Assembly: GCA_015179125.1 (NCBI GenBank)
Contig: WHVA01000090.1
Location: 62,001-126,000, forward strand
Length of the DNA: 64,000 bases
Reading direction: 5' to 3'
Source of the DNA: Gautieria morchelliformis
Taxonomy: Eukaryota > Basidiomycota > Agaricomycetes > Gomphales > Gomphaceae
Shown one piece after another: positions 1 through 64,000 of the stretch (its first letter is position 1; the number at the start of each line of letters is the position of its first letter). A model generated the notes under the pieces. It did not search any database. It saw nothing but the letters and a program-made list of their open reading frames with translations, and was not told where the DNA came from. Both the position numbers and the translations under genes were made by a program.

Positions 1-650
1 AGAACCGCATCATTGCAGCGGGCTTAGCTATCAGCAACCCACTTCACACGCTCAATGTGCTCCAGGCCCTACCCTCATCGTACAAAATCGTGCAGCAGAC
101 GATCCTTGCCACTATAACCGACTTTTCAAAAATTGACTGGGCGAACACTTGGAGTCGCATCCTGTTCGAGGAGCTTCGACAGGGCTCACAACCGAACGCG
201 AACGCCATCCGTGCGAAGTCAAACGTTGGAAAAGATAAGTGCAATTACTGTACTGGCACTGGACATTGGGAGAAGGACTGCAGGCGCAAGGCTCGTGGCC
301 TCTCACACGAAGAAGCCAGTCTGAAGCGTGGAAAGGGGAGGGAAAGAAAAAGGAGAAAAAGGAAACAGCCCCCTCAGTGAGCGCTGTTATATCCGACAAC
401 CCTGACTCGGTCGCCACCTGTATCTACCACCGTGACCTCCAACAACGCCGCCTGCTTTTATGTTGCGTGTGAACGCAAGTGGATGCTGGACTCAGGCTGC
501 ACTGACCACATCACAGACGATATTTCTGATTTCTCAGAATACCGTTCACTTCCCGCACCGAGGCGTCGTCTGCCGAGCCAGGCCGAGCCGTGCCCATCAC
601 TACATGCAGTGGAAACACTTACGGTTATACCGAAAACTATGATCAACTAT
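1..650 (+). mobile_element. Ty1/Copia fragment (gag C-terminus to protease)
   Basis: The fragment encodes the end of a Copia Gag and the start of the protease. A CCHC zinc knuckle (CNYCTGTGHWEKDC) lies near 240-280, followed by a Lys/Arg-rich stretch. The aspartic protease signature WMLDSGCTDHIT lies near 480-515. The knuckle binds RNA in the particle and the protease matures the polyprotein; this is knowledge of the family. The element runs off the left edge of the window, and integrase and reverse transcriptase are absent to the right. It is a broken fossil with at least one break in the short piece seen. GC-rich sequence unlike the family begins by about 575. Confidence 0.8.
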
Positions 651-790
651 CTTATGTAAGAGCCGCCGATAGGCTGAGCCAAACCAGGCCCAAGCCGTTG
701 GCACATCCGGCTCCAGGGCCTGGCTCACAGCCGAGCCAGGAAGCCAGGGCCTGCGGGCGCTTAAATCCAGGATCTTCGGTCGCCAAAAAG
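575..790. repeat. GC-rich stretch with repeated GAGCCAGG-like motifs
   Basis: Motifs such as CCGAGCCAGG, GGGCCTGGCTC and GCCAGGGCCTG recur in direct and inverted form. The composition differs from both sides. It follows the Copia fragment and may be a small non-autonomous insertion, but no clear ends were found. From 790 to about 1090 I see no gene; that stretch is AT-rich with an AATAATA-rich patch near 985-1015. Confidence 0.35.
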
Positions 791-1124
791 GACATCTGTG
801 CTCTGATACTGGCACGTACATAAACAGTTTTTCATGATATGTAGTGTAGTTACAGTGGAAACTGCAGCGCCCGAAGCCCCTGATTAGTCAGCAGGTCATT
901 ATTGACCATTTTAGGTCTTGCGCAGCTGCAAGACATTCTTTTATTCCCCTTTATTAGAGTATATTAGTTTGTAGTATATATTATGTACAATAATATGACA
1001 TTATCGTACAATAATATTGCCGCCCAGGGAAATAATCTTTCCCACAGTTATTAGATGCACGTGACTGACGCGTGTTTAGGACCATATATTCCGAACACGC
1101 TGCTCCATCCTCGCTGCTCTCCTT

Positions 1125-3115
1125 ATGCCTCCTGTCAACCTCCACCAGCGAAAGACTCTTCTTGCCACTGTTGTGCCCCTCCTCCTCCTGAAACAACATA
1201 CTCCTGGCTCTGGAATTCACCCCTCTGGCACCACAACCGCTGAACCGACCGATGACCTGACCCCTGACGACACACTCTCCATCTCAGTCGCCTGCAGTTC
1301 TTTGCCCAAAGTGGTCCCACACCCAGAACAGGGGGGCGAGTGGATAATGCTGGAGTACCTCCGGCAGATGAGTGAGGCCGAGTGCATCTGGAGGTTCAGG
1401 TGAGTATACACTACACGTGAACGCTTGAACAAACTCACAAAAACCACATTAGGTTTACAGCAGGGGAACTTCAGCTCCTTGCGGATCTTTTGCAGCTCCT
1501 GAAACCTCTCATCACAGCCGCCGGGAGCCGCGCAAGTCCCCTTGAGGCGATCTTGATAAGAGTTGTTCTAAATGCGTTTGGTTTTCGTATAGAGATTTGA
1601 TTCAAGCTTCAGGAGAAACTGAATCGAATAGAGGTCTGAATGTTGAGAGAGCTGCATATGCTACGGGAATGGTTTCAGTCGGGAATTTCGAGACAGTGGG
1701 GAGGTAAAACTACTGTTATTCTTCTTACTTGGTAGTTACATTTGTTGGTACTATTTGACTACTAGAAAAGACACGGCGTCGATACGATAGGTACGATTTG
1801 TGAATCATAGATATAGGGGGATGTGGAGTGGAGTCTGGGACGAACTCTCAAGTGAATAGTACAAGGTAATACTAAGAGTTTATTGTATGCAAGGTGGTGG
1901 TGTGGAGGGACATGTGCATGATATATAGGAGAAATCGTGAAGCTTCGGTCGGAGCCGCTCAGGGACGCTCGGATGTATATCATGTCTTGGTCGCAACTGA
2001 ATTGGTGCCTAAGCAGGGATCTGTGCCTCGGGTCGGTCTCTCGATCGAGATTGATGGGATCGACATATGTAATGTGATAGTGACCGGCTTGGCATGCCCT
2101 GTGCGCGTGTGTGATAATGTATTGGTCTGGCGTCGTGTGTATGCGAGTCAGGGGATTCAGGGATATCACTGTGTGTCTGTGTATGGACGCGGGCATGGAT
2201 CTTGGGGATCGTGTGGTTCGGTGACATCAGTATATTTTAGATTCAGATCTGGGTGATGTCATTAATGTCGTTACTTGAATATCATAACAGATCTCACTTC
2301 TTTGTGCACGCCTGCAGAGCCCAGAGGACCAGTGGTCCTTATCCACAAAGTACCACCGTCCTCAGTCCACTATCTCCCAAATCACCAACGAGACGGCCTC
2401 TTTCATCAATGCTCGGTGGGGCTTTCTCCTTGACTGGGACAGGCATGGGCTTTTGTCCCCGGAGAAGCTTGGCGAGTACGCCGATGCCCTTTACAATTTC
2501 GGAGCACCCTGTCGCAGCGTCTTTGGCTTCATCGATTGCACGATCCGGCAGACGTGCCAGCCAGGGATGTATCAGGAGCTTGCCTACACTGGTTACAAGA
2601 AATGTCATGGCATGAAGTTTCAGGGGGTTGTCGTCCCCAACGGGTTGATTGCGCATCTAGCTGGCCCATACAGGGCCCCACCGAACGACGCTGGAGTCCT
2701 GAAGGAAAGCTCACTGCTCCAGCATCTCGAGCAGTATGTGATTCAGCCTGGGTCATGGGAAGGGGATGCACCCAGGGATCGTTATTTCCAGGTTTACGGT
2801 GATTCAGCTTATGGGGTGAGCCCCTTTATTGTGAGTCCCTATTCCACCGTGAATGCGCTTACCCCAGAACAATGGGCATGGAACACCGCAATGGGTGGGG
2901 TACGGATATCCGTGGAGCACGGCTTTGGCCTTGTGTTGCAAGATTGGCCATTCCTGCATGCCTTTTGGAAGCACAAGATATGGGGGAATGCATGTGGCAC
3001 CATGTACCGCGTTGGTGTTCTCCTCACAAATGCGTATTCATGCTTGGAGCCGAATCAGACTTCCCTTCGTTATTCATGTCCTCCCCCTTTCCTCCAAGAA
3101 TACTTCCATGAATAG
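1125..3115 (+). pseudogene. Harbinger-type DDE transposase (interrupted)
   Basis: Exon 1 starts at the ATG at 1125. It ends at 1399 before a GTGAGT intron of 53 nt, and exon 2 reads FRFTAGELQLLADLLQL, the usual N-terminal helix region before the catalytic core. After an unrelated block the frame resumes near 2318 (EDQWSLSTKYHRPQSTIS) and runs to 3115. All three acidic catalytic positions are visible: FIDCT near 2530, GDSAYG near 2800 and VEHGFG near 2912. The C-terminal half from 2453 is open for about 220 codons. The enzyme would cut and paste the element. The sequence between the two halves does not encode the expected helix-turn-helix linker, so the gene is dead as it stands. Confidence 0.75.
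1600..2317. other. Unexplained block inside the transposase gene
   Basis: About 0.7 kb separates the N-terminal and catalytic parts of the Harbinger transposase. It is rich in TGTG/CACA steps and has a minus-strand open stretch (1762-2196) and a plus-strand one (1894-2256), neither with a recognisable domain. Ordinary introns of this genome are near 50 nt, so the block is best read as an insertion. No terminal repeats or target duplication were found. Confidence 0.4.
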
Positions 3116-3179
3116 TCATGTTCTCTAGCAGTTTATCCATGTATGCCACCCCTGTCCCTGTTTGTAGAGCCAACAAACA

Positions 3180-3418
3180 ATTTTTAGGTCTTTTTTTTTT
3201 TTAAGAAAACCTTTTTTTTTGTCAAGAAAAAATTATTTTGTCAAATTTGTCAAGAAAACAAAATTTTGGGCCAAGAAAACAACACTTTGCAAGTGAGACA
3301 TCTCAAACTAATTATTTTTTTTTTCAAGAAAACCTTTTTTTTTGCCAAGAAACAAATAATTTGTCAATTTTGTCCAAGAAAACAATACTTTGCAAGTGAG
3401 ACATCTCAAACTAATTAA
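3180..3418. repeat. Duplicated T-rich unit between convergent Harbinger genes
   Basis: Two direct copies of a roughly 100-bp unit, about 3205-3314 and 3320-3418, share long T runs, the word TCAAGAAAACC and a tail containing CTTTGCAAGTGAGACATC. The second copy ends where the minus-strand Myb-like frame stops. It lies in the intergenic 3' region of both genes. Confidence 0.65.
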
Positions 3419-4577
3419 GGAGCCCCTGCCGCAAGATATCCAGGAGCGCTGTGCTTGTCCTCTCCTGCTGGTCATTTTCACGACGTGTCTCCTCAAGGAG
3501 CGCCTGGCGTGCCTTCCTCTCCTCCTCACGTTCCGCCTCACGCAACTTGTGGTCCTCTTCGCGCATCTTGCGTGTCTCTGCACGTGCTTCCTCCAGGAGC
3601 TCAGCCAGTCGTGTAGTTTCTGTCCGAAGCTCTCACGCATATCTGTCCCAGATATGCTCGCCAATTGACTGCCATCATTCTCCTTCTCAGAAATCCCAAC
3701 CGATGGAGATGGGGAGCGTCCTCGCTTCTGCCTAGGTCGCTGGCATATCACCATGGCGTCTCGCATAGCCTCTCCCGCATCCTTTGCCGCGTTCTGAACC
3801 TATTGATTAGATAGTTAGTAGCCAATAAATATCATGAACAAAGTCCTTCACTCACCTGTTTTTCATGCTCCTTCTGCTCCTCCCTGGTCCCTTTCGCCTC
3901 CAACTTGAGATGCTGCACGGCATCCAGCTTCCCTGAGAGCGAGGCGAACAGGGCTGGATCACGCTCCCACTCTTTACCAAGAGCAGACCGGGGAGTCTTC
4001 TTTTTTCCCCCCTACTCTCTTCTAGTCAGCGTGCAAATTATATAAAATAATTATGCTAGGACGCACCTCCACCCAAGTGAGCAGGGATGCCACTTTGTTC
4101 TTGAGTGTGTCCGGCTCACGGTTCAGGGAAGACCCACTCTCTTGCACGCGCCTGGCCACTTCTTTCCAGTGTTCACCCAGCTTTGCCCATTGTGCCATGT
4201 ACGGGTTGACCTCAATCACAACGTGGAGGAGTTGGTTGAGGTCATGCAAAGAAAAGGCATCACGCGCCTTGCGTGAAGATATGGGTTGTGACCCTAGCAC
4301 ACCTGATGCGTCCAGCCCGGTGTTTGATGACTCGTCAGGTGTGCTAGGGGGTGCAGCGACCGAGGTAACGAGGGGCGACAGCCGGTGGATGGGACGCATT
4401 AGTAGAGTTAGAGAAAAGGGCGGGACTGAGCCTTTCCTCAATCCCACCTGCTTGTGACGTGATCGGAGTGCTAGGGGTGTTATAAAAGACAGCGGGCGGG
4501 ATTGGCTGCATACTCACATGCGACGTGGTGGTGGGCTGGAATGGACGCATGGGTGTGGGCTGGAGTGGACGCAACAT
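3418..4577 (-). pseudogene. Myb/SANT-like DNA-binding partner of Harbinger
   Basis: Reading leftwards from about 4577, a Pro/Ser/Thr-rich N-terminus is followed by a trihelix-type module with FSLHDLNQLLHVVIEV, then WKEVARR, and ending LKNKVASLLTWVE near 4060. Two introns follow (donor near 4055; about 3805-3855). The last exon carries basic NLS-like residues (RPRQKRGRSPSP) and then a long Glu/Arg coiled coil, best read in a frame shifted by one base near 3636 (ELLEEARAETRKMREED onward) to the stop at 3418. A second frame slip lies near 4350-4440. In Harbinger elements this protein binds DNA and partners the transposase. The frame slips suggest a pseudogene. Confidence 0.65.
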
Positions 4578-4654
4578 TGCTAATATTTTCTCACGCGCCT
4601 GTAGGATAGGATTAGCAGTTCGGCGTACTCCGCAACTAATATATATTACAAACT

Positions 4655-4897
4655 AATATTGTCTATTGCGAGTCTTATTGTTCTCATGAAATTATAAGCG
4701 GCTACTGTCATGTAAAGTCTCCCTCAGTGGTTTGACACCGTGCAAACACTGAGGTAAGACATCATTCTATCCCTCGTATTGTATTTCGCTCACCTGTACG
4801 CTACAGTTGATTTATCGTCGTATAGGTAACTATAACAGTGGTTTGACACTGTGCAAACACTGAGTTGATTTGTCGTCGTATAGTCTTGTTATTATTA
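4655..4897 (+). mobile_element. Copia LTR fragment (LTR-a), cut by Helitron
   Basis: The sequence matches the last two thirds of the Copia LTRs at 15772-16116 and 25474-25821 in order and layout, though it is well diverged. The match starts at CTATTGCGAGTCTT, runs through a TATAAG box at 4693 and the A/intron/B/A/B module, and ends at the Helitron insertion point 4898. It is a fossil fragment; the 5' part is missing and no Copia coding sequence adjoins it. Confidence 0.75.
4725..4883 (+). repeat. LTR-a module: A, intron-like segment, B, then A-B joined
   Basis: Block A1 (4725-4753) starts CAGTGGTTTG and ends CACTGAG. It is followed by an intron-like segment (4754-4806; GTAAGAC...CTACAG, with CTCAC inside) and block B1 (4807-4825). 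After GTAACTATAA, block A2 (4836-4864) and block B2 (4865-4883) follow with nothing between them. A1 and A2 differ at one base, and so do B1 and B2. A TATAAG box starts 32 nt before A1. A can fold on itself (CTCAGT with ACTGAG, GTTTG with CAAAC). Confidence 0.85.
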
Positions 4898-4930
4898 CTA
4901 GGTGGGTACCCGCGCTTTGTGCGGGGGTTT
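4898..4930 (-). other. Helitron 3' terminus: hairpin and CTAG
   Basis: On the minus strand the last bases are a GC-rich stem-loop (CCCGC / ACAAAG-type loop / GCGGG), a short spacer TACCCAC and CTAG, then host T. This is the termination signal for Helitron rolling-circle transfer. Confidence 0.82.
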
Positions 4931-5061
4931 AGGTCAAATGCATCGGTAAGGTCAAATGCATCAGTAAATTCACAGGCATTGAGACAATAAAAACTTGCAT
5001 CAAGAAAAAGTATACTAAGTAAATACTAAGTAAATTGTATCAGGGAAGTGAATGTTACAGT

Positions 5062-8000
5062 TCAAGGAGCTCTAAGCAATACATCTTCATATACAATATT
5101 TTTGGCTTGCACACCCTCCTCAAGCAAGACCTTAACCCTGTTCCAGTTGGTCCCCCTTGATACACCAACATACAATTGACCATGTCCAAACACTGGATAT
5201 CTCAGGTCCAGCCCAACCGTACCCAAAGACTGTCCCTGAGACTTGTTGATAGTCATTGCAAATGCCAAACGCACTGGAAACTGCCTCCTTTGCAGCACAA
5301 ATGGCAATTCTCCCTCTGATGGCTTAATGATGATCCTGGGGATGAAAGCAATATTTCCTGCACGTGGACCTGAGATGATCCTGACCTCCAACACTCTAAT
5401 GCTTATCCTCACCAACTGCAACCTTGTCCCATTGCATAGTCCTTGCTTCTGATCCAAATTGCGCAACAGCATCAGAGGCACTCCAGGCTTGACTTCCAAG
5501 TGAGCAGGAGGAAGACTGCCCATCTCTATGGAATTCAGATACTCTGCAGGATACTTATCTGCATCATCGGACTCTGTAATGGAATTTGCACAGTGCAAGG
5601 CCTGAGCATCACCTGGAAACTCCCTAAACACCATGGAATTGATCTCATTGACCTCAGTGTTTCTGGCACAGAGGACGGCCCGCTCCAAAAAGTAATCATC
5701 CCAGGCAGGGACTGGATTGCCAATGCCAGGGTATATTTCCTGGATCAGATCTTCAATTCCAGGGCCACAAACCATGTGTTGAGGGAGTGAGAGGGTATGA
5801 TCCAGTGGGAGATCCTTTCCCTGGCCCACATTCTGCAGCCATTCTGCAAATCTGGCTCTGTCAGGGTCATTTCTCACCCGCATGTTCTCTGTCAGATGGA
5901 GGACCTTGATCTTTGGCCCCCCATGATATCCTCCTTGGAGCCTTTAGGGATAATTGGGAGAGTCTGCTGAAAGTCACCTCCAAAGGCGACTGTGATGCCA
6001 CCAAAGGGTCGGTCAGGCTGGTCAAGGAAATCCCTCAGTGTCCTGTCAATGGCCTCTATGGCATGGCGATGCTGCATTGCAGCCTCATCCCAGATGAGGA
6101 GACTGGCCTGTCTCAGCATGTCAGCCTTGTCAGAGTTCTTTGTGATGGAGGAGAGAGAGCGCTCATGGACAGGAATGGGAATTCCAAGCATGCTATGAGA
6201 GGTTGTACCCTTAGTGAGGATAAGGGCAGCTATTGCAGATGAGGCTACTGCAATCACAATGAGGCTCTCCGCTCTACAGGAGTGGATTAGAGTGTTCCAT
6301 GTGAATGATTTCCCAGTGCCACCTGAGCCAGTGACAAAAAACATTTGTCCATCAGGTTTCCCATGAGCATCTTTGGTCAGTGCCGACCGTAATATCTGAT
6401 CATGCGCAGACCTTTGCCCCACATTCAGCTTGGGAACCTCCTCACCAGCCTTTTCCCTCTCTTCAACAGGGTCATAGTCCCTCTGCTCAGCTATGAACCT
6501 GTTCCCAATGAGGGCCTCCCACTCGCCTGCCACCCGAGGCATATCATCAAAGCTGCTCAAGGACATTCCACCCTGCTGGAGGATTTTATCCAAGAGAAAG
6601 AGGCCGAAATCATAAACCTGATCATCCTGTGGATCATGCATACGGTGTCTGATTTGGAGCTGATGTCTGAGATCATCACATATGTGCTCCTTGAAGCCAT
6701 CCCATAGTCTGCCAGGCTGCGATGGATTGCAATGGCCAAGGATGGTGGCAAAGAGATGTCTGAGCTGAGCACCTGTTTTCATGGCACTGGCTTCCTGGAG
6801 ACACAACCTCAGCTCCTGATCATCATCCAGAAGTCCCCTTGCATGACAGGCCTCCTTGTAAGTAGCATATTGTATGCCATCCACTGACCTAAGCTCCTCA
6901 AAGGATCTAGCCCCCTTGACCACTGTGAGGAGAGTGCGCACAAAAAATCTCTCTCCTGATTTAGGGCTTGCAAAGTGAAGGCGACCGATGCTATAACCTC
7001 CTTGGCATGGTGTCCATACCTTTTCCTCTGATTGCCAGGTAAACTGCTCAGGAAACTCCACATAGAGCAGATCACGTGCTTCAGGGTACATATCATTGGC
7101 CTCAAAGTAAGCCATGAGTGGTGTCTTTTTTGCCTCAGCCCTAATGAGGATGTTGTCCACATCCTCATTGGGATCAAAGATGATCGTGTGGTGGTCCTTT
7201 TCATGGACTGGCAGTGCCATGACTGCAGGCACCTGGGTGTGGATTTCCCGCTCCAGCAACCTCCAACAGGCCTCATGAGCACTGACATAGCAAGCGTCCA
7301 GGTACTGCTTAATTTCATCCTTGCTGAGACCCAACTCCATCATGGTCCGATCATGGCCCTTGTAGAGATACTTGTGGATATACTTGATACACCTCACATT
7401 GATGGTGAGTTCAGCATTGATATGACACAGGAGTTTGAGCAAGAGCAGAGCAGAGTATGGAACAACCCATCTGTTGTCCAGCATGTTGCCCCTGACATTG
7501 TGCTGCCTTCCATCATTGCGACGATGATATTTTGGATATCCATCCTCATTCAGACTGGTTTCCTCACAGAAGGGCTTTGGGAAGTTTTTGTTGCACTTGC
7601 CATTTTCCATGCAGGGTGCGTCTCGATTCATTTCTCCACAGGGACCATGTGTCATCAGGTCACATACCAAGCGGTAGAGGATGGGATGAGTCTCTGGATC
7701 AGGGAACTCTGCTGAAATCATAGAATCCACCTCATGTGGAGGCCTGATCTTGGAATCTCTTGCAAACCAGATAAGAATATGCATGTGTGGGAGTCCCCTT
7801 TTCTGGAATTCAATGGTGTGGATGTGAGCAATGGTTTCCCCAAAAATCTTTTCCTTGACGATCAAGTCAATGAGGTATTTCTTTTTGAGATGGAACACCC
7901 GTGACACCAAGTCAGGTCTGTCCTGAGGTGATTGTCCAGGTAACAATGCATCCAATATCTCCTGCCAGTTGGGATTGGCAGTCATTGTAATAAAGAGATC

Positions 8001-9231
8001 GGCCACACCAAACTTCCTTGAAATGGCCAGAGAGTTCTGCAGGTTTTGCTGCATGTCCCGTGTCCCTCCTTGAAATGTGGCAGGCAGAATGGATTTTGTG
8101 CCCAAGCTGTTTGCATCTCTGTCATTGTCATTGCGATTAAACGCATCCACCATCTGGTTATACACCTCAGCACGCAGAGTGTGTTGATTTGTCCTGATCC
8201 ACCTCAGCCTGCTTTGCTCCACAGTCTAAAATGTACTGCTGGAATAGCTTGCCAGCACGCAGGAGTGTTGTAGGTTCATCTCTCCTCTGGAAGAGACGAA
8301 ATGAATGGTACTGAATTTGGGTGACCTGCCCCCATCTGTTTGGGTTGGCCTCCCGAGCACGCTCTGGGTCACGATATGGAATACCTGGTTTCCATCCCAA
8401 CTCTGCCCTGGGAAAGAGAAAGACATAGTGAAGAGAGGCATAGTTTGGATTCATATCGGATACCCTTTCGAAAGGTCCACCTTTGAGCTGGACAATAATA
8501 TCCCTAGGTTCAGGGTCGATGCCATCTCCAGGAAGAACCACTGCAATCTCATCTGCAGTAGGGATATTATACCTCCTAGGATCCCTGTGTTCCCTGTATG
8601 TGAGCCTCGCCTGGATCTCACCATTCTGTCCCTGATCTCTGAGCCTCTCAGCTGCTTGTTTATATATGGCAACATGAGGATTGCAGACCAGGAGCATTTC
8701 CTGCAAGTCTCCCATGACAGTTGGAGACAGACCTGGGTTATGTGTCTTCCTCTTTGCCAAAGCCAATGCTGGATCATATATGTAAAGCTGGGCATACGTT
8801 GTATCTGGTTCATGGTCTGGGAGGAGAGAGCCATGAAGATGATACAGTTCACCCTGTAGCTTGAGGACATATGGACCATGACCCACCCGAAGCAAATCTT
8901 TATCAAAGTTGGCCCCCAAGGAAGTGAATGCAAACGCAGCATTATACTGCCTGATATTCTGGCGAAACTTTTTGCCTCAGGGTCTTGGCCTTCTAAGAGC
9001 CGTCTCAAAGGCTGAGGGGGCACTGGCAGCTTTGGAAGCTGCACCTTTCCTTTTATACAGCAATCACCAAAACGGTCCTCCGCATTTGTAGAGCTTTGCA
9101 GACGCTCTGCAAACCAGTGCAATGCTCCACATTTAGGACAGGCCACTTCCATGGGACCCAGATCATGAGGCTGCACATCTGCCTCAATTATTTGAGAGCG
9201 ACCTAGTGGAATAGGACGAGGTCGCTGAGCA
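5062..9231 (-). pseudogene. Helitron Rep/Pif1 helicase (RepHel), frame-broken
   Basis: The protein runs leftwards from a zinc-ribbon start (CPKCGALHW, CCIKGKVQLP near 9140-9040), through the Rep nuclease, to a Pif1-type helicase. Rep shows the HMHILIWF metal-binding motif near 7780 and the tyrosine region QYLDACYVSAHEACW near 7270-7310. The helicase shows Walker A GSGGTGKSFTWN near 6320, Walker B LLIWDEAAM near 6090, and C-terminal motifs LAFAMTINKSQGQSL near 5230. Rep nicks and joins ends; the helicase unwinds. The reading shifts frame near 8218. Near 5890 there is a small out-of-frame loss between IMGG and KIKVLHLTENM. The ending LLRAP lies at 5062. The parts are complete but the gene is broken. 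Confidence 0.88.
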
Positions 9232-9236
9232 CCACA

Positions 9237-10030
9237 CTAAGGTCGCTGAGGATGTTGCCGAGGTATGGGGAGTGGAGGAGGCAGCTGAGGTGCAGGGAGT
9301 GGCTGAGGATTGGGAGGTGGTGGTGGATGAGGTGGTACCAATGGAGGTCTGAGAATTGCATCTTCCTCTTGCCTGATTGCATTAGCCTGGGCCTGCAATG
9401 CTGCCACTCCTGCAGAACCCACAACAGGAGGATTAGCCCCCCATCTACGTCTATCCAATTGCTGCAATATAGCCGCCTGCTGATCCACCTGAGCATGCAA
9501 GTCTGCAATAAATGCAGAACCTACTACAGGTGCTGGCTGTACAGGGTCTGGCTGATTTCCTCTCAAAGGCTATAACTGAGGGAGAGCTGCTCTCTGAGCA
9601 AGGAGGGCCACCACCTGCACTCTGGGACTGGGATCAGGAGGATGTGATGGCCCAGCAACAGGTTGTTGACGTGATGATGGTGCAAGCATGGGAGGGCGTG
9701 ATGGCCCAGCAACAGGCTGTTGACGTGACGATGGTGCAAGAATGGGAGGGTGTGATGACCCAGCAACAGGTTGTTGATGTGATGATGGTGCAAGCACGGG
9801 AGGGTGTGGTGGCTGTTGACGTGAGGATGGTGCAAGTGTGGGAGGGCGTGGCGGCCCAGCAACAGATTGTTGAAAAGGATTGGCAACATTGCTTCCAGGA
9901 GGAGGGTGAGGGATGGGCAAAAGGTGGGGGTGGAGGGGGTGACTGGTCCCGAGCTCTGATACGTGCTCTCTGATCAGTGAGTGGAGTCATTCGCTGCTGC
10001 GCCTCCCTCGCCTGTGCACGCTCCCGCTGA
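9237..10030 (-). pseudogene. Proline-rich N-terminal region of the Helitron protein
   Basis: Upstream of RepHel the minus strand encodes RQRERAQAREAQQRM near 10000, then a repeat-rich stretch of the type LAPSSRQQPVAGPSHPP, then a Gln/Pro-rich stretch (DLHAQVDQQAAILQQLDRRR, and PPHPPPPPNPQPLP). A stop at 9237 separates it from the zinc-ribbon start of RepHel. Such low-complexity leaders are common in fungal Helitron proteins. Start codon and introns are uncertain. Confidence 0.55.
9640..9880 (-). repeat. 54-bp tandem repeats in the Helitron leader
   Basis: About four to five units of roughly 54 bp, each with CAACAGGTTGTTGACGTGA on the plus strand, encode 18-residue repeats on the minus strand. 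Units differ by a few bases, and one is shorter. The opposite strand is also open here because the repeat has no stops in several frames. Confidence 0.8.
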
Positions 10031-10245
10031 CGGTTACTCTCTGGAGTAGAGGGATCAGAGTAGAGAGAGAATAAAGCTGTCAATATCAGACTTACATTGC
10101 AAGCAGACCAAGGCAAACTCAGGGGAATCTATTGACCCCTATTTAAAATAGGCCAAAAAAGTGAAATGAAATGACAATATTTACCAGAGGGACAGCAGAG
10201 CAACTGATCTTAATATCAATACCTAAAAAAGCAGACACAGGAGCA

Positions 10246-10446
10246 CAAAACACACCAGGATAGAGGAATCACACAGGAAGGATGGACAGGGCAGAGAGGC
10301 CTGAAAAGAGCCTAAAAAAGCTAAAAAAAGCGAAATTGTTATCAGCAATAATATCATAATAAACATCAAAAAGACACACCAGGATAGAGGAATCACAGGA
10401 AGGATGGACAGGGCAGAGAGGCCTGAATAGAGCCTAAAAAGTGCTA
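10246..10446. repeat. Direct duplication in Helitron 5' leader
   Basis: Two copies of about 75 bp (10246-10322 and 10372-10446) share CCAGGATAGAGGAATCAC, GGATGGACAGGGCAGAGAGG and a CCTAAAAA tail, and are separated by AT-rich sequence. They lie between the Helitron 5' end and its first reading frame. A poly-A/AATAAT patch follows (10470-10516), then a GC-rich patch (10620-10770). No gene is visible from 10030 to 10840. Confidence 0.75.
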
Positions 10447-10840
10447 ACAAAGCGAAAATAAATAGGAATTACAAATAATAAAATAATAATAATAATAATT
10501 AAAAAAAAAAAAAACAAAGTGTGTCAGAGAGATGACACATTACAATGATAAAAGAGAAACTCACCAATAGAGCACAGTAGCACTAAGAGATAGAGGGCCA
10601 GGGATGGTGGGAGGAGGGAAAAGGGGGTGGGAGCGGCTGCGCAGCAAGTGTTGCTGTGCAGTGTTTGCCAGCTCACCCAGCACTAGACCGGCAACCGGTT
10701 CTGCCCCGGTCGCCGGTCCTCGGTCTGGACCGGGGCTCGCGGCTGCGCCGCTGGCTCGCGATTGGTCAGCTGACTAAGATTACCAATCATGACATAAGCG
10801 ACACCCACAACCACCCTGACCTGCACTTTTCACTTTTTGA

Positions 10841-10983
10841 CTAGGTGGATACCTGCGCTGCCACGTGAACGGGAGTTTTTCCCTTTGGCATGGGCGCGGG
10901 ATAATATTTGTGCAAACCGACCGCCATAAGCGCCAGGTACCAGCAACCACGTGCGCTGGCAGCGCCGGTACCAGCACACCATC
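10841..10983 (-). mobile_element. 3' end of a second Helitron, abutting the first
   Basis: The minus strand ends CCACCTAG at 10841, immediately before the TC of the first Helitron. The subterminal words (GGTATCCACCTAG) resemble the first element's GGTACCCACCTAG. A weaker stem can form from the CGTG/CACG region around 10860. Only about 140 bp can be assigned before an unrelated AT-rich element; its 5' end was not found. Confidence 0.65.
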
Positions 10984-11458
10984 CAGTGCAGGTCAACACA
11001 CTATTCCAATTTCTAGACAATTCCCCAACCCAGGAAATCCTCAGGAAATCTTTGAGATATTGTGAATTTCCTCCTGGTAGAAACTGAATATTTACTACAA
11101 TTTCCAGAGTCAGGAAATCATAGAGAAATATAAAATTTTCACAAGATTTCCTGCCAAGATTTGCAGAATTTCCTAATATTTTTCTGTACCAAAAAACTCT
11201 GAGGAAATTTAGAATTTACTCATGATTTCTTTAGACAGGAAATCATGGTTAAACTGTCAGTTTCTGGACTCAGTTTCCTCACGATTTCCTGGACCATATT
11301 TTCATAATTTTTATACAATTTCCTGAACTTTGGAAACCCTTGTAAAACATTAAATTTCCTCTAAATTTCCCATCCTAGGAAACTCTCAAGAAACGTGGAA
11401 TTTCCATAGAATTTTCAAGGGGTTTCCTGACTTGAGAAATTTTGCCATGCCTCCAGTG
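10984..11458. mobile_element. AT-rich element of short GGAAATTT/TTTCCT repeats
   Basis: About 475 bp are filled with dispersed direct and inverted copies of words such as CAGGAAATC and AATTTCCT. The ends are CAGTGCAGG on the left and CCTCCAGTG on the right, imperfect inverted repeats that resemble the CACTGCAGGC ends of the MITEs at 37404 and 42746. No target duplication was found (ATC versus TAT). It is probably an old non-autonomous CACTG-type element. There is no coding capacity. Confidence 0.45.
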
Positions 11459-11622
11459 TATTTCATGTTCTCCAGTGACGCAAGTCACTGGCTTAAATAC
11501 ATGAGTAGCTAGTCTAAATATAATTGTAATCTTTGTCTTGAGAAGAACAGGGAGGCCCCCTTGAGGTTCGCCGCGGAGGGTCACACCGTTTTTGTGACCG
11601 CCCCCAACATCTCTAGGAGCAG

Positions 11623-11976
11623 TCACAAGTGGTCGTGACCCTTTGGGTGACCTGAATCAAGGTCGAAACCTGTGCCGCCCTGCTCTTTTTCTTCCTCCCT
11701 TGCCCTCGCAGACTCCAAAGGAGGATGGTTGACGAAGCCCATGTTGGCCCAGCGCTCACACCAACTCCCGCTACACTGCTCCCACCGAGATGCGTAGAGG
11801 GACGCCTGGGTCCGAAGGATGTCTACCAGGCCCAGCTGTACGTGGATATAGCACCCTCTCTCGAGATCTTGCACCCTGACGGCTCTTGAAGCCACTTCAT
11901 CAAGCGCAAGGAGCTCCTGCAGACTGCATGTCGACAGCTGGCTCTCTCGTTCAAGAAAACCTGGAATCTGTTGCAA
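11623..11976 (-). CDS. Hypothetical reading frame, minus strand
   Basis: An open frame of 117 codons (start MQQIPGFLERESQLS, end HPKGHDHL) has ordinary protein-like composition. It contains a Leu/Arg-rich helix-like part and an acidic EEEKEQGG stretch. I do not recognise a domain. It lies between the AT-rich element and the Crypton-like gene, reading away from the latter, and could be a scrap of a host gene. Near 11575-11600 a perfect small hairpin (GGTCACA/TGTGACC) lies just downstream of it. Confidence 0.3.
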   Translation of the reverse strand: MQQIPGFLERESQLSTCSLQELLALDEVASRAVRVQDLERGCYIHVQLGLVDILRTQASLYASRWEQCSGSWCERWANMGFVNHPPLESARAREEEKEQGGTGFDLDSGHPKGHDHL

Positions 11977-12049
11977 CTACGGCAATGTTTAGTGAACCAC
12001 TGGTGTGTGCAATGCTATTTACAAGTGTGCTCAGTTTTTCATACACTGT

Positions 12050-15000
12050 GTAGGTACCCAGATTCAGTGCCAGCCGCTACTCTCTTAACCATCATCATCC
12101 CACCGAAGTCGCACTCTTCAAGCATACCTACAGTGAATGAACCGCCAGTCGAAGAAACGCTTTCAGCGTCACTCGGACAGAAAGAGGCATGCGAGACCGA
12201 AGAGGCCCTCTTGAGTGAGTTTGGAGTTGAGGGTGCAGCAGTTGAGGAACTTCTAGGGTATGACGAGGATGGACTGGATGAGGAGGAGGAGGAGGAGGAA
12301 GAGGTCAACTTACAAGATGACAGTAAGCTATGGATCTATAGCTGGTAATCTATGCTGATTTTGAGATAAATAGCTACTTTTGTTCGTTTCCAGGCTGACA
12401 TACGCACAACGGCAGTCCAGCGTGCGGAAGGTAATCGTCGTGCTGGTGGTCTCCAGGCACAGAAGTCTGTAGTAAAGTTTTGGAATGTAGTAATCTCCAC
12501 ACCCTGTGCATGGGCTCGTTCTGACTACCGACCTGAGCAGATGTTTTGCGAGCAAGCACACTCTGATGGCAAAATCCAAGACTGCATTGTTGGCGAGCAC
12601 TCGCTGCTGTTATTTATTGACTGGTGCGCTACTCGCCCGAAGCGCAACCGGAAGGGAGAGGAGCTACCGGGAACATTCATTGGTGCTGTAAGTGTTTTGC
12701 AGCTTAATTACTTCGTCAACCACTAGCTTGGGTGTTTAGTCGCAGATTAAGAAGATGTTTTTCGGCGTGTTGCGTATCTGCAAGGTACAGCATGCACGTG
12801 ATCCTACACTTGCTACAAAGCGTCCGGCCACCACTGTTATAGTTTACGATGCGGTGAAAAACCGAATGGATGAGGCACTCGAACGGGCTCGAAGGTATGT
12901 ATCCAGATGGTTTGACTACATCTGCAGCTTCATTCCAGCCCTGTTCAGAGGTCTCATCCCCGGTGAGGATGCCCCTGATATAGTCGCAAATACTTTTCTA
13001 GAGAATGTTACGGATGACCAATTCCATGGAATTGGCCTTGCATTTTTGCAACACCGCGAGTGTAAGTCATTAATCTTCAGTTACTATAAAGTGTTCGACG
13101 TCTGTGCAGTACGCATGGTAATCAACGGTCACCTCGCATGGACATGCCAGAATGGGACAGGTAACCATGGAGACGATCTTCGAGCTTTAAAGCTTTGTGA
13201 ACTACAGCCGTTTACATGGCTGCATCCTAACAATGAGACTGCGGTACCATGCATACTTGGGTTACAGAGCGAAGAAAAGGCAGGGCAACGTGGCATGAAA
13301 ACAGTTTGTAGCCATCACTCACTTGAATTTGCTCACATCATTCAATTTTTGGACCTCAGACTGTCAACCCATCGTATTCAACATGGATCACCCACCGTGA
13401 CCCACTCCAGTGTCCGCTTGGAGCAATGGTGTTCTATCATCACTATCTCCATGACGTCTATCAGTTGTCAACCAAACTTGACATTGACTGGAGTGTGAAT
13501 AAAAACTGGAGAAATGTTGGTGATAAAGCCATTTGAATGATATGCTTTGCACTCACAATTCATTGATCAACTCAGGTACGTGTCTTGGTCAGTTCTTCAC
13601 CCACCGCACCCTACAACGAGTCAAATCTATATAACCTCTACTGCCAAGCTTACAAAAAAGCAAATTTCGTGAGCAATATAAAGGTACACCTTCCGCGACA
13701 TTTGCTTGGTTACCTGCAAGAAAAGATGGCGTACGTCATCTCTAAATATAGGTAAGTGGGATCTATGTTGAAGAATGCTCTTGTAGGGTTCCGAAGGAAG
13801 ATACAGAGAAACTTGGCTGGTCTCGTGCAACGTATATAAACACCTACGCACCAGCATTACCAAAAAAGGTAGATTGCTTCGCTTCTGATCCAGGAGATGT
13901 CATTAATTCATGCATAGCACAGGCTATCCTTGGGTGTCACGGATAAAAAGCACATGAGACATATGATCCAATCTGGCAACATGTACGTGTCCCAGAGTCA
14001 TTCCTAAGACGGGTATGCCCTATCGCCGAAGAAGTGCTCAAAAGTATCCATGGTATGTAATAGATGAGGGACAACATCACTGTCTTGTTTTTCACTTGGT
14101 GAAGGTAAACAAAACCTGTCCGGGGCATGTAACTACTGGGACATGATTGTCACACTTAGACCATACCTCTTTCAGGTACGCTATTAGACACAGCGCACCG
14201 ACTGACCATGACTATATTTGGGCTCACCATGCATGTAGTGTGCCACAGCTGTTTATCAGGTAAACCCAACGTCAGCGCTCTTTCGGTTACCTGCACTACA
14301 AGGTGAGGAGGTGGTCAAATGGATGTGTGAAACCTTCCCTCGTGATCTGGCAACACTGAAGGCTAATGCAGCAAGCCCGATTGACCTTGCACGGATTCAG
14401 AATGAAGCACTGCAGATGTCTTTAGAAGAAATACGTGCAGAGCTGGCTAAGTCAAATGCTCAACTTACTTCATTTGGCACACTGTTGGCCTGTCGCACAG
14501 CAGTATTGTCCCCAGCAAAGGGTTATTCTAATGAGGGCTATGCCCGTTCAGGTAGGGTCTCACTTGGCAAGCCATAACTCTATTTAATTGAATACTTGTG
14601 TGTGCTACAGCTGCAGCACAACAGTCAACCAGCACACCATGTAAGAAGCTGAAGCCAAACCATCGGAATGAGGATCCGTTCCTGGAAACACCTTTGCCTC
14701 TTCCTCAACAGATATCGGGGCAGACTGCTTGGACAGAGTGTGAGGATAAAGATGAGTCTAGTGTATATCCAGCAGTGGATGGCACACTGAGAGCCTTTGT
14801 TCTGCCATCGCCAAGCAGGCCTGACGAACCTAGGATGCGGACCCAAATTGACCTTGTTTTACCACCAGCGACTGCATTTCATGCATCAGGTAGAAGTACT
14901 TGCCAGTGACTCTCTTATCAGTCAGAACCTCACATTTGAGCCCATGGCTTTAGGTGCTACAAACACACTCTGGCCGCCCATTCTAGGACAGCAATCGGTA

Positions 15001-15709
15001 CGATGGGCTGATGTTTTCAGCCTGATTCGTCAGCCTGGCCTCCTTTGGGATGTGTGGAAGCCTTCTAAGACCCTGGACCAAGTGCAGACAGTCGACGAGC
15101 TATGGCAATGCTGGAGCGCAGGTGAGTCAGCACTAGATAATGCAGGCAATGTGACCGGTTCAAAGCCACCCTTGCGACTCGTTGAACAATATTTTAAATC
15201 TACCTGGAGGAAGGGTGCAACAGTAAATACACTATCATATCACCCTTCCATTGCCCTTATTCACCATCCTATTTCCCCAGGCTCGCAAAACGTGGGAACA
15301 CTTTCGCAAGATCCCTGAATGGATTGAGTAGAAGTCAAGCACTGAAAGGGTTGCACCCACCATCATAGTGTCGCAGCTGGAAGCGATGCGAGAGAATAGG
15401 ACGGCCCAACTATTGGGCATGAGAGCTCTCACAGATCATCTCAAGAAAGAGCGCAGAGAAGGTGTAATAGCGGTGGACAAAGGGGAGAAGCCGCTCACAG
15501 TAGTACGTCGCTCTCTCTTCTCTACCTCATGTACATCGCTACCATGCCACCTCACAACGTCACCCTCCCAGGACACCTCCTCTTCACCGCTGTCTAGCGC
15601 ATCCACGGCCCTCCCTCCCTCTTCATCGCCTACCATGCCGACACCGCCCCTTCCCACAGCCGACAGTCCTCGTGATGGCACCATGATAGGTAAGAGGAAG
15701 CGTGCTTGA
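12050..15709 (+). pseudogene. Crypton-like tyrosine recombinase with GCR1_C tail
   Basis: The gene has many exons separated by short GT...AG introns (for example 12322-12393, 12688-12745, 12894-12947, 13062-13110). An acidic N-terminus (to 12321) leads into a core with FCEQAHSDGKIQDCIVG, the GDDLRALKLCELQPF motif (first catalytic Arg, near 13170) and HLPRHLLGYLQEKM near 13690 (His-x-x-Arg box). The candidate catalytic Tyr region ATYINTYAPALP is near 13840. Next come TSALFRLPALQGEEVVKWM and a coiled coil. A GCR1_C-type DNA-binding domain follows (QQSVRWADVFSLIRQPGLLW, near 15000-15060), and the end is basic (GKRKRA). In-frame stops near 13945 and 15328 show decay. Known Cryptons use such an enzyme to integrate a circular form. 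Start codon uncertain. Confidence 0.75.
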
Positions 15710-15771
15710 ACCGTTGACCGCCGAGCGAATCCGAAGAAAGCGCATACTAAGAAGTAGATTGGACCGGCCCA

Positions 15772-16116
15772 TGTAGGAGTGAATGCGTAAGCACAATAGC
15801 AAACTGCGTCACCCCATGTCACCCCATTGTGACAAAGCATGCGCAGCTTCATTGTTCTATATTTTCCTTTGTCCTGATGTCCCTATTGCAGTTTAATTCT
15901 CATTGTTCTCAAGAACTATAAGTAGCTAAGTATCTTCTGTGCTCTGCCTCAGTACTTTGCATCAAAGCATCTACTGAGGTAAGAAACTCGTTATTAGTCT
16001 CGCATCTATCTTAGCTCACCTATACGCTTGTAGTGTTATCGTATAGGTAAAATATTATTAGTACTTTGCATCAAAGCATCTACTGAGTGTTATCGTATAG
16101 TTCATATATTCTCACA
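15772..16116 (+). repeat. Copia-1 5' LTR (LTR-b)
   Basis: 345 bp starting TGTAGGAG and ending CTCACA. It has a TATAAG box at 15917 and the A/intron/B/A/B module at 15950-16100. It is close in sequence and length to the solo LTR at 25474-25821. Confidence 0.88.
15950..16100 (+). repeat. LTR-b module: A, intron-like segment, B, then A-B joined
   Basis: A1 is 15950-15978 (CAGTACTTTG...CTACTGAG). The intron-like segment is 15979-16033 (GTAAGAA...CTTGTAG, with CTCACC). B1 is 16034-16046 (TGTTATCGTATAG). After GTAAAATATTATTA, A2 (16061-16087) and B2 (16088-16100) are joined directly. A1 and A2 agree over 28 of 28 bases and B1 and B2 over 13 of 13. TATAAG lies 33 nt before A1. Confidence 0.9.
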
Positions 16117-16181
16117 GGTTATTGGGCCCCGCATCCCACTAGCACATTCTCTAGCTCATTCCTCGCTGCTCCCGCTCTACA

Positions 16182-19100
16182 ATGTCCACCACAACCCTCA
16201 CTACAACTGATCTTCTTCCCTCTTCTGTCCCGAAACTCCTGGCCAACGGTCTCAACTGGACCGCGTTTTTGATGCGCTTCCAAGACACTGTCGAAGCAAA
16301 GGGTCTGTGCGGGCACTTTGATGGCACTACGACTCAGCCGTCAGTCAGCACTCCACCCACCGCTGACGAAGAAGAAGCCATCACAAAATGGGTTAAAGAC
16401 GAACGTACGGCGAAAGCTCTCCTTACTCACCTAATTCCTGACTCCACTCTCATTCGCGTCCATGGGAAGCCGTCTCTGAAGGATCGATGGGAACTCATCG
16501 TAACCAAGTTCTCATCGAAGGGGGCGTTTGCGCAGGCAGACCTACGCACTCACTTCATGGAGTCTAGATGTCCTGACAGAGGAAATGTGCATGAATTTCT
16601 TGATGGCCTACGTGTCAAGAAAGAAGAGTTAGCAACGTACGGTGTGGACATCGAGGAAAAAGATTACCGGTCAACCATCATAAAATCCCTTCCCCCTCAC
16701 CTCTCCGCTTTCGCATCAACCTACTAGCAGGCGCCAAGCTCTACAGTACGATCAAGACCGTAGACCCTGACAAGCTCATCACGTTAGTATCTGAAGAGTA
16801 CAAGAGACACGCTGCTCACAAGTCTCGTCACCCTGGGCACACTAGTGGAAAAGGCGAAGAAAAGGATGAAGCGATGTTCGTATCAGCGAATGGAAAGGGA
16901 AAGAAGTTTGAGCGCAAACCAAAGGGTACTTGCTGGAACTGCGGAGACACGGGACACTATAAGAATAAGTGTCCTAAACCTGCTAAAGCCACTGGTGACA
17001 AGAAACACAACTCACCTAGAGGTGGCAGCTCTGCTAATGCGGCTGTGTAATCAGATGGCGAAGACGGTGCCACCTTCTTCGCTGATTGGGACTCGGATGA
17101 CGAGCTACCTACACTGTTATCGAACTATGAATCCGATTCAGATGCAGAGGATTGTGCAGACGACTGGTTTTCTGAAGTTGGAGATGACTCAGAAAATGGT
17201 TGTGAGATAGAGGAGTTGCCTACTGATGAAACCAACACCTGTTCGCTTGTCAGCGTCGACCAAGAGGATGCACACGCAGTCTGCGCAGAGGTCAACAGTG
17301 CGGCGGAAAACTCACCTCAAACCGAAGTATATGACTCCGGATGCACAAGGCACATAACGCCATACCGAGATGCGGTAAAAGGTTTTACCTCAATAAGCCC
17401 AAAATCCTTCCGAGCTGCAAACAGAAAGAGTTTTGAGGCTGTCAGCATGGGTGAAATGGTTATCGACGTACCTAACGGAGTAACCACATCTCAGCTCAAT
17501 TTGACTGAGGTTTTGTACTCACCCAACGTTGGCTACACGCTCATATCCATTGGACGACTCGACAATGCAGGGTTCGCGGTGATATTTGCAGACGGCAAAT
17601 GCATTATACGGGAATGAAATGGGCAGCTCGTTGGCACTGTCCCAAAATCAAGACATGGCCTCTATCATGTTTCACATGAGCAGGAGACAGCAAATTCAGC
17701 GGAGGACGTACTCACCCTTGACCAATTCCATCGACGGATGGGTCACATCTCTCCTGAAACAGCCAAAAGATTAGTTACAAAAAGGTTTGTAACAGGGGTA
17801 AAACTTACGACGCTGCCAACGGACAAACCGTTCTTTTGTGAATCCTGCGTATATGCCAAAGCAACCCGAAAGCCCGTTCTAAAAATCAGGGAGGGCAATA
17901 GAGCCTCTGCTTTTGGATATGAAGTCCATAGTGACCTATGGGGACCAGCACCAGTCGCAACAAAAGCCGGAAAAAGATATTACATTACCTTCACCAATGA
18001 CATGTCACAATTAACCCACCTATACCTTTTACGCACCAAGGACGAGGCACTAGAAAGACTATGACTCTTGGGTCGCCACCCGACTTGGCACTTCTATCAA
18101 GAAGCTGCACTCAGACCGAGGAGGCGAATACCTAGGACAAGGATTTGCTGGTTATTTGAAATCCAAAGGAACGGCACAAAAACTCACGGTGCATGATACT
18201 CCACATGAAGCTGCTTTTGGAGAGAAACCTGACCTTAAGCATGTACGCGAGTGGGGTGAAAAGGCCTGGGTAGGCACGGAAGGTGGTGACAAGCTCGGTG
18301 GAAGAGTAAAAGAAGGACGCTGGATGGGTATCGATGAACGAAGTAAGGGTGTCCGCATTTACTGGCCAGAAAAGAAAACCGTCACAGTGGAACGCAATGT
18401 CCACTTCGACAACAGTACCACGTCAGTTTCTCGCCTCGAGGGGGAGAATTGGCAGATCATCGAGACGGAAACCAACGCACCAGTAAAAGCACCAGAAAAC
18501 CCCCTTCCCTCCAGTATGCACACCCCACCCGTGCCAAACGTAGCAAATCCATCAGACTCTGACACCGAGGCACCTGCCAAATGCCTGCGCAAACCCAGTC
18601 AGTGTGTTCGAGACATCCTCGAAGGACATGGAGCGTCCTCTCACCAAACATCAGATCCTGTTATCCCAACAGGAGTACAGATGCCTTCCATCATCGAAAA
18701 AGTGCCGGAGATGCTGGAAGGAGAAGGGACAGCCAACTGGATGACGGTAGCTGATGAAGTCAACGGGTATGTACTCGTAGCTGAAACCAGCGAGGTCGAG
18801 GCTATCGAACCTCGAACCTTGGCCGAAGCAAAACGATGGCCCAACTGGCACCTATGGGAGTCCGCCATACATGAGGAGTTAGCTGTGCTCCGTGAGGCTG
18901 GTACCTGGAGACTCACCGATGCTCCAAGCGGTGCGAACATTGTCGGATCCAAATGGGTGTTTCGAGCTAAGAAGGACGCTGCTGGGAACGTTGTGCGATA
19001 CAAAGCATGACTCGTCGTGCAAGGTTTCTCACAAGTTCCCGGCGTCGATTACTTTGACACCTTTGCTCCAGTCGCAAAGTTGGCATCAATACGCACCGTA

Positions 19101-20372
19101 CTAGCGCTGGCCACTGCAAACGACATGGAGCTTCATCAGATCGATATTAAGGGCGCGTACCTAAATGGAGAACTCACCAACAAAGAAACTATATACATGT
19201 CTCAACCACCAGGGTATCCTGCACCAAGCTCCTCAGGAAAGGTCTGTCTCCTGCAAAAGATGTTGTATGGGTTAAAGCAGTCCGGTCGTCGTTGGTACCA
19301 AAAACTTGTTGAGATTATGCTCACCAAGTTACTCTTCTCCCACTGTGACGTAGATCAGGCCGTTTTCTTTCGACACACAAACAATGTGCTCACGATCGTC
19401 CTGGTACATGTCAACGATTGCACTATTGCTGCAACGTCGGAGATGGCGGTAAAGCAATTCAAAGTCGGAATCTCGAAGCATGTTGAAATCACTGACCTCG
19501 GCGAGCTGCATTGGCTATTAGGCATCGAAATCAAACGGGACAGAGAGAGACGAACCATACATCTTTCACAGCGGTCCTACATAGAGTCAATTATACGAAG
19601 GTACAATTTCGAAGATCTCAAACCTGTATCTATGCTGATGGACCGTGGCCTACTCCTCTCCATGTCACCAACGCCTAAAATCACGGCCAAATGGGCTAAA
19701 ATGCGAGACATACCTTATAGGGAAGCTGTTGGATCGCTCATGTATGCCGCCCTAGGAACCCTCCCTGACATCGCCTTCGCCGTACAAGCCGTGTCCAGGT
19801 ATTCGACCAAGTTCGCCCCCGGTCTCTGGAGTGCTGTTAAATGAATCTTTCAATACCTAAAAGGCTCTATGAACCTATGGTTGACTTACGGACATACGAA
19901 GAATGAATTGATCGGATACGCCGATGCCGATGGCAGTATGGCCGAAGACAGACATGCAATCTCAGGATACGCATTCATCATAAACGGCGGAGCCGTATCC
20001 TGGAGTGCAAAGCATCAGTCGATTGTGTCCCTGTCCACGCCGGAAAGCGAATACGTAGCTGCTGCTCACGCCGCGAAAGAGGCCTTATGGCTCCGGTCAC
20101 TGATTGAACAACTTTTCGACGAAAAAATGTCACCCACCACGCTGTTTTCCGACAACCAATCCACCATCGCGCTTGCCAAAGACCATCAGTATCACGCCAG
20201 AACCAAACACATTGACGTGCGATACCATTTTATCCGATGGATCGTTGAGAAAGGCGCAATTCGATTAGTTTATTGCCCGACCGATGACATGGTAGCAGAC
20301 ACGCTTACAACAGGGCTGCCGTCTGCGAAGGTAAAGCACTTCGCGGTTGAACTAGGGCTGACTACGGTTTGA
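16182..20372 (+). pseudogene. Copia-1 gag-pol region
   Basis: Gag begins at the ATG at 16182 (LANGLNWTAFLMRFQD, the usual Copia start). A zinc knuckle CWNCGDTGHYKNKC lies near 16940. The protease motif YDSGCTRHITPYRD is near 17330, the pre-integrase motif MGHISPETAK near 17740, and the integrase core is partial near 17870-18160. The reverse transcriptase spans about 18850-19840 (HQIDIKGAYLNGEL, LYGLKQSGRRWYQ). RNase H spans 19869-20372 (GYADADGSMAEDRHAISGY, SDNQSTIALAKD, ARTKHIDVRYHF). These parts package, mature, copy and integrate the element. The region is a fossil, broken in several places. Confidence 0.88.
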
Positions 20373-20379
20373 GGGGGAG

Positions 20380-20581
20380 TGTAGGAGTGAACGCGTAAGC
20401 ACAATAGCAAACCGCGTCACCCCGTGTCACCGGTCACCGAGGTCACAGCGATCCGCCTGAGAACAATGATTCCCCTTGTCCTTGTACTGCGCTCCTTATA
20501 TTCCCTACTCCTTTCACTACTCGTACCTTGTACGCGTCATCGGCTTATATCAGTATGCCGAAGTACCGCTTTATTCAACAG
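20380..20581 (+). repeat. Copia-1 3' LTR start, then unrelated sequence
   Basis: The LTR opens TGTAGGAGTGAACGCG directly after the polypurine tract and matches the 5' LTR to about 20433. The remaining roughly 150 bp, up to where the segmental duplication starts, do not match the 5' LTR and lack the A/B module. Either the LTR is truncated or it is a chimera with another LTR family ending near TTCAACA. Confidence 0.6.
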
Positions 20582-20926
20582 CGGCATTATCATAGGGTGT
20601 GATAAGTAAAATGGTAGGTCGTCTGCTCTGGCACATGCTGGGCGTAGTGGAGGTGAGGTCTGTTTGATGCAATAGCGCCACCGCCGACGATGTACAACGC
20701 CTGGCATTCGCTGCACAATCCTGTTGCACCGACATTGTAGCCACGAGCATGTTGAAGGATCCTCGCGGTGCTTCTCGACATCAGCCTTCTGACGCCCAAC
20801 TCAGCTCAGCACGCACTAGGTATTTCCTCCATGTGCACCCTTCCCACCGCCACGCATGCCCCTCCATTCCTTTCTTACACCGTCCTTTGTCTTAGCTGTC
20901 TAAAATCTCACCTTCCCCAGCTCACC

Positions 20927-21390
20927 ATGGTGAACATCACCTATGATACACCTCCCGCAAGTGCTCATGGCGCCGTGCTGATCCATGCTCTATCTCAGCC
21001 CAGTCCATCCAATGGTACCTCTCCAACTCAACCATGGGTGGCATCTACTTCCCCGGCGACATCTCCTGGGTCCTCGCCTCCACCGCCCTCCTCTGGCTCT
21101 TGATTCCCAGCGTCGGTCCGTCTCTTCCTCTATTCCCCCTCACCCGTCTCACCCCTCTGTAGGATTCTTCCACTACGGTCTCTTCGTGGCAAAAACGCCC
21201 TCAGCATGATACTCTTGAGTGACATGTGTTTGGGGGACGTCCTTTGAGGTTAGCTCCATTTCCCCCAGCGGAAGACCGTGCTGCTTTGTCCCCCCTTCCT
21301 CCTTGTCGCTAACCTCTTTCCCACAGTGGTTCTTCTGGGGCGTCTCCCTTGCAATGAGACTGGCCATCGCTATATTTGCAATTTGAGTGA
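20927..21390 (+). pseudogene. Ammonium transporter (Amt/Mep) 5' gene fragment, left copy
   Basis: Starting at the ATG at 20927 the frame gives MVNITYDTPPASAHG, then MGGIYFPGDISWVLASTAL, which is the N-terminus and first transmembrane helix of fungal ammonium permeases. Two short introns (about 21116-21163 and 21247-21330) and exon pieces GFFHYGL and WFFWGVSLA follow. Amt/Mep proteins are trimeric plasma-membrane channels for ammonium uptake. Only about the first two helices are present. The copy is more decayed than its partner at 34030-34488, with a frame slip near 20970 and altered motifs (family GLLRRKN and SLAFSET are lost). It cannot encode a working transporter. Confidence 0.72.
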
Positions 21391-21976
21391 GTAGCCTGCG
21401 CCCAAAAAAATCGAATCAATTTTTATAAGTCGGGTCGTGCATGGATTTGGGATCCACGTGTTGTTGACGCGACACGGTCGTGAAGTGACAGGGTGTACGT
21501 CTCTCGGTTCCCGTTTCCTGCTTCGTGGCTTCCTGTGGTTGGCAGGGCCGTGAGCAGACTGAAGCAGCAGGAGCAGTCCTGTCGCTTCTCTGGAATTCAC
21601 GTCGCATCTCCCCCTATTTGTTTGCTTCATCCCTCTATATGCCAACCCTATTCCTTATTCATTGTACCCCGCTCCCGCTATCCCTGATCTGTGCCATCGC
21701 TTGCTGTTCCATGTGGGCACTCCTTGTCTTCCTTGACGCTTTTGAACTCGAGGCAGGACCTCGGTATGGGTAGCAATCAAGAGAGGCAAGCTGCCCAGGA
21801 TCAGCGTGTTATCTTGCGATCAGACTGCAAGTAAAGGCAGACTCAGAACGGAGTCGCATATGGCGGGGTCAAGCTGGGTGGAGATTGCATTGGTATTGCG
21901 ATCTGGATTAGGCATGCTACACGTTGGTGTGGATATGCATGATGGAGTATTGACACGAATCGTCAGAATAGGGCTT

Positions 21977-22199
21977 GGGTGGGGGGGGGGGCTATTGTGT
22001 GGCTGTGGAACAACTAGGACGCGAGTCGTGACGCACTGTACAGTTACCCATAACTTGGCTCCACAGAAGCCACTGCCCCCATAAGAGCCCATGGAGACCC
22101 GGCTATTTATCAGTTGCGAGGACGGCTGTGTATATAAATAGACAGATCACGCCGCAGCACCCACTCACGCACAGTAGACTGAAGTCCCCAATCCCAATG
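21977..22199. other. 220-bp segment present only in the left arm
   Basis: Aligning the two arms, the sequence runs AATAGGGC directly into AAATCCGAACA in the right arm. In the left arm about 220 bp intervene, starting TTGGGTGG followed by a G run and ending AATCCCAATGC. It contains a TATA-like TATATAAATAG near 22130. It is either a small insertion here or a loss in the right arm. There is no coding sequence. Confidence 0.5.
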
Positions 22200-22404
22200 C
22201 TAAATCCGAACAGTCCATAATGAGTATCTGCACCTCGGCCTGGGTCCTTCTTTGTACGCTGCACGCTACTCACATGAACACGTCACTGCTTCGACGGAAG
22301 CAGCAGAAAGGCGATCAATGGAAGCATCCAGCGCCAATCTCCAAGTGACAACAGAAGCACAGCGGCAAGTTGCCAAGATCAGGGGGAAGAAGCGCAAGAA
22401 GTGA

Positions 22405-22470
22405 AGTAGAAGTAGCCAAGAACCCGAAGCCAGGAACCCGAAGCCAGGAACCCGAGGCCAGGAACCAGAA
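22405..22470. repeat. Short tandem repeat AGGAACCCGAAGCC
   Basis: About four to five imperfect 14-bp units. The corresponding place in the right arm (33165-33225) holds fewer, diverged units on the other strand (GGTTCCTGGCTTCGGG). No gene is supported between 22200 and 24790. The longest open stretches are frames through biased sequence, and the corresponding frames in the other arm do not keep their protein sequence. Confidence 0.6.
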
Positions 22471-24584
22471 GTCAGGCAGTCGAAGCAATGCGCTAGGGGA
22501 CACGTGGCGCCATGCGGACAATTCATCTTTCAAGCGCCGGATGAGTCACGTGGGAGCAACCGTCGTCGCAGCAGAACAGCAGAGAGCACAACGTGGTATG
22601 AGCCTGCCTCCTCATTCCCCCTCAATGACACGAGACTGCCCGCGCCCATCGACTGCACGCTGCGTGGCATGTAGACTACTAGATAGACAGGGTGCGGCCG
22701 CGCGGCCGCGGGGGGTAGAGGGCCGACGCACAGGGAAGAGGACGGAAAGAACGGCGAATGGAAGGCAAAGGTGGGTGGGTCAGCACATGTTGCGCATGAT
22801 TAAGGTGACGACATAAAGAGGAAATCCGACGGGCTCATCGAGTCTCGCCTTCACCCTGAATCCACTGCCAAGCCACCCGTTTGTAGACAGTGGAGTGACC
22901 CAGTGGAAGAACCCATCTGAAGCAACTGGTAATGGCATAGGCATCGGCATCAGGCCGGGGATGCGCACTCACTCCCCCACACTGAAACCATCCATCGAGT
23001 CGACACGAGACAGGGACAATGCAGCATGAAAAAGAACGGAAACGACGACGCCAATGCCGGAGGCACGAGTCAACCCCCCGCCGAGAGAATAAGAAACACT
23101 CCCTGAGAATGCGAGCACGAAACACACAACAAGTATGACCAAGGAACACTCACCGCAGCGTCATCCTCAAATCAACCACCCTGTCCTCCTCCGGCCCCAA
23201 CTCGTCCTCGCCCGAATTACCCATACCCTCGACGTCGCCACCAACCTCCTCCCCGTCATCTACTCGGCCGCCGTGGGGTACACGGAACGGGAGCCATATG
23301 GCAGCACAGGCGTGGAGCGGAGCCATTTTAGGCTGGGACTGCTGGCGGTTGTGGGGAGGGCCCGGTCGAATTGACGGAGGTGAACAGGTGGCGCCGTGGT
23401 GATGGAGCGGTGGGCAAAGCGAGGACGTGGACGGGGACTTTAAAAGGTGGGTTCGGTGCCGTTTTGTGGAAGCAGCGGTGCTGGGGCAGTTTTTTTGTTT
23501 TGTTTTTTTTGGTGCTGATCCCGGGCTCGTTGTCTGCACGGCGCCGACGGAATCGCTACCATCCTGACCCCCTCGCGGAGCCCTTGGTGGAAGACTTCAA
23601 AAAATATGGGGTATCCTCCTCACCGAAGGCCTCCCTCCAAGCATGTGTCGAACGCGAGCTGTTTACCCTCAACACTAGCCACGCCACGCCCGCATGCCTC
23701 AGACTCATCCCGGCTGGGTTAGGATGAGTGTGAGCTGAATTGACCCAGGAACGACTCATTGACGCCTTGACGCACTGAAGTGTCGATGTGTCATCCATCA
23801 TACTCATTGAATGAGGTTTCGTCCGTCCTTCATCCTGTGCCAGGCATTGTCTTACCGTTTCATCGTCCCAGGTCGTTCTCTCATCCTTCCATCTCATTCA
23901 CATCCTGTCGCTCATCCTTCCATCTCATTCTCATCCTGTCGTCCTCTCATCTCATCGTCCCACCCCCGTCATTCTCCCCTGTCTCGGAGTCCATGTGGGT
24001 GTGCGATCGTGGACGCTCGTCCATCCGAGTCGTCCCGCTCCGCTCATTGTATCCTGTTGTCCTCTCACCGTCGCCTGCATCACATCCCCTAGCTCCAGCG
24101 ACGCCCAACGGCACCATTTAAACCCCCTCAACTCCAAGGGCCTAGAGCAACGAGGGACCCAAGAACACCACGACATGCCCGACACATGGCGTAGACTGCG
24201 CAGGTGGTCTTGCGTTCGACGGGTAGATGTGATGATGTCATATGGCGGAGGAGTGGGTGAAGGCGAGAGTAGTGCTTATATGGAGAGGAGTTGCGTGATG
24301 GAACGGGAGGCAGAACGGCAAGTGGACTGGAGAGAGACAGGAAGGAAACGACAACGATGGAACAACAGGAGCGGTGAAGTGCCAAGAAGCAGTCGGTACT
24401 AGCTCAGGGAGAACAAACTCGCACACGGACACGGTGCGGCACATCACCAGGGGTCCGAACTTAGTGGGAAGAGGGAGAAACCGTGGAAGGTGGACGAAGA
24501 GTGGCCCAGGACAGATCTAAGCTAGGGTCGGAGGGTGGATAGAAAGACTCTAGCAATAGACGGTTATTGAGAATCGCCAGTTAC

Positions 24585-24745
24585 GCCACACATGACAGCC
24601 CCGATCAGGCACGTGCCACGGGATCACGATTGCGCCACACGTCGATTACGCCATGGGATCACGATCACGCGACACGATCAAGAACACGCCTCGGTCATCA
24701 ATAATGCCACGGGATCACGATCACGGCACGATCATCAATGGCTGC
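24585..24745. repeat. GGATCACGATTACGCC-type repeat array, left arm
   Basis: Six or more imperfect units built on GGATCACGAT with CGCCACACG spacers. The same kind of array lies in the right arm at 30590-30740 on the opposite strand (CGTGATCGTG words). It borders a WD40 scrap in both arms. Confidence 0.65.
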
Positions 24746-24789
24746 CCTGATCGACGTGATCCTGAGCGCTCTCGGTATATCTATATCGG

Positions 24790-25402
24790 CTACTCAAGCT
24801 CGGTGATATAAGAAACAAGCATTGTGAGTACCAACTTGGTCAACCATTTCACCCAGATCATGTCATCAACCCCTGAGACGATCGGTCTGCCGTCTTGACA
24901 GAACACCACAGAGTAGACAGTCAAAAAGGACAGATGAATTGTGGTTGAAAGGTCCTGAAACGAGGCAGATCGTGGTAGGACTGGGGACAGCATGACCCAG
25001 AGTATAGGATGCAGAGACTGGCCTTGACGTCAGGAATGGGTGTGACCTTCGAATCGCTTTGAGACGGCATTGTCAGTCTCTGGGTCCCACACCCGGTTAT
25101 TATTCTCTGGGCTCAGGCTGTGCGCCAAAGCCCAGGCTTGGGCTCGTCGAATTCCGAGGCCGGCCCTGACCCGAGCCCGACCAGGGCTCGGGCCTGCGTG
25201 GGAAGTGGATGCCGTACACGTACACCTTCTCCGCCGCGCCATGTTGCAATATTAGCCGAATGACGTCAACGTTACCACCATACAAAGCCGCTAACAATGG
25301 GGTGCCATCGTGGCGGACCTGTGTGAGGAGGACATATCTATTGCGTGCTAAGATGTGCTTCAGAAGACTGCTGTCGAGAAGCACGGCAAGGATCTTTAAC
25401 AA
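24790..25402 (-). pseudogene. Ankyrin and WD40 scraps of an NLR-like gene, left copy
   Basis: The minus strand encodes DGTPLLAALYGGNVDVIRLI near 25270-25310, an ankyrin repeat. It is followed across a GC-rich patch by VWDPETDNAVSKRFEGHTHS (near 25040-25090), the end of a WD40 repeat, and further on by SVVFCQDGRPIVSGVDDMIW (near 24880-24920), the core of the next WD40 repeat. Proteins with a NACHT domain and ankyrin or WD40 repeats are common immune-type receptors in mushrooms. No NACHT part is seen. The frame is interrupted several times; the GC-rich patch interrupts it. Confidence 0.6.
25120..25205. repeat. GC-rich patch with GAGCCC/GGGCTC inverted words, left
   Basis: Words such as GGGCTCAGG, AGGCTTGGGCTCG and GCCCGACCAGGGCTCGGGC make a foldable stretch of about 85 bp. 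An inverted copy is at 29882-29975. It resembles in composition the patch at 575-790. It cuts ankyrin from WD40 coding sequence and may be a small mobile element. Confidence 0.55.
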
Positions 25403-25473
25403 TACTCATGGAAGCTCCAATGTCGGCGCAACAGAGATCGTGAAGCGAATGCCTAGCTTTTGTACATCGTCGG

Positions 25474-25821
25474 TGTAGGAGGTGAACGCGTAAGCCAGGG
25501 GCAAACCGCGTCACCCCATGTCACCCCATTGTGACAACATATGCGCAGTTTCATTGTTCTACGTATATTGTCCAAAGTGCCCATTGTAGTTCAGATTCCA
25601 TTGTTCTCCTATACTATAAAGTAGGTAGCTAGAAGTCCTTTTTCCTCAGTACTTTGCACCCGAGCAACTACTGAGGTAAGACATTCAGTATATTTCTTAT
25701 ATTCATTTTTACTTATATGCTTGTATAGAATACTCGCATAGGTAACCTTATACAGTACTTTGCACCTGAGCAACTAGTGAGAATACTCGCATACATAAAT
25801 ATATTTATAACTAGTCTTACA
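25474..25821 (+). mobile_element. Solo Copia LTR (LTR-c)
   Basis: 348 bp, TGTAGGAG to CTTACA, with no Copia coding sequence on either side. The flanks are GTCGG and GTTGG, a one-mismatch 5-bp target duplication. The uninterrupted site is visible in the related repeat at about 34757-34761 (CATCGTCGGCGCTGTCGC). It contains TATAAAG at 25615 and the A/B module. It probably arose by recombination between the two LTRs of a full element, leaving one. Confidence 0.9.
25647..25794 (+). repeat. LTR-c module: A, intron-like segment, B, then A-B joined
   Basis: A1 is 25647-25675 (CAGTACTTTGC...CTACTGAG), the intron-like segment is 25676-25728 (GTAAGAC...TTGTATAG), and B1 is 25729-25741 (AATACTCGCATAG). 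After GTAACCTTATA, A2 (25753-25781) and B2 (25782-25794) are joined directly. A1 and A2 differ at two bases, and B1 and B2 at the last base. TATAAAG lies 32 nt before A1. Confidence 0.87.
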
Positions 25822-27045
25822 GTTGGCGCTGGCGCTAACACTTGGAGTCCCAGCTGGCCGTGCCCGCCCCTCGGGTCTGTGCAGCCTGCCTGGGATCGCC
25901 ATTGTCACATCATTTCATTTCCTGTCACACGTGGCAGTCCGCCAATCCCCTGTCACCCCTCCCCATATACCATCGCCGCCCTGCCCTGGCCTACCCTGCG
26001 GGTGCGGAAGATTGTCGATACTCAGTGATATCGACAATCTCCCTTGCTGACATGTCTTCCCTGACCGCCTATCATCCCTCCCACAAGACGGACATCCATA
26101 TCACATTAGCTGCCCTTACCCTCCGCAACGTCGGACGTCTCTATCTCACACACGCAAGTTTCCTATTGTATCTCCCGCAGAGTGTCACTGTCTAAAGCCT
26201 GAGCACAAGGCATGGATGGTGTTCGCCTGCATTAGTATGTCCGGCATCAGAGGGGATCTGCACAGCGCCAAGAATATCTGCTTCGGAAGCAGGGGCAAAT
26301 AGTACTCTCATTTCTGACCTCGGGCGTCTCTATCACACACTTGGGACGCGTTCCTGCATGGCGGATATACGTTCACGTCATACATTAGCCTCATTCCCAG
26401 AAGGGCCCACTTATTCCGATCGACGATCATCTTCTGCTATCATACGATCGTACAAAATATCTACACTACGAAGCAGCACCCCCGCGTTCCGCAGGCCCTT
26501 GGTGTACCATGCGCAGGTAAACACTTATTATTCATAAATACTTAAATCACACATAGCAGCCCAGCACACCCGCGTACAGTCGGTTTGTGGATATTTGGCG
26601 CATACTCGTCCACGCGCATAGAGCCCACTGCTGATTCAATCCTCCGGAAGCTCGCAGAATTACATGTGCATCCCAGTATACAGTACTGAACTTAACCACA
26701 TCCTATCCACGCATCCTTGACCCTTCTGGCTCCCGGGGGATCGTTATATACTTCCTTCTGCACCGTAACCACACATCACACCACCCTCACCGCTTCCTGT
26801 ACCAAGCTCACGGAAACCATGAGGATCACTCAAAGTGAGTATATACCGCACTGCCGCACCAAGGTTGGGCCATCCGGCCGGGGGGAGCAGCATAGTACCA
26901 TACGTAGGCATAACAGCCAGTGGGCCCGAGGCAACGCGCTGTACTGCGGCTCCAACAATCCCACGAAAAGGAAAGCCCGAGGGGACACCACTACACTTCT
27001 CCATATATTAATGGTATTTTCGTAGCAGCGTGAGTATCCGCCCCC
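25822..27045. repeat. Segmental repeat copy 1 (Y-Z unit)
   Basis: The part 25822-26340 recurs at 34761-35740 (same orientation) and at 28790-29220 (inverted). The part 26385-27045 recurs at 27958-28605 (same orientation, close to identical in its last 250 bp) and more distantly at 36220-36640. Shared words include GGGCCCACTTATTCC, CGTACAAAATATCTAC and TATTCATAAATACTTAAA. Open frames such as 26744-27004 are repeated with the DNA, but no domain is recognised, so I do not call a gene. Confidence 0.7.
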
Positions 27046-27957
27046 CGTGCGCCATGGACGTCCCAATCGTGGATCAACATCAACATCCCCGGGAATAGCT
27101 TTTTCCGTAAATTGTAAATTGCACCGAAGCGCTTACAGTCCGTTGCACCTAATTCTAACCCTTCGTCATGGGGAAACAGCGTCCCTATAGCACCACCGTA
27201 GACATGGTAGCACTTGGTTTCTGGTGCAGTAGTCTGATTGCAGTTCATCTGTGGATCAGGGTTCATGCTACATGGTTTCTTCCAGATCAACATCTCCTTC
27301 GACATCAACGTCTACCTACTACATTCCGCTTGCTTGTGCCAGGTATCACAGTACGGGACGGGGGTCACAAGCTGGTTCATCAGCAGGGTCATCTGCAAGG
27401 TAGGGCTCAAAATAATCCAGAGCTGTGCCCTTGAGGAAGGACAAAACATAGTTCACTTTCATAGAACCATCTTGGAATGCTTGGGGTTTGGCATGGAAAT
27501 TCAGCATACACTGGAGACGAAATCCTCAGAGCTTTTTCAGGTCTGAGCCATCAAACTGGTCGGGTTCCTGGAGTTTAGCCTTCAAGTCAATTCGGTCTCC
27601 ACCACCACCAAGCCCATTGTCAGCGAGCTTTTCCAAAGCCCCCCATACTGTGATACCTGGCACGAGCAAGCTGAATGTAGTAGGTAGATGTTGACGTTGA
27701 AGGAGATGTTGATCTGGAAGAAACCATGCAGCATGAACCCTGATCCACAGATGAACTGCAATCAGACTACTGCACCAGAAACCGAGTGCTACCATGTCTA
27801 CGGTGGTGCTATAGGGACGCTGTTTCCCCATGACGAAGGGTTAGAATTAGGTGCAACGGACTGTAAGCGCTTCGGTGCAATTTACAATTTACGGAAAAAG
27901 CTATTCCCGGGGATGTTGATGTTGATCCACGATTGGGACGTCCATGGCGCAATCGCC
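27046..27957. mobile_element. Gypsy gag scrap between 0.3-kb inverted repeats
   Basis: The left repeat (about 27046-27355) and right repeat (about 27650-27957) are nearly identical in inverted orientation, beginning and ending GCGCCATGG/CCATGGCGC. Between them the minus strand encodes LQEPDQFDGSDLKKLRGF and LSFLKGTALDYFEP, a piece of Gypsy Gag. The inverted repeats encode nothing I recognise. The whole 0.9 kb lies between two direct copies of a 0.65-kb segment (26385-27045 and 27958-28605). It is a fossil fragment; the rest of the Gypsy element is absent. Confidence 0.7.
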
Positions 27958-28605
27958 TCATTCCTGGAAGGGCCCACTTATTCCAATCGTCTTCTGACAT
28001 CACACGATCGTACAAAATATCTACGCCCCGAAGCATCCCCCCCGTGTTTCGCAGGCCCTCGCTGTACCATGCACCAAATCTTATTATTCATAAATACTTA
28101 AACCACCCATAGCAGACCAGCACGCCGGCGCACGGTTGGTTTATGGGTATTGGGTGCATACATGTCCATGCGCATAGATCCCACTCCTGGTTCAGTCCGC
28201 ATGAAGTTGGCAGAATTACCGTGTCCATCCCAGTATGCAGTACTGAAACCACATCCTATCCACGTATCCTCGACCTTTCTGGCTCCCGGGAGGGCGTTAT
28301 ATACTGCCTTCCGCACCGTAACCATACACCACACCACCCTCGCCGCTCCCTGTACCAAGCTCACGGAAACCATGAGGATCGCTCAAAGTGAGTATATACC
28401 GCACTGCCGCACCAAGGTTGGGCCATCCGGCCGGGGGGAGCAGCATAGTACCATACGTAGGCATAACAGCCAGTGGGCCCGAGGCAACGCGCTGTACTGC
28501 GGCTCCAACAATCCCACGAAAAGGAAAGCCCGAGGGGACACCACTACACTTCTCCATATATTAATGGTATTTTCGTAGCAGCGTGAGTATCCGCCCCCTG
28601 CGGCC
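27958..28605. repeat. Segmental repeat copy 2 (Z unit)
   Basis: This is a direct repeat of 26385-27045, beginning near CCTCATTC and ending AGCAGCGTGAGTATCCGCCCC. Divergence is concentrated in the left half. After it, 28606-28790 is unrelated to copy 1 and holds no recognised gene. Confidence 0.75.
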
Positions 28606-28789
28606 AATCACGAACAACCCTCAGGGCACGCTCGGCGACACGGTTGTGCCTTTCTAGATCTTGGAGTGGACAATAATTGATATACGACAGCTCTCGAGCG
28701 CCCGATCTCGCGGTACGCAGCGTTATCTCGGGTGGCGAGAAAGGGGTTGAGAGCAAAACCTGGCATTTCGCTCCCAAGCTCTTTTGTGT

Positions 28790-29611
28790 CGACGCCCGAG
28801 GTCAGACATGAGAATACTATTTGCCCTGCTTCTGAAGCAAATATTCTTGGCGCTTCGCAGACACCCTCTGAGGTCGGACATACTACTGAAGGCGAAGATC
28901 AGCGGTGACTTGTGCTCCAGGATTTACACAGTGACATGTAAGGTGGGGTGATGCCATCGCGGACTTCGGGTAGCAGGCTTGTCGCAGCGATTAGTTGGAA
29001 TGGGCTCGGAAGCGGGAGAGACGATAGAAAACTTGCGTGTGTGAGATAGAGACGTCCGACCCTGCGGAGGGTAAGGGCAGCTAACGTGATATGGATGTCC
29101 GTCTTGTGGGAGGGATGATAGACGGTCGGGGAAGATGACATGTCACTGAGGTCAGCCAGGGAGATTGTCAATAATCACCCGCAGGGTAGGCTAAGCCAGG
29201 AGCTGAAGTAAGCCACATCTATAAATACCAGAACTGTCACTTATTCATGCGGTCATTCCTGTCTTTCGCCTCCATCTACCCCCACTGGTAAGATGTAGGC
29301 GAAGCTTTTCTTTCCCCTCCCTCCACTCCCTAGTCCAATTAGCGCTTTGGGTGGTGGTATAGCCTGCCACGTCCTCGCGCTCGAGGCTTGTCGCCCTCTG
29401 ACGCGTTCCGACACAATCACGTCATGCTGTGGACGTGTTGTGGGTTGCACGCCCTCAGGGACCTGCAACCGGAAGTTCCCGCCTCTCGGCAGTGATTTCC
29501 GCGGATCCGTACCTGGCCCCCAAACTCAGTGGAAACAATTGACCTCCAGGTTGGTCAAGTGTTTGCCGCCACTTCACTCCCCGCGATTCAGGGACTCATT
29601 AATTAGCCTCG
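28790..29611. repeat. Segmental repeat copy 3 (inverted Y unit) and unique spacer
   Basis: 28790-29220 is the reverse complement of the 26000-26340 type sequence (shared words GTATGTCCG, CCAAGAATATCTGCTTC in copy 1). 29221-29611 is mostly unique to this place, with a promoter-like TATAAATA at 29220. No coding sequence is supported. Confidence 0.6.
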
Positions 29612-29699
29612 CATTCGCTGCACGCTCTCTGTTGCGCCGACATTAGAGCTGCCATGACCATTGTGAAAGATCCTTGCCGTGGTTCTCGACAGCAGTCTT

Positions 29700-30430
29700 C
29701 TGACGCCCAGCTCAGCGCAATAGGTATGTCCTCCTCCCATCGGCCCGCCATCTGATCCACCAAGGATATGGCGCTGCATTCTCAGCGGCTTCGTATGGTG
29801 GTAACGTTAATTCAGCTAATATTGGAACATGGCGCGAATACCAACCAAAGGGGTGGAGAAGGTGTGTGTGTATGGCATCCACTTCCCACGCAGGCCCGAG
29901 CCCGACCAGGGCTCGGCTCAGGGCCGGCCTCGGAATTCGACGAGCCCAAGCCTGGACTTTTGCGCCCAGCCTGAGCCCAGAGAATACTAACCGGGTGTGG
30001 GACCCAGAAACTGACAATGCCGTCTCAAAGCGATTCGAAGGTCACACCCATTCCTGACGGCAAGGCCAGTCTCTGCATCCTATACTCTGGGTCATGCTGT
30101 CCCCAGATCCTAACACGATCTGCCTCGTTTCAGGACCTTTCAACCACAACTCATCTGTCCTTTTTGACTGTCTACTCTGTGGTGTTCTGTCAAGACGGCA
30201 GACCGATCGTCTAAGGGGTTGATGACATGATCTTGGTGAAGGATGTCACAACCGGCGCGGTCGTTTCTGGACCATTCGAGGACCATACCAACGCGGTCAG
30301 CTCTGTAGCGTTGTCGCAGCACGGCAAAGGGATTGTGTGGGGATCGTATGACAGGACTATTCGGGTATGGGATGTAACGACCGGCAACGTCATTTCAGGG
30401 CTATTCAGGAAAAACTCGAATATACATGTC
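29700..30430 (+). pseudogene. Ankyrin and WD40 scraps of an NLR-like gene, right copy
   Basis: The plus strand shows LIQLILEHGANTNQRGG (29800-29860, ankyrin), then VWDPETDNAVSKRFEGHTHS (near 30000-30050). It then shows DVTTGAVVSGPFEDHTNAVS and GKGIVWGSYDRTIRVWDVTT (30240-30390), two adjacent WD40 repeats with the expected spacing. This copy preserves one more WD40 repeat than the left copy. Frames are broken between the pieces by a GC-rich patch (29882-29975) and stops near 30214. The role, if any, would have been ligand recognition in an NLR-type protein. Confidence 0.6.
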
Positions 30431-31196
30431 AGGCGTAATATGGAGCGCCTGAGAGGTACAGTAGGTGATTAATTCTCCTACCATCCTGACAATGGTTGGC
30501 CAAGTTGGTACTCACAATGCTTGTTTCTTATATCACCGAGCTTGAGTAGCCGATATATATATACCGAGAGCGCTCAGGACCACGTCGATCAGGGCAGCGA
30601 TTGATGATCGTGGCGTGATCGTGGTCGTGTGGTGTGACCGATGAGCATGGCGTGACTCTGATCGTGTGGCGCATGATCCCTTGGCGTACTCGACCCTTGG
30701 CGTAATCGTGATCTCGTGGCACGTGCCTGATCGGGGCTGCCATGTGTGGCGCAACTGGCGATTCTCAATAACCGTCCATTGCTAGAGTCTTTCTATCCAC
30801 CCTCCGACCATAGCTTAGATCTGTCCTGGGCCCGTCTTCGTCCACCTTCTACGGTTGCTTCCTGTTCCCACTAAGTTCGGGCCCCTGGTAGTGTGCCGCA
30901 CCGTGTCCGTGTGCGGGTTTGTTCTCTCTGACCTAGCACCGTCTGCCTCTTGGCACTCCACCTTTCCTGTTGTTCCGTCGTCGTCGTTTCCTTCCTGTCT
31001 CTTTCCATTCCGCTTGCTGTTCTGCCTCCCGTTCCATCACACAACTCCTCTCCATATAAGCAGTACTCTTGCCTTCACCCACTCCTCCACCATATGACAT
31101 CATCACATCTACCTGTCGACGGCAAGACGATGTGCACAATCTACGCCATGTGTCGGGAATATCATGGCGTTCTTGGGTCCATCGTTGCTCCGGGCG

Positions 31197-31517
31197 GAGC
31201 GTCCTCCCTTCGCATATTCGTGTCCTAAAGCCACCTCGAGATCTCACCTAACAGCCTTGTCAGGTCGGGCGTGGTGTAGTATGACATTATGCAGTGCGTC
31301 CTTCCCTGTCAACCTCACATGCGTCGACGGCCAGCGGTGCAGTACAAGCTCTCACCCACACTCTCCAATCCTCACGTCCCGTCGTAAAAACCGGTCCCGC
31401 CCATCCCCCCCCCCTCTAACTGAAAATCAACGCAAAACTCGCATGCTGGCCTAGTATGCAGCTCGATAGTGATGACGGCTGCTTAACTCACCCTGTCTTT
31501 TGTCAGCATGAAGGTCT
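31197..31517. other. 320-bp segment present only in the right arm
   Basis: In the left arm the sequence passes directly from CCTCGTTGCTCTAGG to CCTTGGAGTTGAGGGGG (24119-24160, read in reverse). In the right arm about 320 bp intervene, including a C run near 31415. There are no clear terminal repeats and no coding sequence. Confidence 0.5.
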
Positions 31518-34029
31518 AGGCGCTTGGAGTTGAGGGGGTTAAATGGTGCTGTTGGGTGTCACTGGAGCTAGAGGATGTGATGCAGGCGATGGTGAGAGTA
31601 TCACACGACACGGTGAGAGGACAACATGAGGCAATGAGCGGAGTGGGACGACTCGGATGGACAAGCGCCCAAGCTCGCACCCACATGGACTCTGAGACAA
31701 GGGAGAATGACGGGGGTGGGACAATGTGATGAGACGACGACAGGATGAGAATGAGGTGGAAGGATGAGAGAACGAAATGGGATGATGAAACAGTAAGACA
31801 ATGCCTGGCACGAACGATGAAGGACGGATGACACATCGACACTTCAGTGTGGCAAGGACTCAATGCGTCGATCCTGGGTCAATTCACCCCACACTCATCC
31901 CAACCCAGCCGGCCTGAGTCTGAGGCATGCGGCCGTGGCGTGGCTAGTGTTGAGCGTAAACAGCTTGCGTTGGACACATGCTTGGAGGGAGGCCTTCGGT
32001 GAGGCGGATACCTTATATTTGAAGTGTCCTACCAAGGGCTCCGCAAGGGGGTCAGGACGGTAGCGATTCCGTCGGCGCCGTGCAGACAAAAAAAAAAAAA
32101 AAAAAAAACTGCCGCAGCGCTGTTGCTTCCACAAAACGGCTACGAACCCAGTCCCCGTCCACTTCTCTCCTTACCGCTCCATCACCACGGCACCACGGCG
32201 CCACCTGTCCACCTCCGTCAATTCTACCGGGCCCTCCCCACAACGGCCCGCAGTCCCAGCCTAAAACGGCTATGCTCCATGCCTGTGCTGCCATATGACG
32301 CCCGTTCCGTGTACCCCATGGCGGCTGAGTAGGACGTTGATGATGGGAAGGAGGTTGCTGGCGACGCCGAGGGTATGGACAATTCGGGAGAGGACGGGTT
32401 GGGGCTGGAGGAGGACAGGGTGGATTGATTTGAGGACGCCGCTGGGGTGAGTGTTCCGTCATCATCCTGGTTGTGTGCTTCATGCTTGCATTCTCAGGGG
32501 GTGTTTCTTCTTCTTTCGGAAGGAGGTTGACTCGTTGCGCCCGTATTGGCGTCATCGTCGTTGCTTTTCTTTTTCATGCTGCATTGTCCCTGTCTCGTGT
32601 CGAGATGGATGGTTTCAGAGTGGGGGAGTGAGTGCGCATCCCCCATCTGAGGCCGGTGCATATGCTACTACCCTTTTCATCTGATGGGTTCTTCCACTGG
32701 GTGACCCGACCTGGGTGACCGACCGTCTAGAAACGGGTGACTTGGCAGTGGATCCAGGGTGAAGGCGAGACTCGATGAGCCCATCGGGTTTCTTCTTTCT
32801 GTCATCACCTTACATAACCATGCGCGACATGTGTTGACCCACCGACCTTTGCCTTCCATTGGCCGTTCTTTCCGGCCTCTTCAAGAGCCTGTGCGCCGGC
32901 CCTCTACCCCCCGCAGCCGCACCCTGTCTATCTACGTACCGCGCAGAGTGTAGTGGATGAGCGTGGGCGGTGTTGTGTCATTGAGGGGACAGATGGGCTA
33001 TGAGGAGGTAGACTCATACCGCGTTGTCCTCTCTGCTCTGCGTACCCGAGGTTCTGCTGCGTCCCCCAGACGACGGTTTCTCCCACGTGACTCATCCGGC
33101 GCTTGAGAGATGAATTGTCCGCATGGTGTCACGTGCCCCTTGCGCGTTCCTGCGGCTTTTGGGTTCCTGAATTCCGGTTCCTGGCTTCGGGTTCCTAGCT
33201 TCAGGGTCCTGGCTACTGCACTTCTTGCGTTTCTTCTCCTGATCTTGGCAACTTGCCGCTGTGCTTCTGTTGTCACTCGGAGATTGGCGCTGGATGCTTC
33301 CATTGATCGCCTTTCTGCTGCTTCCGTCGAAGCAGTGACGTGTTCATGTGAGCGCGCAGCGCGCAGACGAGGACCGAGGCCGCTGTGCAGATGCGTATTA
33401 TGGAATGTTCGGATTTGGCCCTATTCTGATGATTCGTGTCAAGACTTGCCCACACCAACGCGTAGCCTGCATAATCCACGCACAAGACTCAACGCAATCT
33501 CCACCCAGCTTGACCCCGCCATACGCGACTCCGTTCTGAGTCTGCGTTTACTTGGAGTCCGAAGCCCAAGAGAGCGCGTCACGCATAGGTACGCTTTTAG
33601 CTGATCCTGGGCAGCTTGCCTATCTCGATTACTACCCATACCTAGGTCCTGCCTCGAGTTCAAAAGCGTCAAGGAAGACAAGGAGTGTCCACACGGAAGA
33701 GGAAGCGATGGCGCAGATCAGCGATGGCGGGAGCGGGGTACAATGAATAAGGCATAGGGTTGGCATATAGAGGGAGGAAGCAAACGAATAGGGGGAGATG
33801 CGACGCGAATTCCAGAGAAGCGACTGGACTGCTCCTGCCGCTTCAGTCTGCTCCCCGCCACGCCAACCGCAGGCAGCCGCGAAGCAGGCAACGGGAACCG
33901 AGAGACATACACCCGGTCACTTCACGACCGCGTCGCGTCAACAACACAGACACGTGACGTGGATCCCAAATCCGCGGCACGACCCGACTTATAAAAATTG
34001 ATTCAATTTTTTGGGCGCAGGCTACTCAC

Positions 34030-34488
34030 TCAAATTGCCAAAATAGGGACTGCTTGTCTCACTGAAGGCGAGGGAGAGGCCCCAGAAGAACCACTGTGGG
34101 TAAGAGGTTAGCGACGAGGAGGAGGGGGGGGAAAAGGCAGCACGGTCTTCTGCTGGGCGAAATGGAGCTAACCTGAAAGGACGACCGCCAAACACATGTC
34201 ACTCAAGCCGATCATGCTGAGGGTGTTTTTGCGACGAAGGAGACCGGAGTAGAAGAATCCTACACAGGGGTGAGACGGGTGAGGGGGGAATAGAGGAAGA
34301 GACGGACCGACGCCGAGAATCATGAGCCAGACGAGGGCGGTGGAGGCGAGGACCCAGGAGATGTCCCCGGGGGAGTAGACGCCTCCCATGGTCAAGTTGG
34401 ATAACCATTGGATGGACTCGGCTAAGATAGAGCGTGGATCAGCGCCATGAGCACTCGCGGGGGGCGTATCATAGGTGATGTTCACCAT
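34030..34488 (-). pseudogene. Ammonium transporter (Amt/Mep) 5' gene fragment, right copy
   Basis: The better preserved copy starts at the ATG at 34488 on the minus strand and gives MVNITYDTPPASAHGADPRS, then ESIQWLSNLTMGGVYSPGDI and SWVLASTALVWLMILGVG. After an intron comes FFYSGLLRRKNTLSMIGLSD, and after a second intron WFFWGLSLAFSETSSPYFGN before a GTGAGT donor near 34030. These are the signature first segments of Amt/Mep permeases. Introns match those of the left copy, so copying was at the DNA level. The gene stops there: downstream sequence does not continue the transporter. Upstream DNA (34490-34620) is shared by both copies, so promoter sequence was probably included. Confidence 0.78.
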
Positions 34489-34860
34489 GGTGAGCTGGGG
34501 AAGGCGAGATTTTAGACAGCTAAGACAAAGGAAGGTGTAAGAAAGGAATGGAAAGCGTGCGTGGGCGGCGGGAAGGGTGCACGTGGTGGATTGGGTGGCG
34601 GTGTGGGGCGAGGAAATACCTAGTGCGTGCTGAGCTGAGCTGGGCCTCATGAGACTGATGTGACGTCGAGAAGCACGGCGAGGACCCTTCACGATGCTCG
34701 TGGCTACAATGTCGGCGCAACAGAGATTGTGCAGCGAATGCCAGGCGTTGTACATCGTCGGCGCTGTCGCTATCGCATCAAAAAGACCGCACCTCCACTA
34801 CGCACTGCATGTGCCAGAGCAGACGACCTACCATTTCACTTGTCACACCCTATGAGAATG

Positions 34861-36700
34861 CCGCGTCAGACACATTTCATACTAGCTGTCACACGAGGCA
34901 GTATCCCCTGTCACATACTTCTGCCCCACACCTCCCCATATACCATCTGCCCCGGCCTACCCTGCGGGAGATTATCCTTGGCCTTGAGTAAGCTTCTTTC
35001 AGCTGTGGTAATGCTAGCTTTCCTGCGCTTTGAAACATAACCAACTGAAACTTGCTGGTTCCACACCGAAATTTTCACGTACATGTAAATTATACCCTTA
35101 AACAGCTACTTGATTACAGGCATGCTGCCGAGCAAAACATACACTGGTCACTCCGTAGCGACCAAAAAGACACCCTAGCCCCTGGCGACACTGTCCCATC
35201 TACACCGTATCCAGATCTTCTATCATATATCTTCCCCTTCGCCCCTCCGTGGCCCAGCCGCCCAAGTCCTTCCGTGACTTCACCGTCCCCACTCTGCTTT
35301 ACTGACTCATCATTGCACACCCGCGAGCCGGACCCTATAACGTTAGCAGCTGTTACCACCCACAACCCGTCACACCACACTCCCCACCAGACGGACGTCT
35401 ATAAGCGTAGCCAGTCACATCAGCAGTACTAGTTACTTCCATCGCGTGTCACCCGATCCCACGTCCGCGCCCATTCCGAATAGTCACAGCGACTGACGGC
35501 AAGCCTCCGACTCGAATACCCGCGAGAAGTCTCCCTAGCACCACTCCATGACCCCATCGTCTCCCACCCTACGTGTCATTGTCTAACAGCCCGGAGCGCA
35601 AGTCAAAATCATAACACCCATACCATGCGTGATGTTCGCCTATGTCCGAAATCAGAGGGGAGTGTAAGGAATGACGCAGCACAAACACTGCTTCGGAAGC
35701 GGGGCAAAATAATACACTCATGTCTGAGCTTCGGGGACGAGATGAAAGAGTTTTTAGAGCAAAGCTTTTCTGTGATCTCGAAATCTTTCGTCGGAAGGCA
35801 CCCGGTTGTAAGAGGCTGACGATACGGCGTAGATTCGTTCGTCAAAGGTTAAGTTGATACACGTCGGGGAGGATGTGAATTACAGGCCAGGGGTGGATGG
35901 GGCAAGTCAGAGAGGAGGGCACGGTCGGTAGAGGTTATATGGCCTTGGTTCCTTCCACCTTGGTGAGTATGTGAGTACTGGATCGTACGTGGCTTGTGCG
36001 TGAATCCTTGCATCCTGCGTCGTCCATAACAGGCCCCATTTCCAAACCACGTACCGTATCCTGGCTTTGCGTCCGTGTAGCGGCGTGTGATGCTGGAGGA
36101 ACGTCCCATCCCAGTCCTAACCGCTAACGCTCGACACATAAGCAAAGCGACCGGCCGCAAAGCACCGCTGCACGTAACTCCTCAGCAATGACCCGATGGA
36201 CGTCGACAATACATCCACGCTTAGGTAGACGTTGATCGTGCTTCGCGGATACACATTCACACGATACATTTGCCTCATTCCCTGAACGGCCCACTTATTC
36301 CGAAACTCTTCTGCCAAGTCTAATTGTCACTCCCTCGTCCAAAATATCTACACTCCGAAGCAGCACCACCGCGTTTAGCCCCTCGCTGTAGCATGCGTAG
36401 ACAGGCATAGCATCCAGTACGCCGGCGAAACGGCTGGGCTTGTGGATACTGGGCAGTCCTCCCGAAGCTCGCACTGGAATTATGGTGTGAGAAGCCACGT
36501 TTCCAGACATCCCAGCACGCAGCACTCAACCCACATCCGATCAACGTATCCTCGACCATTCTGTCATCCCAGAGATGGTTACTGCCTCCCACGCCGTAAC
36601 ACACACACCGCGACAGAGTCCGCGGCAGCCAGCGTCCCTCAGCCGTATCACGCCCAGGCTCCAATGTCCCAGGATAGGGAGTCGCTATTGAAATGTTAGA
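34861..36700. repeat. Segmental repeat copy 4 (Y-Z unit), diverged
   Basis: 34861-35740 matches 25905-26340 in scattered blocks (CCTCCCCATATACCAT, CCTACCCTGCGGG, CTGCTTCGGAAGC). 36220-36640 matches 26385-26800 (CGGCCCACTTATTCCG, AAAATATCTACACT). This is the oldest-looking copy. I see no gene: open stretches on both strands lack recognisable motifs. Confidence 0.55.
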
Positions 36701-36968
36701 CATTCCGGTGAATTTGAGCACTGACCTGGACCGTGACCCATCACAGCAAATGTTGACCGGTGACCGCTTTGAATGCGAGACTGAGACGAAATTCTCCGCT
36801 CGAGTGCACGAGTCAAAATATAGTTAAGTGATACAAAGTTCTACAGTGTACAGGTGAGTGAACGACGTGATGCATGGAGGCTAGCTATGCTCTTACCTCT
36901 GTGTTGCGCGCGAGAGGGTGAGTCAAACGGCTGAAGTAGACAAGACAGGACGAAGTAACCACTTAGAT

Positions 36969-37421
36969 TCAAATGAATGCCTCGCATATTGTGCAAAGGC
37001 AGCAGGGACGGAAACCAGTCAGAGCTATGAAGATTGTCTCGGAATGGCTTCCATGGTTTGTTACTACAACACACTTGTTCGTGGTTCGTGGTGGGTCGTT
37101 ATACATTGAGTTACGACAGGTCCGAAGTAGCAACAGCGTCTTGGAGGTTGGAGCTCTGGGGTATGAGCCAGGTATGGCGGCGAAGTTCTCATCAATGATC
37201 AGAGGACGTGACACTATAACCACATCGCCCCACCGTGCACGCCATATTCTCTTCCCATCTCGTCCATACGCCATAAGTGGTGGGTCGTCGTCCAACACCG
37301 TCCACACTCGCCCGCTAATCTCATTCCACCCCAGCCCAATAGCAATATCCGCTATCACATCCACTGCCGCCCAGAAAAGCACGCACGTACCTGCCTCCCA
37401 TACCACTGCAGGCATATACAA
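36969..37421 (-). CDS. Hypothetical reading frame, minus strand
   Basis: 150 codons are open (AVVWEAGTCVLFWAAVDVIA, GRVWTVLDDDPPLMAYGRDG, RWGDVVIVSRPLII). The composition looks protein-like, with hydrophobic and Trp/Asp-rich stretches, unlike the repeat frames nearby. No family is recognised. The frame is cut at its upstream end by the MITE starting at 37404 (18 nt of the frame lie inside the MITE), so it is probably part of a larger host gene broken by that insertion. Confidence 0.35.
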   Translation of the reverse strand: MYMPAVVWEAGTCVLFWAAVDVIADIAIGLGWNEISGRVWTVLDDDPPLMAYGRDGKRIWRARWGDVVIVSRPLIIDENFAAIPGSYPRAPTSKTLLLLRTCRNSMYNDPPRTTNKCVVVTNHGSHSETIFIALTGFRPCCLCTICEAFI

Positions 37422-37806
37422 GTTTTTTTGTCAGAAAAACTGCTGAAAAAACTGTAAAGATTTTCCAAATATTTTTAGTGTTTTTTATGTAAAAAAAAAC
37501 TATAATATTTTTTTTTGTTTTTATTAGAATTTGTTGAGCAAGAAAATTCTAAAAAAAATCAAAGTTTTTTTTCAGGGTTTTTTCAGGGTTTCTTTGTGTT
37601 TTCACAAAGAAACTTATAAAAAAACATAAAAAACCCTGCAAAAAACTTTTAAACTTTTTTTACAATTTTCTTGCTCAACAAATTCTAACAAAAACACAAA
37701 ATTTTGTTAAAGTTTTTTTACATTAAAAACACTAAAAAAATGTGGAATATCTTTACAGTTTTTTGAACAGTTTTTTAGACCAGAAATTTTTTATATGCCT
37801 CAAGTG
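37404..37806. mobile_element. Foldback MITE with CACTGCAGGC ends, copy 1
   Basis: 403 bp, almost wholly an inverted repeat: CACTGCAGGCATATA at the left, TATATGCCTCAAGTG at the right, and a central turn around TTTCTTTGTGTTTTCACAAA near 37595. TAC flanks both ends as a 3-bp target duplication. The CACTG start and 3-bp duplication fit a non-autonomous CACTA-type (CMC) element. It is very T- and A-rich and encodes nothing. Confidence 0.88.
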
Positions 37807-37980
37807 TACTAGCTACACCTTCCATATAAGTATGCCTTGATTAACATACGGTCGATCCAGGGCCAGGCACCATGCACGGATAAGAAACCTGCGATATACA
37901 TAGGAGGGTGGGAAGAGGGAATTGTGGGGAAGAACAGATATATATGTGGAGAAGATATCATACATGGCGAAGGCGGCCCA

Positions 37981-38062
37981 CAGGTGAGAGGCAAGAAGTC
38001 GAGAAGGTGAGAAGGCAAGAAGGTGAGATGGCAAGAGGGCAAGAAGGCAAGAAGGCGGCAAG
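37981..38062. repeat. Low-complexity GAAGGCAAGAAGGTGA repeats
   Basis: About ten imperfect 8-bp units of GCAAGAAG/GTGAGAAG. The frames through it on the minus strand (Leu/Pro-rich) are a by-product. Confidence 0.7.
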
Positions 38063-38099
38063 AAGGGCATAAGTATAGGGGAAGACTCGGACGTGAAGC

Positions 38100-38473
38100 C
38101 CACTCGTTCTCATTCACCTGGCGTCACGTGGTCCAGTGACGAGAGAGTTGCCTTCAATGTGTCATATCTCTCCTCTGAGTCTGATACAATTAGGCTGAGT
38201 TCGAAGAAGGAAATGTATATATTAGTCTGAGTTCTACGAGGGTCTCACCTGAGTTCGAAGAAGGAAAGGTACTATTCCTTCTTCGAACTCAGACACCATA
38301 TCGATACGATCACGTGATATACTGCGTCATGCTGCTGCAGCAACACACCCTCCTGACGCAGTACATCTGTGGTCAATAAAGACCCATGGTACATTGATGA
38401 CATTCTACTAGTTCGCGGGGCAGAGCCTTCATCAGTAGGTCCGCTGGCATGCTGTTCGTAGGTATATTGGAAT
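38100..38473 (-). mobile_element. End of another Copia element (pol tail plus LTR part)
   Basis: On the minus strand NIPTNSMPADLLMKALPREL (about 38470-38400) is the C-terminus of a Copia RNase H. It is followed by a stop and then an LTR-like start TGTTGCTGCAGCAGCATGAC near 38350. Copia-2 (LTR-d) begins immediately at 38474, so one Copia element appears to have inserted into the pol end of another. The LTR part carries three copies of GAGTTCGAAGAAGGAA, two of them as a palindrome. Confidence 0.65.
38249..38292. repeat. 44-bp perfect palindrome with 8-nt loop
   Basis: Arms of 18 bp, CTGAGTTCGAAGAAGGAA and its exact complement, around AGGTACTA. A further direct copy of the arm lies at 38195-38212. 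The words contain TTCGAA and TTCTTCGAA, which resemble heat-shock-factor sites (nTTCn/nGAAn). Confidence 0.9.
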
Positions 38474-38637
38474 CTGTACTGACTGGTTAGATCTCAGTCT
38501 CACAGATGATTTTGATAGACTATATATATATACCTGTACCGACTGGTTAGATCTAGGTACAGGTGTATCAATACATATGAAAAAGGGTAACTAGGTGAGA
38601 TCCCATTACCTCAGTCTCACAGATGATTGTGATAGAC
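38474..38637 (-). repeat. LTR-d module: A, intron-like segment, B, then A-B joined
   Basis: Read on the minus strand: A1 38637-38609, intron-like segment 38608-38552 (GTAATGG...TACCTAG, with CTCACC inside), and B1 38551-38533 (ATCTAACCAGTCGGTACAG). After a GTATATATATAT spacer, A2 (38520-38492) and B2 (38491-38474) are joined directly. A1 and A2 differ at one base, B1 and B2 at one. B2 reaches the LTR end. I see no clear TATA box at the distance found in the other three. Confidence 0.88.
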
Positions 38638-38725
38638 TGAGGAAAAGGATGTGAACTCTGACAGGCATCTCAAGTACCGCGCCAGCGGAGTTTGGTATGC
38701 GTATAGGTCATGCTTGAACTCCAAC
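38474..38725 (-). repeat. Copia-2 3' LTR (LTR-d)
   Basis: 252 bp on the minus strand, TGTTGGAG (38725) to CAGTACA (38474), preceded by a GGGGGGTG polypurine tract (38726-38733). It carries the A/B module but belongs to a different Copia lineage from LTR-a, -b and -c. Apart from the module layout and the CTCAGT/ACTGAG ends of A, its sequence is unlike theirs. Confidence 0.85.
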
Positions 38726-38734
38726 ACACCCCCC

Positions 38735-40805
38735 TCAAGCGATGACCTCGCCATTTGATCTTTGGATGCCTAACTTGTTGAACAGGTAGCTGAAGATCGG
38801 ACAGCTCAGAGCTTTGGTAAGTATGTCTGCGGAATTTTCTCTTGTTGGAACATGTGTAAAGCTGACCTCAGTGCACACGACATGTTCACAGATGAAATGG
38901 TGAGCGACATCGATGTGCTTTGTCCTGGCATGGAAAGTGGGATCCTTGGTGAGGATAATCGCACCCATGTTGTCACATAAAATGTTAGTGGCGCCTTTCT
39001 GTTCAAAACCGAGGAGTTTCAGTAATGATTTTAGCCATAGTGCTTCTTTGGTGCCATATGAGCACCACATGTATTCGGCTTCGACACTGGATGTTGCTAC
39101 GGTGGGTTGTTTCTTCAAGCTCCACAAGATCGGACCACCACCTAAGGAGTATAGGTAGCCGGCAGTAGATCTACGGTCATCCCGATCCAAAGCCCAGTCG
39201 GAGTCCACCCACCCAGATAGGGGAACATTTTTCCCACCTAGGATGAGCTCCACATCACGTGTCGTGTATAGGTATGTGATGACTCTCTGGGCTTGCGTCC
39301 AATGTACGGGACCAGGGTTGCCACTGAATTGACTCAGGTGGGAAACCGCGAATGAGATGTCCGGCCGCGTGCCCATCGCCGCATACATCATGGATACCAT
39401 AGCGGTGAGGTAGGGAATTTTCTGCATGCCCCTCACCTCATCCTCACTTTTAGGGAATAGGTCTTTGGACAGCACGACGGTGTGGTCGAGTGGGGTATAC
39501 TTGGCATATGCCTTCTGTAAGTTCAACCACTTCATGATCATCTCGATGTAGGCACGCTGAGACAGGGAGATCGTCCTCACAGCCCTGTCCCTTTTTATAG
39601 CCATGCCGAGGAGGTGATGAACCTCGCCAAGGTCCACAAGATCAAAGATCGCACCGACATCAGCTTTAACCCTCACCATCTCCGCCGTGGTACTCGCCAC
39701 CGCACAGATGTCATCGACATGGATTGCGAGAATGGAGGTCCCATCTGTGGTGGTGCGTGTGTATATGCAGTGGTCAGCAGCGACTCTGGTAAAACCCATC
39801 TCTTCCACCAGGGCCTTGTTAAGCCTAGCATTCCACAACCGCGGTGACTGTACCAGACCGTAGAGTGTCTTCTTCAGCCGACAAACGTGAGTCGCCTTTC
39901 CTTTCACAACGTGTCCTTCCGGTTGCTTCATATACACAGCATCGTCTAGCTCTCCATGCAAAAAGGCAGTTTTGATGTCCATCTGGTGGATCTCCCAATC
40001 CATCGCGGCACCAATGTGTAGTATTGCACGTACAGACTCCATCCTTGTAACAGGAGCGAAGGTGTCCGTGTAGTCGATACCGGCCCTTTGGACAAAACCT
40101 TTCGCCACCACACGGGACTTACAACAGCGCTTTGCAGTACGTAAGGCAGGTGCTGATTTTGCACGTGCTTTAGCGGCAAGACTCAAAACAGCCATAACTC
40201 AGGTAATACTGCTCTGATTGCTTTGAAATTTTGTATATAGCTTTATGTAGCTCATATGCAGGGAACAGAGCAATAATATCCAGCAAAGTCATCCACTTTC
40301 AAATTCACACAAAAATTGGGATTTTCAAATTACTTGATTTTTAGTGAGGTTATTACTCTGTGCCCTGCCTATGATCTACATAAAGCTATATACAAAATTT
40401 CGAACCAATCAGAGCACTATTCCCTGAGTTATCACTGTTTTAAGGCTTGCAGCTAAAATACGCACAAAATCAGCACCTGCCTTATGTACTGCAAAGCACT
40501 GTAAACCTCTTAGGAGTGCCGACGACATCTTTCTTCCTCAGGAACACCCATTTGGATGGGATGACAGGACGACTGTCAGGGACTTCAGTCTGTGGGACAA
40601 GATCCCATACACCGTGTTTTGACAGTGAGTGCATCTCCTCGTTCATACTCGACTCCCACTATGGGGCATCCGATCTCTGTAGGATTTCTCAATATGTCTT
40701 GGGGTCATCCACTTCACCGACACAACACCATTCATCTTTGGACTCAGCCACAAAGACACCCACTTCCTCGCTATCTAATGGAGCACCCCCTTGAGTTTGC
40801 ACTCT
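38735..40805 (-). mobile_element. Copia-2 pol (reverse transcriptase and RNase H)
   Basis: On the minus strand a long open stretch (40125 to 38735) encodes the reverse transcriptase from RVVAKGFVQRAGIDYTDTFA through HQMDIKTAFLHGEL and LYGLVQSPRLWNARL to RNase H (SGWVDSDWALDRDDRRSTAG, CDNMGAIILTKD, ARTKHIDVAHHF). Beyond a foldback insertion (40126-40500) the upstream part of the same domain continues to about 40805 (MNEEMHSLSKHGVWDLVPQT, SKWVFLRKKD). Gag, protease and integrase are missing. It is a fossil, but the retained RT-RNase H part has few breaks, so it looks fairly young. Confidence 0.88.
40126..40500. mobile_element. Foldback element inside Copia-2 reverse transcriptase
   Basis: About 375 bp made of two inverted arms (40126-40270 and 40360-40500), starting AGCGCTTTGCAGTAC and ending GTACTGCAAAGCACT. 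Arms share TAAGGCAGGTGCTGATTTTG and TTTTGTATATAGCTTTATGT. It separates two pieces of one Copia domain, so it is an insertion, later than the Copia insertion. A target duplication could not be fixed. Confidence 0.8.
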
Positions 40806-40839
40806 GATTTCTCGCATCTGTTTTGGAACCCTTCAAGAC

Positions 40840-42220
40840 TTTGGTGTCAGAGCTAACACTTTGGTCTATCAGAATGTGTCGTATACAAAACTCAAAGAAT
40901 ATTAAACAATGCTGCAGCACAACTCCGGAAATAATTTAATATTTGTACCTTGGTTGCAATCCACGTAAGAACTAGTCCAAGTTAATACGGATGGAAGGCA
41001 ATACGTTTCTTAGCAGCACTGAACAATAAACTAAAAGTCTGTAGGTTCGAGGACGACTATTGGGGTCCAAGTATTCCAAAAGGATAGGAATGGCTTCACA
41101 GGAGAGTTTGTAAGTGGACTGACCCGATTAACGTCAATGCATTGCAATAAACGAGCGACTAGGGTTTAAGAAGTGACTTGTGAAAGTCACTGAACAGGAA
41201 GTCACTGATCAGTTTGTCTCGGGTATTGGAGAGCTAATTGACAAGGAAATCGATTGTCAGACTCACTCTGCAGAATTTCACCTGGAGTGTTAGTCCGGGT
41301 GGCTAAGTAGAAACGCAACTACTTAACTGAGAATTAATACACTAAGTAAGTGTAATAACCCTAGCTGGGGTTAGCAGCTTAGTAAGCTGTGAAAGCTTGG
41401 CAAGTCACATGAGGTACGTGGATAGTAGATGATGATGTATTGGCTGATTCACTGCTAAAACTGCAGGCTATTTATACTGCATCTATCTAGCTTATGTAAC
41501 TACTGCTAGGAACCTTGTAGAAGCTTCAGGAAAGGTTTGGAAACTATTGGAAGGCTGTGGAAGGTTCTATTGCTATATTGGGTTAAAGTCACAGCTCTGT
41601 GACAGTAAAGCTAAGAGTATGTAAGAAACTCCCACGCTCATGTGATTATCATGTGACGAAGGAAAGTCATGTGACTTCAAGCTCGATTGAGGTCATGTGA
41701 CGGTGTCATGTGATTGTCAGGTGACCGTAGATAATCAGGTGACTTTGAGGTCAGGTGATAGTCAGCTGACTGTGGATGATCAGGTGACTTTGAGCTGTTT
41801 TTGAGGTCATGTGATAGTCATGTGACCATGGGGGATTCTTAGCTAAACTATCAAGAGATTGTTGTATCTTGTGGACCCAATGTGAGTGTAGCTATGGCAC
41901 AGCACAGCCTAACATAGCCTTGTTGCTATGGTAGCATAGGTTGGGCAGAGTTTGTATTGCACAAACTGTGTTGTGGAGGCTTGGGAATAAATTGCCATTT
42001 CCAGAGTGCTGAGTCCGAACCGGTAGAGTGTCCACAGGCTTGAGTTCGGGCTCGTGCGTGTCGGAGTTTGAATAAGCAGAGTTGTGGATACATGTGGATT
42101 CATAACTCTGCTGCAACAGAATAGAAGTGTTTTGAGCCAAAGACTTCATTAGAAATGGCGAAAAAATGGTAGGAAATTAGAGGAAGTTTAAATAGTTCAT
42201 CCCCAATGATAGCAATACCA
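40840..42220 (-). promoter_or_regulatory. Non-coding block with TATA box and CANNTG array
   Basis: No gene is seen in 1.4 kb. On the minus strand a canonical TATAAATA lies at 41476-41469. Upstream of it (41638-41825) about twelve copies of GTCATGTGAC, GTCAGGTGAC or GTCAGCTGAC occur within 190 bp. These are E-box-type sites. The layout suggests an LTR U3/promoter (possible limits TGTTAGGC near 41915 to TCTGACA near 40848) placed upstream of Copia-2, but matching LTR ends or a target duplication were not proven. Confidence 0.5.
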
Positions 42221-42745
42221 GTATGCTATATTTTAAGGTCACTATTTCGAAAATACATGGAATTTCTCCTATTTGACCGGCAAAGCAGGATCCCATACAG
42301 CATCTCCCTGAGCGTTCTGTCCATTACTGACTCATAGGACAGACCTCGCATCGCGGCGCCCACGGCAGACACCTTCGGTACACGGGTGGAACGCCACAGT
42401 AGTACTATAGGATCAGTGTAGGGCATGGGGTTCAGATCCTCATTGTGTTCAGGGTCAGGCTCTGGAATCGCATCCGCATTCGCGATGACACCAGGGTGGT
42501 GGGTGTGGCCTTCAAATGGTGCTGAAATGGCCTCCCCAGTGTCTGCATTCCACACATGGATCGTGTTGTCATAAAACCTGGAGACCATGTGCTTGCCATT
42601 GTGCGAGAACGCCACCGACATGACCCAGGCGGTGTGGCCTTCAAATGGTGCTGAAATAGTCTCTCCGGTGTCTGCATTCCACACACAGATCGTGCCATCA
42701 TAAGACCTGGAGATGATGCACTTGCCGTCATGGGAGAATGCTACT

Positions 42746-43145
42746 CACTGCAGGCATATAAAAGTTTCCTTGTCTGAAAAACTGTTGAAAAAACTGTAAA
42801 GATTTTCCAAATATTTTTACTGTTCTTTATGTGAAGAAAACTATCATAAAATTTTGTGTTTTGTTAGAATTTGTTGAGCAAGAAAATTGTAAAAAAATTT
42901 AAAGTTTTTTTCAGGGTTTTTTTATGGGTTTCTTTGTGTTTTCACAAAGAAACTTATAAAAAGACATAAAAAAACCCTGCAAAAAACTTTAAACTTTTTT
43001 ACAATTTTCTTGCTCAACTAATTCTAACAAAAACACAAAGTTTTGTTATAGTTTTTTTACATTAAAAACACTAAAAAAATTTGGAATATCTTTACAGTTT
43101 TTTGACCAGTTTTTCAGACCTGAAAATTTTTATATGCCTCCAGTG
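42746..43145. mobile_element. Foldback MITE with CACTGCAGGC ends, copy 2
   Basis: 400 bp, of the same family as 37404-37806 (about 90 percent identical by eye), CACTGCAGGCATATA to TATATGCCTCCAGTG, with ACT duplicated on both sides. It sits inside the first WD40 repeat of the NLR gene: the codons on either side (ending RVSSVT and starting AFSHDGKCI) are those normally adjacent in a WD40 repeat. Confidence 0.9.
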
Positions 43146-43612
43146 ACTGATGAGACCCTGAGATTGTGGCCTATCAAGATGTTTTCAATAGCTGGCCACA
43201 CCTTTAGTTTCCCTGTCTCTATGCAGAGTAGTCTTGGAAAGTCTGGGAGGTACATCCATCACACTATGGAACTTTCAGGTGCAAGCAGGAGTGCCAACAC
43301 ATAGAGATGAGGAGTGCTTTCTGAGATTACACTCCAGAAAGTAGCAACAAACTTGCGGGTATCCCATACAAATGCTGTAGTGTCATTATCCTAAAGCTCA
43401 TCAGACTCATGTCAGAGCTCATAACAACTCGGGCACTCACCTGACTCCAGTCCATTATTGACAAGAGCGCTGCTGAAGCATCAGGTACCTGCGTCATCAG
43501 ACTCAAAACTTCCAGCCAGTAGAGTCGCTTAGTCTTGAAGAACTCCTTAACCTTTGCACTGATACCCGGCGTAAAGGTGGTGGCACGAACATGGTCTGCC
43601 CAAAAACTCTTG

Positions 43613-46008
43613 TTAATGTCAAAGTTGTAACTAATAGCAGTATGATTTGAACTCTGAGTGAGAGATAAATCAAGTAGATCCAAAGTAGCAGAATATATGC
43701 GCATATGACTAGATATGTGTGCCTTACAGTATATGCTAGTAAGGTCAATCAATATAATGTGGAGTGAATATAAGAGTGGAATTCACTATTGACTTTAGTG
43801 TACAGAGTCAAGTATTTAACTGTCGAGGAATGGGACTTGGCATTCTTGGTGCACTACGGAATGAGAACAAAGAAAAGGTGAAATGGGGAGAATGGCGTGT
43901 GTGAGGGATTAGGAGCGGTGTCATGACCTGTCTATTTCTCTTACCCCACTGTCTCTATGCTCCCTCTCATCACTCCCTAGCATCTTCACCAGAGTTCACC
44001 ACACCCGCCGACCACTCCCCCTCTACGTCCACTCTACCCGCTGTTCACCCCACTCCGAACCACTATTCGCTGCTTGCGCATTTCGCCAGCAGGCACGCCA
44101 TCAAATACGATCGATACCATTCACCCGGCATGATGGTTCATCATTAACCCCATCATCTTCTTAATCCAACCCCATTGGGTGTTCGTATGGCCAAAGTGTG
44201 TTCGCAGGACGTCCCTTCCATAGGTCGTGCGGGATCAACCCAGTAAAAGAAGAGTCCGTGCAGGGTAGCATGTATGCGGGTCCCAAGACATGGTTTTGTC
44301 CATAAGTGTCTTCGCCACCTTTATTTTCCGTCGTTTCATGTTCGCATTCTTCCCTCACTCTACTGTATGTTTATTCCATCTACTTGGTATCATGACTGCG
44401 CACCCCTATCCGACCCTGACTCACGACGGCCTCTTTCCTATTCGCTAAATACCTTGCGAGAATTTGATATAAGTAGTTGACATTCGCATGTATATTCTCC
44501 AGTTCAATTATCATACGTCATCCATCTTGTGCAAACTTGACCTTGCTGTGATCATCGTCTTGAGCCTTCTCTTGGAGATTTCTATCTTCGACCAGCAGAG
44601 GACTTAGGCATCACTGGTGAGTTCTCATACTTCATCTTCATTACCTTAGCCTTCAAACTATTCTCTGTGCTGTTGGCGAAGGGCTCCGAAGGAGCACCTT
44701 CTCCGGCGAAGGGATTGTCGAGACTTAGACAGCCCTTCCATGACACCTTGCATGTTACATCGTCAAGTACCACAGGCTCTTTCGCTACGACTGTAGATAG
44801 GGTGAGCCCCGTTCGGGCAGCCCTCTTATCTTGTGAACATTTATTGGTTCACCTATTCGCCGAACGGCATACTTATTCGCACAAGTCATTTGGGCATTTG
44901 CTGTGTTCACTAATACACGATATTAACGCCTAAAAACCAATCTTGACAAGCGGGTACAACTGGTGTGTGGAATTTGATGGAGTGTAAAGTATGATGATAG
45001 AGAAAGGAAAACGGGGGTCAATAGGAATAGGAGACGTGGTCGAGTTATATGCAGGGTCAACTCGTCGTGTCGCGTCCCTTGATTGAGTCACGTGATCATA
45101 CGACATGTAGCTCTTGGGACCATGCTCGGTGTACTTGTACAGGGTGTATAGGGGTGTTCTGGACTGTAACTGTAGAAAGTATGGTCGGCGGGGTTGCGTA
45201 TGCATGAGCGGTTTGTGAGGTTCGTAAAGAACATAAGGAGAGAATAGAGATGAGAGAACAACTATGGCTGTATGTGCGAACACCACGCACAGTGACAGCG
45301 ACACTAAACACTGACTGATATGCCACCTATCCAGTCATAAGCCTCATGGGCTAGAACAAGAGCACAAACATGGAGATTTACTGCCTGGGTTGTTATTGTA
45401 CAGTAGCTAGCTATTTAACTACTTGGAACGAACCCATACTAAACTAGATACAATAGGGGGTTATGGAGCGATCAGTGCCGCCGGTGCGCGATGCATGCAC
45501 CGGTGCCAAGGCTGTACCTTATCATATGGAGATTAATATATGCGTCAGGAACGATGGAGCGCCTCCTGCACTCCATCTCGGATCTATCCCTCGGTCGGCC
45601 CTGGAACCGGGCTCAGGGTCGAAGTTGCCGGTTAGATATGCACGCGAGTGATAGCACGTGCGTGCATGATGCGCTGTGCCGGCAGTAAATGCGTGCGCAT
45701 CCATGTACTAGGATATGCCGGGACATTGTCATGACTTTGTTAGTGATGAATATGAATGTATAGCTTGATCTTCCTATTCATAACAGTAACAGCACATGGT
45801 GTGGACTTTCATGATATCGGAGTGATCGGACGTGTGGATTGGGTAGGTTCAAACGCTCGTGTTGGAGCTTGGCGATCTTGGAGAGGGGTCGGGTGAGTAT
45901 ATGCGTGTTCAGTTGTGGGTAGTTGATTATGTTTCATGTTAGGGACTGTAGTAGTGAAGATAATGGTTTGATATAATGTTTCTTCAGTACTTTCAACAAA
46001 AACGGCAA
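43613..46008. other. Unclassified 2.4-kb insertion in the NLR gene
   Basis: The NLR reading (CRF, then WADHV) is split by about 2.4 kb. At the junctions CAAAAAC occurs on both sides (43607-43613 and about 46002-46008), a candidate 5-7 bp target duplication. The insert has no recognisable gene. It includes open but unrecognised frames (44930-45304 minus), and GCGAAGGG-type words near 44690. Candidate minus-strand ends TGTTGAAAG and CATTAACA hint at an LTR element, but the match is not exact. Confidence 0.5.
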
Positions 46009-47343
46009 GAGTAGGAAAGTTGTGGGGATATATACTTCTTGGTCCATGTTGCCAAGTCGACAACAGCGTTGTTGAGCAGATGTGAAGTTTCCAGCCGACA
46101 AATGTTAAAACAAAGCTCCTCCACCATCATGCGCAAGCATGAAAGAGCAAGGCTGTCATGGTGTGAAGATGTATCGATGTAGTATGTTTTACTCAGGGTG
46201 TGATCTGCCAAGAAGTCATGAAAAGACGTGTGCAGCAGGCTGATTGGGTCAGATCCTCGAATAGGAAGGCTCAACAGAGCACCCATGGGTCCAACAATAA
46301 CATGAACCTCGGTACCTCTTGACTCCATGGCACAGCTTCTGCAGGGCAGACATCGAGAACAGTTCTCTGGCAGTATGCAGGCAGCCCATCACCAAGCAAA
46401 AGCGACACTTGACATCATCCGTCCAGTCTTTGCTATCCCCCAATATCAGTGTGAGGATACTGAGATACAGGCTATCCATTCCACCAAGGTCCTTGACTAA
46501 AATTCCCTCCAGTTACTTAACAGGAAGGTGACCATACTTCCCATCTCCTTTGACAAATTGACAAGCAGTCGAGGCCCATTGAAAGTGAGCTTCAGATTTC
46601 TTGACTAATAATTGACACCATCGTTGGGCCATTTACGCTCGAGGACCGTAATGTTACCTAGTTCATGTTTCACACAGCAGGTGACAGCATCGGCAGGATT
46701 CGGGTCAATATCCTTTAGGGACCTGGACAGCACATGCTTCTTACCAAGAAGGGCATCCTGGATGTTGTTGTCGGCATGCAAAGTGATTAGTACACGGAAG
46801 TTGGATGGCAGTTCGGCAGCTTGGTTGCCAGGACAGACAAGAGATCCTCGTGGGATTTCTGGTCTCCGCTCTCATCTAATGCAGCAATGACGATCACAGT
46901 CGGTCTGATGGTAGTCAGCACATGGGTGGCATCTAAAATGAACTTCTGGAACTGCTGATGAGGCATGCATGTGGTCCGAAGGGCTCTCTGGTCTCTGACA
47001 ACTTTCTCCAACAATGCTGTGCGTTGTGGGTCCAAATCAGCCAGATCACGAGCAATAGTGCTAAAGAGATTGTCAGGGGATTGCTCTGCCAGTTGATCGC
47101 GGTCAAAAAAGTACAACAATCCGAGACATTTGACTCCATCAAATCATCGAGTGACCTCATGAGCAATTGCAGATTTTGCCGGCACCTGCAACATCATTCA
47201 AGAAAAATATCCGGGGGGTGTTGTCGCTATCCTGGTTGATCCAATCGCAGATCTCCTCAATAACATTCTCGCATGGACCGGGCAAACAGCCTTTTTTAGG
47301 ATTGTAGCCAGCTGACCCTGCATAGGGCATGTCATTAAGCTGA

Positions 47344-47844
47344 ACTATAAGGGCAACCTGGGCAGACGCTCTACACTCAAGCGGCGAACTGGCGAAGGGG
47401 GATCCAAAGTGAGATAGAGAACTATATACAGGACATAGACATACCTGGCGAAGGGGGATCCAAAGAGAAAACTCTAAGGAACCCCTTTGCCACCTAACTA
47501 CGACTATAAGCAAACACGGGCATGCTAGCCTGATCACTGAATGCCCGAGTTACATAAGCAATCATGCCAGCGATAACAGGGCTGGACAGATAAGGAAGGA
47601 ATGATGTCAGAAGGGGCTGGAACAGGAAGGGAAATAAATGGAACACAAGACAGAAGGATGTTAAAGGCTAGGAGAAGCTCAGGGGCCACCAACAATACGC
47701 TGCGATGATGCAGTGTGTGATAATGCACAGTGCGACCATGCACAGTGAGATCATGCATAGTGCGATCATGCACAGTGCAATCATACACAGTGCGATCATG
47801 CACAGTGCGATCATCCACAGTGTGTGATTGGTGTTCCCCTGACA
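47344..47844 (-). repeat. Gypsy 3' LTR
   Basis: 501 bp, starting TGTCAGGGG on the minus strand. Two features make it longer than the 5' LTR. A 21-bp word (CTTTGGATCCCCCTTCGCCAG, split by a GTATGT segment) occurs twice, at 47445-47465 and 47389-47409. A 15-bp unit (CACAGTGCGATCATG) is present about eight times near 47715-47830. Confidence 0.85.
47715..47830. repeat. 15-bp tandem repeat in the Gypsy 3' LTR
   Basis: About eight units of CACAGTGCGATCATG and variants, without spacers. The 5' LTR has about two units (53310-53340). Confidence 0.9.
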
Positions 47845-47859
47845 TCACCCCCCCTCTAG

Positions 47860-50800
47860 AATGCGGCGACCCGACGCATGAAGTCCCACTGGTGGAACAG
47901 GGATGCGATTCTGAAACGTGACAGCCTCCAAGGAGCGAATGCGACGAGGGGCACCTGGATGTGAACGGTAGAAGTCGGCAATGTGGTCAGGAGCTTGGAC
48001 ATCACCCTCATTTTCCCAAGAATTCTCTTCATAGCCATACCCCTTCCACTTGATGAGGAACTGGAGGCGATTTGCTCGCATGCGATTGTCTAACACCTGT
48101 TCAACTTCAAAGTGCTCATTGCCCTCTCTAAGGATGGGTGGAGGTGGTAGGGATGGTCGCCGACCCAAGATTGGATCGGATGGAGCAGGAGTGAGCTTAA
48201 TGACGGGGAAAACAGGGTGGAGGCGACTTAGAGACCTTGGGAGATGGAGACGGTAGGCTTGTGACCCAACTTGGTGTTCAACAACGTAGGGGCCAAGTTG
48301 CCGATGAGCTAGCTTTTTCGAAGGACAGGTGGTGTGTATATCGCTTGCATCGAGGTAAACCTTGTCACCCGGAGAAAATGTAGGGGCTTGTTCATGTCAG
48401 CGATTATAGTATGTCGCCATGTCCTCCTTCGACTTTGCCAGTGCCGACTTCGCTTCTGACAGTGACTCCTCCATGCGTTCCTTGAATTCATTGACAGACT
48501 CCAGGTTCGATGGGGGTTGATGTGGTTCAAAGCCCATTCGTGGGTGCCACCCAGTGTCCAGCATGAAGGGCAATTGACGAGTGGAAGCATGCACATGGTT
48601 GTTGTACTGGAACTCAGCCATGGGCAAGAGGTCAACCCAGTCGTCTTGTCGCTCATTGACAAAGAGTCGAAGGTACTGCTCTAGCTCTTGATTGAGTCGC
48701 TCTGTCTGCCCATCAGTCTGCGGGTGGTATGCTGTGGAGGCTGCGATGTGAATTCCCAGGAGGCGATAAAGCTCGCGAGTGAATTCGCACACGAACTGGA
48801 CCCCACGATCTGACACCACTGTTCGTGGGAGGCCATGCAGCTTCCAGAGATGGTGTAGGAAAAGTTGCGCTGCTCCAGCTGCAGTGATTGTGGTGTTGGT
48901 GGGGATGAAGTGTGCCCGCTTGGAGATCGAGTCCACTACATTCATCACAGCATCGTAGCCATGTGCATCAGGCAGTTCCACAATGAAGTCAACACTGATC
49001 GTGTCCCAGTGAGCTTCAGGGACAGGTAGTGGATGGAGTTCACCGAGGGGTGGCTGCCTTCATGCCTTTGTTCGCAGGCATAAATCGCACATCTTGGAGT
49101 ACTCGCCAATATACCGCGACATGTGGGGCCACCAGTAATTTTGTGAGACAAGTTCAAGTGTCTTCCATCACCCAGGATGACCAGCGACCCGCGAATCATG
49201 GTGCTGGGCGACAATTCGTCACCTGAGGTCCTGGACATCTGGAACGTAAACTGTACCTCGGAATGTGAGCAGCCCATCCATCTCATCCCACTCTGCAGAC
49301 ACCAGCGATTTCCCACCAGACTCCCGCAGCTTCTTTACCACCCCTGCGACCTCGTCCTCCAGTGACCCATCCCCAAATGCCTTCTTCACGTCACGAACAA
49401 TCCCACGTTCTTCCCCTGCCAGGGTGAGCCCCTCCAGGACACGAACAATGAACAGCTCTGGGCATAGGAGTGTCAAATCGCTGTTGTCACCTGATCCTGA
49501 CCCATGGTCTGAGCGCCGCGACAGTGCATCTGACATGCCCATCGTGACACCAGGCTGATGGTGAAGCTCGAAATTGAAACGTGACAAGTAGAGAGACCAT
49601 CTAGCCTGCCTGCGATTAAGCTTCTTTGCAGTGCGAAAATACTCCAGGTTCTTGTGGTCTGTCCAGATCTCAATGCAATGCTTAGTGCCTTCAAGGAAAT
49701 GTCACCATTCCTCTAAGGCGCGAATAATAGCCAGCATCTCCTTGTCATGAATCTCATAATTTCGCTCCACAGGAGTGGGACTCTTTGAGTAAAATGCAAT
49801 GGGATGCCATTTGTCGTCATCTGGAGATCGCTGGGACAAGACTGCACCAGTGGCGACATCTGAACTGTCAGCCTCCACCCGGTATGGTTGATTGTCATCT
49901 GCAAAGTGCAGGATCAGCGTTGATGTGAATCGCAGCTTCAGCCCATCAAATGCCTGCTGTTCGTGATCACCCCGTGACCATTGTACATCCTTCTTGGTGA
50001 GCTCGAACAGGGGTCGCGCATGATGTGAGAAGCCCTTGACAAACCGGCGATAAAAGTTGGCAAATCCCAGGAAGGCCTGCACCTCCTTGCGATTTGCTGG
50101 GGTTGTCCAGTCCATGACACCTGCGACCTTGATGGGGTCCATCTCCACCTTGCCATGTGACACAATGAGCCCAAGGTACTCAATCTTTGTTCGCTCAAAT
50201 TCGCATTTCTCAGGGTGAAGATAGAGCTTGTGCTGCCGTAGGCGCTCAAGGACTATTCGCAGAAGTCGGCGATGCTCCTCAAGGGTGTCAGTGAAGATCA
50301 GGATGTCATCCAGGTACACACACACATGCCCTTCCATGATGAGGTCTTGGAAGATGTCATTCATCATGGTCTGGAATATCGCAGGGCTGTTTGTGAGTCC
50401 AAAGAGCATGACGAGGGGTTCAAAGAGGCCACGATTAGTGCCGAATGCAGCCTTCCACTCATAGCCATCCTTTATTCGCACATTATTAAAGCCCCATCGC
50501 ACATCTAGCTTGGTGAAGTATTTCGCTCCACGAAGCTGTGCAATGAGCTCAGAAATGATGGGAAGGGGTAGCGGTTCTTCACTGTCATGGCATTGAGCAC
50601 GCGATAATCCTGGACCAGGCGCAGCGATCCATCCTTCTTCTTGATGAAAAACACTGGGCTGGCCATAGGTGATTTCGAGGGGTGAAGCGGCCAGTGCGCA
50701 AGTTCTCCTTCAGGAATTCATCCAGCTGCGACTGTTCACTTGGGGCAAGTGGGTAAACCTTGCATGCAGATGGCTTGGCTCCTGGCTCAAGCTCAATTGC

Positions 50801-51764
50801 ATGGTCCCATGTCCTGCGTTCAGGAAGTGAATCAAAGGACTCTTTAGCAAAGACATCCTCGAAGTCACGGAGGTAAGGAGGGATGAGTTCCTTTTCCGCT
50901 GGGGGTACACTGCGAAGGGCCTTCTCAGCTAGCTGCTGTGAAATGGTTGTGGTGGCTGCGATAATGGGTATAGGTACATTGGGTGTGGACACAGTCGCAA
51001 ACAGGCGGTCGGTTGCCTGGCTCCAGAAGGGGCTCAACATAACCTGGCTCATCTCCTTCTGTGTCCCCCTCTTCCTCTTCCACCATCTGAGGCAAGGGGC
51101 CCATGCGGCACGCACGTATCCTCGCCTCCCCTCTCCGCTCTTCCGGCAATGTCGCTCTGCAGGTGTGGCACTGCGCAGGGCATCTATTCAGTGTCACCTC
51201 CTGCGTTCGCCAGTTAACCTCCGGGTTGTGCTCCCGGAGCCATGGATAGCCAAGGATCATCTTGTGCTTCCCAAGGTTCGTAACGGCAAAGACAGCACGT
51301 TCAGAGTGGTCACGGAATCACAGGATGACATCAACAACATTGCGAATTGCTCCACCCTCATTGGGAGTGCCATCAACATTGTACACAGGGGCAGGGCATG
51401 TGAGTGATCGCATGTTTAACTTCTCAGCGGCGACAAATTCGCTGTCGATGAACAACCCAGTCGCACCACTGTCAAGGAGTGCAGTCACCCCTTTTACTTC
51501 AGCTGTGTCTGTTGTCTGGATCTCTACCTTGAGGTTCAGCGAATTTGGAGAGGGGACGGATGCGGCCACGAAGTGCTTGGGAAGGGCTCGCTCCCAACTT
51601 TTCAATCGTGGTGAAGGACTTTTCGGAATGTCAGCGGTTGATGTGTCTTTATCGCTTGCTGTGTGCGACCCAGTCTCTGACACGGGAATTGTATCTTCAG
51701 TATCTGGGGCTATTGACAGAGCAGCAAAGCGATTGGACAGGGGCAGCGAGGGCACATCTTTCAC
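47860..51764 (-). pseudogene. Gypsy pol region
   Basis: From right to left: protease (TALLDSGATGLFIDSEF near 51460), reverse transcriptase ([11 protein letters not shown] near 50590, VYLDDILIFTDT near 50310), RNase H (EADSSDVATGAVLSQ near 49870), a zinc-binding integrase N-terminus, the integrase core (HFIPTNTTITAAGAA, VSDRGVQFVCEF, YHPQTDGQTERLNQELEQYL near 48690), and a chromodomain (FLIKWKGYGYEENSWE). The chromodomain in this clade is thought to steer integration to heterochromatin. It is a fossil with several breaks. Confidence 0.88.
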
Positions 51765-52873
51765 TCGCTGCGCGACACAAAATCCTCACCATCATCGTTC
51801 TCGACCTCTTCCTCAGCGACATCTCGCACATCTGCAGCAACCATCCAGTGCTCCAGCAGCTCCTCGCGTTCATCAGCGGTCATGTAGTGGATGTCATAGG
51901 CCTGCGGGCATTCCCGCGCAAAGTGTCCGACCTTTCCGCAGCGCCGACAGGTGAGTGGCTGTGGGAATTGCTTCTTCGCAGCATCCACATCCATCGGAGC
52001 AGGCCCAGAGGCATTTGGAAGGGGCATGTGCACTGGCATTATTGCTGGCCTTGAAGAGAGCTGACTGGTGAACCTGGTGTGTGATTCACCTGCCTTGCGA
52101 AACACTGGCGGTGGGGGAGGGCCACCGTTTGTCACCCTAGGTCCCTGGAATGCTTCGTTGACTGCACACGTGAGTGCGACTGTTCTCACCGCCCCATACC
52201 ATGCAGAAGGGTAATCATCCTTTGGCCTGCCATTGAACATCAATGCGATGCGACTCTGGATTGCAGGTTCGAGACCTCGGTGGAACTTCATCACAATTGA
52301 TCGCCCATCTGTGTATTCGGCTTTCTCAACCAGCTCTTCGAACCCATCAATGTATTCATCAACTGAACGCTTGCCCTGGTGGTACTGGTGCGATTCCAGT
52401 TGGTTAATTGCATCGGTGGCCTCGCGTAGGGGGTAGAACTGCTGGCGAAATGCTTCAACGAAATCCTTCCAGGTTGCGTAGAGTGGCACGCCATGCTTTG
52501 CTTCATGAGTGAATGCGCGAGTGGCAAAAGTCGCAGCCCTGCCTGTTTTCATGAAGCACATCGCCCAAAGGATCTGCGACTGCTCGTCTGGGAAGTCACT
52601 CGCACACACGCCAAGGTAGAGGCTGCACGACTGGATGAAGTTGCGACCATTCGCACGAGCCCCATCATATTCAGAGGGCTTTGCTGGTTCAGCTGTTCGC
52701 TTTGAGGAGGCACAAACACGACCAGGGAGTCCAGCCATCAGCCCAGTGGTCGTAGCCTGCAGGGTGTTCAACCTTGTCTCCAGATCTTGTTTTTCCTGCC
52801 TCTCCCTCATCAACTCTTGCTCTATCACCGCCAAGCGGTCCAAAACTTCAGCAGCAGATGGCAAGTCGTCCAT
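51761..52873 (-). CDS. Gypsy gag
   Basis: A 370-codon open frame starts MDDLPSAAEVLDRL with an N-terminal coiled coil (residues 8-45). It has a retrotransposon Gag core (residues 70-240; WAMCFMKTGRAATFA, FVEAFRQQFYPLREA, HQGKRSVDEYIDGFEELVEK) and a CCHC knuckle CRRCGKVGHFAREC near residue 320, followed by an acidic tail. Gag forms the particle and binds RNA. The frame looks whole. It begins about 115 bp inside the 5' LTR boundary. Confidence 0.9.
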   Translation of the reverse strand: MDDLPSAAEVLDRLAVIEQELMRERQEKQDLETRLNTLQATTTGLMAGLPGRVCASSKRTAEPAKPSEYDGARANGRNFIQSCSLYLGVCASDFPDEQSQILWAMCFMKTGRAATFATRAFTHEAKHGVPLYATWKDFVEAFRQQFYPLREATDAINQLESHQYHQGKRSVDEYIDGFEELVEKAEYTDGRSIVMKFHRGLEPAIQSRIALMFNGRPKDDYPSAWYGAVRTVALTCAVNEAFQGPRVTNGGPPPPPVFRKAGESHTRFTSQLSSRPAIMPVHMPLPNASGPAPMDVDAAKKQFPQPLTCRRCGKVGHFARECPQAYDIHYMTADEREELLEHWMVAADVRDVAEEEVENDDGEDFVSRSE

Positions 52874-52989
52874 GGTAAGTGTTAGATGGTGTGAGGGTAT
52901 GAGAAAGGATTGCTAAAATCACTGCTTTCGAAGGGTGTTCAATTCGAAGTCGGGCGATTTTGCAACCGGTGCTCTAGAGAGAGTTTTCT

Positions 52990-53358
52990 ACTATAAGGGC
53001 AACCTAGGCAGATGCTCTACACTCAAGTGGTGAACTGGCGAAGGGGATCCAAAGAGAAAACTCGAGGGAACCCCTTCACCACCTAACTACGACTATAAGC
53101 AAACGTGGGCATGCTAGCCCGATCATCGAATGCCTGAGTTACATAAGCAATCATGCCAGCGATAACAGGGCTGGACAGATAAGGAAGGAATGATGTCAGA
53201 AGGGGCTGGAACAGGAAGGGAAATAAATGGAACACAAAACAGAAGGATGCTAAAGGCTAGGAGAAGCTCAGGGGCCACCAACAACATGCTGTGATGATGC
53301 AGTGTGTGAGAATGCACAGTGCGATCATGCACAGTGTGTGATTGGTGTTCCCCTGACA
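52990..53358 (-). repeat. Gypsy 5' LTR
   Basis: 369 bp. It has a single 20-21 bp CTTTGGATCCCCTTCGCCAG word (53035-53054), where the 3' LTR has two with a GTATGT...CAG segment between. Many differences from the 3' LTR are C-to-T or G-to-A at CG dinucleotides of the other copy. Confidence 0.85.
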
Positions 53359-53399
53359 CTCTCCTTTTTACCGCTGTGAGCTAACTCGCTGGTCCATCA

Positions 53400-53720
53400 C
53401 TCGCGCTGACCAATGCTCACCAGATCGAGAACTGTGTTGACGAGTGGAAGGATGGGAGGTTCCGTTCTATTGATTTTACAGAGAAGTTATACAGAGAGAA
53501 ATATCAAAGTTACCTGACGAATTTGGAGACGTGGGGCGACCACAGTCTCAGGTCAAACCTCTAACAGCACTCTGTTATTCTTTGTAGGACACTCTCCGGG
53601 GTGGGAGACTTGCAGACAACTCTCCCTGCCGTCCGGAAGCTTCCGCATGACATTTTCAATTCCACCGTCCGAGAGGCCACTGCCGGAGGGGAGGAAGAGA
53701 TGCTGGAATAAGAGTTTATA
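53400..53720 (+). CDS. 3' end of an unrecognised gene
   Basis: The plus strand reads LTNAHQIENCVDEWKDGRFR and SIDFTEKLYREKYQSYLTNL, a helix-rich, ordinary-looking sequence. It is followed by a possible short intron (donor near 53553, acceptor TTTGTAG near 53588) and more coding-like sequence to about 53715. The 5' part is cut off by the Gypsy element. I do not recognise the family. AT-rich sequence follows. Confidence 0.35.
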
Positions 53721-53879
53721 CAAGTTTTCAAGTTTACTAATGAAAAAAAAAATTATTTCATTTTCAATATATTCATACTACCGTGACCTCAGTGATCTCC
53801 TGCCCGTTCTTCAGTGACAGGCACTGGCACTAGCAAACCAAGGATAGGAAACACCAAGGGTTCCTAGTACTCCATATCC

Positions 53880-54020
53880 CCTCACATACAACTCCATTGA
53901 CCTTTACAGTGCTATGGAGCAGCTCCCCGCGGGCGCTATGGAGCTGCCCGCTGAGGAGCTATGGCGCTATACGGTGCTATGGCACGGTACTGAACCGTCG
54001 TGGGGAGTTATGGGGCACAA
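53880..54020. repeat. GCTATGG-rich low-complexity patch
   Basis: Six or more GCTATGG words with partly palindromic GGAGCAGCTCC and GAGCTGCCCGC sequences. Otherwise 53720-54190 holds no gene that I can see. Confidence 0.6.
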
Positions 54021-54194
54021 CATAATTGGCACGAGTCTACCCTAATATGCCTGGTATATAGCCTATATAATGCTACATGCAATTCTTTTTTTTGCTCATG
54101 AAATGAAGGAGCGTGTGGTGATTGCGGCTGCTGTGCGTCGATGCATCCCACGCACGTCTGACTGTGGTGTGACAGACGCCGCGCACACCACAGA

Positions 54195-54410
54195 ATGTCC
54201 TACGCAACCGCCCTTCCGCCACCACCCAGTGACCTTCCGCGCCAGCAGCACCACACCACCATCACGCCACTCGAACTTGCCTGTCCCGCCACACCCGCCA
54301 ACTTCCGCCCAGAGGACGACCAGGCACTCGACCTTGTTGCCTCGATACCGGAGAGAACGATGCGCATGGGAGGATCCATGTCTGTGCCCTCCCACTCTTC
54401 CTTTCACCTC
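54195..54410 (+). pseudogene. Host gene split by the Plavaka element, 5' part
   Basis: From the ATG at 54195: MSYATALPPPPSDLPRQQHH, then TPANFRPEDDQALDLVASIP, to SVPSHSSFHL at the transposon junction. Across the element the same frame continues at 63001 (RTPPLYALDDELSLLLAVSS) to a TGA at 63097, about 105 codons in all. I do not recognise the protein. It is Pro/Ser-rich at the start, then helical. An intron further on is possible (GGTAAGATATAACATTGG near 63105), so the true gene may be longer. The transposon at 54411 destroys it. Confidence 0.5.
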
Positions 54411-54460
54411 CACTGTGGATAGCGAATCCATTGAAACCTAGTGGGTTTACCCACGGGGTT
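54411..54460. repeat. Plavaka left terminal inverted repeat
   Basis: Starts CACTGTGGATAGCGAATCC and continues into GTGGGTTTACCCAC. It pairs with 62947-62996. CCTC precedes it. Confidence 0.85.
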
Positions 54461-54859
54461 TCTGTTTTCAGTGGGTACATCATTGAAACAGCCCCCATTG
54501 AAACAAACCAATGAAATTATTCAAGTGGTTGGACCAGTAGAATTTTCAGTGGCTTTGTCACTTAGTTTCTGTGCCATAGGAACTACATATTCAACGTAAT
54601 TATCATGAGAATTTCAGTGCTCTAAGGCCTGGATTGCCATTGTTCGCACACTTGAAAAATTTCAAGATAGCTCATGGAGCACTCAGTGAAATCCAGTGAA
54701 TTAATATATATATTTCTGGGCAAATATGCTGAAGTTTCCATATATGTATCAATGAATTTCCATGCTTGAGGTGCCGGAATGCTACTGCGGCCCCAAGTGA
54801 CAACTGCTTTTGAGATACAGCACTAAGTATACACTCTAAGTGTGAAAAGACTCCTACTA

Positions 54860-57800
54860 CTAGTCCGCCTCCATTCCATCCCCGCCCAGATCATCTTTGA
54901 ACACAGTCCGCACATAGTCGCCACTTCGATCGATGATGCCCCACCATGAGTCACTCATGTGGACCCGACCTACAGCACATTGAATGGCATTAAGGTTGAT
55001 GAATATAGACGGGTTTGTCCTCTCATAGGACACTACCGACGTGGCAGCGTCTCCACCTGGGGGGTTGCTTTGGCAAGTGTGAACGAGTGCTATCAAGTAA
55101 GTTGTCTCCTGATCAAGTCCTATGGCACGGGATGGAGGTAGAGTACACCTGAGCGCAAATTCAAACTGCCCGTAGAACATTTGAGCTTCATATTCTGGTA
55201 GACAGCACCGATTTCGAGCATTCTTGTCAACGAGAAGTGTATACTAGCATAGGCCTAGCTGGGTGAAAGAAACTGTGCCAGGAGAAATAGTACCAACACA
55301 CCTTAATGAATGAATTATCCTGAGCATCTGAGGGCAAATTGCTACTGCCGCGAATGACATCGCCACCGTCCCCAATCCGCACTTTACCCCACGATGTCAT
55401 TTCTTCAGGTAAGATCTGCTTAACAGTGCTGACAGTGCAATTGAATGTTGTGCTGAAGAACACGGCCACCTTCTTCAGTATGACAGTGTCCGGCCGATAC
55501 TGTGTTTGCTTGTGCCAGCATAGGTAGAGACCGGGATCTACTGTTACGTATCGAGATTTCCGCTAAGTCAGAACTGGAAAGGGCAGCGGCTTCAACTTAT
55601 AGGTTGCGCCCCCAATGAACTATCGTCCTAAGTATTTCGGAACTGAGTCGGAAGTCCGAAAGTACTGAACCAAAGGTTTGGTCGGAACTTGAGTCGGAAC
55701 TGAGGCGGAAGACGGAAGACGGAAGGTGGAGAGACTGAGATCTTGCTAGACTCGCTGTGCTAAGAACAGGAGATGGAGCGAAGGAAATCAAGTATCGAAG
55801 GCGATTATCTGATTGCAGAATAACAGACATCCATGAGGGGGTTTTATACAAAGAGCTGAGACAACAGGTAATGATATGGTACTAAGCAAATTCCGGGGGA
55901 AGCGGAAGTCGAGTAGACAATGCGTGGGAACTAACTATTGGGAACAATGGGACTACAAAGGGGGTTCAGGGTAAGGTAGAACAATGGCAAAGAACAAGGG
56001 GTCGGGAAAACATATCTAACAACGAAACACAAGGAGGGTCGGACATATGGTCTTGATGAATGGTAAGGTGGGTCCGGTGGGTCCGAGTAATAGAGTCGAA
56101 AGAACAAGGGAAATGTACAAGGGGCGGAATGTCGGAAATATCGGAGGGGCGGAATGTGTTGCGGAAGTATCATAGGGGCGGAAGGTATTGCGGAACTGAG
56201 GGTCGGAAGTCGGAAATGAACGGTCGTAACATCTACCCAAAATGGGATACGTTAACAGAGCACCCGTACAGTCTGCAATGACCTCCTCTTGCCCAGACAT
56301 CCCACTTGCCGGCTTCTCTAGTCAAAGCACATTCGAAAGTTGGTATCGAGCTGTTATTTGTGCCAGCTGGCTCAGCTGGAGTATGCGCTTGTTAAGGCAT
56401 GCATATGGCCTACGTTTGGACTTGATTGCTGGCATAAGCAGGCCACAGAAGCGTTCCATCACAAACGACCAGTTGACCCATACTGGGCCGGTGTGTTCGA
56501 TGTTGTCTGGGATGTGAAGGAGCGCATGCAACGTAATGCGACATGCGGTAAGTCGCTCCTCACGGTATTGGTAATAGAGCCGATATTCAGCACCATATAC
56601 CTTTAGTATTTGTAGCTTCAAAATAGACACATGACTTACTTCTCAAATTCTTCTACATAGTCAATAACCTTGACACGTAATGCTGGGAGCTCTGCCCTTT
56701 TGATATCAAATTGAAGCACAATCTTGATGCTTTCCACAAGTTTCATCATGTGCACATAGTACTTGTTCTTGCGAAACCGATTATGCAGGAGGTGAGGGGC
56801 AAGAAAAAGAAACCAGAAGGACCATGCCTCAGCCGTGAAGAGGTGCGAGTCCACGTCTATGTTTTGGAGTGTCGAGACAAATGCGGACGGGATAGTCTTA
56901 ACAGCCGCCACTGTTTCTAACCCGATTTTTTCCCAGACAGACTTGGCAAGCAAGTATTCACCTGTCCCCTGGTCGAGAGGGGTCGCGTGTTTACCTTTCC
57001 CAAATTTCCCCTTCCATAGAAGCACAAGGTTCGGGATGTGACTCTCAAAGAGGAGATGCATCCCTTCGAATGGGAAGCTGGCAGTTCGAGACATGGAAGG
57101 GGGTTGGAATAGAACCGAATCACCATTGAGTCCATAGAGCCGGCCACGTCTATCATGTTCTTTCTTAGTAGGGGCAGAGCTGATTTCTAGGAGTTGCCTG
57201 GGTATTTCTTCATCGGTGCACATGGGGAGGTTATGCGGATCCCATTGCAACCCTGCACATGCTTGTGGGGTTCCTATCGGAGGTCACAGTGGGACATAGT
57301 AATTTGTTTTCTTGGCTATTATGTGCCGGAATCCCTGTATGCGACAGAGGCGACAAGGAGAGAAGGCGTTCGGGCCCTTCATGCATGATGTGTATCGTAT
57401 GGCAAGCATATCACCCGAGTTAACGATGCAATATGCTCTCATCGGAAACATTGATTCACTCAGGGCATCGAACGTCTGGACTCCAACAGCCAGCCATTTG
57501 AATTGTTGTGTCATAGGGTGCAGGAATGAATTAAAATGTTTGGGAGCGTTTGGCCCTCCAATGATGAACAGGGGCATCACATACTCAATGTGGGTTGGGA
57601 GCTCAGGAGAAAAGGCATAAATGACAGCAATGAAGGGCCACACAGTGGCTTTTCCTTTGTTAGCACGCTTGAATATCTGTACGTCGTCGCCTAAGATTCC
57701 AATTGGTGTGTCACGCCAGTCCTCAAAGAACCAATGCTCATAGTCGATGCCATCAATGACAACTCGCTTCTTGAGTAGGCTCTTATAGTGGGAGCCATCG

Positions 57801-58911
57801 AAGACATAGCTGATATATTCGTTAGAGGTGTCACGCGCAGTTTGATAACAAAGGTTCTTGACGAAATCCTTGTTCTGGAACAATTCTTGCAGACAGAAGA
57901 CCAGAGGAATGGTCTCAAAAAGCGCCTGGGGCTTGCCGTTAGGGGAGAAGCGAGGCTGGGCACAGTATGGACAGGCCTGTTGGTCAGTGTGTTCGTCCAC
58001 ATATACGCAACAGTTTTGGGGGCAGCAGTCGGTAAGGATTGGTTGTATGCCCGATAGTATTGCCATTCATCTGTGTAGCACATACAGTGACTGCAGTTTG
58101 ATTTTCTTCGAGTATGCAGCACAAAAACGTTCATGGAAGCATTGTGTGAGATGGAAAGTGAGCCGCAATGCGAACATCTTGATGTTATCGATATCTTCAG
58201 GTGTCAAAATATTCTGCACTACATTGATACACTTAGTGACTAGTATAACGGTGCCATTAAAAGAAGTCAGGACGTACTTTGCAAGTTCTTGCCGACATCC
58301 AGAGCATCCTCATGCCATTGTTCCAATAACTCTGCCACTTCCTCAGCGTTCAGGTCTTCATCCTCATCATCATCCCAGCCCTCACTAGTATCTTCTTTGT
58401 CGATGCCGTGAGAGTTGTCACCATCGCTGCTGGGGTCCAAGGAACTGTTGTCAAAGTCACTCGGATACTGAATCAAGTCGTCCTGATGGGACTCGGGTTC
58501 ATCATGGGGTTGACCTATAGGTTCTGAAGGAAACTGGAAGGGCTCTGATGGTGTATTGACAGTATCGTGGGTGGACTTAGATGGGGGGCCTTCTGCAGAT
58601 GGTCCAGCGGTCACAGGATTAGCCCCAGCTTGCCGACCATCTACACCTTCAAGAAACAAAGGTTTCATGTCAATATTTACAACTGTACTTACAATAAATT
58701 AGTATGAACCTTGGGTGATCCCATTATATGCCGTAGCAATCTTGCAAGCCATTGATGGCTTCTTCCGTCTGTGCTTGCGAGCTTGAATCTCTGATATCAT
58801 CTTCTTGCAGCAAGGGCATAGAACCTGAGGAATGTTGGTGATACACAGGCAGAGCGACCACAACAACATGCACAACACAGTCGGAATGCAAGTTGTCACA
58901 TGACCTTGCAA
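54860..58911 (-). pseudogene. Plavaka-family transposase, split by a solo LTR
   Basis: From the right: a zinc-finger start (VLCPCCKKMISEIQARKHRR, near 58820), an acidic linker (58668-58267), CPYCAQPRFSPNGKP (near 57960), LGDDVQIFKRANKGKATVWP (near 57690), YCIVNSGDMLAIRYTSCMKG and CRLCRIQGF (near 57400). It goes on with FPFEGMHLLFESHIPNLVLL (near 57040), TAEAWSFWFLFLAPHLL (near 56800), HIPDNIEHTGPVWVNWSFVM (near 56500), then across the LTR to EMTSWGKVRIGDGGDVI (near 55390). The end is GRVHMSDSWWGIIDRSGDYV (near 54920). These are hallmarks of the tnp2/Plavaka group. The enzyme would bind the CACTG ends and move the element. The LTR insertion and at least one frame break make it inactive here. 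Confidence 0.87.
55542..56231 (-). mobile_element. Solo LTR inside the Plavaka element
   Basis: 690 bp, TGTTACGACC to CGATACGTAACA on the minus strand, with TCTAC duplicated on both sides (55537-55541 and 56232-56236). It contains a TATAAAA box near 55849 and many CGGAAG/CTTCCG words. No coding sequence is attached, so it is a recombination remnant. The size suggests a Gypsy family other than the one at 47344. Confidence 0.9.
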
Positions 58912-59024
58912 ATCGCGTGTAGGCGCCTAGGCATGTGTTTGTGCACATGCACAAATGACCTCGCGTTTTCTTATCTCATCCTTTCTCACACCTTCTTCCC
59001 CATCTCTCATACTCACTCTCAGAG

Positions 59025-60652
59025 ATGCCGTCAAGCGCTTCAAGCAGCAAGAAGAAAAAGGCTCAGGCTCAGGCTGGAATGGGGATGTCGACGACCGAAC
59101 TCCAGAGGCGTTTGGACGAACGAGACTCAATGATCAAAATGCTCATCGCCCAAAATAAGAGGAAGAGGAAGTCGGCTCACATGCAATCAGATGATGAGGA
59201 TGCAAATGGGTCCAGTGATAATGATGATGATAATGAGGGTAAGTAACTCTTTATATGTATGCCGCTTTGTCTCCCTTCTATGCTTCTTTGCAGAATATAC
59301 TAGCTCAGAGTCCGAAGAAGAAGAACATCGCAGCCATCGCAAGCACAAGCACAAGCACAAGCACAAGCGTAAGCGTACACTGATCTCCCCAGCAAAAAGG
59401 GAGATGGGTTATTCGGCAGCAAAGGATACAACCTCCAGGATCACATGGGTCTTGCGGATGATAATCAGCGCTATTTGGACATCAGGGTAAGTGATTGTAT
59501 CCAGAAATGTCTGCGATGTCTTAAAAATCCACATGGCGCGCAGGCTACAGTGCGCGACCAGATTGCACACTATCGACTCGAGGGGAAGAAACGTAAACAA
59601 GACCCTAAAGACATGGCGGCCATTTACGTTGCCGTTAATGAGTTTGGCATCGTTAAAATGGCCTGTTTGTTGACATTTTGCACCAGGTTGAAAAAAAATA
59701 CCCTGAGCTCAAGGATTTCGAGAATTCATGGCCTATACAAGATATGGTTACTGGGATCCTGTGCAACAGGACGGACTACAAGAAAAACAGAACTGTGCAA
59801 CATCCTAAGAAAGCAGAACAAACAAGGGCCCGACGCCTGACCTTGAAGGAAGCGTATATGTGTCTGTTTCCCCCCCTTCAATGTACTGACATATCTATCA
59901 GAGAACTGAAAGGGAACAGGTGGAAGCAAGCAACAAGAAAGAAGCGAGCGAAGAACGCAACAATCACAGCAAAGAAGTGAGCGAAGATCAGGACAATCGC
60001 AGCAAAGAAGTGGGCGAAGATCAGGACAATGACAGTAATCATGAGGAGATAACAGCTGATAACCAAGATGGAGAATAGTCGAGAGAAGAATATACTAACG
60101 GGGATGCTGACATGTATCAACCAGCTACAGATGACGATCGGGATCCCGCTCCTAGCGATGGTGAGTTCAGGGGCGATCTCCCCGAATTGACTTCATCTGA
60201 GGATGTCGAGGAAGAGGAAGTGGGGGATAATGATAGGGTTTTTGCCTGTTTTGTCAAGAAAAAAGCGAAGAAAGCGGACCCACGTTTCGAGACCCAAACG
60301 CAAGGCGGCAGCAAGATTCACCATATTTTCATTCCTCCTCCCGTTAAAGAAAAACCACATCAGAAGGGGCCGGCTGCTGCACCGAGTGTGATAGCTCCTC
60401 ATCAACCTACACCTCCTCCCTCTCGATACAGCACTTGTCACAAAGTGTCCCAACAGGTAAGCTATACTCCCATCTTGACCATTTGTTCTTGACTTTGCCC
60501 AGGTGCCGGCATCGAGCCAGGTCGCGAAGCCTGCACCCAACGCTGGAAGGTCCCTCAAATTTGCTTCCCAGGCCACCAAATTGGCTGCTCAGTCTAATGC
60601 CAAGCACAAGCTGTCCAAGCAGAAGAAATTGATGCAGCCGCGCGATGCGTAG
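59025..60652 (+). pseudogene. Plavaka accessory gene (KGYNLQ..MGLADD protein)
   Basis: Divergent from the transposase. Exon 1 (from the ATG at 59025) encodes Lys-rich KKKKAQAQAG, a coiled coil (TTELQRRLDERDSMIKMLIA) and an acidic run. An intron follows (about 59239-59292). Next come a His/Lys repeat (KHKHKHKHKRKR) and GYNLQDHMGLADDNQRYLD, after a one-base frame slip near 59405. Further exons read RDQIAHYRLEGKK, KKYPELKDFENSWPIQDMV and an acidic SKEVSEDQDN repeat. A stop near 60077 precedes a Pro-rich and basic tail to TAG at 60650. The GLADD-type protein is recalled as common in basidiomycete genomes; its place here suggests it belongs to the transposon. Function unknown, perhaps DNA binding. 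Confidence 0.55.
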
Positions 60653-61383
60653 GTGCGTATATATGCCGGGGAGTCAATGAGAGCTTTTAACTAATCCTAC
60701 ATCCACAGAATCTCTCCCCTCAGCTCTCAACTGCAATCATAGAACTCAATGATTTATTCACTTCAACTGCACGTCTCCCTGTATTATCCAGAGCTCTCTG
60801 TCTCTCGCCACTTGCAATTGCTCTGCCTTTTGCCACTCTAGGATGCTAATTAATGGGAGGAATTAGCTATGTTTTGCTGTGGGACCGTTCAGATAGTTCC
60901 TCCTGTATCACCCACAATCCATTGTTGTCGCGTTTTATTATCATGTGATCGATGTAAGTAGGTCCTTCTGTACATGTAACTCCAATGCGTCGCACAAATT
61001 GGCTTCACTCCCACCATCACCCATCCAGCTTGCGCCAACAAATTAATTCTCTTCTAGAGAACATGTTGAAGATGATGCCCTCAACATGTCACTACATTAC
61101 CCATCTAAGGCGTGATTTACTTCTTGTGATTTTATTACTCACTTCTGTGCAGGCTCCCTACTCTCAAGAGCCTCGAACTGGTTTCCGTTAATCTGCTCAT
61201 GGTAGGAGCATTCGTACAGTCCGATTTCTCAAGCCCAGGCACTAATGCTTCAATAGGAATATCGTCTGAAAACGGATATATGCGCCATGCACCGTATCGA
61301 GGTAATTGATGCAGGTGTGTTGCTATTCGTTTTGTTTTTTCTCGACTACGCGCCTCTGCGCACCTCCTCTATATTCTCTCCCT
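60653..61383. other. Non-coding stretch between accessory gene and GT2 fragment
   Basis: I see no gene. The sequence is AT/CT-rich with several GT...AG-like signals. It could be 5' flank or degraded 5' exons of the captured glycosyltransferase gene, but no motif of that family was found before 61400. Confidence 0.4.
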
Positions 61384-62230
61384 AGCTCGGGCTATCATCC
61401 CAGCTTCTTCCCCTCGCCAAGCATCTTGCGCGCCAAGCCTTCTATGCTCAACACGGCATCGCCTGGGTCACGCGCCCCAAGCACCATTCCCCACCCAGCC
61501 GCCCAAGGCCAAGGCAGGCTCCCCGCCCCCACCCACGCACTGCAGCTTCGTGCATGCAGGCCACTTCAAGAAGGCAAGCAACATGAACTACGGCCTCGCG
61601 CTGAGCCTGAAGGTCGAAAAGTTCGTGCTGCAGCTCGTCAAGGAGCACGAGCGGGAGCGTGCGCAGAGGGCAGTAGCGGCGGGGGAGAGCGGGGTGGGTG
61701 TGGCGGCGGCAGGTGCGGGTATGGGCACGAGCTCGAACTCGGCACGCTTGGGCCTGACCGCGCTCACGATGACGACGACGAGCAGTGCACTGATGGCTGC
61801 GGATGTGGAGCTCAACATTGAGGAGCGCACACTGCACCTGGCGGTCAAGGAGACGTTTGAGGAGATTGGGCGGCGGTGGGTGCCGTGGGCAGCACGCCAT
61901 ATGTGTAGGCGAGCTTATCCTGATTGTGGACTCGGCCACGTATCCGTCAGGGATGTGGTGTGGGAGCTGGCCAAATCCCCCAAGGTAGCAATCATTGAGC
62001 ATGAGTCGGGTGCGTGCGGCCAACGGCAGGGGTTGCTAGCTACGACTGATTCTATTTTTCTTTTTGGTACCAGCTGTTATGCAGGTCATCTACTTTTTCT
62101 CGTGTCTTGCATTGCTCTCATGTCTTGCATCACCAAGCACAGATGCACACTGTTCCCAGACGTATGCTTGCAGTCTTCCATGCTCTTTAGCACATGCTCG
62201 CCCATCCTAGAGGCCCCAAGTAGCCGGCCA
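61384..62230 (+). pseudogene. Captured GT2 glycosyltransferase gene fragment
   Basis: In shifting frames the plus strand shows ARQAFYAQHGIAWVTRPKH (61420-61480), HAGHFKKASNMNYGLALSLK (61551-61610), EERTLHLAVKETFEEIGRRW (61825-61885), GELILIVDSATYPS (61910-61950) and VVWELAKSPKVAIIEHESG (61952-62010). An intron-like gap follows, then VMQVIYFFSCLALLS. Order and motifs are those of the large membrane GT2 enzymes of Agaricomycetes: the Asn-Tyr-Gly donor-binding stretch, then the VDSDT metal-binding motif, seen here as VDSAT with the final Asp lost. Both ends are missing. It lies inside the Plavaka borders, so it was probably picked up by the transposon. It is GC-rich compared with its surroundings. 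Confidence 0.65.
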
Positions 62231-62239
62231 ATCCAGGTG

Positions 62240-62946
62240 AGTGTTGATTGATGTCACGTCATGTTCACTGACTTAGGCAGAAGGTCACTGGTGACTGCCG
62301 CCTTTGCCTCCTTTCAGCTCCCGGCGCACTGTCGCTGTACTGAAGCAGCCTGGTATGTGGTTCATGGATCTGATCACAGTTTTTCAATGATTTTTACCTT
62401 AGGTTTCATTGCTATTCTGCCGCTCCACTGAAGCACCCTGGTATGGGTTTCACGGACTGGAAAGAAGTATTTCAGTGATTTTCACCTTATGTTTCATCCT
62501 TATCTTCCCTTGTATATATTGATTTATGACTTGAAATAATGGGGAAGTTTAACTGGTATCCCATGGCATTTGAACAATATCGCAAGGCAATAACCATTGA
62601 AAACTCATAGCTATACAACTTAGTATTGACTACAAATTTCATGAATCTTCAGTGATTTGCCTCATATTATTCAGATCTCAGGCCAGTGAGATTCAGTTGC
62701 TGTATCTCTGAAATGTGGTGATAGAACCATGGGGTCGTAAGTGACTATCTCACGGGAACCCAGTGGTCGTGGACTCAAAATGCCTGGTTCAATCCATTGG
62801 TCTTCCATTGTAGGATCCCTGAATACCCATGAGTCAACCCCTGAAACCAACTCATTGAAACGAAACTTTTTCCACTGAAACCGATTCATTGAATTTTCAA
62901 CAGGTTCTATTGGTATTTACACTAGCTATAATGGTTTATATACTAA
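62240..62946. other. Plavaka right subterminal region
   Basis: Non-coding, with two imperfect copies of a GTTTCAT...CCACTGAAGCA unit (about 62330-62400 and 62405-62490) and scattered ATTGAAAC and CAGTGG words in both orientations. These resemble the left subterminal region. Subterminal repeats are typical transposase-binding sites of CACTA elements. Confidence 0.55.
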
Positions 62947-62996
62947 ATCCTCAGTGGGTCCACCCAATAGGATTCATTGGTTGACTACCCACAGTG
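62947..62996. repeat. Plavaka right terminal inverted repeat
   Basis: Ends GACTACCCACAGTG. The reverse complement matches the left end with about ten mismatches in 45. CCTC follows. Confidence 0.85.
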
Positions 62997-63099
62997 CCTC
63001 AGGACGCCGCCGTTGTATGCTCTGGATGATGAGCTGTCTTTACTACTTGCAGTTTCTTCCAGCTTGCAACGTGCTCTCACCAAGTTTATTGAGAGCTGA
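62997..63099 (+). pseudogene. Host gene split by the Plavaka element, 3' part
   Basis: Continues the frame of 54195-54410 after the CCTC duplication: RTPPLYALDDELSLLLAVSS, SLQRALTKFIES, stop at 63097. The amphipathic Leu-rich helix looks like genuine coding sequence. Function unknown. Confidence 0.45.
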
Positions 63100-63520
63100 C
63101 TGAGGGTAAGATATAACATTGGCGCAGGTCTTGTCTCACATTCACAAGTTGGGGTTGGGGTTGGCCATGTGTGCATGCTAGTGTTGTGACTTGTAATATA
63201 TGTTCTTCCCCTCAGTTAACGTCTCTTTCCAGGACAAACTGGTTTGTGAAGATCACCATTGATTAACACCACCTTTGCTTCTCACTTGATCGACTCGAAA
63301 GGCCGTTTGTAGAGTGATGAACCTGTTAGGCAGTCAACAGAAATCCTAGCTGTCTCACACGGTACTGGGTTGCAACAAACACCAGAACAGAAAAGCAGGG
63401 TAGGTTACGGTGAAATTATATCATCCGGAGAACATCGTGCACCCTACCTTATTTTCCAACAACCACATCAAGCCTACCCAAGTGCTCAGGGGTCGCCAGG
63501 AACATCAGGGCGCCACTCAC

Positions 63521-63631
63521 CGTTCCCGGCAATGATTTGGTTCGTCATGTCATCGTCCCAGAGCTTGAGCTCAACAAGTTCCTTGAGTAACCGAGGGCAC
63601 ACAATATGGAACGTCCCAGCAAGAAAACGAC
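63521..63631 (-). pseudogene. Exon resembling ribonucleotide reductase large subunit
   Basis: On the minus strand a 37-codon stretch reads RFLAGTFHIVCPRLLKELVE and LKLWDDDMTNQIIAGNG. It is bounded by an acceptor-like CAG (63632-63634) and a GTGAGT donor (63520-63513). Class I ribonucleotide reductase large subunits have a similar segment (FxxVNPxLLxxLxxxGLWDxxMKNxII). Neither the preceding nor the following exon is recognisable nearby, so it is a gene scrap or the edge of a decayed gene. Assignment rests on remembered family sequence over one exon. Confidence 0.45.
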
Positions 63632-64000
63632 CTGTATAGGTGTTGCTGACGGTTCCTCTTCATCAGCAGATATAAGTACTTATACTGTAGTACCTAATAG
63701 CTGCTTTACAATGGCTGTTAATGCTCCATCCAGAACAAATTTTTGTAGAGCTGATTAGGCTGTTTTTTGCGCATTCTCGTGCCTCTCGAGTCTCGGTCCA
63801 TCTTGACTCTTTGGCCTCGGTCGCTCCCCTTTGCCCACTTTTTTTGCAGAGTTACTTATTCTCTCCTCATTCTCCATGACTTCTCGCTTTCTTTTTCCAA
63901 GGGTTTCAACATAAGTACTGTGGAGAAAAATGGCGCTGTTAAATTTTAAACAAGTCTATAAAGCAAGGCAAGGTCTGACCCATATTGGTTGGTTAGGCAT
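63632..64000. other. No gene seen
   Basis: AT-rich end of the window; short open stretches only. No element ends were recognised. Confidence 0.5.

Follow-up and report, generated by a model that had tools for sequence, protein, structure and literature searches.

Copia LTRs of Gautieria morchelliformis carry a putative two-intron R region beside its own joined copy

Four Copia LTRs (L1 to L4) in a 64,000-nucleotide stretch of Gautieria morchelliformis DNA (the window) share a layout in which block A1 is followed by a GT...AG segment of 53 to 57 nt, block B1 and a spacer of 11 to 13 nt, after which both blocks recur as A2-B2, joined exactly at the splice point. We propose that this R region probably combines a pair of small introns with a landing site copied from the spliced 5' end of the element's RNA, A2-B2 being rewritten in each replication cycle. 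On anatomical and evolutionary grounds, rewriting from spliced RNA would be the best-supported explanation of a layout that is itself solidly observed. The sample consists of four LTRs from one window, two of which (L2 and L3) are close relatives.

Results

Layout of the LTRs and their parent elements

The spacer starts GTA in all four LTRs and measures 11 nt in L1, 13 nt in L2, and 12 nt in L3 and L4. A previous interpretation of the window, made from its letters alone (the sequence-only reading), had described the order A, GT...AG, B, GTA spacer, joined A-B in these four LTRs, and the order is confirmed here, with coordinates correct to 1 to 2 nt. The reading also had an AG closing B2, and with it a second intron; such an AG is found in L1, L2, and L4, while B2 of L3 ends CATAC. 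Introns and exons below are predicted ones.

4600-4897, plus strand: L1, LTR classed as Copia-type on its initial TG, its TATA, and the layout of R
4726-4753, plus strand: A1 of L1
4754-4806, plus strand: intron 1 of L1, 53 nt
4807-4825, plus strand: B1 of L1
4826-4883, plus strand: intron 2 of L1, 58 nt, holding A2 (4837-4864) and B2 (4865-4883)
15772-16116, plus strand: L2, 5' LTR (345 bp) of a Copia element, TG...CA, with PBS-like GGTTATTGGGCCCC next to it; start common to L3 and the 3' LTR stub, end defined from the PBS-like motif at 16117
15917-15922, plus strand: TATA box of L2, beginning 34 nt before A1
15951-15978, plus strand: A1 of L2, predicted first exon, from the predicted +1 (CTC/AGT); forms a hairpin
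15979-16033, plus strand: intron 1 of L2, GTAAG...TTGTAG, 55 nt
16034-16046, plus strand: B1 of L2, predicted second exon
16047-16100, plus strand: intron 2 of L2, GTAAAA...TATAG, 54 nt, holding the spacer, A2, and B2
16060-16100, plus strand: A2-B2 of L2 (A2 16060-16087, B2 16088-16100), 41/41 identical to joined A1-B1; candidate spliced copy and predicted strand-transfer landing site
16182-20372, plus strand: gag-pol of the L2 element, broken by stops and frameshifts, with Retrotran_gag_2, Pol_BBD, gag_pre-integrs, SH3_retrovirus, and RVT_2 (Pfam)
20379, plus strand: stub of the 3' LTR of the L2 element, after PPT-like GAGGGGGAG, sharing its start with the 5' LTR
25474-25821, plus strand: L3, solo-like LTR (348 bp), flanks GTCGG/GTTGG (4/5 alike)
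25648-25675, plus strand: A1 of L3
25676-25728, plus strand: intron 1 of L3, 53 nt
25729-25741, plus strand: B1 of L3
25742-25794, plus strand: intron 2 candidate of L3, 53 nt, without a closing AG (CATAC), holding A2 (25754-25781) and B2 (25782-25794)
38474-38638, minus strand: R region of L4, in the 3' LTR of a Copia element
38638-38610, minus strand: A1 of L4
38609-38553, minus strand: intron 1 of L4, 57 nt
38552-38534, minus strand: B1 of L4
38533-38474, minus strand: intron 2 of L4, 60 nt, holding A2 (38521-38493) and B2 (38492-38474)
38735-40198, minus strand: pol fragment (RVT_2) of the L4 element; PPT-like GAGGGGGG lies downstream, and the fragment runs into LTR L4
38195-38271, minus strand: L5, an LTR-like region (by eye) past the pol end of another Copia copy, where the L4 element is inserted; A1 about 38271-38249

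Degenerate Copia elements lie in the window alongside many other repeats; none was found with both LTRs complete. The L2 element, from 15772 to about 20431, still has its 5' LTR, gag and reverse transcriptase of the copia type, and a PPT-like tract; of its 3' LTR the first 53 bp are present. Retrotran_gag_2 (E = 2e-18) and RVT_2 (E = 1e-50) were both matched in this element and RVT_2 in the L4 element (E = 1.5e-58), which gives the Ty1/copia combination of copia-type gag (L2 element) and RVT_2 (L2 and L4 elements). In the L2 element gag_pre-integrs and an SH3-like domain precede RVT_2, and the integrase core was unmatched in the pieces scanned. No attached coding region was recognised for L1 or L3, which are assigned to Copia by the likeness of their LTRs. 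L1 is broken 14 nt past B2 by a Helitron-like insertion, and the remainder of its 3' end was not found in the window.

The Helitron-like element itself extends from 4898 to about 9000, encodes Helitron_like_N and PIF1 domains on the minus strand, and has by eye a hairpin-CTAG end inside L1. We also observed three imperfect palindromes of roughly 380 to 410 bp, about 80 to 85% self-complementary (37401-37813, 42740-43148, and 40124-40502), the last of which, on reading, seems to split a Copia reverse transcriptase. A large, diverged inverted duplication pairs 20581-25452 with 29611-34864 at about 82 to 89% identity in pieces, and smaller direct and inverted duplications lie between its arms (26055-29135). 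An open reading frame at 34168-34797 (minus strand) resembles by eye the N terminus of an ammonium transporter; Pfam gave no family, perhaps through introns. A Transposase_21 (tnp2) domain of a CACTA-type DNA transposon lies at 57284-58066 (minus strand).

The copies match within each LTR

Joined A1-B1 matches A2-B2 at 45/47 bases in L1, 41/41 in L2, 38/41 in L3, and 46/48 in L4 (170/177 in total), compared with 25 to 32 of 41 to 48 between LTRs. When the GT...AG segment is left in place, matches of equal length reach only 35/47, 28/41, 29/41, and 32/48 (L1 to L4), mostly from A. Taken separately, A agrees within the LTR at 27/28 (L1), 28/28 (L2), 26/28 (L3), and 28/29 (L4) positions, and B at 18/19, 13/13, 12/13, and 18/19 (61/64 in total); gapped comparisons between LTRs give 15 to 24 of 28 to 29 for A and 7 to 13 of 13 to 19 for B. 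Thus, in all four LTRs of this window, A1 and A2 as well as B1 and B2 are closest to their partner in the same LTR, the relationship on which the sequence-only reading had staked its claim.

We scanned the window for donor-flanked 18-mers repeated 40 to 140 nt downstream with at most two mismatches. Of the 11 rows returned, 6 came from L1 to L4, 1 from L5, and 4 from other repeats, in which the second copy never ends in AG. The same scan of 20 first-order Markov sequences of 64 kb, a simulation that does not model repeat origin, returned no rows, and we rejected chance repetition. A scan with exact seeds for A-gap-B plus joined A-B gave 47 rows, 2 of which, in L2 and L4, had GT..AG as registered; L1 was present, shifted by a shared AG, L3 was missed through its mismatches, and the rest were other repeats or registers.

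Minisatellite-type repetition was likewise rejected: arrays exist in the window (about 9637-9873 and 47701-47822), and their rows in the two scans show neither an AG-ended second copy nor GT..AG. As a control we read by eye the direct repeats 47445-47747 and 53035-53336, which flank a Gypsy-type RVT_1/RNase H region, and saw no A-intron-B-AB layout; the scan rows at 47409 and 47745, in the Gypsy repeats, lack AG at the second end.

The copies end where a capped, spliced RNA would end

In all four LTRs the match between copies begins at AGT or 1 nt before it and goes no further than the end of B, where copy 1 runs into GTA, the putative second donor, and copy 2 runs into U5; in L3 the final base of B itself differs between copies. 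CTC precedes AGT in copy 1 only, and we liken CTC/AGT to an initiator. The A/B junction is GT/AG in all four LTRs, copy 1 having GT...AG there and copy 2 nothing. The junction can slide only over the shared AG, so that by our own arithmetic a GT/AG there has a chance of about 3/256 per LTR, the LTRs not being independent. These edges are those that would be expected of a second copy made from a capped, spliced RNA end.

The sequence-only reading had placed the RNA start at A1. A TATA box begins 33 nt (L1), 34 nt (L2), and 33 nt (L3) upstream of AGT, in keeping with such a start in these three LTRs; L4, which has no TATA near -33 of A1, does not share this feature. U5 of L2 is short (16 nt) and ends at the PBS-like motif.

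The proposed introns measure 53 to 57 nt (intron 1) and 53 to 60 nt (intron 2), and short introns suit fungi. Intron 1 has a GTAAG donor in L1 to L3. Branch-like motifs, loosely defined, occur 17 to 19 nt from the end of intron 1 in all four LTRs (CTNAY and TACTTA-like forms being allowed) and of intron 2 in L1, L2, and L4 (CTGAG being accepted); a strict YTRAY search of intron 1 matched in L4 only. In L3, intron 2 has a sole branch-like motif at 29 nt from its end in addition to its missing AG, and this LTR, with three differences between its copies, may have decayed.

Both copies change together in L2 and L3

L2 and L3 are alike in U3 (137/167, 82%), intron 1 (35/51, 69%), and spacer (7/12, 58%), which indicates that they are homologous. 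Across the 41 sites of A and B, they differ at 9 in copy 1 and 11 in copy 2; 9 of these sites are shared, 8 of them with the same base (hypergeometric P = 1.6e-7, in a test that assumes the duplication to be older than the L2-L3 split, as the shared layout suggests). All 5 differences in B1 recur in B2, which has one more. Because the differences recur in both copies, copies 1 and 2 evolve together, and we regard this co-evolution as well supported by the comparison. Had the duplications instead arisen separately in L2 and L3, the same mechanism would have acted twice.

The identity of the copies, these parallel changes, and the edges at AGT and the second donor all argue for the proposal of the sequence-only reading that the second A-B is rewritten from spliced RNA. 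Homogenisation of the DNA by gene conversion would also yield concerted evolution, and would do so without RNA, if an intron had been inserted into the first of two tandem A-B copies that were then kept alike. The converted tracts would be only 28 to 29 and 13 to 19 bp long and split by a nonmatching segment of 53 to 57 bp; gene conversion is generally poor on such short tracts, and nothing in it accounts for edges at AGT and at the second donor in all four LTRs. We regard this origin as quite improbable.

An equally improbable account is a single ancient processed duplication: the spliced leader would have been copied and inserted one time, and selection would now maintain the two copies, for instance as a pair of hairpins bound by protein. 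Together with the upstream CTC, A forms a hairpin in all four LTRs, so each copy could have a function of its own; A2 lacks the CTC. Selection on a fold, however, would not change loop and B bases identically in both copies, as happened between L2 and L3, and we already disfavoured the idea for that reason.

A proposed route through spliced RNA

Under rewriting from spliced RNA, transcription would start at A1, about 33 nt after the TATA box, and intron 1, between A1 and B1, would be spliced out near the cap. Intron 2, from the GTA after B1 to the AG ending B2 and thus containing A2-B2, would also be removed, leaving A-B-U5-PBS. Reverse transcriptase primed at the PBS would copy U5, B, and A up to the cap; in L2, with its PBS-like motif at 16117, this predicted strong-stop DNA would be 16 + 13 + 28 = about 57 nt, compared with 166 nt from unspliced RNA. 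In the 3' LTR, the intron would prevent such DNA from pairing over its full length at A1, whereas A2-B2, which stand joined at the end of that unspliced LTR, would allow it. Extension through the spacer, B1, intron 1, A1, and U3 would then give a daughter LTR with both introns and with A2-B2 rewritten from A1-B1. Landing at A1 would instead lead to intron loss. The copy in the 3' LTR would have to remain unspliced, a requirement that we count against the model. Once intron 2 had been removed, the 5' end would also be free of the second R copy and of any poly(A) signal which that copy might contain. The AT-rich spacer could have a further role in 3' end formation.

If only intron 1 were spliced, the repeat could have arisen, and be kept, by strand-transfer slippage from partly spliced RNA. 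Intron 1 is the better-looking of the two, having a GTAAG donor in L1 to L3. The resulting A-B-spacer-A2-B2 cDNA, however, should add a copy in each cycle on landing on A2-B2, and none of the four LTRs has three copies. We consider this alternative very improbable indeed.

If the RNA were spliced only once, by a single distal splice joining the donor behind A1 to the AG at the end of A2, it would read A-B2-U5, and A2 could still be rewritten from A1, with B1 as a by-product. A2 ends in AG in L1 to L5, and the segments so defined measure 106 to 117 nt in L1 to L4 and 54 nt in L5, which has a CTAAT branch-like motif 31 nt from the end. An intronic B1 should nevertheless drift, yet B1 and B2 agree at 61/64 positions, and the five sites at which B1 differs between L2 and L3 differ in B2 as well; the GTA after B1 is also left unexplained. 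For L1 to L4 we therefore consider this splice unlikely.

L5 may work by the distal splice. It contains a GTGAG...AG segment of 54 nt (38248-38195), the final 23 nt of which repeat the end of A1 (22/23), and no convincing B1 was found in it. A hairpin of at least 14 bp stands directly before the donor (region 38120-38345, minus strand; z = -4.6). L5 would be either a one-intron variant, in which the 3' end of the intron itself provides the landing site, or a two-intron form that has decayed. Because L5 has no clear B1, the two-intron form is not universal.

RNA folding

With the upstream CTC, A folds well in all four LTRs (z = -2.7 in L1, -3.7 in L2, -4.8 in L3, and -3.7 in L4). In folds that begin at AGT, the A hairpin is present in L2, partial in L3, and absent in L1 and L4; if the RNA begins at AGT, its absence in L1 and L4 counts against rewriting from spliced RNA. 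Covariation was seen in one of seven outer pairs of the hairpin, and shuffles equalled the observed values 34 to 201 times of 500.

A second stem, which pairs the end of intron 1 with the end of B1 and the second donor (ACCTATACG with CGTATAGGT in L2), occurs in the minimum-energy fold of all four LTRs, with shuffle P values of 0.04 (L1), 0.005 (L2), 0.135 (L3), and 0.03 (L4). Two of its nine pairs change in kind among L1, L2, and L4, L3 being left out for a bulge. As an idea only, this stem might keep the second donor masked for as long as intron 1 is present. Whole folds from A1 to the second donor were not exceptional (z = -0.4, -1.5, -1.2, and -2.1 in L1 to L4). MAFFT failed to bring the arms into register, both for the whole R regions and for the second stem, and no counts were taken from these alignments. 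Rfam returned no matches at the gathering threshold.

Discussion

The elements resemble Ty1/copia (Pseudoviridae) in their Pfam copia gag and RVT_2 domains, TG...CA LTRs, PPT-like tract, and PBS-like motif. We liken the PBS-like motif of L2 to the anticodon stem of the initiator tRNA; Drosophila copia and Ty5 are Ty1/copia elements with a half-tRNA primer. A classical R region directly repeats the end of an unspliced RNA. In contrast to the classical Ty1/copia R, an intron-containing and a putative spliced form of R stand here side by side in one LTR.

Our scans of viral contigs gave no relatives. A scan of genome contigs returned one Copia contig (L001, 4,866 bp), filed under a bacterial (Bryobacteraceae) metagenome-assembled genome; it carries a Copia gag-pol frame of 1,347 amino acids with 50-bp tandem repeats at both ends, and is probably eukaryotic contamination, perhaps assembled from a circle. 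The donor-flanked repeat scan gave four rows on this contig, all of them from the 50-bp tandem repeats and none with AG at the second end. Our searches of open-access papers gave no precedent for an LTR intron with its spliced copy, and passages on introns or splicing in PMC5408684 and PMC5014426 describe none, which is weak evidence of novelty.

Several known systems share parts of the proposed scheme. In HTLV-1 and BLV the major splice donor lies inside R, the genomic RNA is unspliced, and the spliced RNAs are subgenomic. The likeness is a splice donor within the R region of an LTR; the difference is that here the spliced RNA is the predicted template and the LTR would hold the spliced copy as acceptor. 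Hepadnaviruses and pararetroviruses also reverse-transcribe spliced RNAs, the products of which are defective deletions, whereas the layout described here would restore the intron in each cycle. Penelope-like elements retain introns and so resemble the present LTRs in keeping them through transposition; they belong to another class, without retroviral strand transfer. BARE is a Copia member. Like the scheme proposed here, it is an LTR retrotransposon with separate RNAs for translation and replication, its elements being "translated and replicated via distinct RNA pools" (PMC3735527, in the part of the text available); that part mentions no LTR intron or spliced LTR copy.

Introns are normally lost when processed RNA is reverse-transcribed, and a retroelement would be expected either to have no splice sites in R or to use unspliced RNA for replication. 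We lean, a little less firmly than for the structure of R itself, toward the view that this Copia lineage keeps its introns through an LTR that stores the spliced 5' end as the obligatory landing site of the first strand, spliced RNA being the template and the introns being regenerated in each cycle. The same splicing could tell the 5' LTR from the 3' LTR, the second R copy being lost at the 5' end and left at the 3' end.

What the retroelement would likely gain is an intron close to the cap, in a host with intron-dependent expression. Most of the genes tested in Cryptococcus neoformans, and reporters in Armillaria mellea, are reported to need introns if they are to be expressed efficiently (PMC3744415, PMC4935854), and Ganoderma lucidum likewise needs introns for efficient expression (PMC7017817). 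A retroelement in such a host would lose its intron by reverse transcription unless its LTR stored a spliced landing site.

The A-intron-B-GTA-AB signature can be searched for in any fungal genome and predicts the RNA start and the splice sites to the nucleotide. If our reading is true, it would explain how a cap-proximal intron comes to be present in a retroelement of hosts whose genes need introns for expression, and these LTRs would follow a different replication logic, in which an LTR is stable only when its RNA is spliced.
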